NCBI RefSeq assembly: GCF_947495665.1
Contig: NZ_CANLZV010000003.1
Coordinates: 124,001-188,000, forward strand
Direction of reading: 5' to 3'
Source of the DNA: an uncultured Sunxiuqinia sp.
Lineage (GTDB): Bacteria; Bacteroidota; Bacteroidia; Bacteroidales; Prolixibacteraceae
DNA length: 64,000 nucleotides
The position numbers were made by a program, and so were the translations under genes. Shown one piece after another: positions 1 through 64,000 of this stretch. Each line of letters opens with the position of its first letter. The first letter of the stretch is position 1. A model generated the notes under the pieces. It was not told the origin of the DNA and ran no database searches. It saw nothing but the letters and a program-made list of their open reading frames with translations.

Positions 1-8
1 TAGTTGGC

Positions 9-1703
9 TTATTTAGCCCACCACAATTTAGTTGCCTGAATATCCTGCCCTTGCGAGCTTAAAGCTTGCTGCAGGTTGTCGTTGTTGGTGCTGTATGGGC
101 TTGAGCCATAACGCATGCGTTGTGGATAAGCTCCATTCAAGTTACCCGGACCAAAGATATCAAAGTCACTGATTCCCTCGGCTAGAGATGCCGGGTAGCC
201 ATTTTTTCGAACAATGGACCAGGCTTCAAAACCTTCGGTGTAGTTGGCCAGCCAGCGTTGGACGACTACTTTTTCCATATCATTAGCTCCATCAAGATTG
301 GCCATTGGTGAGCTGGCCAGGAAGTCTTCAACGTCGGCTTCTTCCACATCCCAAAGCAAGAGAGCGTGTCGTAGTCCTTCGCGATACAGCGTGTTGGCCG
401 TTCCGCTGCCATAGCCGAGAAGAACAGCGTGTGCTTGCATAAGGTATGATTCCGCAGTGGTCAGTACTATTTCAGGAGCGATGTCGGCTCCTTCGTTTTT
501 TGCCTGAATAATATACTGCGCGGGCTTACTGAAAAATTCATAGCGTGCGTAGGAAGGCATTCTGGACCCCATGCGGACTGGTTGGCCTACATAGTAGGTG
601 TTCTCGGCCATTGAAATGACCGATTCGCCTTGCGCATTGGTGGTTTCTGTAAACTCAGCGCCAGCGTCGGTAAGTGCTGCCAGAATGAAATTTTTGCGTT
701 TGGCATACAATTCATTCGAGTCGCTTTCGGGTTTGGGAATCGTAATTTCGCTTCCGCCAACAGCGGGTTGAGCATATTTGGAGAGGCGAGGATCTCCATT
801 TTTCTGAAGGTAATTAATAACCAGATTGCTAACAGTCCAGTCAGAACCTACACCAAAGTTATACCACACATCGCCATAGCAAGAGCTGTTCCATTGGTCA
901 ATTAGGGCATCTTTCGGAAGCAGGCAGTTGTCTGTTTCATCGCTAAGCAAAGGTTGCGCCATTGCTTCATTGATGGCCTGTTCTGCAAAAGTGGCTCCAC
1001 TGGCACCAAGTGCGCGCAAGGCAACCTTTAGTTTGAGTGTGTTGGCTAGTTTTTTCCACTGTTGCAGGTTCCCTCCATAAAACAGGTCGTTTTCACCCAA
1101 ATCTTCCGTTCCAACCCCGGTGCTGCTTTCGCTGCCAATCAGGTTCATGGCTTCCGTAAGGTCATTGATAATGCCTTGGTAGATGTCGGCCTGGGCGTCG
1201 AACTTGGGTTGCAGAATTTCCAGGTTGCCACTCTCAGAATACGGAACTTGCCCGAAGGTGTCTGTAAATTTTTGGTAAAACATACTTTTCATAATCAGAG
1301 CAGTGGCGTATGTTAGCGGATTTTCCAGGTCACCACCTGGCTCAGTGAGTTGCAGGTAGGTGTTAATGGTACTATTGTATCCTTCAAAATAATCCCAGGC
1401 GGCATCGGTATACCCTGAATTGTAGGTATATCCGAGTTCGTCGGACCACCAGGACCCACTAAACCCGAAGCAGAACATACCGGCATAGCGGTCGGCATGA
1501 ATTAACTGGGCGCGCCAGTAAGGGAACCGGTTGGGTGCAAATAGTTGCACTTGCGTTCCGGTGATGAAGTATTTGGCTGATATTTGATCGCCAAGAATTG
1601 CGTTGGGGTCTTTATTTATTTCCTCAAAATCTGAAGTACATTGAGTCAACCCGAAAACGGCAATTATTGCTATAAGATATCTTGTTAATTTCATAATCGT
1701 CAT
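9..1703 (-). CDS. SusD/RagB-family nutrient-binding lipoprotein (SusD-like_2 type)
   Basis: A 564-residue outer-membrane lipoprotein expected to sit as the lid on its SusC partner and bind an oligosaccharide outside the cell. The N-terminus is a lipoprotein signal peptide ending in a lipobox cysteine (LTQC, about residue 22), followed by the S-DFEEINKDPN pattern typical of the SusD-like_2 (PF12771) branch; the protein ends in LWWAK like its paralog at 5658-7571. The Met four codons into the frame (MKLTRY) is the likelier start. It follows the SusC gene by 10 bp on the same strand, so the two are surely co-transcribed. Substrate cannot be read from sequence; linkage to the neighbouring ROK/araB block suggests a pentose-containing glycan. 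The transcript end lies outside the window. Confidence 0.93.
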   Translation of the reverse strand: MTIMKLTRYLIAIIAVFGLTQCTSDFEEINKDPNAILGDQISAKYFITGTQVQLFAPNRFPYWRAQLIHADRYAGMFCFGFSGSWWSDELGYTYNSGYTDAAWDYFEGYNSTINTYLQLTEPGGDLENPLTYATALIMKSMFYQKFTDTFGQVPYSESGNLEILQPKFDAQADIYQGIINDLTEAMNLIGSESSTGVGTEDLGENDLFYGGNLQQWKKLANTLKLKVALRALGASGATFAEQAINEAMAQPLLSDETDNCLLPKDALIDQWNSSCYGDVWYNFGVGSDWTVSNLVINYLQKNGDPRLSKYAQPAVGGSEITIPKPESDSNELYAKRKNFILAALTDAGAEFTETTNAQGESVISMAENTYYVGQPVRMGSRMPSYARYEFFSKPAQYIIQAKNEGADIAPEIVLTTAESYLMQAHAVLLGYGSGTANTLYREGLRHALLLWDVEEADVEDFLASSPMANLDGANDMEKVVVQRWLANYTEGFEAWSIVRKNGYPASLAEGISDFDIFGPGNLNGAYPQRMRYGSSPYSTNNDNLQQALSSQGQDIQATKLWWAK

Positions 1704-1713
1704 TTTTAAAGCT

Positions 1714-4700
1714 TTAGAAATTTAAATTTAGGTTGAAACCAACACTCCGGGCTGTTGGTAGTGGATAGTAAACCAGCCCTTGTGAGTAAGATGAAGTACT
1801 GTAGCTTGACTCCGGGTCAAAGTTGTCCACCTTCTTGTGAATGAAAAACAAGTTGCGGCCAACAACGCCAATGGATGCTTTCTGAATGAATGTATCGGTC
1901 AGCCAGGCGGAGGGCAGGTTCCATACCAGTGAAACTTCTCGCAAGCGAATATTAGTTTGATCGTAGATGTATTCAGAAGTGATGTCGTTTATATTTCCCC
2001 AATAATCCTGTGCAGAAATGCTTTGAGAATTCTGCTGCCAGGAAGGAGCTTCAGTTGTACCTGTATTAATTACTCCGTCAACAACGATGCCTGATTCGCG
2101 GTATTGTAAGGAGCGTTTGCTGGTTCCTGATCCATCCATGGCAGCATCGGTACCGGCATACACTTCGCCACCAAAACGACCGTCAATCAGGAAGCTGAAG
2201 CGCAGATTCCGGTAGGTGAGGGTGTTGGTAAGTCCGCCAGTCCAGTCGGGTTGGTAGTTTCCTAACTTGGAGTATTCGCTGCTGGCTTGTGGTTTGCCAT
2301 CGGCTGTAAGCACAACGTCTCCGTTTTCATTAGTTTCCCAGGTTTTTCCGTAGATATCACCAAACCCACCTCCAACTGTTGCTTTAACCAGGACAATGCC
2401 TGAGTTTGTTGTTGAGAAGGTAAAATCGTCTGTTCCTTCGATCAGCTCATTCAGTTTGTTTTTGTTTTTTGAAAAGTTGACCGAAACATCCCAGGTAAGA
2501 TCCATTGTTTTTACTGGCGTTCCACCAAGCATTACTTCAAAACCTTTGTTCTCAATTTCGCCTACATTGTCTTTCATAGCGCTGTAGCCAGTTGATTGTG
2601 AAATTGGGACATTCATAATCAGGTCTTTTGAAAGAATTTTGTAGTAGGAAAGATCGGCAAACAGTCGGCTATCCAGGAAACGGAACTCGCCACCCACTTC
2701 AAAGGAGTTAACCTCTTCGGGAAGCAGTTCGGGATTGAACTTGGTTGAGTTGCGCGACATGGTTGTGCGTCCGAGGTAAGAACTGCTAATGCTGGCCAAT
2801 GAATAGGTATCATAAAGCTGGTAAGGACTGGTGTCGTTACCAACTTGTGCCCAGCTGGCGCGAACTTTAGAGTAGTTCATCACAGAATCTTCTAATTTCA
2901 GCAGGTCATTAAACAAGATGGATGCACTGACTGATGGGTAAAAATAGGACCAGTTGTGGCTTGGAAGTGTGGATGACCAGTCGTTACGCGCAGACAAGTC
3001 AAGGTAGAACCAACGATCGTAGGCCAGGCTAATTGTTCCATAAAGGGAACTGATTTGCTTTTTCTGCAAAGGAGTAAAGCCCGGAGTGATAACACTGGCG
3101 CTGGAAATTGGAGGGCCGTCAGGGATCCTGAACTTTTCTCCGGAAACACTGTGTCCCCGATAGGTTTGGTGCATGTAGTTACCACCAAAACTGGCATTCA
3201 GATTAATGGTTTCAGTCAGATCTCTTTTCAGCATTAGCAAAAAGTCGGAGTTGGTTTCCTGAATTTGCGTTTCGCTGTACGAGAAGGCTCCGGTGGCTTC
3301 GTACCAATGGCCGAATTGGGTGACGCTTTCGATGTTCATTGTGGTAAAGTCAGTACCGGTACGGATATAGGCTGAAAGCCAATCGGTAAAGTCGTACTGA
3401 ATCTTGGCAAATCCCTGGAACCGGTCTTTCCAGTCTTTCCGTATGTCGTGGAAAACGGTCCAATAAGGGTTGGCATTGAGTGAAGTGGCTGAAACGGAAC
3501 TCAGCGTTACAGGATCCTGATAGTTCTTATAATCATTAATATCAACATTTCGCGGAATATTGTACAGCGTGCTCATAATTCCCTCGGTACCCAGTGTGGG
3601 CCTGTTCTTGCCATATTGCTTGAAGTATGTTGCTTTGGCATCAATCGACAGCTTGTCGGATAACTTGGCAAACCCTCTCAAGTTGAAGTTGTTCCGTTCA
3701 AGTCTCGAATTTGGAATCATTGAGTTGATCTGGGAATTCGTATATGAAAAACGGATATTCAGGTCAGTATTACCAGCCGTTAGTGCCAGGGTATTGATAT
3801 AGGTCGACCCTGTGTCAAAAAAGTCTTTGACATTATCGGGGTACCCCAGGTAGGGGCGATTTTCTCCGGTGTAATAGAGCTGACTTGTTCCATCTAACAT
3901 GGGGCCCCAGGAACCACCAGCGGTTTTTAAGTCAGCCACTGTGGAAGGGATATAGCCTTGTGTTCCCTGTCCGTATTGATTTTGGTAATCGGGGAGGAGC
4001 ATTGGTCTTTCGAAGGTGGTATTGGAGCTAAATGCCACGCCTACTCCTTTCTGGGCAGATCCTTTTTTGGTGGTTATCATGATTACCCCGTTCGCAGCCC
4101 GTGATCCATACAAGGCCGCAGCATTGGGGCCTTTCAGAATGGAGATGGATGCGATATCGTCCGGGTTAACGTCAGCAATACCTGATCCATAGTCGGTTTT
4201 GGAGTACTCACCTGGATTATTTTCGGAGGCAGATCCGAAACCGCTGTTGTCCATCGGGATACCATCAACTACATAGAGCGGCTGGTTGTTACCGGTAAGT
4301 GAGTTGTTTCCGCGGATGATTACCCGTGAGCTACTTCCCGGTCCAAAAGAGCCTTGGGTGATGGTAACACCCGCTACCCGTCCGGATAATGAATTGATGG
4401 GGTTGGTTTCTTTGGCTGTGGACATTTCATCGCTTCCGACTTCGGTAACAGCATATCCCAACGATTTTTTCTCGCGGGAGATACCCAAAGCGGTAACCAC
4501 AACTTCTTCTAACCCTTTGGTGGTGGGTTCCAAAACAACGTTGTAGGTCATTGTTTGCATGACGGTTGTCCGATGTGTTTGCATTCCTAAAAAGGAAAAG
4601 AGGACAACCGATTCGACGGGAACATCAAGAGTGTATACTCCATCGGCATTGGTTATGGTGCCACTATTTGTTCCTTCAATAAGTACTGAAACTCCGGGGA

Positions 4701-4833
4701 GTGGAGTTCCGTCTTCTGAGCTGGTAACCGTACCGGACAGGGTAGCGACTTGAGCTGCCAGGAAACTGGTACCTGCAAAGAATAATGTTATAACTAACAA
4801 ATACTTTTTCAACCATTTCATTTTTTGATTCAT
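1714..4833 (-). CDS. SusC/RagA-family TonB-dependent outer-membrane transporter
   Basis: A 1039-residue TonB-dependent porin that imports oligosaccharides across the outer membrane with the SusD-like protein encoded just downstream. Visible in order: signal peptide (cut after FLAAQ, about residue 28), a carboxypeptidase-regulatory-like beta-sandwich (about 30-110, PLPGVSVLIEGT), the plug with the SusC signatures GLEEVVVTALG and LYVVDGIPMDN (about 105-260), then the beta-barrel ending in a C-terminal aromatic residue (LNLNF). There is no STN domain, so signalling to an ECF sigma/anti-sigma pair is not expected; the candidate regulator is a ROK protein. It closely resembles the SusC at 7583-10717, including the MNQK-KWL-KYLL start, consistent with a module duplication. 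Confidence 0.95.
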   Translation of the reverse strand: MNQKMKWLKKYLLVITLFFAGTSFLAAQVATLSGTVTSSEDGTPLPGVSVLIEGTNSGTITNADGVYTLDVPVESVVLFSFLGMQTHRTTVMQTMTYNVVLEPTTKGLEEVVVTALGISREKKSLGYAVTEVGSDEMSTAKETNPINSLSGRVAGVTITQGSFGPGSSSRVIIRGNNSLTGNNQPLYVVDGIPMDNSGFGSASENNPGEYSKTDYGSGIADVNPDDIASISILKGPNAAALYGSRAANGVIMITTKKGSAQKGVGVAFSSNTTFERPMLLPDYQNQYGQGTQGYIPSTVADLKTAGGSWGPMLDGTSQLYYTGENRPYLGYPDNVKDFFDTGSTYINTLALTAGNTDLNIRFSYTNSQINSMIPNSRLERNNFNLRGFAKLSDKLSIDAKATYFKQYGKNRPTLGTEGIMSTLYNIPRNVDINDYKNYQDPVTLSSVSATSLNANPYWTVFHDIRKDWKDRFQGFAKIQYDFTDWLSAYIRTGTDFTTMNIESVTQFGHWYEATGAFSYSETQIQETNSDFLLMLKRDLTETINLNASFGGNYMHQTYRGHSVSGEKFRIPDGPPISSASVITPGFTPLQKKQISSLYGTISLAYDRWFYLDLSARNDWSSTLPSHNWSYFYPSVSASILFNDLLKLEDSVMNYSKVRASWAQVGNDTSPYQLYDTYSLASISSSYLGRTTMSRNSTKFNPELLPEEVNSFEVGGEFRFLDSRLFADLSYYKILSKDLIMNVPISQSTGYSAMKDNVGEIENKGFEVMLGGTPVKTMDLTWDVSVNFSKNKNKLNELIEGTDDFTFSTTNSGIVLVKATVGGGFGDIYGKTWETNENGDVVLTADGKPQASSEYSKLGNYQPDWTGGLTNTLTYRNLRFSFLIDGRFGGEVYAGTDAAMDGSGTSKRSLQYRESGIVVDGVINTGTTEAPSWQQNSQSISAQDYWGNINDITSEYIYDQTNIRLREVSLVWNLPSAWLTDTFIQKASIGVVGRNLFFIHKKVDNFDPESSYSTSSYSQGLVYYPLPTARSVGFNLNLNF

Positions 4834-5012
4834 AAAGCAAATTTTAGATGGTTAATAATTCCAAATTCTATGGGTCTGTTAGTTGGTTGTTGGTTGGAAG
4901 GGAGGCCGGGTGGTAAATCCCGTGTACCTTTAGGAAGAGCTTTGCACTTGGAATAGCGAGCCTGAAGGACTCTGTCTTGCAGTATTTATTTTAACGCTGC
5001 CTGATCGCTGTT

Positions 5013-5384
5013 TTAGTTCTGATTTATAGGGGATAAGGCTAATCTGTCAAGATTTGTGGCAGATTGAGTTATTACCTTCTGGGGGAAAGGTCGCATGAGA
5101 GTAAGATGCACCTGCGTTTGCTTTGTGTTGCCTGGGCAGTGCATGGTGGGCTGGTTTACGTTGCTTTTAGTGCGAATACTTAGGTGTTGTGTTTTTTGCA
5201 GAGTGGGGGTGGGGAGTAGGTAGTTGGTTAGTTGTGGTAGGTTGTGGTTTGTGTAAAAAGCTGTGGCATAGTGATTTTGATCAGTCTCCTTAAAAAGAAA
5301 ATGATTTAACTGCTTCCAAAGGCCATAGTGCTTCGTTTTTCTTATGGCTAATCGTTTTGTGTTATTTTTTTTGTTTAAAGCCAT
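5013..5384 (-). pseudogene. Probable remnant of a ROK-family repressor (N-terminal HTH part)
   Basis: An open frame of 123 codons that I read as the decayed start of a second ROK regulator. Residues 1-33 align without gaps to the intact ROK protein at 10770-12002 (shared T-x-x-x-AIR, K-x-Y-x-L-x-x-Q, L-x-K and a later Q; about 12 identities in 33 positions). It occupies the same place relative to a SusC gene and is preceded at nearly the same distance (about 90 bp from the AIR codons) by the same AT-rich box. After about residue 55 the frame becomes low complexity (T, N, Q, P, H) with no ROK kinase-fold motifs, and only about 550 bp separate it from susC, too short for a 1.2-kb gene. It could instead be a chance frame; the alignment was done by eye. 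Confidence 0.5.
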
Positions 5385-5439
5385 GTTCTGCCAGTTAGTT
5401 GTGAGTTCTTAAAATATCTTCCAAAGAACAAGTGTAACT

Positions 5440-5504
5440 GAAATTATAAACAGAACTAAATTAGAAAAAAGAAATTTAAAATTAAACATTTTTTAACAGA
5501 AATA
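5440..5504 (-). promoter_or_regulatory. AT-rich promoter/operator box, copy A
   Basis: This stretch can be aligned along its full length with 12061-12120 upstream of the intact ROK gene. Both contain, read on the plus strand, a GAAACT/GAACTA element, a run of A/G, an AAATTTAA-type core and a TTTTAACA element. The spacing to the downstream (minus-strand) ROK-like start is conserved. Such preservation in otherwise non-coding DNA suggests a promoter and/or the ROK repressor's own binding site. The function is inferred; only the similarity is seen. Confidence 0.45.
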
Positions 5505-5601
5505 TCAGGACTGGTTAATCTCGTTGTTGTTTTGTATCGTAATGATACTGAATTAAATATGTGGTTTTGTTTGGTGCGTGAGGGAGTGTTTTTAGCTAAA
5601 A

Positions 5602-5636
5602 AAAGGCCGTCTCAAAACGATGATGAGACGGCCTTT
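5602..5636 (-). terminator. Rho-independent terminator of the second SusC-SusD operon
   Basis: A perfect 12-bp inverted repeat (AAAGGCCGTCTC / GAGACGGCCTTT) with an 11-nt loop. On the minus strand it is followed by a T run, and it begins about 20 bp after the stop of the SusD-like gene at 5658. It should end the ROK-SusC-SusD transcript and insulate the first SusC-SusD pair, which therefore needs its own promoter. Confidence 0.9.
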
Positions 5637-5657
5637 ATCAATTAGCGAGTAGTAGTG

Positions 5658-7571
5658 TTATTGCTTTTTAGCCCACCACAGCGGTGTCAATACAGCATCA
5701 GCTCCACCAAGGAAACCAACTGCTTGCTGGTAGCCATCCGCGTTGCTGTTTACCAGGCTTGAAGGGTATTTCAAGCGTTGAGGGAAGAACTTAACGCTGT
5801 TTGTCATGTAATTTGACGAGCTAAGTTCAGGAAGATCTGTTATTGGCAGGTCAACTGCAGGATTCTCGAAGAATGGCAGCCCTAAACGACGGTGATCATT
5901 CCATGCTTCCAAAGGCAACCAAGGCAATTGAGCAAGGTATTTTTGCGTGATAATTTTAGTCAGCGCATCATTTTTAATTTGTCCGTTTTCGTAAATCGTG
6001 TTGTTCGGATAGTCAAAAGTTACTGTGCCCGCTTCATTGGTATAACCATCAACAAAGTTCATGGTAAAACCTCCGGTTGGTTCAGTAGTGTGATCAAAGC
6101 TTACTGAAGTTCCAACGCGGTTGTAGGCTTCAGAAGCCAGGTAGTCATCAGCAAAAGCTGATAATTCCCAGTAAGCAAAACTTGCTTTAACACCATTTTC
6201 GTAGGCTGCTTTAGCATCAATAGGTGTATTCCAGCCTCTGACAGCTGCTTCAGCGATCAGGAAGTAAGTTTCCCAGTTGGCAAAGAAGATACGCTCTGAT
6301 TCGCTGCCTCTGAACTCCTGGCTCAGACGAGGGTTCGTTCCTGAGAAGAATGAAACCTGGTTTTTGGCTGATTTTTTACCCCAGGCACCAAGAGGCGCAG
6401 CGTTCCAGGTAAAGGTTGCATCAATTTCTTTTACAACTTCATCGTTATCATCCACCAAATTGCGGACAACGGTTCTAGCGTCATTGGTCCATGAAGGATA
6501 GAAACTGAAATTTGAATTCAAATTCAACGTATCTCCAGGAATGCTGAAAGCTTTGTAAGCACGAGGATCCATAACTTTGTGAAGACCATCAAACCAGTAT
6601 CCGGCAGATGGGTCATTGGTCATGGTAGTCAGATGATCAGTAAATCTTTGTCCCATGTAGTCAGCAGGCTTAATTTGGCTGTGCATTTCTACAGGAAGAA
6701 CTTCTTCTGAATCAATTCCACCTAAGCCAATGTAAAGGTTATTAAGCGTTGCAGACAAAAGTTGGCTGTTCCATTCTCTACTCATTACTCCGGTCAGGTT
6801 ATCCCAACCCGGTTTTTCAGCAATTTTGAAGTTGTCATCAGCTTCCAGAATCAACTGTTGAGCTGCGGCTGCTTCAAACTCTGCTTGTGCTTTTGCCGGA
6901 TCAACTTCAGACAAACGCATGGCCAGACGAAGTCTCATGGAGTTACCGTATTTAATCCATTGACTGTAGTTAAATCCGTAAGCCTGGTCGTATTTAGTAA
7001 TTGACTCGGGCAGGACCACTTCAGTATTGATATTAGCGGTAGCATCGGCCAGTTCGGCCAGCATGTGGTAATATACATCCTGTAGGCTGGCAAATTCAGG
7101 GTTCTCTCCACTGAAGGCATCAATTGGCATCGGACCGAAATTGTCTGCAAATTCACTCATCAGGTAAACCCGCCAAATCCGGGCAATATGCATTAGGTTT
7201 TCAGTATAAGGCAATGCTGAGCCTGCTGCAATTTTTTCTTGAGCTGTTGTAATGGCCAGACTAGATGATTTTAACCAGCCAGATAGCGAGTTGTAGTAAT
7301 CGTTACTCCAGCCGTCGCTGTATGAACCAAGTGCCAAAGCCCCGTTTACACGGTGTTGTCTTGAGGCCGTTTTCCAATAGAGTACGAAAGCTCTTTCGGC
7401 TACGTGTGGGTTTTGCTGTGCTCCAATGATGGAGTTGTTTATAATGTATTCAACTTGAACTTGATCGGCACTTGCTGCTTTGGGGTCAATGTTTACCTCG
7501 TCAAAGTCGGAGCAAGAAAAAAGTAACGTGCTGCCAAGTGCTAAAGTGAAAAGTTTTTTTAATGCTTTCAT
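5658..7571 (-). CDS. SusD/RagB-family nutrient-binding lipoprotein (SusD-like_2 type)
   Basis: A 637-residue outer-membrane lipoprotein, partner of the SusC gene 11 bp upstream. It has a clear lipoprotein signal (LLFSC, cysteine near residue 20), then the SDFDEVNIDPK motif of the SusD-like_2 branch, the conserved N-terminal helical region, and a C-terminal PLWWAKKQ end like that of the paralog at 9-1703. Expected role: extracellular capture of an oligosaccharide and delivery into the SusC barrel. A strong terminator follows directly. It is about 70 residues longer than its paralog, so the two duplicated systems may have diverged in ligand preference. Confidence 0.94.
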   Translation of the reverse strand: MKALKKLFTLALGSTLLFSCSDFDEVNIDPKAASADQVQVEYIINNSIIGAQQNPHVAERAFVLYWKTASRQHRVNGALALGSYSDGWSNDYYNSLSGWLKSSSLAITTAQEKIAAGSALPYTENLMHIARIWRVYLMSEFADNFGPMPIDAFSGENPEFASLQDVYYHMLAELADATANINTEVVLPESITKYDQAYGFNYSQWIKYGNSMRLRLAMRLSEVDPAKAQAEFEAAAAQQLILEADDNFKIAEKPGWDNLTGVMSREWNSQLLSATLNNLYIGLGGIDSEEVLPVEMHSQIKPADYMGQRFTDHLTTMTNDPSAGYWFDGLHKVMDPRAYKAFSIPGDTLNLNSNFSFYPSWTNDARTVVRNLVDDNDEVVKEIDATFTWNAAPLGAWGKKSAKNQVSFFSGTNPRLSQEFRGSESERIFFANWETYFLIAEAAVRGWNTPIDAKAAYENGVKASFAYWELSAFADDYLASEAYNRVGTSVSFDHTTEPTGGFTMNFVDGYTNEAGTVTFDYPNNTIYENGQIKNDALTKIITQKYLAQLPWLPLEAWNDHRRLGLPFFENPAVDLPITDLPELSSSNYMTNSVKFFPQRLKYPSSLVNSNADGYQQAVGFLGGADAVLTPLWWAKKQ

Positions 7572-7582
7572 TTTATCTTATT

Positions 7583-10500
7583 TTAAAATCCCAAGGTGAT
7601 ATTGAATAAAAAGTTTCTTGATGTAGGAGGTGCAGTATTTTCAAAACCTACTGCGTTTGTTCCTGTTGCAAAAGTTGATTCAGGATCAACTCCATTCATG
7701 TGACTTTTGATCATCAATACGTTGTTGCAAGAGAATCCTACGCTTGCACGTTGGAAAACTGTTTTTGACAGCAATGACTTAGGCAGTGAGTAGTTCAACT
7801 GCAGGGTACGCAATCTGATGTTAGTTGCATCATAAATGTTTGCTTCACCAATTCCCAAGTTTCCTGTTGTGCTGGTAACAGTTGTCCAGTACTGTTGTGC
7901 AGTAATGCTTTTGTCATTGGCAACAAATCCGTCGCCGTTGGCAATAACTCCGTCCAGAACCATGTCTTCTCTTGATCCACCGGGAGCAGTAATCTGCGCA
8001 GTACCTGCTGCTTGCATCGACTGGTTGGTTGTTGAGAACATCTCTCCGCCAAAGCGACCATCAATCAGGAAGCTCAAAGAAAAGCCTTTGTAAGAGAACG
8101 TGTTTGTTAATCCGACCAAAGCATCAGGCTGTTGGCTACCGATTTTTTCTGATTCAGTTGTTCCTTGAGGAAGTCCGTCTTCGGTTAGTAACAGTTTGCC
8201 GAAATGAGGGCTGTTAACATCTTCCACACGCAGGAATCTGGTTCCGTGAATCTCACCATATTCTCCGCCTACCTGAGCCAGGATTTTCAAGTTGTCAAAA
8301 CCTCCCAGATCGTAAACTTGAATGTCGTCATACAGGTCTTCAATCGTGTTTTTGTTGAAGGAATAGTTCAACTGGATATCCCAGTTAAGTCCATCATTGG
8401 CATTGTCAATAATGCGACCGTTCACCATCAATTCAACTCCGGTATTTTGAATATCTCCAGCATTGATCTTTTTGCTTGAATAACCACTTTGTGGGTCCAT
8501 GGGTAAGTTAATCAACTGACGAGTAGCATTTGATTGATACCAGGCAAAGTCGAAACCTAAGCGGTTATTGAAAAAGCGTCCGTCAATACCCACCTCGTAT
8601 GATTTGATCAACTCGCTTCGTACGCTTGGGTCGTATAATGTATTTCCTACACCTGCTGTTGTATTTCCATTCGGATCTTTATCAATCCAATAGGTGTTAT
8701 ACAATTGGTAAGGAGGAAGGTCGTTACCAACTTCAGCATAAGAAGCTCTCACTTTCGAGAATGTTAACCATGATGGCAAGGAACCGCCTGTTTTGTTAAC
8801 CATATCAGTAATAACCCATGAGGCGTTTACTGAAGGGTAGAAGAAGGAGCGGTTGTCGGGGTGTAACGAAGATGACCAGTCATTTCTGAATGTTCCTTCC
8901 AGGAACAGGTAGCCATCGTAGTTTACTTGCAACAATCCATAAAGAGAGTTAATTTTCTTATGAGAGAATGATTCTCTTACAGTCGGCTTGTCTTTTCCGT
9001 TGTTCAGCGCAAATAGGTTAGGAACTTCCAATTCGCCTGAGCTTCCAGAAATGCCGGATGATCTTTGTTCCATCAGGTTACCACCCAAGGTTACCATACC
9101 ACCAAATTTGCCAAAAACATTGTCTTGTTGTGCTGTCACCAAAGTTGAATAGTTGGTTTCAGTGTGTGTGGATTTTCCCAAGCTATAACGTCCGGTTGCA
9201 CTTAACGGGCTTCCGCTGTATAGTTTCGTTTCCGTGTTGTTGGTGTACATGTCAGCTCCACCTTTCATCTCCATACTAAGCCAGTCGGTGAACTTGTATT
9301 TTAATGATCCGTGGAAAATAAACCGGTCACGAGTATCTTCGTTCAGGTTGTTTTTTTCACCCCAGTATGGATTAACAGCATTTCCACCACCGTACCAGAT
9401 CATATTGCCCAGTTCATCACTTGCATTTTCAAAGTCTCTGATGTCCATAGAAACTGGAAGCAGATACATGGTTCTGAAGCTGTTTGATGAGTTGTTCCCG
9501 GATAACGGTCTGTTGTTGGCAGTAGAGCGAACATACTGAATTTTTGTGTCCAGTACCCAGTTGTCTTTCTCCCCGAAAGTTGACATCGAACGAGTCATCA
9601 AGTTGGTCCGGTTAAGTTTAGCACCCGGAATCATACTCTTGTCGTTTGTTTGGGTAACAGAAGTATAAAGCGATGTTTTATTAATCTGTTGCTGGAACGA
9701 CACATTATTATTCAGGTTGATGCCTGTGTCAAAGAAGTTTTCCACATTGTCATAGGCGTACATCGGAACACTGGTTCCATCCCATTTTACAACAGATTGC
9801 CCTGTAATGGCAGGTCCCCAGCTGATGTTCGAACGGTTGTCAAACGAACCGTCTGATCCCTGTCCAAAAGACATTTGCATGTCTGGTGAAATGAATGTTG
9901 ATTCAAAACCTACAGACGAAGAAACAGTAATGCCCAATCCATCACGTTTTTTTCCGGTTTTGGTTGTAATCAAAATTACACCGTTACCGGCACGTGACCC
10001 ATAAAGGGCAGCAGCTGATGCACCTTTTAGTACTGACATGCTGGCAATATCTTCGGGGTTAATATCTCCAAGCCCGTTACCCATGTCAGTTGAAGGGTTC
10101 CAATAGTCGTTGTTTGAGGCTCCTGTAAAGTTGTCAATCGGCACACCGTCAACAACAATTAAAGGTTGGTTGTCTCCTGTTAAAGAGCTGTATCCCCTCA
10201 ATACAATTTTTGATGATCCTGCAGGTCCGTTGCTGGATTTAATAACCTGTAAACCGGTTACTTTTCCAGATAGCGCGTTGGTCAGGTTGGCCTCTCTTGA
10301 TTCCAACAGCGCTTCACCTTTTAGCTCTTGCATCGAGTACCCCAGAGTTTTTTGTTCTCTTTTAATACCCAGAGCCGTAACAACGACTTCTTCCAGACCT
10401 GTTGTTTTCGGATTCAATACAACATTGTATGTTTTGGATCCGTCAGCTGTTATTTCGGTTGTTTCCATACCGATAAACGAAAACAGAACGACAGAGCCTT

Positions 10501-10717
10501 GTGGTACATTAATCGTGTAGTTACCATCCATATCTGTAACCGTTCCATTGGTTGTACCCTGTTGGATAACTGTCACTCCGGGAAGGGGATAGCCATCGTC
10601 AGAGCTGGTAACATTACCGCTAATACTCACTTGCTGAGCATGTGCGGCACCAATTCCCATAAAGAGCATTGCTATTGCAAGCAAATACTTTGTAAGCCAT
10701 TTTAATTTTTGATTCAT
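7583..10717 (-). CDS. SusC/RagA-family TonB-dependent outer-membrane transporter
   Basis: A 1044-residue TonB-dependent transporter. Order of parts: signal peptide (to AHAQ, about residue 28), carboxypeptidase-regulatory-like domain (PLPGVTVIQQGT, about 30-105), plug with GLEEVVVTALGIKREQK and LIVVDGVPIDN, then the barrel ending in NITLGF. There is no STN extension. It lies 52 bp downstream of the ROK repressor and 11 bp upstream of its SusD partner on the same strand, so the three probably form an operon with product-responsive control by the ROK protein. Clearly paralogous to 1714-4833 from the signal peptide onward. Confidence 0.95.
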   Translation of the reverse strand: MNQKLKWLTKYLLAIAMLFMGIGAAHAQQVSISGNVTSSDDGYPLPGVTVIQQGTTNGTVTDMDGNYTINVPQGSVVLFSFIGMETTEITADGSKTYNVVLNPKTTGLEEVVVTALGIKREQKTLGYSMQELKGEALLESREANLTNALSGKVTGLQVIKSSNGPAGSSKIVLRGYSSLTGDNQPLIVVDGVPIDNFTGASNNDYWNPSTDMGNGLGDINPEDIASMSVLKGASAAALYGSRAGNGVILITTKTGKKRDGLGITVSSSVGFESTFISPDMQMSFGQGSDGSFDNRSNISWGPAITGQSVVKWDGTSVPMYAYDNVENFFDTGINLNNNVSFQQQINKTSLYTSVTQTNDKSMIPGAKLNRTNLMTRSMSTFGEKDNWVLDTKIQYVRSTANNRPLSGNNSSNSFRTMYLLPVSMDIRDFENASDELGNMIWYGGGNAVNPYWGEKNNLNEDTRDRFIFHGSLKYKFTDWLSMEMKGGADMYTNNTETKLYSGSPLSATGRYSLGKSTHTETNYSTLVTAQQDNVFGKFGGMVTLGGNLMEQRSSGISGSSGELEVPNLFALNNGKDKPTVRESFSHKKINSLYGLLQVNYDGYLFLEGTFRNDWSSSLHPDNRSFFYPSVNASWVITDMVNKTGGSLPSWLTFSKVRASYAEVGNDLPPYQLYNTYWIDKDPNGNTTAGVGNTLYDPSVRSELIKSYEVGIDGRFFNNRLGFDFAWYQSNATRQLINLPMDPQSGYSSKKINAGDIQNTGVELMVNGRIIDNANDGLNWDIQLNYSFNKNTIEDLYDDIQVYDLGGFDNLKILAQVGGEYGEIHGTRFLRVEDVNSPHFGKLLLTEDGLPQGTTESEKIGSQQPDALVGLTNTFSYKGFSLSFLIDGRFGGEMFSTTNQSMQAAGTAQITAPGGSREDMVLDGVIANGDGFVANDKSITAQQYWTTVTSTTGNLGIGEANIYDATNIRLRTLQLNYSLPKSLLSKTVFQRASVGFSCNNVLMIKSHMNGVDPESTFATGTNAVGFENTAPPTSRNFLFNITLGF

Positions 10718-10769
10718 AGAGATTTGTTTTACATAGTTGTTAAATAAAAAAAGATGTTTATTTGAGAAC

Positions 10770-12002
10770 TTAATTATCCAGGGATTTGTCCCGGAATATT
10801 TTTTGAAAGGTCATAACACTTGTTCCTTTTAGCCCCGATTGTTCGCCCATTTCTGAAATTTCAATTTTTACATGGTGTGAAATATTCTCAAGGCAATACT
10901 GATTCAAAGCTTGCTGAATGGGCATTAAAATGTATTTCCCGGCTTTTGCCAGTGCCCCATTCAGGACAATGAGCTCAGGATTGTATAGTTGAATGAGGAT
11001 GGATAGTCCCCAGGCTAATTTTGTACTGATTTTATTTAATAAGGAGATGGCAAGTTCATCGCCGTTTTGCGCACAATCAATAATATCATCAACGGTGATT
11101 TTTGAAAGCGCCGACGAAAAACGATTGGTTAACTGCGATACCGTTCCTTTTTTGATTGCTGATGCTGCCATGTCCAGCAGTTTTTGGGTGGAGGCAATGG
11201 TTTGAAGACAGCCCTTTTTACCACATTCACACAATTCTCCCTCGGGAAGAATCCGGATGTGGCTGAACTCTCCGGCGCATCCTTTGTCCCCCTGGTAAAC
11301 TTGTCCGTTTAAGATGATTCCCAGTCCCAGACCCCAGCTCCAGTTTAAAACCAGTGTGTTTCTAGTGTTTTTTGCCTTGCCAAAAATGAATTCACCCAAG
11401 GCTTGCATGCGGGCATCATTCTCAATGTAAACCGGCTTATGAAAATGATGGGTTAAACGTTTCCTGATATTTCTGTTCGCCGGATTTTTTATCGTTTGGT
11501 TTATGCCGTTTTCAGAATGGATAAGTCCGGGCATGCTTACTCCAATAGCACGGATTTGTTCTCTTTCCAGTCCCGATTCCTCTAGAAGATGGTTAATGGC
11601 TGTCTCCATGTGTTCTTCCAGAAGTGGATCATTGATGTTTGTTGAATACTCGTGTATTGCGGTAATTCTCTGATTGAGGCTGTTTATGAGGATGGCTCTG
11701 GCTTTATAGTGACCAAACTCAATGGCTACAATGTGATAGGCATTTTCAGCGTGACTGTAGAGTACTGGACGACGACCTCCCTGAGATTCGCCTGTGCCGG
11801 TGATACAAACTTTTTTTTCTGAAATTAACTGATCGAGGACTGAACGAACTGTTGGCAAGCTTACGTGCGACTGCTTGCTTAACGATAAAGCAGATTGCGG
11901 CGATTGCTTGTACAGGTGAGTAATGATCTGCATCCGTAGCCGGTAGCGTTTCAATTCTCGTATGGCCATATTGTCTGTTTCTTTTTTCCTGTGTAGGACC
12001 AT
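10770..12002 (-). CDS. ROK-family transcriptional repressor (NagC/XylR-like)
   Basis: A 410-residue cytoplasmic regulator: N-terminal winged helix (about residues 13-75), then a ROK sugar-kinase-like fold that senses a sugar or sugar phosphate. Visible signatures are IENDA (about 194-198), the GLGLGIILNG glycine-rich segment, GEFSH (about 244-248), and the ROK zinc motif C-x-C-G-x-x-G-C-L (C258, C260, C265). A downstream start at Met12 (MAIREL) is equally plausible. It is divergent from araB across 700 bp and co-directional with the SusC-SusD pair just downstream, which suggests it links arabinose-derived effector levels to both sides. A broken relative appears to lie at 5013-5384. Confidence 0.92.
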   Translation of the reverse strand: MVLHRKKETDNMAIRELKRYRLRMQIITHLYKQSPQSALSLSKQSHVSLPTVRSVLDQLISEKKVCITGTGESQGGRRPVLYSHAENAYHIVAIEFGHYKARAILINSLNQRITAIHEYSTNINDPLLEEHMETAINHLLEESGLEREQIRAIGVSMPGLIHSENGINQTIKNPANRNIRKRLTHHFHKPVYIENDARMQALGEFIFGKAKNTRNTLVLNWSWGLGLGIILNGQVYQGDKGCAGEFSHIRILPEGELCECGKKGCLQTIASTQKLLDMAASAIKKGTVSQLTNRFSSALSKITVDDIIDCAQNGDELAISLLNKISTKLAWGLSILIQLYNPELIVLNGALAKAGKYILMPIQQALNQYCLENISHHVKIEISEMGEQSGLKGTSVMTFQKIFRDKSLDN

Positions 12003-12060
12003 GGCTTGATAGTCAATTTACATTGCTTAAATAATTCTTAAAGATTAAGATCTTTTGAAA

Positions 12061-12120
12061 AAAATTACAAAACGAAACTAGGAAAAGAAAATTTAATTTT
12101 AAACTATTTTAACACTAAAT
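12061..12120 (-). promoter_or_regulatory. AT-rich promoter/operator box, copy B
   Basis: The region just upstream of the ROK gene aligns over about 60 bp with 5440-5504, including the AAATTTAA-like core and the flanking TTTTAACA. Because it precedes the regulator itself, it is a candidate autoregulatory operator and promoter. No exact copy was noticed upstream of araB. The role is inferred. Confidence 0.45.
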
Positions 12121-12702
12121 GCAGAAAGAAGTTATTGTGGGTGTGTTTTGAGCAAATTGCTTGTTGTTGGTTTGGTTTTGTGTTTGGCTGTTTGGCTGGT
12201 TTGCTTTGGGGCTGTCTTCTTGTTTATGGTTGATTTTGTTTTTTGAAGGTATTTTGAAGCGTGAAACTGGTTCTGAGGTCGTTTTTTTACGCTTTATTGA
12301 AAAAACTTTAGCAATTAATTAATATTTCCGGTTTCTTTTCGACGCATTTTTAGAAGGTGGATGAAACGTGAAAAGCCTTGGATTTTCATGAATAATTGAA
12401 ATGGGAAGAGCAAATTATTGGAAAAGTATCTGCGGGATTTTCTAAAAGTTGTTATGTAACATATTTGAGAACTTTCTAACCTTACAATACAAGAGTGTAA
12501 TCTACTTTTAATAAGTTTGAGACATCTACTAAACATGATGAACTTATTTGTTTGACGATTCAGTGATGATGAGTCGTATCATTTTTATTACAGTTGAAAA
12601 AGCAATTTTTAGTCAGAATCGCAATAGTGTAGTTTTTGTGACAAAAGAAAAGTAATCAGTACGTTTAATATCTAATTAACCACTAAATATCAGGAACTAA
12701 AA
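12121..12702 (+). other. Divergent intergenic region between ROK repressor and araB, with a T/G-rich tract
   Basis: About 580 bp with no credible gene. Positions 12140-12250 are strikingly T/G-rich on the plus strand (repeated TTTG, TTGG, GTTT), with very few C residues except in scattered GGCTG/TTCTTG words; a similar G/T bias occurs near 5150-5260. The rest is AT-rich and must contain the araB promoter. I found no convincing match to the Bacteroidota TAnnTTTG -7 element at the usual spacing and do not mark one. A short ORF at 12315-12536 (minus) has no recognisable features. Confidence 0.6.
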
Positions 12703-14382
12703 ATGAAAGAAATCAAATATACCATTGGACTGGACTATGGATCAGATTCAGTACGTTCATTGCTGGTGAATGTAGAAACTGGAGAGGAGATTTCCAGTGT
12801 TGTTTTTGAGTATCCGCGTTGGAAAAAGGGATTGTATTGCGATACTGCTCAGAACCAGTTTCGCCAGCATCCGAAAGACTACCTGGAGGGCTTGGAATAC
12901 ACCATTGTTGAAGCTTTGAAACAAGCTCCGGCAGGAGTGGCTCAAAATGTTGTCGGAATTTCGGTTGATACAACCGGATCAACTCCTGTATCGGTGGATG
13001 AAAAAGGAACACCACTAGCATTAACGGCCGGTTTTGAAGAAAATCCGAATGCCATGTTTATGTTATGGAAAGACCATACTGCGGTAAAAGAAGCTGATGA
13101 AATCAATGCCTTGGCCCGAAAGTGGGAGATTGACTTTACCAAATTTGAAGGTGGGGTTTATTCTTCGGAATGGTTTTGGGCTAAGTTGTTACATATCTCA
13201 CGGGTTGATCCGGCCGTTTATCGTGCTGCTAATTCGTGGGTAGAACATTGCGATTGGATTCCGGCAGTACTGACCGGAAATACACGTCCAAAAACCTTGA
13301 AACGCAGTCGTTGTGCTGCCGGTCATAAAGCTATGTGGCACGATGCGTTTGGAGGTCTTCCTTCTGAAGAATTTCTGACTGCATTGGATCCGATGTTGGG
13401 AGGTTTGCGTGACCGCCTATATAAAGAGACTTTCACTTGTGATGTGGCCGTTGGAAATCTTTCACAGGAGTGGGCCGACAAGTTGGGCCTATCAACCAAT
13501 GTGGTGATTGGAGTTGGTGCTTTTGACGCCCATTTAGGAGCTATTGGCGCTGAAATTGAACCCTATCATTTAAGCAAGGTGATGGGAACTTCAACCTGCG
13601 ACATGCTGGTGGCACCCATGGAAGAAATAGGTGATAAGCTGGTATCCGGAATTTGTGGTCAGGTTGATGGCTCCATTATGCCCGGCATGCTGGGAATGGA
13701 AGCAGGACAATCTGCTTTTGGTGATATTTACGCCTGGTTTAAGCGGGTGTTGATGTGGCCGGCTGAGCAAATTCTGGCCAATTCATCATTGGTAACAGAA
13801 GAGCAACGTCAGGCTTTGCTTGACGAAATGAGTGACAAGGTGATTGTGGAACTCTCTAGGGAAGCTGCTAAAATTGAAATTGCGGAGAGTGGTGTTCTGG
13901 CAATCGACTGGATGAATGGCCGTCGTACGCCCGATGCCAACCAAAACCTGAAAGGGGCTATTGCAGGCTTGACATTGGGAACGGATGCACCCCGTATTTT
14001 CCGTGCACTGGTTGAAGCCACCGCCTTTGGCTCAAAAGCCATTGTTGATCGCTTTTTACGTGAAGGCGTTCGTATTGATGGCGTTATTGCTCTTGGGGGC
14101 GTTGCGAAAAAATCAAAACTAGTGATGCAAATCGTATGCGATGTGTTGAATATGCCAATTAAAGTGGCCCGGTCTGAGCAGGCTTGTGCTTTAGGATCAG
14201 CCATGGCTGCTGCCGTTGTAGCCGGTGTTTATGCAACAACCAACGAGGCTCAGAAGAAAATGGGTGGCGGTTTCGAAATGGAATATCATCCCATACCTGA
14301 GAATGTCGCGAAGTATCAAAAGCTTTACGAAGACTACCTGGCCTTAGGTGGATTCATTGAAAATAATCTCACAGTAAAATAA
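12703..14382 (+). CDS. araB: Ribulokinase
   Basis: A 559-residue FGGY-family kinase that phosphorylates L-ribulose to L-ribulose-5-phosphate in L-arabinose catabolism. The N-terminal ATPase signature GLDYGSDSVRS (about residues 9-19) and the following EYPRWK, QFRQHPKDYLEG and GISVDTTGSTP motifs are diagnostic of AraB rather than xylulokinase or glycerol kinase. The C-terminal domain shows LGGVAKKSKLVMQ and the ACALGSAMAAAV segment. Length fits the family. It stands alone: no araA or araD follows, and a hairpin closes the transcript, so the rest of the pathway must be elsewhere. Being divergent from the ROK gene, it gives the best clue to what the two SusC-SusD pairs import. Confidence 0.95.
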   Translation: MKEIKYTIGLDYGSDSVRSLLVNVETGEEISSVVFEYPRWKKGLYCDTAQNQFRQHPKDYLEGLEYTIVEALKQAPAGVAQNVVGISVDTTGSTPVSVDEKGTPLALTAGFEENPNAMFMLWKDHTAVKEADEINALARKWEIDFTKFEGGVYSSEWFWAKLLHISRVDPAVYRAANSWVEHCDWIPAVLTGNTRPKTLKRSRCAAGHKAMWHDAFGGLPSEEFLTALDPMLGGLRDRLYKETFTCDVAVGNLSQEWADKLGLSTNVVIGVGAFDAHLGAIGAEIEPYHLSKVMGTSTCDMLVAPMEEIGDKLVSGICGQVDGSIMPGMLGMEAGQSAFGDIYAWFKRVLMWPAEQILANSSLVTEEQRQALLDEMSDKVIVELSREAAKIEIAESGVLAIDWMNGRRTPDANQNLKGAIAGLTLGTDAPRIFRALVEATAFGSKAIVDRFLREGVRIDGVIALGGVAKKSKLVMQIVCDVLNMPIKVARSEQACALGSAMAAAVVAGVYATTNEAQKKMGGGFEMEYHPIPENVAKYQKLYEDYLALGGFIENNLTVK

Positions 14383-14406
14383 AGGTTATTTGTGGTAATT
14401 GATTTT

Positions 14407-14438
14407 ACAGAGGCTATTCTTCAGGGAGTGGCCTCTGT
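14407..14438 (+). terminator. Likely Rho-independent terminator of araB
   Basis: An 8-bp perfect stem (ACAGAGGC / GCCTCTGT) with a 16-nt loop, followed by TTGTT, 25 bp after the araB stop codon. The T run is short, so efficiency is uncertain. Confidence 0.65.
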
Positions 14439-14501
14439 TTGTTCAGTATGAGCCAGAATTCAATATGCTTAGGCAGTTGTACTTATTCCTAATAAAATAA
14501 A

Positions 14502-14534
14502 AAAAGCATCTAAATCTATGATTTAAATGCTTTT
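14502..14534 (-). terminator. Rho-independent terminator, best read on the minus strand
   Basis: A 15-bp stem with one mismatch (AAAAGCATCTAAATC / GATTTAAATGCTTTT) and a 3-nt loop. The minus-strand side is followed by a long T-rich run, the plus-strand side by only four T. It may work both ways, but its polarity points to a gene once transcribed leftwards from about 14.6-15 kb, of which only debris remains. Confidence 0.75.
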
Positions 14535-14575
14535 GTGCCCAGTAAAGGTGCATGTTTCGTAATGTTAATGCGCTT

Positions 14576-14685
14576 TTATTCAATAGTGTAGATCATTGCC
14601 ATTTCTTGTGGTCTCGATAAATCACCTTCAACAATATTAAAGAACTTATGCCAACTTAAATATACAAATTGATTAAATTAAATCC
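14576..14685 (-). pseudogene. 3' end fragment of a decayed minus-strand gene
   Basis: Reading leftwards, about 33 codons remain open and end at a stop codon 42 bp before the minus-strand terminator at 14502-14534. The peptide contains SWHKFFNIVEGDLSRP and ends in MAMIYTIE, protein-like composition with no start codon. I do not recognise the family. The fit of fragment, stop and terminator is what suggests a lost gene; by itself the open frame is too short to be significant. Confidence 0.35.
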
Positions 14686-14699
14686 AAATCAACCGTTTT

Positions 14700-15131
14700 A
14701 TCATTTTATACTGCCGTAATGGTTTTCCTGTGTTTGGAGTGTTTGTAAAAACAGTGGTCTTTATCAATAATTTCATTGCCTTCAGAATCTCCGATAAAGT
14801 TTGTTTCTCTTTTCTCTGACCTTTTAAATTTGATAGAATAGAGGATAAGCTTATTCAGATATTCAACTTTGCTGTTAGGTTTGATTTCTGCAGTTTTGGA
14901 GGAGTATTTCAAGTCAATTGACAACTATCTTGATTTGACAGTTAGTGTATCTCTTCTCAAGCATGGATAACAACTCCATTGCTGATAGCAAAAAGAAAAA
15001 GCTGATTGAATGCTTAGATGGGAGGAGCTTTATGAAAAGATGTTGAAGGAAGAAAATGATTCGAGATAGGAAGGCATGGCAATATGGTGTTGATTTTGTA
15101 AGTTTGTCAGCTCAATTAATCTTAAAATTGA
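14700..15131. other. Non-coding or degraded coding stretch before the sigma gene
   Basis: No intact gene. A 72-codon minus-strand frame (14706-14924) is K/E/S-rich and unrecognised. On the plus strand several short protein-like pieces in different frames follow each other (for example LEEYFKSIDNYLDLTV near 14895-14945, then KKKKLIECL and WEELYEKMLKEEND near 14990-15050), which looks like a gene broken by frameshifts. The sigma-factor promoter should also lie here. Confidence 0.35.
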
Positions 15132-15722
15132 ATCGACAATAAAAGAATCATATCTGGTATAAAAAACAGAGACGTTGAAATTTTTGAAGAACTGTTTTTT
15201 AATTATCACGGTAGACTTGTTCTTTTTGCCAACAAGTTTATTGGTGACATGCAGGTGTCTCGTGATTTGGTACAAGATGCTTTTTTTATGTTGTGGGAAA
15301 AGACTGATCAGTTAGATATTAAAAAGTCTCCCAAGGCCTATTTGTACCAATCGGTTAAAAATAGCTGCTTAAATTACAATCGACATTTATCGATCAAAGA
15401 AAATGCCGAAGCCGAAATTAGTACAAGAATCGCCGAATTGGAGCGGCAGGTTTATGATGGAACAAAGACGCCATACCTTAGTCTGATAGAGCAAGAATTG
15501 GAGGAGAAAATAGCTGAAGTGATTGAACAGATGCCTTCAAAATGCCAAGAAGTCTTCAAAATGAGTCGCTTCGAGGGATTGAAAAACAAGGAGATTGCTG
15601 AACGTCTGGGGATTTCTGTTAAAATGGTTGAGAAACATATCTCGAAAGCGTTGGTAATCTTACGTCATGAACTTGCCGAATATGTAGGAGTTTTGTTAGC
15701 TATGTTTATTTCAAAAATGTGA
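15132..15722 (+). CDS. ECF sigma factor (sigma-70 family, Bacteroidota PUL type); start uncertain
   Basis: An extracytoplasmic-function sigma factor that should direct RNA polymerase to the fucosidase PUL downstream when released by the FecR protein. The first ATG in frame (15249) would begin inside region 2 and omit conserved residues. The frame is open from 15132, just after a TGA, and translates into a normal region 2.1 (ISGIKNRDVEIFEELFFNYH, then RLVFFANKF). Region 2 continues with VQDAFFMLWEK and region 4 with PSKCQEVFKMSRFEGLKNKEIAERLGIS. The full open frame, about 196 residues, matches the family's usual length. No ATG, GTG or TTG exists between 15132 and 15249, so either an ATC/ATA-type start is used or the true start was lost by mutation. 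FecR begins 164 bp downstream. Confidence 0.85.
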   Translation: MDNKRIISGIKNRDVEIFEELFFNYHGRLVLFANKFIGDMQVSRDLVQDAFFMLWEKTDQLDIKKSPKAYLYQSVKNSCLNYNRHLSIKENAEAEISTRIAELERQVYDGTKTPYLSLIEQELEEKIAEVIEQMPSKCQEVFKMSRFEGLKNKEIAERLGISVKMVEKHISKALVILRHELAEYVGVLLAMFISKM

Positions 15723-15886
15723 TTCTTCGATGTCTTTTAATCTTCAATAACCTGATTGTATTTAATCCGTTCCTTCACTGTAGATCGTTTATTCTTTTCA
15801 CCTTCTCGTTGCTCTTTCAAAAAATATACCTCAAAGAGGTAGGGGTAAACTGTATTCATGTGTCATAGCATTAAACAGAGATACTA

Positions 15887-16918
15887 ATGAGAGAGAAACG
15901 ATCAATAAAATCATTAATCATTGCTGAGTTAGACGGAGATATCACTAATGCAGAGCGAGCGCGACTGTTGCAGTGGATGTCGCAATCTGATCGTAATGCA
16001 CGTTACTACACTAAAATAAAAGATTTGTGGGAAAGCTCTGTGGCTGATGTTGCAGAGATGGCGCAAACTACACAAGAGTGGGAGCGATTTAAAAACCGCA
16101 TAAATACCACTAGACCTGCGGTACTAACTATACGAAGAAGAATTAATTGGTCACTAACCGCAGCTGTGGTTGCTATCGGTTTGCTCGTTGGTAGTTTAAT
16201 CATGCAAAACTATAAGCAGAAAGTTCCAGTTTATTTGACGACAATAGCACCCAAAGGGTCTGTTTCTCAAACCATCTTACCTGATGGAACACTCATTTAC
16301 CTGAATGCTGGTTCTGAAATAAAATATGATGTGAATGAAACGAGTAAAAAACGTGAGGTTTTTGTTACGGGCGAGGCTTGGTTCGATGTCAAAAGAAATG
16401 AAAAGAAGCCTTTCATCGTTCACACCCCCTATTACAACGTTGAAGTTTTAGGAACCCAATTTAATGTGAAAAACTATGAAGCGGAGCACAGAGTTGTCAC
16501 TACCCTTGAAAAAGGATCTATCCGAATTTTGTCTTCAGACCATTTAATGTTTAAAGAGGAGATTGTCTTAAAGCCTGGCGAACAATTGGTTTTTGATAAA
16601 ATCCATCGAAAGATTCAGCGTAAAGAACATGTTGACACACATTTATACACTTCCTGGAAAGATAATAAACTGATTTTCCTTGATATGCTTTTTGGGGATC
16701 TGATTAAGCTATTGGAGCGAAAATATGATATTGAAATTGAAGTTGTTGACCAATCAATATTGAATGAACATTATACCGGAACCATCCGAAACGAAACGAT
16801 ACTGGAGGTTTTTGAGATTATAAAACATACTCATCCAATTGAATACCATGTAGAAGAGCGGAAGATAATTATTCAAAAAAAGGTAAAGGGTGAATCCCCT
16901 AGTCAAAATTGTAGATAA
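15887..16918 (+). CDS. FecR-family anti-sigma factor
   Basis: A 343-residue inner-membrane anti-sigma protein. Residues 1-80 form the cytoplasmic sigma-binding part, about 88-106 one membrane-spanning helix (TAAVVAIGLLVGSLIM), about 125-215 the periplasmic FecR domain (GSVSQTILPDGT, LNAGSEIKYD, VTGEAWFDV, VEVLGTQFNV), and the last 75 residues the DUF4974 secretin/TonB-short-like domain (LERKYDIEIEV). It should hold the sigma factor inactive until the STN domain of the SusC encoded next contacts its periplasmic end upon ligand import. Gene order sigma-FecR-SusC is the standard trans-envelope signalling arrangement. Confidence 0.95.
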   Translation: MREKRSIKSLIIAELDGDITNAERARLLQWMSQSDRNARYYTKIKDLWESSVADVAEMAQTTQEWERFKNRINTTRPAVLTIRRRINWSLTAAVVAIGLLVGSLIMQNYKQKVPVYLTTIAPKGSVSQTILPDGTLIYLNAGSEIKYDVNETSKKREVFVTGEAWFDVKRNEKKPFIVHTPYYNVEVLGTQFNVKNYEAEHRVVTTLEKGSIRILSSDHLMFKEEIVLKPGEQLVFDKIHRKIQRKEHVDTHLYTSWKDNKLIFLDMLFGDLIKLLERKYDIEIEVVDQSILNEHYTGTIRNETILEVFEIIKHTHPIEYHVEERKIIIQKKVKGESPSQNCR

Positions 16919-16920
16919 AA

Positions 16921-16979
16921 GTCGATGGATGCGCTAACATCCACCGACACTGAAATAAATTAACCGGTGCGCTAACACC
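16921..16979 (+). promoter_or_regulatory. Two consecutive stem-loops with the same CGCTAA loop
   Basis: Between fecR and susC. Stem-loop 1 (16921-16948) has an 11-bp stem with one mismatch (GTCGATGGATG / CATCCACCGAC) around CGCTAA; stem-loop 2 (16966-16979) has a 4-bp stem GGTG / CACC around the same six bases. Neither has a T run, so these are not simple terminators. They could be an mRNA-processing or stability element, or a binding site in the susC leader that sets the ratio of FecR to SusC. The role is unknown. Confidence 0.5.
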
Positions 16980-17008
16980 ATTTTAATAATTTAAAGTCAA
17001 ACAAATTT

Positions 17009-20000
17009 ATGAAAAAAAAAGTAAAACAATGTTACCCGAGGAGTGGGTGGCACAAACTGTTTCTAATTATGAAATTAGCAGTGATTCTCTTATTGGTGAG
17101 TATGCTTCAGGTGACTGCCTCGGTCTATTCGCAAAATAGCAAGTTGTCAGTTAAGGTAAGAAATCAAAGCATTGTAGATGTTTTGAAATCAATTGAGGAG
17201 CAAAGTGACTTCCATTTCTTCTATAAGAATGAGCAAATCGATGTAGATAGGAAGGTGTCTATTACAGTTGAGAATAAAACGGTCGAGGAAATATTAGAGA
17301 CCATATTTGAGGATACTGGAATTGAATACCGTTTTTTTGGAGATAAGTTGATTTTATTGTCAACAAATGATGCAAGATTCAATGGAGGAACAAGAGTTCT
17401 GCAGCAAAAAGGAAAAATTAGCGGAAAAGTGGTTGATGAGGAAGGCTTGCCATTACCTGGTGTAACGGTACTTGTAAAAGGAACAACGCAGGGGACAGTT
17501 ACCAATATGGATGGAAATTATTCTATTTCAAATGTATCTGCCGGCGAAATACTTCATTTTTCGTTTGTGGGGATGCGAACGCAGGAGCTTGTCATTGGTC
17601 GGCAGAATAGAATTAATGTAACCATGGAACCCGATGCTATTGGTTTAGAAGAAGTAGTGGCGATTGGTTATGGAACCAAGAGCAAAAGAAAAGTGCTAAA
17701 TTCAATATCAAAAGTAGATGCAGAAAAACTTGAGAATGCTTCCTACTCAAATATGGGACAAGCATTAGCAGGTGTTTCACCTGGTGTTATTTTGAAACAA
17801 AGTGGTGGTGGTCCTGGCAACGATGTCCCTTCAATATCTATTAGGGGCGGAGGTGAACCTTTGTATGTAATTGATGGGGTGGTTAGTTTTAAAAATGATT
17901 ATGCAAACCTTAGTCCGAACGATGTTCAGGACATTTCAATTTTAAAAGATGCTGGTGCGTCTGCTATTTATGGATCAAGGGCTGCAAATGGAGTAGTTTT
18001 GGTTACAACAAAAGAGGCAAAAGGGAACAGCATTAGTTATTCCAATTTGTTTAGTACTTCAACTCCGGCATTGAAACCAGATTTTCTGTCTTCTTACGAT
18101 TATGCTTCGTTTAACAATGAAATTGCAGGCATGTATGGAATTACCAAGCCTTGGAATGATGAAGCGTTGCAAAAATTCAAAGATGGGACAGATCCCAATT
18201 ATCCGTCTACCAATTGGTGGGATGAAGTATTTAAACCGGCACCATCACAAAGGCACAACCTAAGCGTAAGTGGCAAAGAGGAATCTATAGATTATTTGTT
18301 CTCGCTGTCGTTTCAAGAACAGGGAAGTGCATACAAATCCAGTGATGCACATAATCTTAAAAAATATAACTTTTTATCAAAGGTCGGTAAGTCATACGAC
18401 AAATTAGGGCTGAAATTTGATTTTACAGTCAGAAGTACATTTACTGATTATAAAGATGTTCCTTTTTCGTACTGGTTTATTTTTGGACATGTGAACAACA
18501 CATTGCCATATCAAAAGCCTTATGATGAACAAGGCCGCTATTTGGCAATCAACTCAACTAATAATCCGGCTTATGAAACCGATCCGGCTAACGGTTATAA
18601 TAATTCATGGAATCGTTATTTTAACGGAATTTCTACAGTTACATGGGATGTGCCTTGGGTTAAAGGAATGCAGCTTGGTTTTATGACCAATTACAACCTT
18701 AATTTTAGCAAATCTAAACAATGGCGGACTTTACAGCCTGTATATTCCAACGCAGGAGATAAAAATGAGCAGTCAGCGCCAACATTATCTGAATCAAGGG
18801 CAACATCAAGGAATTATACTTTGCAGTCATTTATAAAATACGAAAGGACTTTTGGTGATCACAATCTGGATCTCTCTCTTTTTTATGAAGAATCTGAAGG
18901 TTATTATTCTAACCTCTCTGCTTCAAGGAGGGATTATGTTTCAGATGCTATTGATTATTTGTTTGCCGGCCCTCAGGACGGACTCACCAACTCAGGAAGT
19001 GGCGATGAATATGCGCGAAGGGGATATATTGGGCGTTTAGGCTATGATTATAAAGATAAATACCTGCTATCTGCCAGTTTTCGTTATGATGGATCAGAAC
19101 GTTTTCGGGAAGATGATCGTTGGGGATTTTTTCCTTCTATTGGTTTAGGATGGAGGATTTCTGAAGAAAGTTTCTATAAAAATCTAATCTCCGAATCAAT
19201 TATCAACAATATGAAGCTTCGTGCATCTTATGGTGAAACAGGAAACGATGCAGTTGCGCGGTTTGCATTCCTTTCAACATTTCAACCAGTAGAAAAACGT
19301 TATTTTTGGGGCGGATCATGGATTGGAGGTTATAGTGACAATGGATTACCTGCGGGAAATATTACCTGGTACACCCAAAAAAGTTACAATGTTGGTTTAG
19401 AGACAGATTTTTTTAATAACCGTTTAAAAACTGTATTTGATGGTTTTTATTATCGTACAAATGGTTATTTGGCAAATCCGGAGGATGTTTATACTACGCC
19501 TTTGGGAACTTCATTGCCAAAAATTAACTATGGTTCAACTCGTCGCGGTGGCTACGAAATAAATTTAAATTGGAACGATAAAATTGGTGACCTGGAATAT
19601 TCATTAGGTTTTAACCTAACTCATTATGAAAGTTTCTGGGAACTTAAGCCAGATGAATCGGAATCATCGTTGAAAAATCCAAGAACCCGTGAGACATACG
19701 AATCAAACTATACTGGGACAGGATATTCTAGTTTAGGGTATTATAACACAAATCAAGATATTTTAAATAGTCCACGTCGCTTAGGTTCAGTTGATTTGCT
19801 TCCGGGCGATTTAAAATATAAAGACCTTAATGGAGACGGGCAAATTAATGGCGATGATTTTGGAAGGATTGGAAACGGAGGTTCTCCTGACTATTACTAT
19901 GGGATCAATCTTGGTGCATCGTATCGTGGTTTTTACATGTCGGCAGTTATTCAGGGAGCCAGTAATTTCGATATGTGGCTAGACGGCAGATACTCTTACG

Positions 20001-20371
20001 ATGATGGAGGAGCAGACCTTTTAACTGTAAAACCACAAACCGATGTTTGGACCTCTGGCAATCCCAATGCAAGATTCCCACGGATTAATCCAACAGGAAA
20101 AAGAGAAAATAATGTGGGGCCAACTTCTGATGCATGGTTGTTAACATTGAGCTATGTAAGGTTGAAAAATATTGAGTTAGGCTATAACTTCAAAATGCCA
20201 CAACTACAAAAGGTTGGTATTAACGATCTTCGTGTATTTGTTAATGGTACCAATTTATTAACCTATGCCCCAAAAGTTGATGGGATATTTGATCCGGAAG
20301 CAAGTGACGGTTTTGGGTATGGTTACCCAGTTGAAAAGGTTATGTCTATTGGTTTAAATGTTAAATTTTAA
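17009..20371 (+). CDS. SusC/RagA-family TonB-dependent transporter with N-terminal STN signalling domain
   Basis: A 1120-residue outer-membrane importer and signal transducer of the fucosidase PUL. After a signal peptide (to SVYSQ, about residue 42) comes a secretin/TonB N-terminal (STN) domain (about 45-120, VLKSIEEQSDFHFFYKNEQI) that contacts FecR, a carboxypeptidase-regulatory-like domain (about 135-210, GLPLPGVTVLVKGTTQGT), a plug with EEVVAIGYGTKSKR and LYVIDGVV, then the barrel ending in GLNVKF. The long N-terminus and the adjacent sigma/FecR genes mark it as the inducible type, unlike the two SusC proteins in region 1. SusD follows by 12 bp. Confidence 0.96.
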   Translation: MKKKVKQCYPRSGWHKLFLIMKLAVILLLVSMLQVTASVYSQNSKLSVKVRNQSIVDVLKSIEEQSDFHFFYKNEQIDVDRKVSITVENKTVEEILETIFEDTGIEYRFFGDKLILLSTNDARFNGGTRVLQQKGKISGKVVDEEGLPLPGVTVLVKGTTQGTVTNMDGNYSISNVSAGEILHFSFVGMRTQELVIGRQNRINVTMEPDAIGLEEVVAIGYGTKSKRKVLNSISKVDAEKLENASYSNMGQALAGVSPGVILKQSGGGPGNDVPSISIRGGGEPLYVIDGVVSFKNDYANLSPNDVQDISILKDAGASAIYGSRAANGVVLVTTKEAKGNSISYSNLFSTSTPALKPDFLSSYDYASFNNEIAGMYGITKPWNDEALQKFKDGTDPNYPSTNWWDEVFKPAPSQRHNLSVSGKEESIDYLFSLSFQEQGSAYKSSDAHNLKKYNFLSKVGKSYDKLGLKFDFTVRSTFTDYKDVPFSYWFIFGHVNNTLPYQKPYDEQGRYLAINSTNNPAYETDPANGYNNSWNRYFNGISTVTWDVPWVKGMQLGFMTNYNLNFSKSKQWRTLQPVYSNAGDKNEQSAPTLSESRATSRNYTLQSFIKYERTFGDHNLDLSLFYEESEGYYSNLSASRRDYVSDAIDYLFAGPQDGLTNSGSGDEYARRGYIGRLGYDYKDKYLLSASFRYDGSERFREDDRWGFFPSIGLGWRISEESFYKNLISESIINNMKLRASYGETGNDAVARFAFLSTFQPVEKRYFWGGSWIGGYSDNGLPAGNITWYTQKSYNVGLETDFFNNRLKTVFDGFYYRTNGYLANPEDVYTTPLGTSLPKINYGSTRRGGYEINLNWNDKIGDLEYSLGFNLTHYESFWELKPDESESSLKNPRTRETYESNYTGTGYSSLGYYNTNQDILNSPRRLGSVDLLPGDLKYKDLNGDGQINGDDFGRIGNGGSPDYYYGINLGASYRGFYMSAVIQGASNFDMWLDGRYSYDDGGADLLTVKPQTDVWTSGNPNARFPRINPTGKRENNVGPTSDAWLLTLSYVRLKNIELGYNFKMPQLQKVGINDLRVFVNGTNLLTYAPKVDGIFDPEASDGFGYGYPVEKVMSIGLNVKF

Positions 20372-20383
20372 GAGAAAATAGAA

Positions 20384-22126
20384 ATGAAAAATAAAATAAA
20401 ATATATTGCATTTCTGGCTTTTTCAATAATAATTGTTGCAGGTTGCCAGGATGATCTATTGGATAAAAAGCCGTTGGATAAAATATCCAGTGCAGATGTT
20501 TGGGGAAGTAAAGGCTTGATTGATGGTTATATGGCCGATGTATATGCCCACGTGATACCGATGTACACATTCAATTTTCAAAGTGAGGATGATTGGTCTG
20601 ACGATATACACTCTGATTTTAACCGTTCAGTAACGCAAGAAGTGATTGATGATTCATACAATGCAGGATGGAACCAATATGGCAAGATCCGTTTGTGCAA
20701 CCAGGCAATTACAGAACTTGAGAGAAGTGAGGTGCTAAGTGAGCAAGAACAAAAGGAGTCGTTGGCAGAAGCAAAAATGTTAAGGGCAATGACTTACTTT
20801 TGGATGGTAAGGCGATTTGGTGGAGTAATGAAAGTAGATCGTGTATTGGAACCTACTGAAGATATGAAATTACCTAGGGCATCCGAATCAGAAATGATTG
20901 ACTTTATGGTTGAAGACCTAAAATATGCTAAAGACAATTTACCACAAACTTCTCCGAAAGGAAGATTAAACAGGGCTGCAGCACACGCTTTCCTCGTAAG
21001 GGTATTGTTGCATGGTTTACGCTACAATGAGGTAATTACAGAAGCCAATGATTTTATAAACGTAAAAGAGAATTATGGCTATGCGATTGATCCTGATTTT
21101 AATGGGATACATAATAATTTTGGCGGAGTAAATTCTTCAGATAATATTTTTGTTCGTTATGGAGATTCAGATGGATTGCATATGGAAAATACACCAATGC
21201 AATACCGTTTGCCCCTGGCAAATGGAGAAAACGACAAGCCAGAAACAATTAATGACTATGAACCAAGTTATTATGGCTGGGCAATGCAATATCCGACTCA
21301 AGATTTAGCTGATGCTTTTTTAATGATTGATGATGATGGAGTAGCTAAAAAATGGTGGGAAACCAATCTATGGCAACAGCATAAAGACGATGGTGAAATG
21401 GCAACAGCCTGGATGTACAAAAATAGGGACAATCGTTTCTATGCCACATTAATTTACGATGGTGCAATTTATTCTGGCGATACAATTAACATCCGTCCTC
21501 CCTATTGGGCACATCGTTCGCAAATGACCCGTAACCTCCATAGGGCAATGACCGGCTATTTGTTCAGAAAAGGGATGTATGACGACCTTGCTAACTTTGG
21601 ATGGCCTCCACGTCCGCAAGAATATCATTGGCCATTAATCCGTGTGTCTGAAGTCTATCTGAATTATGCCGAAGCTTTAATCAGGACAGGAAAAGAAGGT
21701 GATGCATTACCATACATAAATGCAACGCGTACAATCCATGGCCAATTGCCTGAAGTTACTTCTATAGCAAATATATTAGAGGTATATAAGAATGAAAGAC
21801 GTTGTGAACTAGCGTTTGAATTGCACCGTTATTGGGACCTTATCCGTTGGGCAAAAGCTGAAAATCTGAATACAGTACCTGAATTAAACGTTGAACCAAC
21901 GTATATCGATATCAGTTCTGATGGATCTACCTATGCAGTACTCACGGTAAACGGAGATTTTGTTAGTGGCGATCAGGATTTTTACAATACAATTGAAAAT
22001 AAGGTATATAACAACGGTGGTGTTTTTGCACCTCGGGTATTTACTCAAAAGCGCTTTTATTTTCCTGTTCCCAGAAGTGAAATGCAGGAAAATCCAAATT
22101 TAGCACCTCAGAACCCTGGCTGGTAG
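20384..22126 (+). CDS. SusD/RagB-family glycan-binding outer-membrane lipoprotein
   Basis: A 580-residue lipoprotein with lipobox VAGC (cysteine near residue 21) followed by QDDLLDKKPLDKIS, the classical RagB/SusD N-terminus, a tetratricopeptide-like helical body (AKMLRAMTYFWMVRRFGG) and the C-terminal RWAKAEN and NPGW elements (PF07980/PF14322 type). It differs from the SusD-like_2 proteins of region 1. Together with the upstream SusC it should capture and import a fucosylated oligosaccharide. Confidence 0.95.
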   Translation: MKNKIKYIAFLAFSIIIVAGCQDDLLDKKPLDKISSADVWGSKGLIDGYMADVYAHVIPMYTFNFQSEDDWSDDIHSDFNRSVTQEVIDDSYNAGWNQYGKIRLCNQAITELERSEVLSEQEQKESLAEAKMLRAMTYFWMVRRFGGVMKVDRVLEPTEDMKLPRASESEMIDFMVEDLKYAKDNLPQTSPKGRLNRAAAHAFLVRVLLHGLRYNEVITEANDFINVKENYGYAIDPDFNGIHNNFGGVNSSDNIFVRYGDSDGLHMENTPMQYRLPLANGENDKPETINDYEPSYYGWAMQYPTQDLADAFLMIDDDGVAKKWWETNLWQQHKDDGEMATAWMYKNRDNRFYATLIYDGAIYSGDTINIRPPYWAHRSQMTRNLHRAMTGYLFRKGMYDDLANFGWPPRPQEYHWPLIRVSEVYLNYAEALIRTGKEGDALPYINATRTIHGQLPEVTSIANILEVYKNERRCELAFELHRYWDLIRWAKAENLNTVPELNVEPTYIDISSDGSTYAVLTVNGDFVSGDQDFYNTIENKVYNNGGVFAPRVFTQKRFYFPVPRSEMQENPNLAPQNPGW

Positions 22127-22157
22127 TATAATTTGTAATGATTTAAAAAAAAATAAG

Positions 22158-22622
22158 ATGAAAAAAAATAAAATATATTTCTTGACCTTTATTGTGGTTT
22201 TACTGGCTTTCAGTTCTTGTCGGATGGGCTTGGATGAACTGCCTACCTTTGAAGAAGCTGAAATGACAGATTTTTGGTTTGAATACCGAGAAATTATAAC
22301 CAAACAGTATCCGGATGGTTCTTCTTATGAACAAGTAGAGTTTACAGATCTTAAATCAGCTTGTTCATTCGAAGTATTAAGTGAGTCAGGAGGGACTGTT
22401 GAGGGAAAAGTAACCATAAACAAATCACAAACAGATAAAGATATTAAGCTGTCTAGTATCACTGGTAAAGCAGAGATATCTACAGCTGCAACCATAAGCC
22501 CGCTTGATGGCTCTCCCAGGCTTGGTAGCCCAGGAGACTATTCAGGCAAGGTTAGTTATAAGGTTGTTGCTGCTGATGGTAAAACAACCAAAATTTTTGA
22601 AATAACTACAGTCTTAAACTAG
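22158..22622 (+). CDS. Small surface lipoprotein, DUF5018-related, putative glycan-binding accessory
   Basis: A 154-residue lipoprotein: signal peptide with lipobox FSSC (cysteine at residue 21), then a short acidic linker (DELPTFEEAEMTDFWFEYRE) and a beta-rich body. Its position, 31 bp after susD and before the enzymes, is that of a SusE/SGBP-type accessory. The pattern TDFWFEYR and the closing KTTKIFEITTVL resemble DUF5018-related domains that often accompany SusD proteins, but I make that match from memory. No catalytic motif is visible. It is too short to hold more than one or two small beta domains. Confidence 0.75.
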   Translation: MKKNKIYFLTFIVVLLAFSSCRMGLDELPTFEEAEMTDFWFEYREIITKQYPDGSSYEQVEFTDLKSACSFEVLSESGGTVEGKVTINKSQTDKDIKLSSITGKAEISTAATISPLDGSPRLGSPGDYSGKVSYKVVAADGKTTKIFEITTVLN

Positions 22623-22635
22623 TTAGTTAGACTTT

Positions 22636-22675
22636 AATGGGTATGGATGAGACTGCGTTTTATTCATATCCATTT
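22636..22675 (+). terminator. Imperfect hairpin with short T tract, possible attenuator
   Basis: AATGG...CCATT and TAT...ATA pairings with small bulges, followed by TTTTG, 14 bp after the lipoprotein stop. It lies at the boundary between the importer genes and the enzyme genes, where PULs often reduce downstream expression. It is imperfect, so the call is weak. Confidence 0.35.
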
Positions 22676-22806
22676 TGTCATTTTGAAGTCGAGTATTAAT
22701 GTTCTTTATACAATGACATTATCTTAAGTTTTTCATTATAAGCTATTGTTTGTATTCGAAGCATGTATTAGTTGTTGCTTCGAATTATTATTTTAAAATT
22801 AATAAT

Positions 22807-25332
22807 ATGAAGATAAGTAAAGTCAAGTTGATGGCATTTATTTGCCTTTTGTTTTTTTATTTTAGTACACTGGGACAAATAAATTCCTCAATATTTAAAG
22901 TTGATAATGCAACTTATCTCAACAAACATGATATTGTTTATAGAACTCCAGCTTATGAAGGTTTTGAAGGTTTCCCTATAGGTAATGGTGACCTTGGAGG
23001 AATGGTGTGGAACCATAAAAATGGGATAGAAATCCAAATCAATAAAAACGATCTGTTTGACCAGCCCAATGCAGAAGCCGGCGCCACCTTGCGTGGAGGA
23101 GCTCGTCTTAATATTGATTTTGGGACGCCCACTTTTGAGTGGTTATACCTCAACGATTTTGACGGGCGACTATCGTTAAAAGATGCCGAAGCTACTTTTA
23201 ATGTCAAAACACCATTTCAGGAAAATAACATCCAGACATGGGTTTCTGCCAATAAAAATGTTTGGTTTATCCGGATAAGTTCGAAGAATATAAACAACGG
23301 TAAAACGAAAATTCGTACTTCGCTCGAACGCTGGGGAAGCAGGGCTTTTCCCGGCTGGTATGGCGGCTATACAAAAAATTCGGAAATTGGTTTAGGAAAT
23401 ACACATTCAAAAATTATTGGAACCGACATTGTATTGGAAGAAAGTCTTAGTGGGCTAAATTTTTCAGTTGCATGCCGTTTGATTGGGGATGGTGTTGAAG
23501 CACAAAAGATAAGTTCAAACAGGGTCGAACTTGAAACCAAGGTTAATAGGGAGCATGACATTCTTTTGATGGTTTCACTGGTCACTTCCAATGAATCGGA
23601 AACACCAACGCAAACCGCAATTGAGTTGTTAAACGAGGCTGAGAATAATGGAATTGAAAATGAGAAGAACCTTCACTCGCAATGGTGGAAGGATTTCTGG
23701 AACCAGTCCTTTGTGCATATTGGAGATGATTACCTTGAAAATATTTATTACCTCCGCAGGTATTTGATGGCAAGTAGTTCAAGGGGGAAATATCCGGTTG
23801 TTTTTAATGGCGGGCTATGGAACTGGAACCATGATGTGAGAAATTGGGTAACACCTCACCATTGGAACACACAGCAACAATACTGGGGATTGGCACCGCA
23901 GAATGATTGCGAATTAATGCTTCCGTATTTAAACACTTATTACCGGATTATGCCGGAAGCGGAAAAACATGCCAAAATGAGGGGCGCAGATAATTCCATT
24001 CTTTGGAGTGAGGCACATGATTTTTTTGGTAGTATGACTTTCTGGAACAGAGGGGATATGATTAACAATTTCACCCCTGCCAGTCAGATTGCCGGATTCT
24101 TTTGGGAATACTTTCAATATACCTGTGATACTGTATTTTTAGAAAAGAAAGCCTATCCTTTTTTGAAGAAAGCTGCTGAATTTTATGTACAGACCTTACA
24201 ATGGGATGAATCAAAAAAAGAGTTTTTTATATCTCCTTCGCAGCCGTATGAGAGTCCACGTTCTAACAATCTGAAGAATACGATTACAGACCGTAATATG
24301 ATCATTTCAACGATGACTGCCTGCATTTCTTCTGCAAAAATACTGGAAAGAGACAATAAAAAAGTTAAAGAATGGCAGCATATCATTGACCATTTGTGGC
24401 CTATTCCTTTCCGGGAAGAAGAAGGGATTGGAGAAATTATGCAACTGGGCTATAACCAGGATGGATCGGTTTATCCTAAAAAAGAAGACTATGGAGACTG
24501 GACCAATCATTTCAGCGCTAACACTTCGTTGGTCTTTCCTGCAAATATTATTGGCATTGACCAAAAAGGGAGCCGGGAGTACAATGCTGCTGCCAATGTT
24601 GTAAAGAGCCATTCACCTTCGAAAAATGCGATATCACCCGATCCGATAGTGGCGGCCCGCTTGGGTTTAGGCGAAGTTGCTTTGGAGCGGATAACCAACC
24701 AGGTTCGACGTTTGCAACACTTTCCACAGGGCCTTTTTTATAACATTGACCATTGGTACTATTTGTCTCTGTATGCAGACTCCGTTAAAACACCGGATAT
24801 TACCACTCAGCGTGACTATCTTTATGATGAGCGGTGTAAATACGAAAAGGGGCATCCTGCAAAGCCGTTTATCCAATGTGGATTAGAACCAATGAGCATA
24901 TTTACTTCTACAATCAATGAGATGTTATTGCAAAGTAATGAAGGTAAAATCCGGGTTTTCCCAGCGGTTCCGGAAGGTTGGAATCCGGCATTTAAACTTC
25001 GGGCAAGGGGAGCATTTATCGTTTCGTCGGAAATGAAAGAAGGAATTGTTGCAGCGGTTCAAATTGAAAGTATAAAGGGAAGTACTTGTAAATTGGTTAA
25101 TCCTTGGCCAGGTCAAAGGGTTGATGTATTGAATGCGAATGATGAATCTGTAGTTAAGGTAAAAAAGGAAAAGGATGGTCTCATTGTATTTGACACAAAA
25201 GCATTGGGAAAATACATTATTGTGATGAAAGGAACAAAGCCATCAATGAATAGAACAGTATTCAAAAGTATTCGAAATGATAAACCAAAATATTTTAAAG
25301 AAGCGGTACTTGGGAAAGAGCGGAATTTTTAA
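22807..25332 (+). CDS. Divergent GH95-like (alpha/alpha)6-barrel glycoside hydrolase
   Basis: Secreted enzyme of 841 residues when started at the Met that begins a good signal peptide (MKISKVK to TLGQ); the longer frame from 22750 has no such start. The N-terminal beta-sandwich carries FPIGNGDLGGMVW, the GH95/DUF5703-type opening motif. The barrel contains H-W-N-T-Q (H352, N354, Q356) where GH95 fucosidases have H-x-N-x-N, and I find no equivalent of the FQ-D-GN aspartate. It is therefore not a standard GH95 fucosidase and may belong to a related uncharacterised family. It opens the enzyme block of the PUL. A near copy of its last codons and 3' spacer recurs at 27244-27300. Confidence 0.75.
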   Translation: MKISKVKLMAFICLLFFYFSTLGQINSSIFKVDNATYLNKHDIVYRTPAYEGFEGFPIGNGDLGGMVWNHKNGIEIQINKNDLFDQPNAEAGATLRGGARLNIDFGTPTFEWLYLNDFDGRLSLKDAEATFNVKTPFQENNIQTWVSANKNVWFIRISSKNINNGKTKIRTSLERWGSRAFPGWYGGYTKNSEIGLGNTHSKIIGTDIVLEESLSGLNFSVACRLIGDGVEAQKISSNRVELETKVNREHDILLMVSLVTSNESETPTQTAIELLNEAENNGIENEKNLHSQWWKDFWNQSFVHIGDDYLENIYYLRRYLMASSSRGKYPVVFNGGLWNWNHDVRNWVTPHHWNTQQQYWGLAPQNDCELMLPYLNTYYRIMPEAEKHAKMRGADNSILWSEAHDFFGSMTFWNRGDMINNFTPASQIAGFFWEYFQYTCDTVFLEKKAYPFLKKAAEFYVQTLQWDESKKEFFISPSQPYESPRSNNLKNTITDRNMIISTMTACISSAKILERDNKKVKEWQHIIDHLWPIPFREEEGIGEIMQLGYNQDGSVYPKKEDYGDWTNHFSANTSLVFPANIIGIDQKGSREYNAAANVVKSHSPSKNAISPDPIVAARLGLGEVALERITNQVRRLQHFPQGLFYNIDHWYYLSLYADSVKTPDITTQRDYLYDERCKYEKGHPAKPFIQCGLEPMSIFTSTINEMLLQSNEGKIRVFPAVPEGWNPAFKLRARGAFIVSSEMKEGIVAAVQIESIKGSTCKLVNPWPGQRVDVLNANDESVVKVKKEKDGLIVFDTKALGKYIIVMKGTKPSMNRTVFKSIRNDKPKYFKEAVLGKERNF

Positions 25333-25358
25333 TCAAGCGTTAAAAGATTATTAAAGAG

Positions 25359-27116
25359 ATGGATAAAAAAAGAATATTAGGAATTCATTATAAGGCAATA
25401 TTAATGCTGTGTACATTTATCATCTGGGGCGGAGTAACGATAAATGCCCAAACCAAAAACAGATTGGCCACACCATCCCCCGAACAAATCTTGTGGCAGC
25501 AAATGGAACAAACCATGTTTATCTGCCTCGACCCATGTACCTGGGAAGGAATTGAACAAGGCAATCACACCTATCCAATTGAAAAAATCAATCCTTCGAA
25601 GTTAGATGTCAATCAGTGGCTGGATGCAGCAGAAGCTTTTGGAGCTAAAATGGTTTTATTTGTAGCAAAACACTCCAGTGGCTTTTGTTGGTGGAATACT
25701 GAAACTACCGATTACGGTATAAGAAATACTGCGTATAAAAATGGTAAGGGAGATGTACTTAAAGAATTATCAGATGCTTGCTGGCAACGAGGAATTAAAT
25801 TAGGGATTTACGTTTATCCCGGCGACCTAACCTGGGGAGCTTACCTGGGCGGAGCAGGACGAACCAAAGACCCCGCAAAACAAGAAGGATACAATAAAGT
25901 GCTTCGCCAGCAATGGGAAGAAGTTTTATCGCGTTACGGCGAGGCAACCGAAATATGGTTTGATGGGAACTGTATTATCCCCATCGATGATATTAAAGAA
26001 AAATATGCCCCCAATGCTATTGTTTTCGGTAGTTCTATGGCAAATATCCGTTGGGTAGGAAATGAGCGTGGCTATGCCCCGTATCCGGCATGGAATACCG
26101 TTAAAAAGGAAGATGGAGGAACCGGTTCTGCAACTGCTGCGCATAGCGACCCCAATGGGGATATGTGGATGCCCCTTGAGGTAAACACCACCTTAAAAGA
26201 CCACTATTGGTTCTGGTCTCCGGAAAACGAAAAACACTTAAAATCATTAGACCAGCTTGTGGAGAACTATTACAAATCTGTTGGTAGAGGTGGGGTGTTT
26301 TTACTGAACTCAGCACCCGACACATCTGGTTTGATCCCTGCTGCCGATATGAAATTGTATCAGCAATTGGGAGATGAGATTCGCAGAAGGTTTTCACAAA
26401 GTATAAAAGAGACTTCAGGAAAAGGTAAAACTGTAGAACTTGACCTTGGAAAAGTAACTGAAATAGACCACGTAATAACCATGGAGGATATTGCCTTTGG
26501 TGAACGCATAAGGAAATATACCCTTGAAGGTTCCAAAGACGGAAACACTTGGTTTGAAATCGTTAAAGGAATTTCAGTAGGACATAAACGCATTGATAAA
26601 TTTAAACCCGTAAAAGTCCGTAAAATACGTTTCTGTGCCAACGAATATGCAGCGTCACCTGTGATAAAGAAACTGGCTGTTTACATGGTTGGTGATAAAA
26701 AGAACTACGACAGGCTAAAAAGCGATAAAGATGATTTTGGTTATTCATGGGAGGCTGGTCAGTCGAAAGAATATATCGATTTGGTGGAAGTTGGAAAAGC
26801 TTCAGGTTTTGCTGAAACGACAAACGAGCGACAGTTTACCGTTGATTTATCTAAAATAATTGACCGCCCCGGACAATATGAACTGTTCGTTGCAAAGAAA
26901 GTAAATGGTACTACAAATAAACCATCGGAGGCTGCAATTCTTTTGGAGGGAAACGAGACTCCAGGTTTTTGCAAAATCGACTGGGTTTTTGGACGTATGG
27001 AATTAAACATTACCGCGCACCCAACCATGAACGAAAATTCAATTAAAGTAATTTTTAATCTGGCTGATAAAGTTCAGGATGAAAAGGTATTCCTGAGAAA
27101 AGTAATTTTTAATTAA
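25359..27116 (+). CDS. GH29 alpha-L-fucosidase
   Basis: A 585-residue secreted (signal peptide to TINAQ) retaining fucosidase. The (beta/alpha)8 barrel shows AKMVLFVAKHSSGFCWW (about 96-112) and the nucleophile motif EIWFDGN with Asp202; the C-terminal part (about 350-585) holds beta-sandwich domains, including a discoidin-like segment (VTEIDHVITMEDIAFGERIRKY). The KHSSGFCWW variant, rather than the KHHDGF of the fucosidase at 28518-30503, is shared with the paralog at 33026-34696, so these two form one subgroup. It follows the GH95-like gene by 26 bp. Confidence 0.92.
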   Translation: MDKKRILGIHYKAILMLCTFIIWGGVTINAQTKNRLATPSPEQILWQQMEQTMFICLDPCTWEGIEQGNHTYPIEKINPSKLDVNQWLDAAEAFGAKMVLFVAKHSSGFCWWNTETTDYGIRNTAYKNGKGDVLKELSDACWQRGIKLGIYVYPGDLTWGAYLGGAGRTKDPAKQEGYNKVLRQQWEEVLSRYGEATEIWFDGNCIIPIDDIKEKYAPNAIVFGSSMANIRWVGNERGYAPYPAWNTVKKEDGGTGSATAAHSDPNGDMWMPLEVNTTLKDHYWFWSPENEKHLKSLDQLVENYYKSVGRGGVFLLNSAPDTSGLIPAADMKLYQQLGDEIRRRFSQSIKETSGKGKTVELDLGKVTEIDHVITMEDIAFGERIRKYTLEGSKDGNTWFEIVKGISVGHKRIDKFKPVKVRKIRFCANEYAASPVIKKLAVYMVGDKKNYDRLKSDKDDFGYSWEAGQSKEYIDLVEVGKASGFAETTNERQFTVDLSKIIDRPGQYELFVAKKVNGTTNKPSEAAILLEGNETPGFCKIDWVFGRMELNITAHPTMNENSIKVIFNLADKVQDEKVFLRKVIFN

Positions 27117-27124
27117 AATCAGTT

Positions 27125-27313
27125 CATTATGCTTCCTATAGAACCTCTTTTATTGCTCTAATTTTACTGGCCATTGTTTCATGTAAAAGTGAAATTGTTG
27201 AACAGAATAATAGTCTCTTTGCGGAGGCATTGGAAAATGATGACCAAAATATTTTAAAGAAGCTGTGCATGGGAAAGAGCAGAATTATTAATCAAACGTT
27301 TTTTAAAATTATA
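27125..27313 (+). pseudogene. Deletion scar: lipoprotein signal fragment joined to the tail of a GH95-like gene
   Basis: Between two intact genes lies an open frame beginning like a lipoprotein signal peptide (FIALILLAIVSC). From 27244 the DNA matches the end of the GH95-like gene (25285-25341) at about 51 of 57 positions, in a different frame but keeping that gene's own stop. The following spacer is also similar. This is best explained as the leftover ends of a deleted gene or genes, one of them a paralog of the GH95-like enzyme. No function is expected. Confidence 0.6.
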
Positions 27314-27324
27314 AATGAGTGCAG

Positions 27325-28503
27325 ATGAAAAATAAATATTTAATTGGTATTATCATTCTTATACTGGGCAGTTTGAATATGGTTGCCTGCAAACAAAAAA
27401 AAGGCTCTGAATCAGGAAAGACAAAAACTGCAGTAATGGTTAATGCAACAGATACTGCAATTCCACCTAGAATTTCCAGAGAGTTTATTGACCGTTTAGA
27501 ATATTTGGGCGTCATCCTGGATAGGCCTGGTTATCATACATGGGGGACTTCAGTCGTTCAGGGAGATGATGGTAAATATCATATGTATGCTTGCCAGTGG
27601 TCAACAGAATACGGTTTTGGTGCCTGGGATGTAGAATCTGAAGTGAATTACTTCATTGCCGAGAATCCAGAAGGTCCGTATTCTTTTGTAAAGAACATTA
27701 TTCCATCCAGGCCGGGAGGAGATAAAGAGGGGGTGTGGAATCGCTACACAGCACATAATCCAGAAGTGAAAAGAATTGATGGGAAATATGTATTGATTTA
27801 TCTTTCCTATCCTGGAATAAACACCGGAGCTGAAGGAAAAATAGGATTGAGAATTGCTGAAAAGCCAGGTGGCCCATGGAAAGATTGTGGCATGATAATG
27901 CAGAAGTCGCTTATTGAGGGGGTTCCATCCTATAATAGTTTACGCGGCACTGATAATCCATCGTTGGTTAAATACAACGATAAATATTATTTGTTCTTTA
28001 TGTATAATTCCAGACTTTATGAAATTGATGGCAGACTTATGGACAATACTTCTTTGGGAGTAGCTGTTGCAGAAAGTCTGGAAGGACCTTATGTTGAACA
28101 GACAGTGCCGGTTTTTGCCCCACCTCCGGGGAAAAAAGTTGAAGACCTCTGTGCGTTTGTATCAGAAGATGGTAATATCGTTGCAACTATGTGTGATAAC
28201 TTTGGGATGTATGCTGAAAATGGAGGTATTTATTGCGAAATGGACCAGTCGCATTTTGCAAAAACAGGTGAAATAAAAATGACTCCAACATCTGTAGCAT
28301 GGGAAACGCGTCCGGTTATGTTTCCTGAACAGGACTTCAGTAAAGGGAAAGCGGTATATGCCAATAATAAGTTTGAACGCCCAAAAGTAATCAAGGTAGA
28401 TGGAGTGCCTGCTTATATGTTCTTACCCAGTGGTTTTAATGCAAAAGGCGATCCCTGGACAGTGCTTCATGGTTTCCGAATTCAACCTGAAAATAGTAAT
28501 TAA
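27325..28503 (+). CDS. GH43/GH117-like five-bladed beta-propeller lipoprotein
   Basis: A 392-residue lipoprotein (lipobox MVAC) starting at ATG 27325, preferred over the GTG two codons upstream. It shows repeated propeller-blade patterns: GTSVVQGDDGKYHMY, AHNPEVKRIDGKYVLIY and GTDNPSLVKYNDKYYLFF, each pairing an active-site polar residue with a D/N-G-K-Y-Y strand, as in the GH43/GH32/GH117/GH130 fold. The family cannot be fixed by eye, and the catalytic triad is not certain. Within the PUL it probably removes a decoration or a terminal sugar other than fucose. Confidence 0.7.
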   Translation: MKNKYLIGIIILILGSLNMVACKQKKGSESGKTKTAVMVNATDTAIPPRISREFIDRLEYLGVILDRPGYHTWGTSVVQGDDGKYHMYACQWSTEYGFGAWDVESEVNYFIAENPEGPYSFVKNIIPSRPGGDKEGVWNRYTAHNPEVKRIDGKYVLIYLSYPGINTGAEGKIGLRIAEKPGGPWKDCGMIMQKSLIEGVPSYNSLRGTDNPSLVKYNDKYYLFFMYNSRLYEIDGRLMDNTSLGVAVAESLEGPYVEQTVPVFAPPPGKKVEDLCAFVSEDGNIVATMCDNFGMYAENGGIYCEMDQSHFAKTGEIKMTPTSVAWETRPVMFPEQDFSKGKAVYANNKFERPKVIKVDGVPAYMFLPSGFNAKGDPWTVLHGFRIQPENSN

Positions 28504-28517
28504 ACGCCTATTTTCTT

Positions 28518-30503
28518 ATGAAATATATATTAGCAGTTGGCTTTATGGTTTTTCCCCTTTTTCCCTATGCTCAGGAAACAGGCATTAAGTACGTGGAAAA
28601 TACATACTACGAAGGTACATCGGTGTTAATACCGGAGAATGTGACGAAAGAAGAAATGATTAAGCTGGCGGCTGCAGTAAGGCCATCTGCCAAACAACTT
28701 CGCTACCAGGAATATGGAACTATGGGATTTATTCACTTTAACCTGAACACCTTTACCGGAAGACAGTGGGGAACAGGAGTGGAAGACCTAAGCATTTTTA
28801 ATCCAAAGAGTGTGAATGTTGACCAATGGATGGAAGCCTTTGTCGCAGCTGGTGTAAAGTCGGTAATTATGGTGTGCAAACATCACGATGGGTTCCGGTT
28901 GTGGCCCAGTTCTTATCACTCCAGAAATATTTCTAAAACACCTTATAAAGAAGGTAAGGGAGATTTGGTAAAAGAAGTGTCGGAAGCAGCCCAGAGGCAC
29001 GGACTTCGTTTTTGCGTGTACTATTCTCCGTGGGACAAACAGGAACCATACGGGACGCCTGCTTATAACGATTTGATGGTGGATGAATTGACTGAGCTGT
29101 TGACCAATTACGGCTCAGTGGATTTAGTTTGGTTTGATGGTGCAGGTATCAGTACTAAAGTTAGTGGTGTTGAAATGGATTTTGACTGGGACAGGATACA
29201 TGCTACCATTCATAAGTTACAACCTTCGGCTATTATTTCAGGTGTTGGCCCTGATGTGCGTTGGGTTGGAAATGAAGCCGGTCGGGGGCGCACAACAGAA
29301 TGGTGTGTTCAAGGGGTTGTTTATGATACAAAAGATTTCCCGGGTGCACATGCCGGTGTACCTACAATGGCACCTGAATTAGGTGATATTAGTCAGTTAA
29401 TGACATTAAAAGGAATTGATGATATGACCGGAGATACTTCTAAACTCAGGCAATTGACCTGGATGCCGGCAAGGGGTGGTTTACCTGTTCATACCAAATG
29501 GTTCTGGAATCCATTGGAGAAGGTGCGTTCGTTAAACTATCTTACTGAGTCATTTTTTAGTACCATTGGCTGTAATTCCGGAGTAATACTGAATATGTCT
29601 CCTGATACTACCGGCTTGGTTCCAGAAGAAGATATGGCAGTAATGAAGGCTTTTGGTGAATGGAGAAGAGAGTTGATGGGACATAATTACGCTTTGGGCG
29701 CCAGGGCCGAAACGACTCCAACTGGTGAGGGCGGTTACAATGTAAGTTATATGTTTGACGATGATATACGTACCGGCTGGGTAGCTCCTGAAGGGATTGA
29801 AACAGCAGAAATAGTGATTAATCTATATGGAGAACAAACTTTCGATGTTGTTTATCTTCAAGAAATGGTGGCTGACTTCGGACAGCGAATTGAAGCGTTT
29901 GCAGTGGATGCCATGGTAGATGGCAGGTGGAAGGAGTTGGTAAAAAATACTACTGTTGGTTTTAGACGAATTCAAAGAGTAAAATCAACCACTACAGATA
30001 AGATTCGAATTCGGATTCTTTCTTCTCGTTTGTCGCCAAGTTTGGCAACTGTAAAACTATTGAAAGTACCTGAGTTAATAGAGCCTAACAAAATAAATAA
30101 GAAAAAAGAGTTATCCAGGGATAACTGGAAAACAGATGCTGCCATTAAGGATGGCGACCTGAATACCTGTTGGACAGGAGAATTGAAAGATGGAAAGCCT
30201 GCTTACATTGATATCGATTTAGGAGAAGAAACAACCTTGTCTGTGTTTACTTACATTCCTCCTCAGGGAAGTCCGGAAGAGCTTGGTCGGGTAGAACGAT
30301 TTGAAGTGTATGTTGGCAATGATCCGGAAAATATCAACTTTAAAGTGGGTGAAGGTAAGAATGAAAACGTGGATAATAATCCTGTGCCACAATCCGTAAC
30401 CCTCCACAAACTGGCAAAAGGCCGATATTTGCGGTATGTGATGCTTTCTGCAACACGAGGGCAGAACGTGGTGAGAATAGCAGAAATAAAAACTGAATCT
30501 TAA
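28518..30503 (+). CDS. GH29 alpha-L-fucosidase with C-terminal discoidin (CBM32-like) domain
   Basis: A 661-residue secreted enzyme (signal peptide to PYAQ). The barrel carries GTMGFIHFN, VKSVIMVCKHHDGFRLWPS (KHHDGF, about 111-116) and the nucleophile motif LVWFDGAG with Asp197, followed by GPDVRWVGNEAG. The C-terminal 200 residues form two beta-sandwich stretches, the last resembling an F5/8 type C domain (TCWTGE, IDIDLGEETTLSVFTYIP, RYLRYVM). The long N-terminal part, KHHDGF motif and C-terminal domain fit the alpha-1,3/4-fucosidase-type subfamily better than the other two GH29 proteins here; that is inference. It starts 14 bp after the propeller gene. Confidence 0.93.
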   Translation: MKYILAVGFMVFPLFPYAQETGIKYVENTYYEGTSVLIPENVTKEEMIKLAAAVRPSAKQLRYQEYGTMGFIHFNLNTFTGRQWGTGVEDLSIFNPKSVNVDQWMEAFVAAGVKSVIMVCKHHDGFRLWPSSYHSRNISKTPYKEGKGDLVKEVSEAAQRHGLRFCVYYSPWDKQEPYGTPAYNDLMVDELTELLTNYGSVDLVWFDGAGISTKVSGVEMDFDWDRIHATIHKLQPSAIISGVGPDVRWVGNEAGRGRTTEWCVQGVVYDTKDFPGAHAGVPTMAPELGDISQLMTLKGIDDMTGDTSKLRQLTWMPARGGLPVHTKWFWNPLEKVRSLNYLTESFFSTIGCNSGVILNMSPDTTGLVPEEDMAVMKAFGEWRRELMGHNYALGARAETTPTGEGGYNVSYMFDDDIRTGWVAPEGIETAEIVINLYGEQTFDVVYLQEMVADFGQRIEAFAVDAMVDGRWKELVKNTTVGFRRIQRVKSTTTDKIRIRILSSRLSPSLATVKLLKVPELIEPNKINKKKELSRDNWKTDAAIKDGDLNTCWTGELKDGKPAYIDIDLGEETTLSVFTYIPPQGSPEELGRVERFEVYVGNDPENINFKVGEGKNENVDNNPVPQSVTLHKLAKGRYLRYVMLSATRGQNVVRIAEIKTES

Positions 30504-30527
30504 TATATTTATATTAAACAGTCGAAT

Positions 30528-32927
30528 ATGAAAATTAAAGGACACTTATCCTCCTTGTTCATCATGCTGGTTCTTTTTTCATGTACCAACGAAAAGAAAG
30601 AAACAAGCACTCAAGCTCTAAAACTCTGGTATAACCAACCGGCTGATGCTACTGTGAAAGACTCTCCCGATGGATGGAAAGACGATCCGGAGTGGCTGAA
30701 AGCCCTGCCTTTGGGCAATGGCTCGTTAGGCGTCATGGTTTTTGGCGATGTAAACAAGGAGCGCATTCAGTTAAATGAAGAAAGCATGTGGTCGGGTAGT
30801 GTTGATGTCAATGACAATCCCGTGGCAAAGGACGCTCAGGCAAAAATGCGCCAATTGCTTTTTGAAGGGAAGTATAAAGAAGCCACTGAGTTAACAAACA
30901 AGACCCAAATTTGCGTCGGAAAAGGTTCCGGGCATGGCAATGGTGCGGAAGTTCCATTTGGTTGTTTCCAGACACTCGGTGATCTGTGGATTGAAAACGG
31001 AAAAAATGCTGGCTATGAAAATTATTACCGGGAACTGGATATGAATGATGCCGTTGTCCGTGTAAGGTATTCACAGGAGGGGGTAAGTTTTCAACGGGAA
31101 ATATTTACAAGCCAACCGGATCAGGCGATGGTTGCCCGTTTTACTGCAGATAAAAAGGGTCAGATTTCTTTCAAATGTTCAATGAGCCGCCCTGAAAGGT
31201 TTAAAACATATTCTGAAAATGACCAGTTGGTAATGTCTGGCGCTCTTTCTGATGGTAAGGGAGGAAATGGCTTGCAATACATGGCTCGGTTAAAAGCAGT
31301 CAGCAAAAATGGTTCAGTAAGCTATACCGATTCAACAGTAATTGTTGAAAATGCCGATGAAGTTGTGCTTTTTCTTACAGCATCAACAGATTATGTGTTG
31401 AGTTATCCTGAATATAAAGGAAGGGAGTACGAGAAGATAACAAACGAAAATATTGAACGTGCTATAAGTAGGCCATATCAGGAGTTACTGGACACTCACA
31501 AGAAAGAATACCAGGCCTATTTTAACCGGGTAAGTATTGATTTAACACCAGAAAATAGCATTGATATTCCAACAGACCAACGTGTAATCGATTTTAAGCA
31601 AACAAAATCAGATCCTCACTTAGTTGAGTTGTTATTTCAATACGGGCGTTATCTTTTAATTTCTTCGTCCAGACCAGGAACATTGCCGGCTAATTTACAA
31701 GGAATTTGGGCCAATAAAATCCAGACACCATGGAACGGAGATTACCATACCGATGTAAATGTGGAAATGAACTATTGGCCGGCAGAAGTAACCAACCTGT
31801 CGGAAATGCATTTGCCGTTATTTGATTTAATTGAATCTTTGGTTAAACCAGGTGAGAAAACGGCACAGATACAATACGGGAACAAAGGTTGGGTGATTCA
31901 CCCAATTACAAATGTATGGGGATACACTTCGCCTGGCGAAATGGCTAGTTGGGGAATGCACACAGGAGGAAGTGCCTGGATTTGTTCTCACATAGGAGAA
32001 CACTATTTGTTTACTGGCGATAAAGATTTTTTGAGAAGAATGTACCCTGTTTTGAAGGGAGCGGTAGAGTTTTATCTCGATTGGCTGGTTGCTGACCCGA
32101 ATACAGGTTTGTTGGTTTCCGGTCCGGCAGTTTCGCCAGAGAATAGTTTTATTGCACCTGATGGGAGCCGAAGCCAGATAAGCATGGGGCCAGCTCATGA
32201 CCAACAGGTAATATGGCAGCTTTTTTCCGATTTTATTTTTGCATCAGAAGAACTCGAACTCGAAAATAAAACCGTTCAGGAAATAAAACAAGCCATCGAT
32301 ATACTTGCCGGTCCGCAGATTGGTTCCGATGGCCGTTTAATGGAATGGATTGAAGAATTTCCGGAGGTGGAGCCAGGACACCGTCATATATCTCACCTTT
32401 TTGCCTTGCACCCGGGCAGACAAATTAGTTTGGAGAATACACCTGAATTAGCAAAAGCTGCACAAAAATCGCTGGATTACAGGATTGCCAACGGAGGGGG
32501 ACATACCGGATGGAGCGCAGCCTGGCTGATTAGTCAATATGCTCGCCTGAACCAGGCAAAGAAAGCAATAGAAAGCCTGAACACTGTTTTGGCGAAAAGT
32601 ACTTCTCCCAATTTATTTGGACTGCATCCTCCGTTTCAGATGGATGCCAACTTCGGTGCTACCGCTGGAATTGCAGAAATGTTAATCCAAAGTCATGATG
32701 GAGCGGTTCATTTGCTGCCAGCCTTACCATCCGAATGGCCAATAGGGGAAGTAAACGGATTAAAAGCCCAAGGTGGTTTTGAAGTTGATATAAAATGGCA
32801 CAATGGCGAGTTGGTGTCTGCCCATATCTTGTCGAAGTGGCAAAACAAGGTTATTGTAAAGTATAAAGGAGCAAAGGAGATTCTTCATCTGAATACAAAT
32901 GAAAAAACGGTTTTTGAGGTCAAATAA
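30528..32927 (+). CDS. GH95 alpha-L-fucosidase-family lipoprotein (H-x-D-x-N active site)
   Basis: A 799-residue lipoprotein (lipobox LFSC). N-terminal beta-sandwich with [14 protein letters not shown] and [10 protein letters not shown], then the (alpha/alpha)6 barrel. The motif before NYWPAE reads H407-T-D409-V-N411, so the first asparagine of the usual N-x-N base-relay pair is Asp. The general acid is expected at E538 (VSPEN) and the second acidic residue at D706 (FQMDANFG). GH95 enzymes invert alpha-1,2-fucosyl or alpha-L-galactosyl linkages. The Asp substitution may change substrate or pKa of the relay; activity should be tested, not assumed. Confidence 0.9.
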
Positions 32928-33025
32928 ATTTAGAAGATGAAACTGAAAAGGATCAGCATTTCCTTCAGTAGTGATGAAAAATCCTAATAAGAAAGTTTAA
33001 AATAAAAATATAAAACATTATCAGT

Positions 33026-34696
33026 ATGATTCGATTTTTTTTGTTTGGAGTTTTTCTTTTATCTCCGATATTTTTTGTGTTCGGGCAAAGTCTTCCCAAA
33101 CCTACAGATGTACAATACAAATGGCAAGAACAGGAGCGACTAATGTTTCTGCATTTTGCACCAACAACCTGGTCGGAGGTGGAACAGAATGACAATTCTG
33201 TATCATTAGACAGGATTAATCCTACAAAACTGAATACCGATCAGTGGTGCGAAGCAGCGTTGGCTTTTGGCGCAAAACAAATCATATTTGTTGCTAAACA
33301 TTCGGGTGGTTTTTGTTGGTGGCAAACCGAAACTACCAATTACGGAATAAAAGATACACCCTACAAAAATGGCAGAGGCGATGTGTTGAAGGAAATCGCT
33401 GAGTCGTGCAAAAAATATGGCTTGAACCTTGGGGTTTATATCTATCCCGGAGATCGTACCTGGGGAGCAATGATTGGAAGTGGAGGAAAAACTAAAGATC
33501 CGGCAAAGCAGGAAGCGTACAACAAGGTTTTTAGAACACAACTTACTGAAGTGCTTTCAAACTACGGAGAGATGCTGGAAGTTTGGTTCGATGGCAGTTG
33601 TGTTATTGATGTTTCGGATATAATGGAGCAATATGCCGCAAATTCGGTTGTATTTCAGGGGCCACATGCTACATTGCGCTGGCCTGGTACCGAATCGGGA
33701 AAGCTGTTTTACCCCGCATGGAATACCGTCAGAAGTGAAGACCTGAAAACAGGGGTTTCTACTCAAATTCATGGTACTCCGAATGGAGATGTATGGGCCC
33801 CGCTTGAAACAAACACAACGCTATACGACCATTATTGGTTTTGGTCGCCCGAGAAAGTAAAAAAACGGAAAACGGTTGATGAGTTGATGGATTGCTATTA
33901 TAAGTCGGTTGGATATGGAAGTGTATTCTTGTTAAATGCTTCTCCTGATACCACCGGCTTAATTGTTGAAGGAGACATGAAACGCTATAAAGAATTTGGC
34001 GACGAAATCAATCGTCGTTTTTCCAATCCCATTGCTGAAATCAATTCTCAAAAGGGAAATGAGCTTGTATTGCAGTTGGATAAACCGACCCGCATTAACC
34101 ATGCTGTTGTTATGGAAGATTATCGCGAAGGGGAGCGTATCCGTGAATATCGTATTGAAGGTTATTCGGATGGAAAATGGCTTGAGCTAACCAAAGGAAT
34201 TTCAGTTGGCCGTAAAAAGATTGATTATTTCGATGATGTTGAAGTTGAGCGACTTCGTTTGGTGGTTACGAAGGCAGCTGCGGAACCTCTTATCCGGTCA
34301 TTTTCCGTTTATCATGTCAGCAACTTTATTCCTCCCAAAAAACAAAGCATGCATGTTTGGTCGAATCCACAAACGGTTGTTTCGTGGAAAAAAACGGATG
34401 TGAACAATAACAAACTTGAATTGAAAATTAATCTCGGTGATAAAATAAATGTTCCGGGCCAATATGTTTTAACCGTTTTGCCGGAAATGAAACAAAATGT
34501 AAGGGTGGAAAATGCTGCCATGTTTTACGATGGAAATAAAGCCATGCAAGAGTTTGTGCAGATTAAAGACAATAAAATACAAATCAACCAGACGGCTCAA
34601 ATTACAGGTGAAGCTGATTTATATGTTGAATTTATCATTCATATTGAGCAAGCATGCAATGGAGTAGTTGAGTTTAAACCACTGCAAATAAATTAA
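33026..34696 (+). CDS. GH29 alpha-L-fucosidase
   Basis: A 556-residue secreted enzyme (signal peptide to FVFGQ) closely related to the fucosidase at 25359-27116: shared KHSGGFCWWQTET, YPGDRTWGAM and the nucleophile motif EVWFDGS (Asp189), plus the same C-terminal sandwich region containing ISVGRKKIDYF. Two such close paralogs in one PUL suggest two different fucosyl linkages or two steps in breakdown. It is preceded by 98 bp, the longest gap in this part of the operon, and followed after 9 bp by the methyltransferase-like gene. Confidence 0.92.
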   Translation: MIRFFLFGVFLLSPIFFVFGQSLPKPTDVQYKWQEQERLMFLHFAPTTWSEVEQNDNSVSLDRINPTKLNTDQWCEAALAFGAKQIIFVAKHSGGFCWWQTETTNYGIKDTPYKNGRGDVLKEIAESCKKYGLNLGVYIYPGDRTWGAMIGSGGKTKDPAKQEAYNKVFRTQLTEVLSNYGEMLEVWFDGSCVIDVSDIMEQYAANSVVFQGPHATLRWPGTESGKLFYPAWNTVRSEDLKTGVSTQIHGTPNGDVWAPLETNTTLYDHYWFWSPEKVKKRKTVDELMDCYYKSVGYGSVFLLNASPDTTGLIVEGDMKRYKEFGDEINRRFSNPIAEINSQKGNELVLQLDKPTRINHAVVMEDYREGERIREYRIEGYSDGKWLELTKGISVGRKKIDYFDDVEVERLRLVVTKAAAEPLIRSFSVYHVSNFIPPKKQSMHVWSNPQTVVSWKKTDVNNNKLELKINLGDKINVPGQYVLTVLPEMKQNVRVENAAMFYDGNKAMQEFVQIKDNKIQINQTAQITGEADLYVEFIIHIEQACNGVVEFKPLQIN

Positions 34697-34705
34697 GTTA
34701 TTAGT

Positions 34706-35869
34706 ATGGAACGATCAAATAAATGTTTGGGAAAATTAACCCGGATGAATATGGCCTTAAGTCATCAAGAGCCAGATCGTGTGCCTATTAGCGATTTCTT
34801 TTGGGGAAGTTTTGTAAAGCGTTGGCGAAAAGAATTAAACCTGCCTGATGATGCAAGTCCATACACTTATTACGATTTGGATTGGATTGTAACCATGCCA
34901 AATATGGACCCGAAAATACAATCGTTCGAAACAATAAAAGAAGATGGTTTGGAGGTAATCGTTAAAACCGGGTTCCGAACAACCATGCGGAAAAAATTTG
35001 ACATTCCTATGCCTGAATTCATTTCGTGGGAAGTTGATACCATTAAAAAACTGGAAAAATTTGAATTTGATGATCCATATGACAAGAGAAGATATTTTGA
35101 AGCTGGCGACAATCAAATCGCCGGAGTTGGAGATGGCTTTGAGCGTAACTCACCGGCCTGGATCGATACGGTAAAAAAGTTACATCCGGATTTCCCGGTT
35201 TATGGAAGTATAATAGAATGCTCAGAGTGTTTAACCAGATTATTGGGTCAGGAAAACACACTCTTCTGGATGGGAATGTACTCTGATCAGTTCGGGGTGC
35301 AAATAAACCGGATTGGGCAATTTTACCTCGATTGTATGAAAGCTCAGATTAAAGCTGCTGATGGTTTACTCGACGGAATGGTAATATGGGGAGACGTGGC
35401 ATACAAACAAACCATGTTGTTCGACCCGGAATACTGGAGAATGTATTTCAAACCTTGGGTAAAAGCAATGATAGAAGAGTGCCATAAAAATAACCTGCCC
35501 GTTATTTATCACGGATGTGGAAATGTAGAGCTGATTTTTGAAGATTTTATTGAAATGGGACTGGATGCTTATAATCCACTTGAAGTAAAAGCAAACATGG
35601 ATGCAGTGGAGCTAAAAAAGAAACATGGCAATAAAATAGGCTACTGTGGCAATAATAATATCCAGGTTTGGGAAACAGATGATAAAGAGCAAATTCGTAA
35701 AGAAGTGTTATTTAAATTGAATGCAGCCAAAGGTGGTGGATATATTTTTCAGTCCGACCATTCGGTGTCAAGTGATGTGTCAGGTCAAAGCTACGATTAC
35801 ATTGTGAAGCTGGTGCGAGAACATGGAAAATATCCTTTGCACTTAAAGGAATTTGATGAAACTATTTGA
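34706..35869 (+). CDS. Uroporphyrinogen decarboxylase-family protein, MtaA/CmuA-like (putative zinc/cobalamin methyltransferase)
   Basis: A 387-residue protein with no signal peptide, hence cytoplasmic, in the URO-D superfamily TIM barrel (EPDRVPISDFFWG at the start; AKGGGYIFQSDHSVSSDV near the end). It carries H269-x-C271 (YHGCGN) and C314 (GYCGNN), the H-x-C-Xn-C zinc pattern of the methyltransferases MtaA, MtbA and CmuA, which true HemE lacks. It is the only obviously intracellular enzyme in the locus and sits 9 bp after a GH29 gene. Possible role: O-demethylation of a methylated sugar released from the glycan. No corrinoid protein or reductive activator is encoded nearby, so a partner must be supplied from elsewhere or the chemistry is different. 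Confidence 0.8.
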   Translation: MERSNKCLGKLTRMNMALSHQEPDRVPISDFFWGSFVKRWRKELNLPDDASPYTYYDLDWIVTMPNMDPKIQSFETIKEDGLEVIVKTGFRTTMRKKFDIPMPEFISWEVDTIKKLEKFEFDDPYDKRRYFEAGDNQIAGVGDGFERNSPAWIDTVKKLHPDFPVYGSIIECSECLTRLLGQENTLFWMGMYSDQFGVQINRIGQFYLDCMKAQIKAADGLLDGMVIWGDVAYKQTMLFDPEYWRMYFKPWVKAMIEECHKNNLPVIYHGCGNVELIFEDFIEMGLDAYNPLEVKANMDAVELKKKHGNKIGYCGNNNIQVWETDDKEQIRKEVLFKLNAAKGGGYIFQSDHSVSSDVSGQSYDYIVKLVREHGKYPLHLKEFDETI

Positions 35870-36061
35870 ATCATTTGTAATTCGGAAGTCAATGAATAGT
35901 AAGTTAAATAAACCTGGAAAGTATTAAAGGATACTAAGAGTCATATCCCATGATGTGGCTTTATATAATATTAAAAGTAACACGTGTAATATTCAGGGCT
36001 ACACAAATTAAACATAATGAATAAAACATAACAATAGTGTATGTATAAATATATTCATCGA

Positions 36062-40826
<4,765 letters not shown>

Positions 40827-40846
40827 TCGCTAAACAATTTACATAT

Positions 40847-43195
40847 ATGAAAAACGATACATTTAGATTGATTTTGTTCTTTTCAATAGCATCAATGTTC
40901 TCTTGCTCATCCAAAAGAACAAAAGATAAACATCTGGAGCTATGGTACGATAAACCGGCTAATGAATGGATGACCGAAGCTTTGCCTTTTGGAAATGGTT
41001 ACATGGGGGCTATGTTTTTTGGTGGAGTTGAAAAAGAACAGATTCAGTTTACGGAAGGTACACTATGGAGCGGTGGCCCGCGCTCTAATACGGATTATAA
41101 TTATGGCAATCGGCCTGAAGCCTGGAAAAACCTTGCAAAAGTACGAAGTTTACTTGATGAAGGAAAAACAAACGAAGCGCACGGGTTGGCCAGCCGGGAA
41201 CTAACAGGCGTAATTCATAAAAAGAAAGAGGGGGCCATGTTTGGTGATTATGGCGCCCAGCAAACGATGGGCGATCTTTTTGTTGAGATTAAACATACAG
41301 GCACGCCGGTCAATTACAAACGTGAACTTGATTTGACCAGCGGAGAAGGACGAGTTTCATATGAAATGGATGGAGAAAGCTACTCCCGGACTTATTTAGG
41401 CAGCTATCCCGCAAAAGCCATGGCCTATCGTTTCGAGAGTTCTGCGAAAACAAATTACTCAATTGCGTATAGTTCACCCCACAAAAAGAATAAGGAAGCT
41501 TTTTTCAACTCTGTCTATTCTTTTCAAGGTGAAGTTGAAGATAACAGAATGCAGTTTGAAACTTGTTTAAAGGTTGATACCGATGGGGATGTGATTTTTG
41601 AAAATGAAAAAATAAATGTATCTGGGGCCAGATACCTGAACCTTTATCATGTAGCTGCAACAGATTATACCTTGCAATTCCCGGAATACACAGGGAACGA
41701 TTTTCTGGCCAACAATAAAATCGCTTTACAGAAGTTGGAGCAAAAGTCTTTTGATGAAATAAGAACAATACACCAGAAAGATTATAAAAATTTATTTGAA
41801 CGTGTTGAGTTGAATCTGGGAGAAAACTCCCGCGACAATATTCCTGCCGATCGGCGTTTAACAGAATATGCTAACGGAATGCCCGATCCAGGGTTGGAAC
41901 AAATTTATTTTCAGTACAGCCGTTATCTCATGATAGCCGCCTCGCGCCCAGGAACCATGCCTTTAAATTTACAGGGAAAATGGAACAACAGCACCAATCC
42001 ACCCTGGGCCTGCGATTACCACATGAACATTAACCAGCAAATGTTGTACTGGCCTGCAGAGGTTGCCAATTTAGACGAGTGCCACCTTCCGCTATTTGAT
42101 TATATGGAAAGTTTAGTTGAACCCGGGAAAATTTCTGCAAAGGAATTTTTTAATTCACGTGGCTGGATTGTCAATACAATGAATAACCCATTTGGCTTTA
42201 CAGCACCGGGGTGGGGATTTCCATGGGGATTTTTCCCCGGTGGTGCAGCCTGGTTGTGCCAGCACGTTTGGGAACACTACGATTTTACACGTGATAAACA
42301 GTTTTTGGAAGAAACTGGATTTCCGCTAATGAAAGAAGCCGCTCTCTTTTGGCTAGACTATCTGGTTGAAGATGAAAACGGATATTTGGTATCGTCACCA
42401 TCTTATTCGCCCGAACACGGTGGAATATCGCTTGGAGCATCAATGGATCATCAAATAGCATGGGATTTATTAAACAATTGCATTGAAGCTTGTAATGTTT
42501 TAGGTATTGACGATGAATTTAAACGACAGGCAATAAAAGTAAGAGATAAGATTTTACCGCCAACTATTGGAAGCTGGGGACAGTTGCAAGAGTGGAAAAA
42601 GGATGTTGACGACCCAAATAACAAGCATCGGCATGTTTCACATTTGTACGCTCTTCATCCCGGGAAACAAATTACAACCAAAAACACACCTGACCTGTCA
42701 GAGGCTGCAAAAGTGAGTCTGAATGCTCGTGGCGATAGTGGAACTGGCTGGTCGCTGGCCTGGAAAGTGAATTTTTGGGCAAGATTAAAAGATGGCGATC
42801 GTGCTTATAAACTGTTTAAACGTTTACTACGTCCGACCGGGCAAAAGGGAACAGATATGATGAGCGGGGGCGGTAGCTATTCAAACCTGCTTTGTGCTCA
42901 TCCCCCGTTTCAGTTAGATGGGAATATGGGTGGGTGTGCTGGAATTGCTGAGATGCTTTTGCAGTCGCACACTGGAACTTTAGAATTGCTCCCTGCCTTA
43001 CCAACTGCATGGAAAAATGGCCATGTTAAAGGATTGAAAGCACGTGGCGGTTTTATAGTAGATATGGACTGGAGGGATGGAGTATTGGTTTGGGCAAAAA
43101 TAACAGGGAATCCAGGAGTAATGTCTAAGTATAGGCTTGAGAACGATGTCGTAGAATTTGAGATCCCTGAAAATGGAAATATTATTATTAATTAA
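40847..43195 (+). CDS. GH95 alpha-L-fucosidase, canonical active site
   Basis: A 782-residue lipoprotein (lipobox MFSC). Opening motif LPFGNGYMGAMFFGG and QFTEGTLWSGG. It has the canonical H392-M-N394-I-N396 motif before the LYWPAE segment, the acid E523 in YSPEHG, and D691 in FQLDGNMGG, matching the residues reported for the Bifidobacterium 1,2-alpha-fucosidase AfcA. Of the GH95 proteins here this one is the best candidate for a true alpha-1,2-L-fucosidase. It follows the GH2 gene by 20 bp. Confidence 0.92.
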   Translation: MKNDTFRLILFFSIASMFSCSSKRTKDKHLELWYDKPANEWMTEALPFGNGYMGAMFFGGVEKEQIQFTEGTLWSGGPRSNTDYNYGNRPEAWKNLAKVRSLLDEGKTNEAHGLASRELTGVIHKKKEGAMFGDYGAQQTMGDLFVEIKHTGTPVNYKRELDLTSGEGRVSYEMDGESYSRTYLGSYPAKAMAYRFESSAKTNYSIAYSSPHKKNKEAFFNSVYSFQGEVEDNRMQFETCLKVDTDGDVIFENEKINVSGARYLNLYHVAATDYTLQFPEYTGNDFLANNKIALQKLEQKSFDEIRTIHQKDYKNLFERVELNLGENSRDNIPADRRLTEYANGMPDPGLEQIYFQYSRYLMIAASRPGTMPLNLQGKWNNSTNPPWACDYHMNINQQMLYWPAEVANLDECHLPLFDYMESLVEPGKISAKEFFNSRGWIVNTMNNPFGFTAPGWGFPWGFFPGGAAWLCQHVWEHYDFTRDKQFLEETGFPLMKEAALFWLDYLVEDENGYLVSSPSYSPEHGGISLGASMDHQIAWDLLNNCIEACNVLGIDDEFKRQAIKVRDKILPPTIGSWGQLQEWKKDVDDPNNKHRHVSHLYALHPGKQITTKNTPDLSEAAKVSLNARGDSGTGWSLAWKVNFWARLKDGDRAYKLFKRLLRPTGQKGTDMMSGGGSYSNLLCAHPPFQLDGNMGGCAGIAEMLLQSHTGTLELLPALPTAWKNGHVKGLKARGGFIVDMDWRDGVLVWAKITGNPGVMSKYRLENDVVEFEIPENGNIIIN

Positions 43196-43210
43196 ATAGT
43201 ACTAGCAATA

Positions 43211-44074
43211 ATGAGACTGACAATTCGATTAGTTCTGTTAGCCATTGCATTAAATGCAGGCTCTTTCTTACAGGCTCAAAATAAAGTTCTAATAATTGGT
43301 ATTGATGGCTGTCGACCTGATGGTTTTCTGGCTGCAAAGACTCCTAATTTAGATAAGATATGGGAAAACGGAGCTTATTCCTTTTCTGCCCAAACAGATC
43401 CTATCAGTAGCAGTGGAATATGTTGGACTGCAATGTTAACAGGTGTCTGGCATGAAAAACATAATGTGCTTACTAACGAGTATAAGGATCCAAATATAGG
43501 GGAGTATCCGCATTTTTATCGTAGAGTGAAAGAGCAGAAACCGGATTTGAAGCTTTATTCAATTGTTAATTGGTCTCCAATCCATAAAATACTACAGAAA
43601 GGAGATGCTGATATTGTTAATTACCTTTTGTCGGATGAGAAAGTAACGCAAAGAGTAGTCGATTTACTTCAAAATGATAATCCTGATGCTGTATTTGTTC
43701 AATTGGATGAGGTAGACGGAGCAGGACATAGGTACGATTATGTTCCCGAAAGTTCAGAATATTTGAAAGCGATAGAAAAAGCTGATGAGTTAGTTGGAAG
43801 CATGATAACGGCCATTAAGAGAAGAGAACTTATAAAAAAAGAGAATTGGCTGATCTTGGTGTCAACAGATCATGGAGGAAGTAAAAAGGGACACGGAAAG
43901 GATATTCCTGAGCATACAACAATTTTCTTTATTGCAAATGGGAACGATGTCCAAAAAGGTAAGATCAAACAACAAGTAAATGTAGTTGATGTTGCAGTGA
44001 CAGCGTTAGAACATTTAGGGATTGAGAGCGAAGAAGATTGGAACTTGGATGGGAAGGTAATTGGTATCAGGTAA
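43211..44074 (+). CDS. Alkaline-phosphatase-superfamily hydrolase (NPP/phosphodiesterase-like)
   Basis: A 287-residue secreted protein (signal peptide to LQAQ). Metal-ligand pattern of the superfamily: D32 (IIGIDGCRPD), D166 and H173 (QLDEVDGAGH), D220-H221 (STDHGG) and H235 (IPEHT). The nucleophile region reads DPISSSGICWTAMLTG (S66-S68); the C/S-x-P-S-R motif needed for formylglycine in sulfatases is absent, so it should not be a sulfatase. It likely cleaves a phosphoester or phosphodiester, perhaps a substituent of the glycan. It is shorter than most family members. Confidence 0.8.
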   Translation: MRLTIRLVLLAIALNAGSFLQAQNKVLIIGIDGCRPDGFLAAKTPNLDKIWENGAYSFSAQTDPISSSGICWTAMLTGVWHEKHNVLTNEYKDPNIGEYPHFYRRVKEQKPDLKLYSIVNWSPIHKILQKGDADIVNYLLSDEKVTQRVVDLLQNDNPDAVFVQLDEVDGAGHRYDYVPESSEYLKAIEKADELVGSMITAIKRRELIKKENWLILVSTDHGGSKKGHGKDIPEHTTIFFIANGNDVQKGKIKQQVNVVDVAVTALEHLGIESEEDWNLDGKVIGIR

Positions 44075-44075
44075 T

Positions 44076-44166
44076 AGCAGATTTACAAGTGTCGAATCTT
44101 ATGCAAAAAAGATTATTGGATTTAGTTGAATAAAAAATAACTGTCTATCAAATAGACAAATCTGCT
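44076..44166. repeat. Nested inverted repeats between two operon genes
   Basis: AGCAGATTT (44076-44084) pairs with AAATCTGCT (44158-44166), and inside lies a perfect hairpin GTCTAT-CAA-ATAGAC (44143-44157). It starts at the stop of the phosphatase-like gene and ends 15 bp before the next gene. It could be an RNA processing/attenuation structure or a footprint of a lost insertion. No T run. Confidence 0.4.
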
Positions 44167-44181
44167 GTAAAATAATGACAA

Positions 44182-46647
44182 ATGAAGAACACATTACAAA
44201 ATATGCATGGGGAAAGATTTGAGAGAGAGTTCAATGGAGAGCTATTTAAAATAAATAAATTAGAACAAATAAAAGCTTTATTGTTATGTTTATGTGTCAC
44301 GTTCTTAAATATTTCTTGTTTAAGAGAACCGAATGTTAAAACTAATCGTGCAGGAATTTGGTTTGATAGTCCCGCTCAAAACTGGAACGAAGCCATCCCT
44401 ATTGGTAACGGAACCCTTGGCGGGATGGTGTATGGTGGAGTAGAATCGGATACTATAAAAATTAATGAAGAAACACTTTGGTCGGGCGGTCCGCGCGATT
44501 TACAGAATTACGAAGCCATTAAACATTTGCCTAAGATTCGTCAGTTACTCAATGACGATAAAACCAAAGAGGCAGAAAGATTGATTAACTCAACAATGCT
44601 TGGCGAATACAATGAATGTTACATGCCCATGGGCGATTTGGTAATAAACACAAATTCACAAGAAAAAGCAGAAAATTATATTCGTCAACTTGATTTAGAA
44701 ACAGGTTTGGTAAATATTAACTATTCGATTGGTGGCGTTCAGTACAAAAAGGAAGTATTTTCTTCTTACCCTGACAAAGTAATTGTTGTTAAATTCACAT
44801 CCAGCAAAAAAGGACAACTGAATTTCTCTACATCACTAACAAGTTTGTTAAACCATCAGGTAAGTGTTGATGGCAATCAGGTAATTTTAAAGGGAAATGC
44901 ACCCAAACACGCTTACCCTCATTATCTTGGTGAAAAGCCACCGGTGTACGAAGAAGGACATGGAATGCGTTTCCAAATGAATTTACTGGTTCGTAACAAA
45001 GGAGGGCAGGTTAATAAAAATAACAAGGAATTAGTAGTGGAAAATGCTGATGAAGTTGATTTGATTTTAACGGCAGCCACAAGCTTTAATGGTTTCGACA
45101 AAAACTCGGTTACCCAAGGGAAAGATTACGAATCGATTTCAAATCAAAAAATTTCAGAATTGCGGAATGTGGATTATGCTGAACTTAAGGAGAATCATAT
45201 CAGCGATTATTCTGAATTGTATAGTAGGGTAAAACTTAATTTGGGTGAAAGTGAGGCCGCAAACCTACCCATAAATCAACGCATTAAAAAATACAAACCA
45301 GGAACCGACCCTGGCTTAACTACTCTATATTTTAATTTTGGACGTTACTTGTTAATTTCCAGCTCCAGACAGGCAAAACATGCTCAGCCTGCACATTTAC
45401 AGGGAATATGGAGTAGATTGTTAAAACCTGCATGGAGTGCAAACTGGACACTTAATTGTAATGCCCAAATTAATTACTGGGGCGTAGAAATTACCAACCT
45501 CTCAGAACTTCACTTACCATTAATTGAGCTTACTAAAGAGCTTACGGTTGATGGTGCACGTACAGCTAAAAATATGTATGGCGCAGGTGGTTGGATTGCA
45601 CATCATAATGCCGATATCTGGCGAACAACCTCACCAGTTGGCGGAAACGGATTATGGGCTATCTACCAAGTGGGTAGTGCCTGGCTTTGTCACCATCTTT
45701 GGGAACATTATGAATTTACGCTTGATAAGAAATACCTAACAGAAGTGTATCCCGTATTAAAAGGGGCAGCTATGTTTTATATGGATAATTTGCAACGAGA
45801 CCAAGATGGCTTTTGGGTTACTAATCCTTCGGAATCTTTTGAAAACCATTTCCGGAAACCTGATGGTACAATAGGATGGGCTTGTGTTGGTGCAACTCAA
45901 GACATGCAAATTATTCGAGATCTTTTTCAGAATTGTAGACAGGCTATTAGAGTACTTGAGAATGACTCTGAATTTGATGTGAAATTGGAAGGTTATTTAA
46001 AGGAATTACTGCCTATGAGAATAAGCCCGACTACCGGACGCTTGCAAGAATGGAAAGACGATTGGGAATCAGCATATGCAAATAGTGGGCAGTTAGCTCA
46101 TGGTTGGGGGCTGGCAGTGGGAAGCCAGATTACACCACGTGGAACACCCGAATTGGCAGAAGCGTTTATTAAAACACTGGAACACCGAAAACCATGGGAA
46201 CAAAATGAATGTGGAAGCTGGACTGGCAGTTTTGCCGCAAAGTTTTGGGCACGATTAGAAAACGGAGAAATGCTTCAAAAAGTTTTTGATAACCATTTTA
46301 GCTGGGCTGTGTTTCCAAACCTGACCTCTAATTTTCGTGGTTTATGGGAAATTGATGGAAATCTTGGGATTATGGCATCTATTGCCGAAATGTTGTTACA
46401 AAGCCATTCTGGAGAAATTGTTTTATTGCCAGCATTGCCAAGAAAATATCCAACAGGAGAAGTAAAGGGATTATGTGCTCGAAATGGATTTGAAGTGGAT
46501 ATAAAATGGGAGGATAATGAGCTAACGAAAGCTGTTATTTTTTCAAAGCAAGGAGAAAACTGCAAGGTGAGGTATAAGGAAAAGATTATTGAATTAGATA
46601 TTAAAAAAGGTGGAAGCCACAGCCTATTTCTAGATGATTATAAATAA
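44182..46647 (+). CDS. GH95-family enzyme with T-x-N-x-N active site (putative alpha-L-galactosidase)
   Basis: An 821-residue lipoprotein-like GH95 protein. The N-terminus is odd: about 28 polar residues precede the hydrophobic stretch (ALLLCLCVTFLNISC), and no internal Met gives a normal signal peptide, so a non-ATG start further in is possible. Motifs: IPIGNGTLGGMVYGG, INEETLWSGG; T423-L-N425-C-N427 before INYWG, so the usual histidine is threonine; acid candidate E554 (SFEN instead of SPE); D725 in WEIDGNLG. As I recall, His-to-Thr at this site goes with alpha-L-galactosidase activity in a characterised Bacteroides GH95, so L-galactose release is a reasonable hypothesis. Confidence 0.88.
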   Translation: MKNTLQNMHGERFEREFNGELFKINKLEQIKALLLCLCVTFLNISCLREPNVKTNRAGIWFDSPAQNWNEAIPIGNGTLGGMVYGGVESDTIKINEETLWSGGPRDLQNYEAIKHLPKIRQLLNDDKTKEAERLINSTMLGEYNECYMPMGDLVINTNSQEKAENYIRQLDLETGLVNINYSIGGVQYKKEVFSSYPDKVIVVKFTSSKKGQLNFSTSLTSLLNHQVSVDGNQVILKGNAPKHAYPHYLGEKPPVYEEGHGMRFQMNLLVRNKGGQVNKNNKELVVENADEVDLILTAATSFNGFDKNSVTQGKDYESISNQKISELRNVDYAELKENHISDYSELYSRVKLNLGESEAANLPINQRIKKYKPGTDPGLTTLYFNFGRYLLISSSRQAKHAQPAHLQGIWSRLLKPAWSANWTLNCNAQINYWGVEITNLSELHLPLIELTKELTVDGARTAKNMYGAGGWIAHHNADIWRTTSPVGGNGLWAIYQVGSAWLCHHLWEHYEFTLDKKYLTEVYPVLKGAAMFYMDNLQRDQDGFWVTNPSESFENHFRKPDGTIGWACVGATQDMQIIRDLFQNCRQAIRVLENDSEFDVKLEGYLKELLPMRISPTTGRLQEWKDDWESAYANSGQLAHGWGLAVGSQITPRGTPELAEAFIKTLEHRKPWEQNECGSWTGSFAAKFWARLENGEMLQKVFDNHFSWAVFPNLTSNFRGLWEIDGNLGIMASIAEMLLQSHSGEIVLLPALPRKYPTGEVKGLCARNGFEVDIKWEDNELTKAVIFSKQGENCKVRYKEKIIELDIKKGGSHSLFLDDYK

Positions 46648-46653
46648 TGAGAG

Positions 46654-49600
46654 ATGAAATCACGTAAGGCGATTGGAATAATATTAATTTTTGTGTCTCA
46701 ATGTTTCTGGTTATTAGCCCAACCTAAAACCATCGATCTTTCCGGTAATTGGCAATTTGCACTCGATTCGTTAGGATTGGGAGAAAAAGAGGACTGGTTT
46801 AACAAGAACCTTCCATTGCAAATAAAACTCCCCGGAACTACAGACGAAGCTCAACTGGGTGAGAAGCATATTAATAGTACAAACTTATATACCGGAGACC
46901 CTGAAATCTGGCAACTGGCACGAAAATACAGGTATATTGGGAAAGCTTGGTACCAAAAAAATATTGAGGTACCAGGCGATTGGGAAGGTGAAAATATCAC
47001 GCTATTCTTGGAGAGGTGCATGTGGCAAACCAAAGTTTGGGTGAATGGCAGATTTGTGGGTGAAAACCACAGTCTGAATACAGCTCATAAGTTTGAAATA
47101 GGAAGCGATTTAAAAACCGGACAAAACACGATTTCATTGCTTGTTGACAATTCACCATATGTACATTTGGGTTCCTGGAGCCATGGTTATTCGCCTGGCA
47201 TGCAAACTATCTGGAACGGTGTTGTGGGAGAAATAAAACTGATAGCAAAGGATAAGACGTACTTAAAAGATATCCAACTATATCCTTCGTTTAAAAAGCA
47301 AGAGTTAAGTATAAAAGGGAAAGTGATAAATACGGGTGACAAATATTTAAAAGGAAATCTGGAGTTTACCATAACAGACAAAGACAGCAATGTAATCCTT
47401 TTGCAGGACATGGATTATATTGTGGATAAAGGCAATCAGTATTTTGAAACAATAATTACGCTCAATGAAAAACTGTTGCCATGGGATGAATTTCAGCCTA
47501 ATCTTTACACCCTTGAGGTAAAGTTGAATTTTGAAGGCAGTAGCGATACAGAGCAAATTCGTTTTGGGCTTCGCGATATTGAAGCTGTTAATGGACGTTT
47601 TGTGGTAAATGGGAACAAAATCTTTATGCGTGGGCAGCATGACGGAGGCAGTTCGCCCTTAACCGGATATGCACCTATGGATAAAGCAGAGTGGCTAAGG
47701 ATTTTTAAAATAGGGAAGGCACATGGATTAAACCACTGGCGTTTTCACTCGTGGTGCCCCCCAAAAGCAGCCTTCGAGGCGGCCGATGAACTCGGCATTT
47801 ACCTGCAACCTGAGCTAACACTATTTTCACAGGACTGGGAAGGGACATTGGTAGGAACAGATGATGAAAGGGATGCTTTTCTTTTTGAAGAATTAAAGAA
47901 ATTACTTGAGACCTACGGAAACCATCCTTCTTTTGTTTTTATGTGTATGGGAAATGAATTGCGGGGTGACCCCAAAGTACTGGAAAAGTGGGTGGCCTGG
48001 GGTAAAAACCATGACCCAAGGCATTTGTATGCCAGTAATGCCAACCTGGAAGCAATGGGTCTTTACGAAAGGCTTGCAGGAGATGATTACCAGGTTGCCC
48101 ACGGCGGAAAAAACAAGGGAAAACGCGTGGAACGAAGGATGCATAATTATTTTAATACAGAGTTGCCGAATACACAAAAGGATTTTAGCCACACATTACA
48201 GCCTCCATTTAACCAGTGGCCCATCATTAGCCACGAGGTAGGACAGTGGCTGGTCTATCCCGATTTTTCAGAAATTGAAAAATATACAGGCGTCTGGGCT
48301 CCACGGAATATGGAAGTTTTGCGTAGCCGCTTGCAACAAAAAGGAATGTTGGAGCAAGCCAACGAATTCTTGATGGCTTCCGGAAAATTATCGGCATTAT
48401 TGTACCGCGAAGAAATGGAACGCTTGCTCCGGACTCCCGGGATGGGAGGTTATCAATTACTCGATTTACGTGATTACCAGGCGCAGGGAAGTGCATTGAT
48501 TGGGATGTTGAATGCATTTTGGGAGCCAAAAGGTTTTATTTCAGCCGATGAATTCAAACAATCGAACAACAAGCTCACTTTGCTTTTGAAAATGCCAAAA
48601 CGTACCTGGCTGAACAATGAAACATTTGATGCAGAATTGGTAGTTTCAAATTACAGCAATTCAGTATTAAACGAATTGGATGTTGAATGGAAGGTCTTGG
48701 GTTCCGGCAAAGAATTATTTAAGGGGAAGCTGAATAAATCAATTGTTGAACAAGGTGAAGTTGTTTCAATAGGAAACGTTTTATTTCCTTTAAATGATAT
48801 CAGAAAAGCTGCCAAACTGGAGGTCAGGCTTGCTGCTCCCGGCTTGCAAATTGAAAATAACTACGACATTTGGGTTTATCCGGAAAACATAGAAGAGGAC
48901 AATCAAAAAGAAATTGTAATTGCGGCAGAGGCAAGTCCTGAATTACTTGATGAAATTGAGACCGGGGCAACAGTCTTACTTGTGCCGGACAAAGGTTTTG
49001 ATGCTGAACGGACCCAATTTACTACTCCCTTTTGGTCAACTATTTTGTTTAACTATCAGGTAAAAACCATGGGGCTTCTATGTAATCCCAATCATCCTGT
49101 TTTTGCTGATTTCCCAACTGACTTTCATACCAATTGGCAGTGGTGGGAATTATGCAAAGATGCCTCTGCGGTCCGGTTGAACCAAACCGCCAAAGGTTAT
49201 CAGCCAATTCTTCAGGTAATCGACCATGCAGAGCGCAATGACAAGTTAGGTGCAATTGTTGAAACAAAAATTGGCAAAGGCAAACTATTGGTTTCCACAT
49301 TCGATATTTTATCTGATTTAGATGAACGACCGGTTGCACGCCAGTTAAAGCACAGTATCCTGAATTATATGAATTCACCTGAATTTAATCCTTCCGAAGC
49401 AAAAGGTATTAAGGAAGCCTTTTTTGATGGTGAAGATAAATCGATGGTGAGGTACAAGAAAATAACGGCTACTAACGAAAACTCTGAATCGCCCATTATT
49501 TATGCTTTCGATGGTGATGAAAAAACTTTTTGGCAAACAATCAAAAAGGATGGTGAAAAAATTATTATTGAGATTGAATTGCAGGAACCAAGATACATTA

Positions 49601-49860
49601 AAGGATGTGAATTTTTAATCAATGAGAATCTTAACCCTGGGAAATTTGAAATTTATGTTTTCAATGATAAACAGGATATAGGTGATGTTGTAGTTGCCGG
49701 CAATGGAGCCTTAAAATCAACGTTCCAGGCGAAAAGTTGGGATAATGGTTTTACCATTCAGGAAGGGAAGGAAGGTGGGCTTATCCGGATCGAAATGGAT
49801 CCGGGCACGAGCAGCGGAATGCTGAGTTTGAAAGAATTAAATTGGATTTTAGGCGATTAG
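46654..49860 (+). CDS. GH2-family glycoside hydrolase with C-terminal discoidin-like region
   Basis: A 1068-residue secreted enzyme (signal peptide to LLAQ). Domains: sugar-binding beta-sandwich (IDLSGNWQFALD, KVWVNGRFVGENHS), Ig-like domain, barrel with NHWRFHSWCPP, acid/base E435 in CMGNELRGD and nucleophile E528 in ISHEVGQW, then about 400 more residues with Ig-like parts and an end resembling an F5/8 type C sandwich (YAFDGDEKTFWQT). The barrel lacks the LacZ motifs of the other GH2, so the specificity differs and is unknown (beta-glucuronidase, beta-mannosidase or another). It starts 6 bp after the preceding GH95. Confidence 0.9.
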   Translation: MKSRKAIGIILIFVSQCFWLLAQPKTIDLSGNWQFALDSLGLGEKEDWFNKNLPLQIKLPGTTDEAQLGEKHINSTNLYTGDPEIWQLARKYRYIGKAWYQKNIEVPGDWEGENITLFLERCMWQTKVWVNGRFVGENHSLNTAHKFEIGSDLKTGQNTISLLVDNSPYVHLGSWSHGYSPGMQTIWNGVVGEIKLIAKDKTYLKDIQLYPSFKKQELSIKGKVINTGDKYLKGNLEFTITDKDSNVILLQDMDYIVDKGNQYFETIITLNEKLLPWDEFQPNLYTLEVKLNFEGSSDTEQIRFGLRDIEAVNGRFVVNGNKIFMRGQHDGGSSPLTGYAPMDKAEWLRIFKIGKAHGLNHWRFHSWCPPKAAFEAADELGIYLQPELTLFSQDWEGTLVGTDDERDAFLFEELKKLLETYGNHPSFVFMCMGNELRGDPKVLEKWVAWGKNHDPRHLYASNANLEAMGLYERLAGDDYQVAHGGKNKGKRVERRMHNYFNTELPNTQKDFSHTLQPPFNQWPIISHEVGQWLVYPDFSEIEKYTGVWAPRNMEVLRSRLQQKGMLEQANEFLMASGKLSALLYREEMERLLRTPGMGGYQLLDLRDYQAQGSALIGMLNAFWEPKGFISADEFKQSNNKLTLLLKMPKRTWLNNETFDAELVVSNYSNSVLNELDVEWKVLGSGKELFKGKLNKSIVEQGEVVSIGNVLFPLNDIRKAAKLEVRLAAPGLQIENNYDIWVYPENIEEDNQKEIVIAAEASPELLDEIETGATVLLVPDKGFDAERTQFTTPFWSTILFNYQVKTMGLLCNPNHPVFADFPTDFHTNWQWWELCKDASAVRLNQTAKGYQPILQVIDHAERNDKLGAIVETKIGKGKLLVSTFDILSDLDERPVARQLKHSILNYMNSPEFNPSEAKGIKEAFFDGEDKSMVRYKKITATNENSESPIIYAFDGDEKTFWQTIKKDGEKIIIEIELQEPRYIKGCEFLINENLNPGKFEIYVFNDKQDIGDVVVAGNGALKSTFQAKSWDNGFTIQEGKEGGLIRIEMDPGTSSGMLSLKELNWILGD

Positions 49861-49885
49861 TAAACAGATATAATTTAAAAATATA

Positions 49886-52306
49886 ATGATGAAAGAAAAA
49901 AAAACAACGGGGTTAAAACAATTGGTTTTATTGGCATTAGTCCTTTTTATTCAGATAGGAAGTTTTGCCCAGAAAAATTTCAATGGCACAATAACAAACC
50001 AGCCGGCTACCCGCTGGGAAGAAGCCATGGTAACAGGTAACGGGGTGATGGGGGCTATGATGTACGGTGATCCGTACCAAGAGACCATTGTTATTAACCA
50101 TTGTGAACTGTTTCTTACGCTTGGTACAAAAGAGTTTGTAAAAGACCTTTCAGCTTCAATGCCCGAAATAAAAAAGGCCGCCCTGCAAGCTGGCAAAAAT
50201 GGGCCTTCGGTTGCACACCAAATGATGCTGGAAACGGCCAATCAAAAAATTTCATGGACTGACCCCTTCCATCCGGCTTTTACATTTCACATTGAACAGT
50301 TCGGGGATTATGGTGAAGTGAAAAACTATCAATTGACCGAGAATTTTGAAACAGGAGAGCTAAAAGCATCCTGGGACAACGAAGCAGGACACTGGGAGCG
50401 GAAAATGTTTATTTCCCGCCCCGATAATGTGGTGGTAATGGAATTAACCGGTCCCAAAGGGAAAGTAGATGGTAATTTTTCAATGAAAATGGAACATGAG
50501 TTGATTGATGTTGAAATGACAGCAACGGATACCGAGATAAAGGCACATGCTACCTATGTAAAAGGGAAAGGGGGGTACGACAACCTTGTCCGTTTTATTC
50601 CAACAGGGGGAAACGTTACGGCTAAGAACAATGAAATAAAAGTTAATGCCGCAGATAAGGTGTTAATTGTCATGCAGGTAGAACCATGGCGTGCACCACT
50701 TCCGGAGTCGCAAAGTGAAGTTTGGGCTTTTTCACCAAAGCATCCCGATTTTGTGAATGGATATCCTGAAAACAAGTTGGCTGACATGGAAGCGTATTTG
50801 GATGAATTGGCCATGGATTACAAGAGGTTGTTAAAACCACATGCAAAAGCACATGGCGAATTGTTCTCGCGGGTGAAATTAAATTTAGGTGAAACGCAAT
50901 CTACATCTCAAGAGATGCTAAACTCGGCAGCTGAGAATGGGACAATAACACCGGCTTTGACACAAAAGCTATACGATGCATGCCGGTATTTAATTATTTG
51001 TAGCACCGGCAAAAATCCGGCAAACCTGCAGGGGATTTGGACCGGTACCTGGAAGCCAGAGTGGAGTGGGGACTATACCCTCGATTCAAATATTCAACTC
51101 GAAATTCAATCCATAATGAGTTGCAATATGCCCGAACTGATGGAAGGTTACTTCAAGTTAATTGAGTCATGGTTGGTGGATAGCCGTTTAAACGCCCAAA
51201 AATTATTTGGCTGCCGAGGAATTGTTTCCAATCCAAGGGCTTCAAACACAAACTTGTTCTTGCATTGGGGACGATGGCCCGGCGAACAATCGATTGGTAC
51301 AATGGGCTGGATGCTGCACTTTTTTTATGATTATTATCGCTTTACCGGAGATAAGGATTTTCTGAAAGAAAGAGTGGTGCCTTTACTTAAAGAAAATGCA
51401 TTATTCTACGAGGATTTGCTAAAAGGTACAGAAGACGAAAATGGGAAATATACCTTTTGGATTTCATATTCGCCTGAGCAGGATCATTTGCTTTATGCTA
51501 ACTCTACCTTCGATATTTCGGTATTAAAATCTGTTTTGAGTAACCTTGTCGAATCTTGTGAGCTACTTAACATTGAAAACAACAACTTGCCGAAATGGAA
51601 AGCAATGTTGAAGAAACTGCCGGATTACCAAATCAATGAAAAAGGGGAATTGCAGGAGTGGGCTTACGAAGGTACAACGGAGAATTACAACCAACGTCAC
51701 CATTCTCACTTATTGCCACTTTATCAGTTTTGTGAATTTGACAAAGAAAGTGACCCTGTTTTATGGGCAGCTTCTGAAAAAGCCTTTGAAGGAAAGAAAA
51801 AAGGATTTCTAAATAATTGGAAAAACCCGGATAGTAATCACATCACCCATGGAATTATTAATCAGGCACAATGTGCAGCACGTTTAGGGCGGGCTGATGT
51901 TGTTCACGAAGTACTATCAAGACTTGTTGCGAAAAAATATGTATTTCCGAGTTTTATGATTTCCTACTGGCCGGATAACAAAGGTTATGGGTTTGATCCC
52001 GTCGGTACAATTCCTGATGTGATCAATAATTCTTTGATATTTGCCTGGGATGGAAAATTAGATGTTTTACCAGCATTGCCTAAAGAGTGGGAAAAAGGTT
52101 CTCTTGAAAATGTGCTTTTACGTGGACAAATGCAGGTTGAGGAACTTGTCTGGGATGTAAACAAAGGAAAAGTAAGTTTGAATATTAAATCCGAAATTAA
52201 ACAGGAAATTGAGGTTCGTTTGCCTGAATGCCTGAACTTCAATAACATTGAAATAAATGGGAAACAATACACTTTAGGCTCAGAAAAGCTTATTGTAAAA
52301 CTATAG
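49886..52306 (+). CDS. Divergent GH95-family enzyme (T-x-D-x-N active site)
   Basis: An 806-residue secreted protein (signal peptide to GSFAQ), last intact enzyme of the PUL. Opening motif MVTGNGVMGAMMYG; the barrel has ANLQGIWTG, then T397-L-D399-S-N401 followed by IQLEIQS instead of the NYWPAE segment; the acid candidate is E531 in YSPEQD. The region near the usual FQ-DGN reads YGFDPVGTIPDVINN, so the second acidic residue is moved or supplied differently. It is the most changed of the four GH95 proteins; the substrate cannot be predicted from GH95 fucosidases. Confidence 0.82.
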   Translation: MMKEKKTTGLKQLVLLALVLFIQIGSFAQKNFNGTITNQPATRWEEAMVTGNGVMGAMMYGDPYQETIVINHCELFLTLGTKEFVKDLSASMPEIKKAALQAGKNGPSVAHQMMLETANQKISWTDPFHPAFTFHIEQFGDYGEVKNYQLTENFETGELKASWDNEAGHWERKMFISRPDNVVVMELTGPKGKVDGNFSMKMEHELIDVEMTATDTEIKAHATYVKGKGGYDNLVRFIPTGGNVTAKNNEIKVNAADKVLIVMQVEPWRAPLPESQSEVWAFSPKHPDFVNGYPENKLADMEAYLDELAMDYKRLLKPHAKAHGELFSRVKLNLGETQSTSQEMLNSAAENGTITPALTQKLYDACRYLIICSTGKNPANLQGIWTGTWKPEWSGDYTLDSNIQLEIQSIMSCNMPELMEGYFKLIESWLVDSRLNAQKLFGCRGIVSNPRASNTNLFLHWGRWPGEQSIGTMGWMLHFFYDYYRFTGDKDFLKERVVPLLKENALFYEDLLKGTEDENGKYTFWISYSPEQDHLLYANSTFDISVLKSVLSNLVESCELLNIENNNLPKWKAMLKKLPDYQINEKGELQEWAYEGTTENYNQRHHSHLLPLYQFCEFDKESDPVLWAASEKAFEGKKKGFLNNWKNPDSNHITHGIINQAQCAARLGRADVVHEVLSRLVAKKYVFPSFMISYWPDNKGYGFDPVGTIPDVINNSLIFAWDGKLDVLPALPKEWEKGSLENVLLRGQMQVEELVWDVNKGKVSLNIKSEIKQEIEVRLPECLNFNNIEINGKQYTLGSEKLIVKL

Positions 52307-52864
52307 CTTGTTTACTTACGGTTTGTTTAAATAATTAATACATTTAGACAATGAAATGCATTTTGATTTTCATCTTGTTACTTGCAATATATGAGATAAA
52401 TAATCTTAAAGTGCAATTAGAAAAGAACTTTACGGAACGAGGCATTGCACCCTTCTTGTGAGTAAAAGAAAGTTAGTGGAACAAATTGTATTGAAGCAGT
52501 TTCAAAGTAAATAGATCTTTTAATGCATGTTTAGGATTAAAATAATATCGAGAGCTTAGTATTTTAGAAAGTAGGATTTGTGCATTTCTTGAGCTGATTT
52601 GTGTGATGTATTAAAAGAAAATGCATCATATCATTGTATGGGAATATATCTAACGATTAGCGTCGAAAAATAGTGATCGAAATAAATTATGATAATATCA
52701 ATGTCGTTTGTTATTCTTTCTTGCCAATTTTTCTGAGTAAACTAGTCTCAAGGCCAAAAATGACCCTTATTGAATTAAGACTTTGGTGATTGTTTAGTAA
52801 TGGAGTTTGTTTTCTGGAATACTCATTGAAGGACGGAGTTGCTTCATTAACTAAATAATATAGT
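52307..52864 (+). other. Gene-poor gap after the PUL, with one short signal-peptide-like ORF
   Basis: About 560 AT-rich bases. A 36-codon frame at 52351-52461 begins with a good signal-like stretch (MKCILIFILLLAIYE) and then stops; it may be the 5' remnant of a secreted protein gene. I see nothing else coding and no clear terminator after the last GH95. Confidence 0.4.
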
Positions 52865-54906
52865 ATGGAAAAAACTAAAATAGCCTTTAATTTTTTTATT
52901 ATGCTTTTTGTAGGTGTGGTGTTTTTTGCTGCATACTTCACAGCACAGGTAAAATATACCGTTCCCGCCATAGAATGGTAAGAGCCGTTTGGAAATCATC
53001 GTGCAGAATTGCAAAACCTAGAGATATTGTTGCCCTTAATTTGTTATGGCGCAAGCATGATAAAAATCTAGAAGACAGGCAATTTATTATAGCGAATGCA
53101 GTTACCGGTGATACAATAACCAATATATACCGACATGAGGTAAATAACGAAAGATGTCGAATTGCTTTTGGGCCTATAACACAACCTGGGACTTATCATC
53201 TCTATCATTTGCCTTACACTCCGGAATACAAGGATTTTAGTGCAAGGAAATATTTGACAAAAGAAAAAGAACCAGAAAAAGAATGGCTTAACAGAACAGG
53301 ATTAACAGGTGGAGAGCTACAACTTGATGATCTGCCAAAATGTAGTGTTGATGTTATTCAGGCTAGATCCGAATTTCACTTTTTTTATCCTATGGAGGTT
53401 CCTGCTTTGAAAGATGAAATTCAAAAATATGTCAGTAAATACGATGAACCCTATCTTGTGTTTCGGGAAGATCGTATCCGTCCAATTAAAATGTTGGATG
53501 CTTTGCCATTAATTTGGCTGCAAAGCCAACCGTCTTTAAGGTTCAGGGGAACGGACTGCAGAAATGAATATTATGCCTTACAGTCTGGTGTTTATGCTTC
53601 TAAGGTTTCGTTAAAAGATCTGAAAGTAAATTTTCTGAACTGGTAAATGATTCCGGTGATCGAATACCTGCATCTTCAATGACCTGTTTTAATAAACATG
53701 GGGTAGATATTGAGCGAAACCTTTTGTACTTACAGTTAATGTTGGAAAAGGGAAAGTTCAATCGCTATGGATTGGAATTGACATTTTGGAAGAAGCTATT
53801 CCGGGAAATTATAAAGGCATTTTTACAGTGGAAGCCGATGGTTTGAAGAGTAAACAGGTTGAAATTAATCTTGAAGTAGAGAATTCTATTTTGACTAACA
53901 GAGGTGATGGCGAAACATGCAGGCATTCAGGGGAAAGGTGGCTGAATTCAACAATAGGTATTTACGATGAACCGGTGACACCATGTACAAATATTTCTGT
54001 AAAGGAATGAAAATTGTCATGTCTTGCCCGGGATATAGAATTAAACCAGGCAGGATTACCAGAAAAAGTATTGGCATGGGAAAATGATGCACTGGATGGT
54101 GCAATTCAGTTTACCATCGAATCAAACAATAAGGTTCTTAATTTGGACTCTAAATCGTTTCAGTACACAAAAGGGAAAATGGAATTGTTGCCTGTGAAGC
54201 TATTTCAGAGAATGAAAGCCTTAGATTAACTTGTAAGGGGGCAATGGAATTTGACGGAAGGCTTAGTTACGATTGTATTGTTACAGCAAAAAAGAATATA
54301 CACCTGCAAGACATCAGGTTGGAGATTCCGTATCGAAAAGATATTGCAGAATATATGATAGGTATGGGAAGAATGGAGGGCTATACTCCTGAATTTGGTA
54401 AATCGATATGGCGCAGGGAAGAAGAAAGTTTTTGGTTAGGAAATGCGAAAGGAAGTTTGCACTGTGAACTGTGCGGAGGTTCATATCATGGATCATTGCT
54501 GAATTTGTATCAACTTAATCACCCCAGGTCATGGTACAATGGGGTAAATGGCGGTTTTAGAATTGATACGAAAAATGAAACTGTTGAGGCAATGGCTTAC
54601 AGCGGCTACCGGCCGATGCAAGAAGGAGAAGAAGTGACTAATAAGTTTGCTTTGATTGTTAGTCCTGCGGAACCATATAACCCGAACGATCAATGGAAAT
54701 ATAAATATGAACACAATCCCAAGCCACGCAAAGAGGTAGTAGTTAATGGCAGAAATATGATGAATGTGCATCATGCCAATAAGTACAACAGAGGAAATTG
54801 TAACTGCAAATACGAAGGGATTGATCAGCTTGGAGTTGCAAAAAGAAATCGAGTGTTTATAAAAAAAAATGATGAAAAAATAGCCATGATTTGTGGATAT
54901 GCATAA
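52865..54906 (+). pseudogene. Broken large glycosidase gene, GH123-like/DUF6067-type
   Basis: Pieces in shifting frames add up to the N-terminal two thirds of a large secreted glycosidase. In order: signal peptide and TVPAIEW, in-frame TAA at 52979, EPFGNHRAELQ, frameshift near 53020, a 220-codon block (LEDRQFIIANAVTG, RHEVNNERCRIAFGP), frameshift near 53640, IPASSMTCFNKHGVD, frameshift near 53720, VGKGKVQSLWIGIDI to HSGERWLNSTIGI, in-frame TGA at 54008, CLARDIELNQAGLPE, frameshift near 54185, then GAMEFDGRLSYDC to ICGYA, where it ends without the rest of the barrel. The order of these motifs matches GH123-like 'glycoside hydrolase domain' proteins as I remember them. At least six lesions make it non-functional. 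Confidence 0.8.
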
Positions 54907-54988
54907 GGAACCTGAATGTTTAGCCAAGTATCGAGACTGTAAAATAAGCTCTGTTTAATAATATTAATTTAGTGCCGATAGAGAAATT

Positions 54989-55542
54989 ATGGAAAGCGTA
55001 GAATTTGAAGCGATGAGTGACAAAGCCCTAGGGCAGTTACGCAATGGGCAATCTCTAACTGGAAAAGATGGTATTTTTGCACCTATTACTGAAAGAGTTT
55101 ATTGAAAGTGCTCTTGGTGGGGAGATGAGTTCCCATTTGGGAGATTGGGAGCATTTATTAGACAATAATCGTAATGAAAAAAAGCAAAACACTCAAAACT
55201 GATTCGAAAGAAATTGAAATTACGACAACACAAGAACGCTAGTGCTGCTTGGAACCGAAACTGGTAAAAAACCATGCCCCTATAATAATTGGATTATAGG
55301 GCTGAGATGAGTTTTCTGTACATCTCCAATGAAATCAAAGAGATTTACGATTTCGACATCTCAAATTCTACATTAAACGAGATAGCCGACCGTATCATTC
55401 TACAGGTTAAAGCGTGACAAAGCCGCCCATTTGAATCGCTTTACATGATTGTCTACCATTGATGCTATGCACTACAAGGTCAGAGATAAAGGCTGTCTGG
55501 TAAGCCGCGTTGTGTATATCGATTTTACTTTTCTCATCTAAA
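54989..55542 (+). mobile_element. Degenerate IS256-family (mutator) transposase remnant
   Basis: Frameshifted fragments in family order: N-terminal LLKEFIESALGGEMSSHLG, KTLKTDSKEIEI, a central MSFLYISNEIKEIYDFDIS plus STLNEIADRI, then IDAMHYKVRDKG, which corresponds to the catalytic-Asp block (Y-L-D-A-I-H-x-K-V-R) of IS256 transposases. Only about half of a full transposase remains and every block is in a different frame; no terminal inverted repeats were found. It abuts the truncated glycosidase pseudogene and may have caused its truncation. Confidence 0.72.
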
Positions 55543-55553
55543 TTTTCGACAGC

Positions 55554-56459
55554 TTAAAGTTGTTTGCTTAGATTTTTCATGCGGAATACACTTGGTGTAA
55601 CTCCTTCCCATTTCGAAAAAGTGGATGAGAAGTGCTGCGATGAATAAAAACCGCAATCCAGAGCTATACTGGTCAGTGTGCGCACCGGATCTGTTAATAG
55701 TTGCTTTGCCTTTTCTAGTCGTATGTAAATTAAATAATTGGCAGGCGTGTAGCCCGTGTGTTCTTTTACAAGCTGGGTTAATGTGGTAATACCTACCTTA
55801 TTCATGCAGGCCATTTCCTGTAAGGTCCATTTTTTGGCAAGCTTACTTTTTAGCATGGCATCGAAATTTGAAAACCACTTGCGGTTCTCTATCCAAAGAC
55901 TATCGCGGTTTTGGATGATGCGCACTGTGTTGATCAGAAATTCCTCAACTAAATTGCAAACTCGCTGGTAATACCCGAATTCTTTTGTTTCAAGCTCTTG
56001 TTGCAGTTGTATAAAAAGCTGTTTAAATAGTTGGGCTTTCTGAATTATGTGCTTCGGATTTTGAGAAAGCACATTTCCAACTACTTGATTTTCGCAATCA
56101 GAAAAACGTGACCAGTTACCCAGATAAAACTGTCCGTTTTCGGTGAAAGTTTCAGGTTTGATAACCATCCAGAATATTTCTCCCAAATCAAGAGCTTCGC
56201 GTGGACTACCGTGTTTTTCCCACGGACAGGTTACAAAACCATTGCCTGGAAGAAGCAAATATTTTTGCTCCCCAACAATCCATTCGTATCTTCCTTTGGT
56301 GACATAACACAATTCGATTCCTTCATTATAATGCATTTGCAATGGTTTTTGACGAATGTCTTTGTATTCTTCAAAACCAAAGTCGTTGATAAACGGAAAC
56401 TCCCGCAGAAGTTCAAATCCTGCTGCGTCACTGTCAGTTCGTGAATAGAAAAAGTGCAT
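55554..56459 (-). CDS. AraC-family transcriptional regulator
   Basis: A 301-residue regulator with an N-terminal cupin-type sensor domain (about 1-170: MHYNEGIELCYVTKGRYEWIV) and a C-terminal double helix-turn-helix (about 200-298: LAKKWTLQEMACMNKVGITTL, then IALDCGFYSSQHFSSTFSKW, the AraC signature). It is transcribed away from the epimerase gene with under 100 bp between, so it most likely activates the mannose-type operon to its right in response to a sugar. Confidence 0.93.
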   Translation of the reverse strand: MHFFYSRTDSDAAGFELLREFPFINDFGFEEYKDIRQKPLQMHYNEGIELCYVTKGRYEWIVGEQKYLLLPGNGFVTCPWEKHGSPREALDLGEIFWMVIKPETFTENGQFYLGNWSRFSDCENQVVGNVLSQNPKHIIQKAQLFKQLFIQLQQELETKEFGYYQRVCNLVEEFLINTVRIIQNRDSLWIENRKWFSNFDAMLKSKLAKKWTLQEMACMNKVGITTLTQLVKEHTGYTPANYLIYIRLEKAKQLLTDPVRTLTSIALDCGFYSSQHFSSTFSKWEGVTPSVFRMKNLSKQL

Positions 56460-56547
56460 GTTTGTATAATATCTTTCAGTGTAAAATTATAGTATTTTTT
56501 GATTTTGCAAAACGATTTCTTTGTTTTTAATTCTTACTAAAAAAACC

Positions 56548-57816
56548 ATGAATAAACTAATTCCTGAAATGCGTACCCTCCAAAAAGCATTTCAAAACGA
56601 GCTGCATCACAATATTTTATCTTTTTGGATAAAGTTTGGTCTTGAAGCTGATGGAGACGGTTTTTACGGTGCAACCGACTTGAATGGAAATCCGATTCTC
56701 AATGCTCCCAAATCATGCGTATTGAATGCCCGCATCCTTTGGACATTTGCAGAAGCTGCTAAAGATTTTGGAAATGAAGAGTATGCTAATGTTGCTCACC
56801 GTGCATATCAGGTTCTGAAAAATGATTTTGCAGACTCGCAGTATGGTGGATATTTCATGAGTATTGATTCTGAAAATAAACCACTCGATACCATTAAGCA
56901 CACTTATGCGCAAGCATTTGTTTTATATGCTTTGAGCAAGTATTACGAATTTGCCCCATCGGATGACCTTCTTCAAAAAATAAAAGTCTATTTCTCTTTT
57001 TTGGAAGAAAAAGCCAAAGATCAACAACAACTAGGCTACCTTGAGGCCTTCACCCGCGATTGGCAAGTGTATTCCGAAAACCGAATGGCCGATAATAACG
57101 AGCCACGGTCGATGAATACGCACCTGCACATCATGGAAGCTTACGCCGCCTGCTATAAAATTTGCAAAGATGAGTTAGTCGAAAAACGACTAAAAGAACT
57201 ATTGGTATTGTTCATCGAAAAAATTATCCGACCAGACGGGCATCTGGGAATTTTCTTTGATGAAGCGTTTAACGAAACAGAATCTTCGAAAGCAATTTGC
57301 TCATTCGGGCACGACATTGAAGCTTCGTGGTTGCTGTGGGAAGCTGCTGAGATTTTGGGTGATCAGGAAATTATTGAAAAGATGAAACCACTTTCAGTAA
57401 AAATGCTGAATCGTGTTGATCGCGTGGGAGTGGATAAGGATGGCGGATTATTTCTGGAATCGACTCGCTTTGGCAGCCACGTACGTACCAACAAGCACTG
57501 GTGGCCGCAAGCCGAAACAGTGGTGGCCTTTATGAACGGGCTGGAATTGACTTCGGATAAAAAATATTGGGACAAGCTCAAATTGAGTTGGAACTTTATC
57601 GATAAGTATATCATTGATCACGAAAACGGAGAGTGGTTCACCAAGGTAAATCGTCTGGGAATTCCGTATCTTATTGAGCCGAAAGACGATCCTTCGCCAT
57701 ATTACCGGAACGATTGGAAAATTGATCCATGGAAGTGCCCATACCACAATGGGCGGGCTATGATGGAACTGATTTCGAGAATTGAAAAGATGATAAGCAG
57801 TAAACAAAAACCTTAA
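56548..57816 (+). CDS. AGE-family epimerase/isomerase (N-acylglucosamine 2-epimerase superfamily)
   Basis: A cytoplasmic (alpha/alpha)6-barrel enzyme, 422 residues from the ATG at 56548 (a TTG nine codons upstream also opens the frame but adds a non-conserved FLILTKK). Family landmarks: GGYFMSID, the histidine-bearing TIKHTYAQAF, MNTHLHIMEAY and SFGHDIEASWL, and WWPQAETV near residue 320. AGE members interconvert mannose with glucose or fructose, or epimerise beta-linked disaccharides; next to alpha-mannosidase genes a mannose isomerase/2-epimerase role is likely. First gene of an operon with 2 bp to the next. Confidence 0.9.
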   Translation: MNKLIPEMRTLQKAFQNELHHNILSFWIKFGLEADGDGFYGATDLNGNPILNAPKSCVLNARILWTFAEAAKDFGNEEYANVAHRAYQVLKNDFADSQYGGYFMSIDSENKPLDTIKHTYAQAFVLYALSKYYEFAPSDDLLQKIKVYFSFLEEKAKDQQQLGYLEAFTRDWQVYSENRMADNNEPRSMNTHLHIMEAYAACYKICKDELVEKRLKELLVLFIEKIIRPDGHLGIFFDEAFNETESSKAICSFGHDIEASWLLWEAAEILGDQEIIEKMKPLSVKMLNRVDRVGVDKDGGLFLESTRFGSHVRTNKHWWPQAETVVAFMNGLELTSDKKYWDKLKLSWNFIDKYIIDHENGEWFTKVNRLGIPYLIEPKDDPSPYYRNDWKIDPWKCPYHNGRAMMELISRIEKMISSKQKP

Positions 57817-57818
57817 TC

Positions 57819-60800
57819 ATGAAACTAAACCACATTGTCGTTACACTAATTATTTTATTGACTGGCTTTCAACTGAAAGCGCAGGATGATTCACTGAAAA
57901 AATTGGCAACCGAATCAAGCAACTGGTTCGAGGGCTTTCAGAAAAACATCGGAGGTAACGAGTTTACTTATCACAGTTTTCGTAACGATGTATCTGCATC
58001 ATTGATTACCCGTTGCACCGATGGGGAAATGGGCATTGAATGGGAAACCGCTGTTGTGCCGGAAAACTGGAATAAAAAAAGCACCGGTTTTTTATGGATT
58101 GCGGCTATCGATTTAACATCGAACAAGCACATTTTCGATGTGTATGTAAACGGAGAAAAACGCTTTGAAATAACTTCATCGGAACAAAAAAACTGGAAAC
58201 TGGAAACTGCCGATGGCGGAACACTTTCGTATATCACCCTCGAAACCGACCACAGCAACGATGCGCACGGTTACATGTCAATGATTGCCCCAACCGATTG
58301 GCTGAGAAAGGGAGCCGCCCAAACGATTAAAATAGAAGGACGGGCACACAAAGACAATACATGGATCATTGTTTATCAGGCCACCGATGCTCTTTCATTT
58401 CTGCAGAACTCGATTGAGTACGATGTTTGGATGGAGATCGAGCTGCGTGAAAACGCAAAAAAGCTTACGGCACAGTTAAAAGCCCCCTTCACGCTTGCCG
58501 GCAAAACTCTTCAGTATCGTTCTGATAAGAAAACAAAAACGATTCAACTAAGCGAAAAGGAAGGTTTTGCCATTGGCGAATTAACTCTCCCGCTTTCTGC
58601 AAAAAATAAAGCTTTTGCGTTGAATGACCCAATGGGCGAAGTGTTTAAGCTTGATGCGCTGGGAAAAGATTTCAAATCGACTCGCTTGCTGGCAAAAGCT
58701 GTTTTACTGAACGAAAGTAAAACCTATGGCGGCAAGACACTGATGACTGCGCGCCGAAATTACAAACCCAATACCGTTTCCGATTTGCTGAAACTCTCGA
58801 AGTCGAGCTTGGGAGATGGACAAATATTGCTTATGAACTCGAGCCACCAGGATATTGCCTGGATGGATTCGCCCGAGAAATGTATCATCGAGCGCGACAC
58901 TATGTTGTTAGCTCCGCTTTTCGAGATGGGACAGAAAGACAAAAGTTACCGCTTCGATGTGGAAGATGTGCTGATGCTGAAAGAATTTGTTGAGCGGCAT
59001 CCTGAAAAGAAGGAGTTGGTCAGGCAGATGCTTGCTGACGGGCGTATTTCCTGTGGCTCAACCTACATTCAGCCTTATGAAGAGATGTACTCGGGCGAAG
59101 CACTGGCACGTCAGTTTTATTTTGGAGCCAAATGGCTGAAAGATCAGTTTAATTACGATGCAACTGTTTATTGGAACGAAGATGTGCCAGGACGCACTCC
59201 GCAAATGATGCAGATGATGCGCAAAGCAGGCACCAAATACATGATGATTAGCCGCCACGAGCGTGGTTTGTTCAATTGGTATAGTCCCGATGGATCTTTT
59301 GTTACAACATTTACTCCTGGACATTACGGAAATGCTTTTTCAGCACTGCAACGCGATTTTCACGAGTCGGCACAGTTTCTGGCAAATAGCTCTCTCGACT
59401 GGGAAAAATATTACAGCCTGAAAACAAAAAGTCCGGTAATTCCTTTATTGTCGGATAACGACATGAGTCCGGCAGTTGATCACAGCAGTTTAGTGCGCAA
59501 CTGGTCGAATATAAAAGAACTTCAAAATGAAAAAGGGAAGTATGTTCCGGTACAGCTTCCCTCGATAAAGATTGCATCAGCGCCCGAGTTCTTTGATGCT
59601 TTGATGGCTCAAAAACCAAAACTTGGAAGCATTAGTGGTGAACGCCCCAATGTGTGGCTTTATATTCATGGTCCCGGGCATCAAAAAGCACTGAAAGCAA
59701 GTCGTGAGGGTGATATTTTGCTAACTATGGCCGAAAAATTTGCCACTGCCAATGCGCTGGTTGATGGCTCGTTCGTCAATTACCCGGAAACGGAATTGCG
59801 CAATGCCTGGGAAGCCAAAATTTATCCCGACCACGGATGGGGCGGCAAGCAAGGGGATATTACCGATGCTTATTTCCATCAGAAATATGAATTTGCCAAA
59901 GCTGAGGCTTTAAGAATTGTGGATAGAAGTTTGAACGAATTGGCTGCGAAAATAAAAACAGAAAGCACGATGGGCCGTCCTTTGGTAGTATTTAACAGCA
60001 TGAATACCGACCGAACGGATCCGGTTTCGATTGAAGTGCGTTTTGCAAAATCGCAAGCTTTGGGACTTCAACTTCAGGATGCACACGGCAAGGAGATTGA
60101 TCTTCAGTTAATAAATGTGAAAAACTATTCGGATGGATCGATCCAATCGGCCACTCTAAATTTTATTGCCGAAGAAGTTCCTTCTATAGGTTACAAAACC
60201 TTCTATCTGAAAAATAATACAGAAGAATTAGCGACTCAAACATTGGTCTTTTCTCCGGAAGTAGAAAACCGTTTTTACAAACTTCGCTTTGCTAATGGTG
60301 GCCTTGCTTCTATTTTTGATAAAGAACTGAATCAGGAGCTGGTCAATTCTGATAAATTTGTAGCTGGTGAAATTTTCACCATGCACTCGGAAGGCAATGG
60401 CGCCGGCGAATTTATTGATGTTCAAAAACCCGACATGCTGGGATTCGATAAAACCGGAAACTACAAAACCAATTGGGAGATTGAAGAAAGCGGCGCGGTT
60501 TCGACTACCTATAAGTACCGCCAAAAAATACGGCATGCGGTAGTCGAACAACGAATTGTCGTTTTTAATCAACAAAAACGTATTGATTTCGAAACTCAAA
60601 TATTGAATTGGGAAGGTGTGTTGTACCGCGAATTCCGTATGGCTTTGCCGCTAAACATGACCGATGGCCAAGTGGCTTACGAAGTGCCCTTTGGCGTGGT
60701 TGAAGTGGGTGAAGACGAGATTGAAGGAGCAGCCGGCGAACGTTATACAACCATTTGTAAAACGATTCACCCACGTGGCATCGAAAACTGGATCAGCGCT

Positions 60801-61367
60801 AGCAACGCCCGGTTTGGGGTAACCCTGAGCTCATCGGTAGCAGTGGCCGACTGGATTGATCCCACCGATAAGCCTCTTGCAAATCAGATTTTGCAACCAA
60901 TATTGTTTGCATCAAGAAGAAGTTGCCATTGGGAAGGCAATGAATATCTGCAAACCGGGAATCACTCGTTTAAGTTTTCCATTACTTCGCACAAACCCGG
61001 CTGGGAAAATGGTGCAAACTTTGGTCGTGCTGCAAACGAAACGTTGAAAGCTGTATGGGTTGATCACTCATATGCCGGTGCAAGCCTGCCCGAGTCGTTG
61101 AGCTTTTTCCAAATCAACTCGGAGAACGTACTGGTTTCGACAGTAAAAAAAGCTGAAGACAGCAATGATGTTGTTATCCGGATCGCGGAAATGGAAGGAA
61201 CCGATAAAACAGTTGATCTTGAAAGCTTCAAAAAAATAAGCCAAGCAAAAACGACCAATTTGATTGAAACAGAAGGTGAAAGACTTCCGGTGCAAAACAA
61301 CCGACTACATCTGAAGTTGGGACACCATGCGATTGAAACCTTCAAAATAAACTACGAAATAAAATGA
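57819..61367 (+). CDS. GH38 alpha-mannosidase
   Basis: A 1182-residue secreted enzyme (signal peptide to LKAQ). An additional N-terminal 320 residues (beta-sandwich, FDVYVNGEKRFEI) precede the GH38 barrel. Zinc-binding H343-x-D345 lies in SSHQDIAWMD and the likely nucleophile D455 in WNEDVPGRTPQM, followed by RKAGTKYMMISRHERG. The C-terminal beta-domains run to the end (SIEVRF..., PFGVVEVGEDEIEG). It hydrolyses alpha-mannosides outside or in the periplasm, feeding the MFS porter whose start overlaps its stop by 4 bp (ATGA). Confidence 0.92.
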   Translation: MKLNHIVVTLIILLTGFQLKAQDDSLKKLATESSNWFEGFQKNIGGNEFTYHSFRNDVSASLITRCTDGEMGIEWETAVVPENWNKKSTGFLWIAAIDLTSNKHIFDVYVNGEKRFEITSSEQKNWKLETADGGTLSYITLETDHSNDAHGYMSMIAPTDWLRKGAAQTIKIEGRAHKDNTWIIVYQATDALSFLQNSIEYDVWMEIELRENAKKLTAQLKAPFTLAGKTLQYRSDKKTKTIQLSEKEGFAIGELTLPLSAKNKAFALNDPMGEVFKLDALGKDFKSTRLLAKAVLLNESKTYGGKTLMTARRNYKPNTVSDLLKLSKSSLGDGQILLMNSSHQDIAWMDSPEKCIIERDTMLLAPLFEMGQKDKSYRFDVEDVLMLKEFVERHPEKKELVRQMLADGRISCGSTYIQPYEEMYSGEALARQFYFGAKWLKDQFNYDATVYWNEDVPGRTPQMMQMMRKAGTKYMMISRHERGLFNWYSPDGSFVTTFTPGHYGNAFSALQRDFHESAQFLANSSLDWEKYYSLKTKSPVIPLLSDNDMSPAVDHSSLVRNWSNIKELQNEKGKYVPVQLPSIKIASAPEFFDALMAQKPKLGSISGERPNVWLYIHGPGHQKALKASREGDILLTMAEKFATANALVDGSFVNYPETELRNAWEAKIYPDHGWGGKQGDITDAYFHQKYEFAKAEALRIVDRSLNELAAKIKTESTMGRPLVVFNSMNTDRTDPVSIEVRFAKSQALGLQLQDAHGKEIDLQLINVKNYSDGSIQSATLNFIAEEVPSIGYKTFYLKNNTEELATQTLVFSPEVENRFYKLRFANGGLASIFDKELNQELVNSDKFVAGEIFTMHSEGNGAGEFIDVQKPDMLGFDKTGNYKTNWEIEESGAVSTTYKYRQKIRHAVVEQRIVVFNQQKRIDFETQILNWEGVLYREFRMALPLNMTDGQVAYEVPFGVVEVGEDEIEGAAGERYTTICKTIHPRGIENWISASNARFGVTLSSSVAVADWIDPTDKPLANQILQPILFASRRSCHWEGNEYLQTGNHSFKFSITSHKPGWENGANFGRAANETLKAVWVDHSYAGASLPESLSFFQINSENVLVSTVKKAEDSNDVVIRIAEMEGTDKTVDLESFKKISQAKTTNLIETEGERLPVQNNRLHLKLGHHAIETFKINYEIK

Positions 61368-62716
61368 ATAAAAGTCTTCTGATTTCCACATTTGCTGCGG
61401 CATTGGGTGGGTTGCTATTTGGATACGATACTGTGATTATTAATGGGGCAATGGTCGATCTGGTTAATTATTTTGAACTCAGCCCCTCCTTGCAGGGATG
61501 GACCGTTAGTTCGGCTTTAATTGGCTGCATTTTGGGAACCATCTTGATTGGCAAACCAGGCGATATTTTTGGAGCTAAACGCTTGTTGCAAATCATGGCC
61601 GTTTTGTTTTTTATTTCATCTGCCGGATGTGGTCTCGCGTCCAGTATCAGTATGTTTATCATCTCTCGTTTTATTGGGGGGCTGGCTATTGGAGCTTCGT
61701 CGGTTTTGTGCACCGTTTATATTTCAGAAATTGCACCTCCAAAGCACCGGGGCATGCTGGCCTCCACCTTTCAGCTAGCTATTGTCGTTGGAATTTTGCT
61801 CTCGCTCATCTCCAATTATATGTTGCTGAATATAGGAGAGAACAACTGGCGCTGGATGCTTTTTAGCGGTGCTTTTCCTGCAGTGGCATTTTTTATGATG
61901 CTTCTTTTTATCAAGAAGAGTCCTCGTTGGCTGGTGAAAAAAGGGCGCATTGGCGAAGCCCGGGCAATTATTGAAGAGCTTTCGATGCACGAAATTGATA
62001 CCGAACAAACCATTCGCGAAATTAAGGAATCAATTCATAACGAAAATACAGGAAAGCGAATTCAGCTATTCAAAAAGCCTTATCGGAAAATTATTTTCAT
62101 CGGAATTTTTGTTGGCATATTCAATCAACTTACAGGGATTGGTGTGGTATTTTACTATTCATCACAGATATTTCGGATTGCAGGTTTCTCTGCCGATAGT
62201 TCAATGGCACAAAGTGTTATTTTGGGGGCAACAAACCTAATCTTTACACTAATTGCCATGTCGGTGATTGATAAGGTAGGACGAAAAAAGCTTTTGCTTT
62301 TTGGTCAGATGGGAATGGTCGTTGTGCTTGGCTTGTTTGGCTACGGACTGCTTTCAGGCAATATTTCCGGATATTGGTTAGTGGCTTTATTGGTTGGTTA
62401 TATTGCATTCTTTGCTGCCTCGCAGGGAGTGGTCGTTTGGGTGTTGCTTTCCGAAATGTTCCCGAACATTATACGTGCAAGGGGAGCATCTATGGGGTCA
62501 TTTGCTAACTGGATGGTTAGTGCTACTCTTAATTTCTTGTTTCCTGTGGTTATCGGATTATTCGGTTCCACACTGGCTGCCCAGCAGCTGGGCATGAGCT
62601 ATGCCTTTATCTTTTTAGCAGTAGTTTCCCTGATCGGATTTTTCTATCTGAAAAGAAACCTGATTGAAACCAAAGGGAAAACGCTTGAGCAAATTGAAAA
62701 AGAAGTACTTTGCTGA
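61364..62716 (+). CDS. MFS sugar porter (sugar:proton symporter family)
   Basis: A 450-residue inner-membrane protein with 12 predicted helices. Sugar-porter signatures are GGLLFGYDTVIINGA in helix 1, RFIGGLAIGAS and YISEIAPPKHRG after helix 4, KKSPRWLVKKGR before the central loop, QLTGIGVVFYYS in helix 7 and DKVGRKK in the loop to helix 9. XylE/GLUT-like; the substrate is probably mannose or another hexose, given the neighbours. Translationally coupled to the GH38 gene by a 4-bp overlap. Confidence 0.93.
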   Translation: MNKSLLISTFAAALGGLLFGYDTVIINGAMVDLVNYFELSPSLQGWTVSSALIGCILGTILIGKPGDIFGAKRLLQIMAVLFFISSAGCGLASSISMFIISRFIGGLAIGASSVLCTVYISEIAPPKHRGMLASTFQLAIVVGILLSLISNYMLLNIGENNWRWMLFSGAFPAVAFFMMLLFIKKSPRWLVKKGRIGEARAIIEELSMHEIDTEQTIREIKESIHNENTGKRIQLFKKPYRKIIFIGIFVGIFNQLTGIGVVFYYSSQIFRIAGFSADSSMAQSVILGATNLIFTLIAMSVIDKVGRKKLLLFGQMGMVVVLGLFGYGLLSGNISGYWLVALLVGYIAFFAASQGVVVWVLLSEMFPNIIRARGASMGSFANWMVSATLNFLFPVVIGLFGSTLAAQQLGMSYAFIFLAVVSLIGFFYLKRNLIETKGKTLEQIEKEVLC

Positions 62717-62758
62717 TAATTCAAAACTTGAATCTTTTATCCTTCAAAAAAATAAACG

Positions 62759-64000
62759 ATGGAAAGACGAAATTTTATAAAATTAACCGGAACTTTTGCT
62801 ACACTTATGATTGGCTCCGATCTGCTAACAGCTTGCAAAAGTTTAGATAACAGTAATCTCGAAGAAGAACTAAAGATCAAAGCATTTGCAGCTTTCGATC
62901 GTTTTTCTGAAATATGGAACTTCAACGATTTTTGGAAACGGGGAAATACCTTCGATGCCTGCCTCTCCTTTGTTGATGCTGTGCTGCAACGTTGGCCTGA
63001 AGCACCAAAATCTCAAGAAATGCAACTGAAGGTAAAAGAAATGCTGGAAGAGAATCTGACCTTTTTTAACCGTTTTGATCCGGGTGACTTGTGGGCCGAC
63101 GATTTTGGCTGGTGGGGACTAATGGGGCTGAATGCTCGTAAACACCTTCAGAAAATGGGTGAGTTAGAACTTGCAGAGAAATACCTGAAACTTTCAACTG
63201 ATTTGTGTTGGGAATATAAAAAAAAGAATGCCTATGATCATACAACAACCGCTTTGCCTGTTCCTCATGGATGCCGTAATGGCGATGCCAAAGGGGTGAG
63301 CAAAGGGGTGAAAAATACAGTAACCAATGTGTTGTTGTTCTTGCTCTCATCGCGCATTTATCGTTTAAGCCTGACTGAAGATATCAGTGACAACGAAAAA
63401 TACCTCGATATGGCTTACCGTCAATGGTTGTGGTTCGATGAATGGTTTAAACTGGAAGAATATCAGTATCTGAAAAAGCTTAGCAGCGAAGGAGCGTTGG
63501 TGCAAGAGCGCCCGATGGCTGAATTTGAGGGGTCGGATTATATGGAAAAAATTCACCCGCCTTGGGCTAAAGGCTGGGTTTGGACTGGTGATCAGGGGAT
63601 GTTGATTGGTGCACTGACCGACATGCTGGCGGTACGAAAAGAGCTGTCAGCATGGATTGCCGCAAATAATATCGATGCAACTTTTGACGTACTCGCATAT
63701 GAAAAAAATATTCGCGCGCTTATCCAGTTGCTTGGAGAAGGAATTAAAACAGCTCTGGTTAGCAAGAAAGATGGAATTATCCGTGAAGCCCCATGTTTAT
63801 CAAGTTTTGGTCCAGCTCACGGAAACGATTATTTGGCCGGACGAGGCATTATGATGCGCTACATCGGATCACCGGAAGAAAGAGCTTTGCTTGGTGTTGA
63901 TCTTTCCGAAAATATTCTGGCAACGACTGAGGCCATCTGGCAAACCCGCGATGAGTCTAACAATCAATTTCAACCAGAGTTTACAAATGCTGAAAATGAT
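62759..64000 (+). CDS. GH76-like (alpha-1,6-mannanase-type) Tat lipoprotein, 3' end beyond window
   Basis: 414 codons are visible, open to the window end. The N-terminus combines a twin-arginine motif (RRNFIK) with a lipobox (LLTAC), so it is probably a folded-exported lipoprotein. The (alpha/alpha)6-type body has WADDFGWWG with the Asp pair D114-D115 expected for GH76 catalysis, ARKHLQKMG, a CRNGDAKG insert, and [16 protein letters not shown]76 enzymes are endo-alpha-1,6-mannanases; this one is a distant relative and may act on shorter mannosides. It begins 42 bp after the porter gene. Confidence 0.8.

Follow-up and report, generated by a model that had tools for sequence, protein, structure and literature searches.

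Why a gene of the URO-D superfamily should stand among fucosidase genes is the question raised by P0001, a protein encoded within a PUL in the 64,000-nucleotide stretch of DNA analysed here (the window; C3:124001-188000 of a 4.73 Mb genome that is 99.95% complete). Many glycans from algae, plants, and animals carry O-methyl groups, which have to come off before ordinary sugar catabolism can proceed. We considered that P0001 could be a zinc- and corrinoid-dependent O-demethylase whose substrates are methylated 6-deoxy sugars, methyl-fucose being the probable one, and on the sequence evidence set out below we place the probability of this reading at roughly 0.58.

The gene is an intact open reading frame, separated by 9 nt from the stop codon of the upstream GH29 gene (34694-34696). 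The PUL around it contains three GH29 genes, five GH95 or GH95-like genes, one GH20 gene, two GH2 genes, and a SusC/SusD pair (Table 1), in agreement with the fucosidase PUL described in the initial annotation. No hydrophobic or signal-like stretch was seen by eye at the N terminus, and a cytoplasmic location, as previously proposed, is a fair reading of the sequence. Near the start of the PUL, a ribulokinase gene (12703-14382) passed the NCBIfam equivalog cut-off, and a type I phosphodiesterase/alkaline-phosphatase-like protein is encoded between two of the GH95 genes (43211-44074). Farther downstream, two ORFs (52975-53646 and 54244-54906) match positions 17-224 and 439-627 of the 969-position GH123 N-terminal model; from these separate parts of the model, the GH123 gene looks broken.

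Table 1. Features of the window and of the cassette that follows it. Positions are those of the window, except where prefixed C3, the scale on which the window is C3:124001-188000.
Feature	Position	Strand	Remark
SusC	17009-20371	+	PUL
SusD	20384-22126	+	PUL
DUF5703/GH95-like enzyme	22750-25332	+	
GH29 alpha-L-fucosidase	25359-27116	+	
GH29 alpha-L-fucosidase	28518-30503	+	
GH95 fucosidase-type enzyme	30528-32927	+	
GH29 alpha-L-fucosidase	33026-34696	+	9 nt upstream of P0001
URO-D-superfamily gene P0001	34706-35869	+	Intact ORF, 387 aa; proposed corrinoid-dependent O-demethylase
GH20	36041-37654	+	Downstream of P0001
GH95 fucosidase-type enzyme	40847-43195	+	
GH95 fucosidase-type enzyme	44182-46647	+	
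GH95 fucosidase-type enzyme	49886-52306	+	
AraC-type regulator	55554-56459	-	Divergent from the run leading into the corrinoid cassette
GlcNAc 2-epimerase-like (56521), GH38 (57819), sugar porter (61364)	56521-62716	+	
GH76-like	62759-64000	+	23.1 bits (Pfam cut-off 25.9, just missed); cut by window end
MtaA-like URO-D, 341 aa	C3:188177-189202	+	
Corrinoid protein	C3:189679-190347		C3 cassette
URO-D with C-terminal thioredoxin domain	C3:190351-191700		C3 cassette
CobW GTPase	C3:191697-192590		C3 cassette
MetH-type activation-domain protein	C3:192577-193272		C3 cassette; Met_synt_B12 36.8 bits (cut-off 25)

Pfam placed P0001 in the URO-D family (PF01208) with 61.2 bits against a gathering cut-off of 23.9, the match covering residues 156-373 only. 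The superfamily assignment was thereby upheld, but the earlier MtaA/CmuA label proved too narrow, because the corresponding model (TIGR01463) gave 22 bits, below its curated cut-off of 235.4; two homologues scored 29.3 and 31.5 bits. NCBIfam returned weak matches to corrinoid methyltransferases, plus a single match to a methionine synthase model. Structural comparison of the AlphaFold2 model (pLDDT 93.4) revealed that the best 26 rows were all UROD and MtaA (4ay7/4ay8), with TM-scores by query of 0.61-0.67, and the predicted fold is that of a URO-D TIM-barrel, resembling UROD and MtaA about equally. A phmmer search of the PDB with the single P0001 sequence gave weak UROD matches, and a profile search brought in MtaA (E = 2.1e-5).

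When the alignment of the family (78 sequences) was examined, H269, C271, C314, D351, and H352 were all found to be invariant. The H269-x-C271 motif aligned with the HIC of MtaA (4ay7), whose H-x-C residues we take to be zinc ligands, and with the HIC of the 341-residue MtaA-like protein of the same genome. This part of the H-x-C-Xn-C motif first described for the protein was confirmed; its second Cys was not, since C314 aligned with an Ile and not with the third ligand position. Profile alignment with the MtaA-like proteins of the genome put H352 on the third Cys of the 341-residue protein, which retains H-x-C...C, so that His352 stands where the S-methyltransferases have the last Cys of their His-Cys-Cys site. 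The same His, together with H-x-C, was observed in the family of a 421-residue URO-D protein, while in a URO-D/thioredoxin protein Phe replaces the first zinc-ligand His. According to the available part of PMC10418091, S-methyltransferases have a His-Cys-Cys site and O-methyltransferases swap Cys for carboxylates or non-ligands, and the aligned non-Cys third position of P0001 is in line with this replacement. The rule as worded in that part of the paper does not name His as the substitute, and the invariant Asp D351 adjoins H352. A putative zinc ion may therefore be held by H269, C271, and either H352 or D351.

A homologue scan with one genome per species found 119 genomes encoding relatives, of which the best 80 of 119 were retained (59-92% identical). 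By title, these 80 belong to Bacteroidetes/Bacteroidia, Planctomycetes, Verrucomicrobia, Kiritimatiellae, Lentisphaerae, and Hydrogenedentes, and further to Acidobacteria, Ignavibacteriae, Spirochaetes, Anaerolineae/Ardenticatenia, Armatimonadetes, and Aminicenantes. Within this set, rhaM was found near the homologue in 47 of the 80 loci; on the same strand it lay within 2 kb in 38 and within 500 bp in 31, compared with a chance expectation of 0.08 of 80 loci for the 2 kb distance (based on 114 rhaM matches in 51 genomes, or 2.2 per genome). RhaT was present in 33/80 loci, GH29 in 21/80, GH95 in 11/80, and a close relative (at least 60% identical) of the 421-residue URO-D protein in 11/80. The full order RhaT - Uro421 - GH29 - rhaM - P0001 occurred in five loci (L030, L033, L035, L036, and L040), and none of rhaM, RhaT, GH29, or GH95 was found in 19/80, in a set in which 13/80 loci have a flank under 6 kb. 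Antisense ORFs from the neighbour clustering were set aside as artefacts, and where loci are GC-rich, naive ORF calling may overlook true neighbours or create false ones.

Co-occurrence with fucosidase loci, as foreseen in the initial annotation, was thus observed; however, fucosidases are only part of the picture, because rhaM exceeds both GH29 and GH95 as a partner. Carboxylicivirga sediminis (L027) has the GH29 - P0001 - GH20 order with the same 9 nt gap and GH29 genes that are 90-93% identical, and in genome G014 the homologue is surrounded, as judged by eye, by genes of sugar ABC transporters, with no GH29 noticed in the part inspected. Pfam searches on 90 unassigned neighbours gave, among the 25 of 109 families listed, DUF5703 as the commonest (12/90), followed by GH95 (7/90), with two L-fucose isomerases and one GH106 rhamnosidase; GH78 was covered only as part of this listing.

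These neighbourhoods bear directly on the substrate. A corrinoid O-demethylase acting on methylated L-rhamnose, another sugar of the rhaM/RhaT type, or a methylated non-sugar instead of methyl-fucose would agree with rhaM and RhaT being commoner neighbours than GH29 and with the GH106 gene. Set against it are the GH29, GH95, and DUF5703/GH95-like neighbours, the two L-fucose isomerases compared with a single GH106 among the families listed, two neighbouring mutarotases that scored 52-57 bits against a rhamnose-mutarotase cut-off of 99.6, and the richness in fucosidases of the PUL in the window. We consider this substrate assignment unlikely, although it deserves serious attention, and methyl-fucose is retained as the probable substrate.

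The initial annotation had described the corrinoid partners as missing from the window. This was an edge effect, because the window ends just before a URO-D/corrinoid cassette that begins at the 177th base past its end, the P0001 gene ending 28.3 kb earlier. The same-strand run of epimerase, GH38, sugar porter, and GH76-like genes continues past the window into the MtaA-like URO-D gene and this cassette; the whole run, from which the AraC-type regulator diverges, perhaps serves the demethylation of a methylated mannose. The genome search for a corrinoid protein that had been proposed found two cassettes. Six URO-D matches were present in the genome. Of the B12-binding matches, four exceeded the cut-off: two are small corrinoid proteins encoded separately, each with B12-binding_2 and B12-binding domains, one is a 735-residue frame, and one is a 1227-residue frame that also bears pterin and homocysteine modules and is MetH. 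The second cassette (C2) has the order RhaT, 421-residue URO-D, rhaM, corrinoid protein, URO-D/thioredoxin protein, CobW, and activation domain, and an operon of C. sediminis (L141/L112) follows this order, its rhaM being a more distant one. The four proteins common to the two cassettes are 76, 77, 59, and 57% identical, the last value being that of the activation-domain proteins. The URO-D/thioredoxin protein (L018:5352-6701 and L019:14048-15397) carries a CxxC motif and, judged by similarity, is also encoded in several further cassettes of Bacteroidota.

The companion search for a RamA-like activase gave no RACo/RamA-type match in the genome, which has the MetH-type activation domain instead. 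Pterin-binding proteins were limited to a 300-residue frame (folP) and the MetH frame, leaving no dedicated folate methylase in the genome, and a folate methylase was dropped as the acceptor enzyme. Searches against Rfam at the gathering score gave no riboswitch in the window or in the gaps of roughly 480-500 bases before the corrinoid genes (L018 and L019). The gap in the C2 copy (L019) contains rhaM; for the approximately 480 bases between the MtaA-like URO-D and corrinoid genes (L018:4203-4680), no coding explanation was found.

We then compared the distribution of P0001 with that of the corrinoid protein. Among the genomes of 50 of the 80 loci (L027-L076), 44 encode a separate corrinoid protein. 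The loci of the six others (G403, G405, G417, G420, G429, and G444) are titled MAG, like most of the 80, and incompleteness of the MAGs may or may not be the reason for these misses. In a phylum sample, 41/395 genomes had a corrinoid match at E<=1e-30, the source genome and G014 included; it held two P0001 homologues, both in genomes with the corrinoid protein. Because two homologues were too few for a test, a sample of the order was used, in which 5/295 genomes encode P0001. A separate corrinoid protein was found in all five, compared with 37 of the 290 others (p = 4.7e-5). This count rests on 42 separate proteins out of an order tally of 46/295, as G447, G462, G553, and G652 match only inside frames of 778-1024 residues; with all 46 matches the value is p = 7.6e-5. 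The five P0001 genomes include the source genome, and two of them (G674 and G702) share contig coordinates with two of the 50 (G400 and G424). Within the family of the source genome, three genomes have the corrinoid protein without P0001, and such a nested pattern would be expected were P0001 one among several enzymes that supply a common carrier. Part of the co-occurrence may stem from relatedness and from the anaerobic, glycan-eating lifestyle that these bacteria have in common.

This association argues against a URO-D-fold enzyme of 6-deoxy-sugar breakdown, such as a lyase or isomerase, that would have the metal site in common with the methyltransferases and be no methyltransferase itself. 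Such an enzyme would fit the distance of the P0001 sequence from characterised corrinoid methyltransferases, and the strong predominance of sugar genes over corrinoid genes in the homologue loci, where a corrinoid match was obtained in 2/80 (an intact adjoining gene in L065, a partial ORF in L074). It is nevertheless improbable in view of the corrinoid protein in 44/50 and 5/5 homologue-bearing genomes, the direct corrinoid/homocysteine-methyltransferase run in L065, and the H-x-C kept at the methyltransferase zinc position.

The genes next to the homologue in L065 (Verrucomicrobia; a Verrucomicrobium) bear on the methyl acceptor. There, the homologue (66%) precedes a corrinoid ORF, which has a TTG start 56 bases and an ATG start 101 bases after the homologue; 15 bases beyond this ORF stands a homocysteine S-methyltransferase gene that is cut by the contig end. 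In L074, the corrinoid ORF is partial, with 95 residues, and is found 3.4 kb downstream of the homologue. A homocysteine methyltransferase gene was located within 6 kb of the corrinoid gene in 12/50 homologue-bearing genomes and was present in 7 of 20 cassette stretches (L140, L144, L146, L147, L148, L150, and L151); one of 270-360 residues was found anywhere in 37/50 genomes and in none of the other 13. From these arrangements, the methyl group in the relatives probably passes to homocysteine, yielding methionine. No separate homocysteine methyltransferase was found in the source genome, where the homocysteine domain occurs only in MetH, and the last step there may fall to either of two candidates, the URO-D/thioredoxin protein or MetH.

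P0001 might itself act on the acceptor side, as a methyltransferase II that moves the corrinoid methyl group to a thiol in the way MtaA does with coenzyme M. Membership of the MtaA superfamily and the H-x-C motif are compatible with this role, which we nonetheless judge highly improbable: the third ligand position is not Cys while the 341-residue MtaA-like protein of the same genome keeps H-x-C...C, the homologues lie among sugar genes, and the run in L065 already includes a homocysteine methyltransferase downstream. A HemE paralogue in haem synthesis, despite the common fold and Pfam family, was rejected as barely credible, as the initial annotation had anticipated, since the hemE model (TIGR01464, cut-off 302.95 bits) gave no match to P0001 at E<=1, a genuine hemE is encoded elsewhere in the genome (334.6 bits), and the distribution is patchy (5/295 genomes of the order).

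The gene, the fold class, the conserved site, the partner genes, the co-occurrence, and the linkage are directly established; from them we infer the zinc, the methyl transfer, the substrate, and the acceptor. Within the URO-D superfamily, P0001 would act as a methyltransferase I, on the substrate side. The fucosidases of the PUL would free O-methylated fucose or a closely related 6-deoxy-L-hexose for import. In the cytoplasm, zinc on H269, C271, and H352 or D351 would polarise the ether oxygen, the methyl group would pass to Co(I) on a separate corrinoid protein, one of the two from the cassettes elsewhere in the genome, and the free sugar would go to catabolism. The CobW GTPase is perhaps a metal chaperone, and the MetH-type activation domain may take over the role of RamA, with reactivation driven by AdoMet. 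In the relatives, the arrangement would amount to a split methionine synthase with the folate module replaced by URO-D demethylases. The two cassettes, the rhaM linkage, the corrinoid co-occurrence, the L065 run, and the invariant H-x-C were counted in favour of this O-demethylase. Counted against it were the single locus of 80 with an intact adjoining corrinoid gene, the 6/50 genomes without the corrinoid protein, the 13/50 without a homocysteine methyltransferase of 270-360 residues, the 19/80 loci without sugar markers, the possible effect of lifestyle on the co-occurrence, a His at the third ligand position where the published rule names carboxylates or non-ligands, and, in the source genome, the lack of a RACo/RamA match and of an extra pterin-binding protein or separate homocysteine methyltransferase. 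The demethylation of an imported O-methyl sugar that was originally suggested is, as a predicted activity, well supported by its context (rhaM, RhaT, GH29, the cassettes, co-occurrence, and L065), with rhaM as a stronger partner than the fucosidases first emphasised.

A broader and more tentative proposal extends this scheme. In L040, the RhaT - Uro421 - GH29 - rhaM - P0001 set is preceded at 3.7 kb by an MtaA-like gene (68%) that comes after a GH38 gene. This pair, together with the position of the C3 cassette after the GH38/GH76-like run, hints that each methylated sugar has a URO-D enzyme of its own. It is conceivable, though we would not yet favour it, that many phyla share a modular, O2-independent methyl-sugar pathway in which interchangeable, sugar-specific URO-D demethylases, one corrinoid carrier, and a split methionine synthase lead to methionine. 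P0001 would then serve fucose, the 421-residue protein the RhaT/rhaM sugar, and the 341-residue MtaA-like protein the mannose-type operon with the GH38 and GH76-like genes; the demethylases would take the place of the folate module, and glycan methyl groups would end as methionine via homocysteine.

If the proposed O-demethylase activity is correct, an O2-independent, B12-dependent route would account for how anaerobic glycan degraders use methylated sugars, genes named only uroporphyrinogen decarboxylase-like would gain a function, and polysaccharide breakdown would be linked with methionine and vitamin B12 economy. The candidate enzyme spans Bacteroidota, Planctomycetota, Verrucomicrobiota, and other phyla. 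Terms for methyl-fucose appear in papers dealing with rhamnogalacturonan II, Botryococcus exopolysaccharide, and Caenorhabditis N-glycans. In the open-access literature, with most subscription journals outside the search, no report of corrinoid demethylation of sugars or of methyl-fucose was found. As far as these sources extend, the parts have precedents in corrinoid URO-D methyltransferases and modular methionine synthase, and the sugar-directed version is the element not found there.

Among these precedents, the closest are the URO-D corrinoid methyltransferases covered in the available part of PMC10418091, namely MtaA/MtbA, the type 1 mlp clusters, and the aromatic O-demethylases OdmB/VdmB, the last pair likened by description. 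P0001 resembles them in its predicted URO-D TIM-barrel and H-x-C, in a genome that encodes a corrinoid protein together with a gene of the reactivation type, in URO-D paralogues that adjoin the corrinoid gene, and in having no dedicated folate methylase. It differs in scoring 22 bits to MtaA/CmuA, in a third position that is His and not Cys, in its sugar-gene neighbours, and in the MetH-type activation domain that its genome uses in place of a Ram/RACE activase. From HemE, with which it has fold and Pfam family in common, it differs by the conserved H-x-C and the silent hemE model.

In marine Alphaproteobacteria, one corrinoid protein serves both a modular methionine synthase and the demethylation of glycine betaine (PMC12478193, available in part). 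That system likewise combines a separate corrinoid protein, a homocysteine methyltransferase, and an exchangeable methyl-donor module, tying demethylation to methionine synthesis. As described in that part, a pfam06253 methyltransferase serves there as the donor enzyme, and a pterin-binding protein is also involved. The donor module proposed here is instead a URO-D protein, with a sugar as presumed methyl donor, and the pterin-binding proteins found in the genome were limited to folP and MetH. In the open-access literature covered, the route found for taking a methyl group off a sugar is oxidative, namely the demethylation of 6-O-methyl-D-galactose by a cytochrome P450 (PMC10033563, likewise available in part). 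This reaction and the route proposed for P0001 both demethylate an O-methyl sugar that derives from a glycan. The P450 does so by oxidation, using oxygen and giving formaldehyde, whereas in the proposed route the methyl group would be transferred intact to cobalt.
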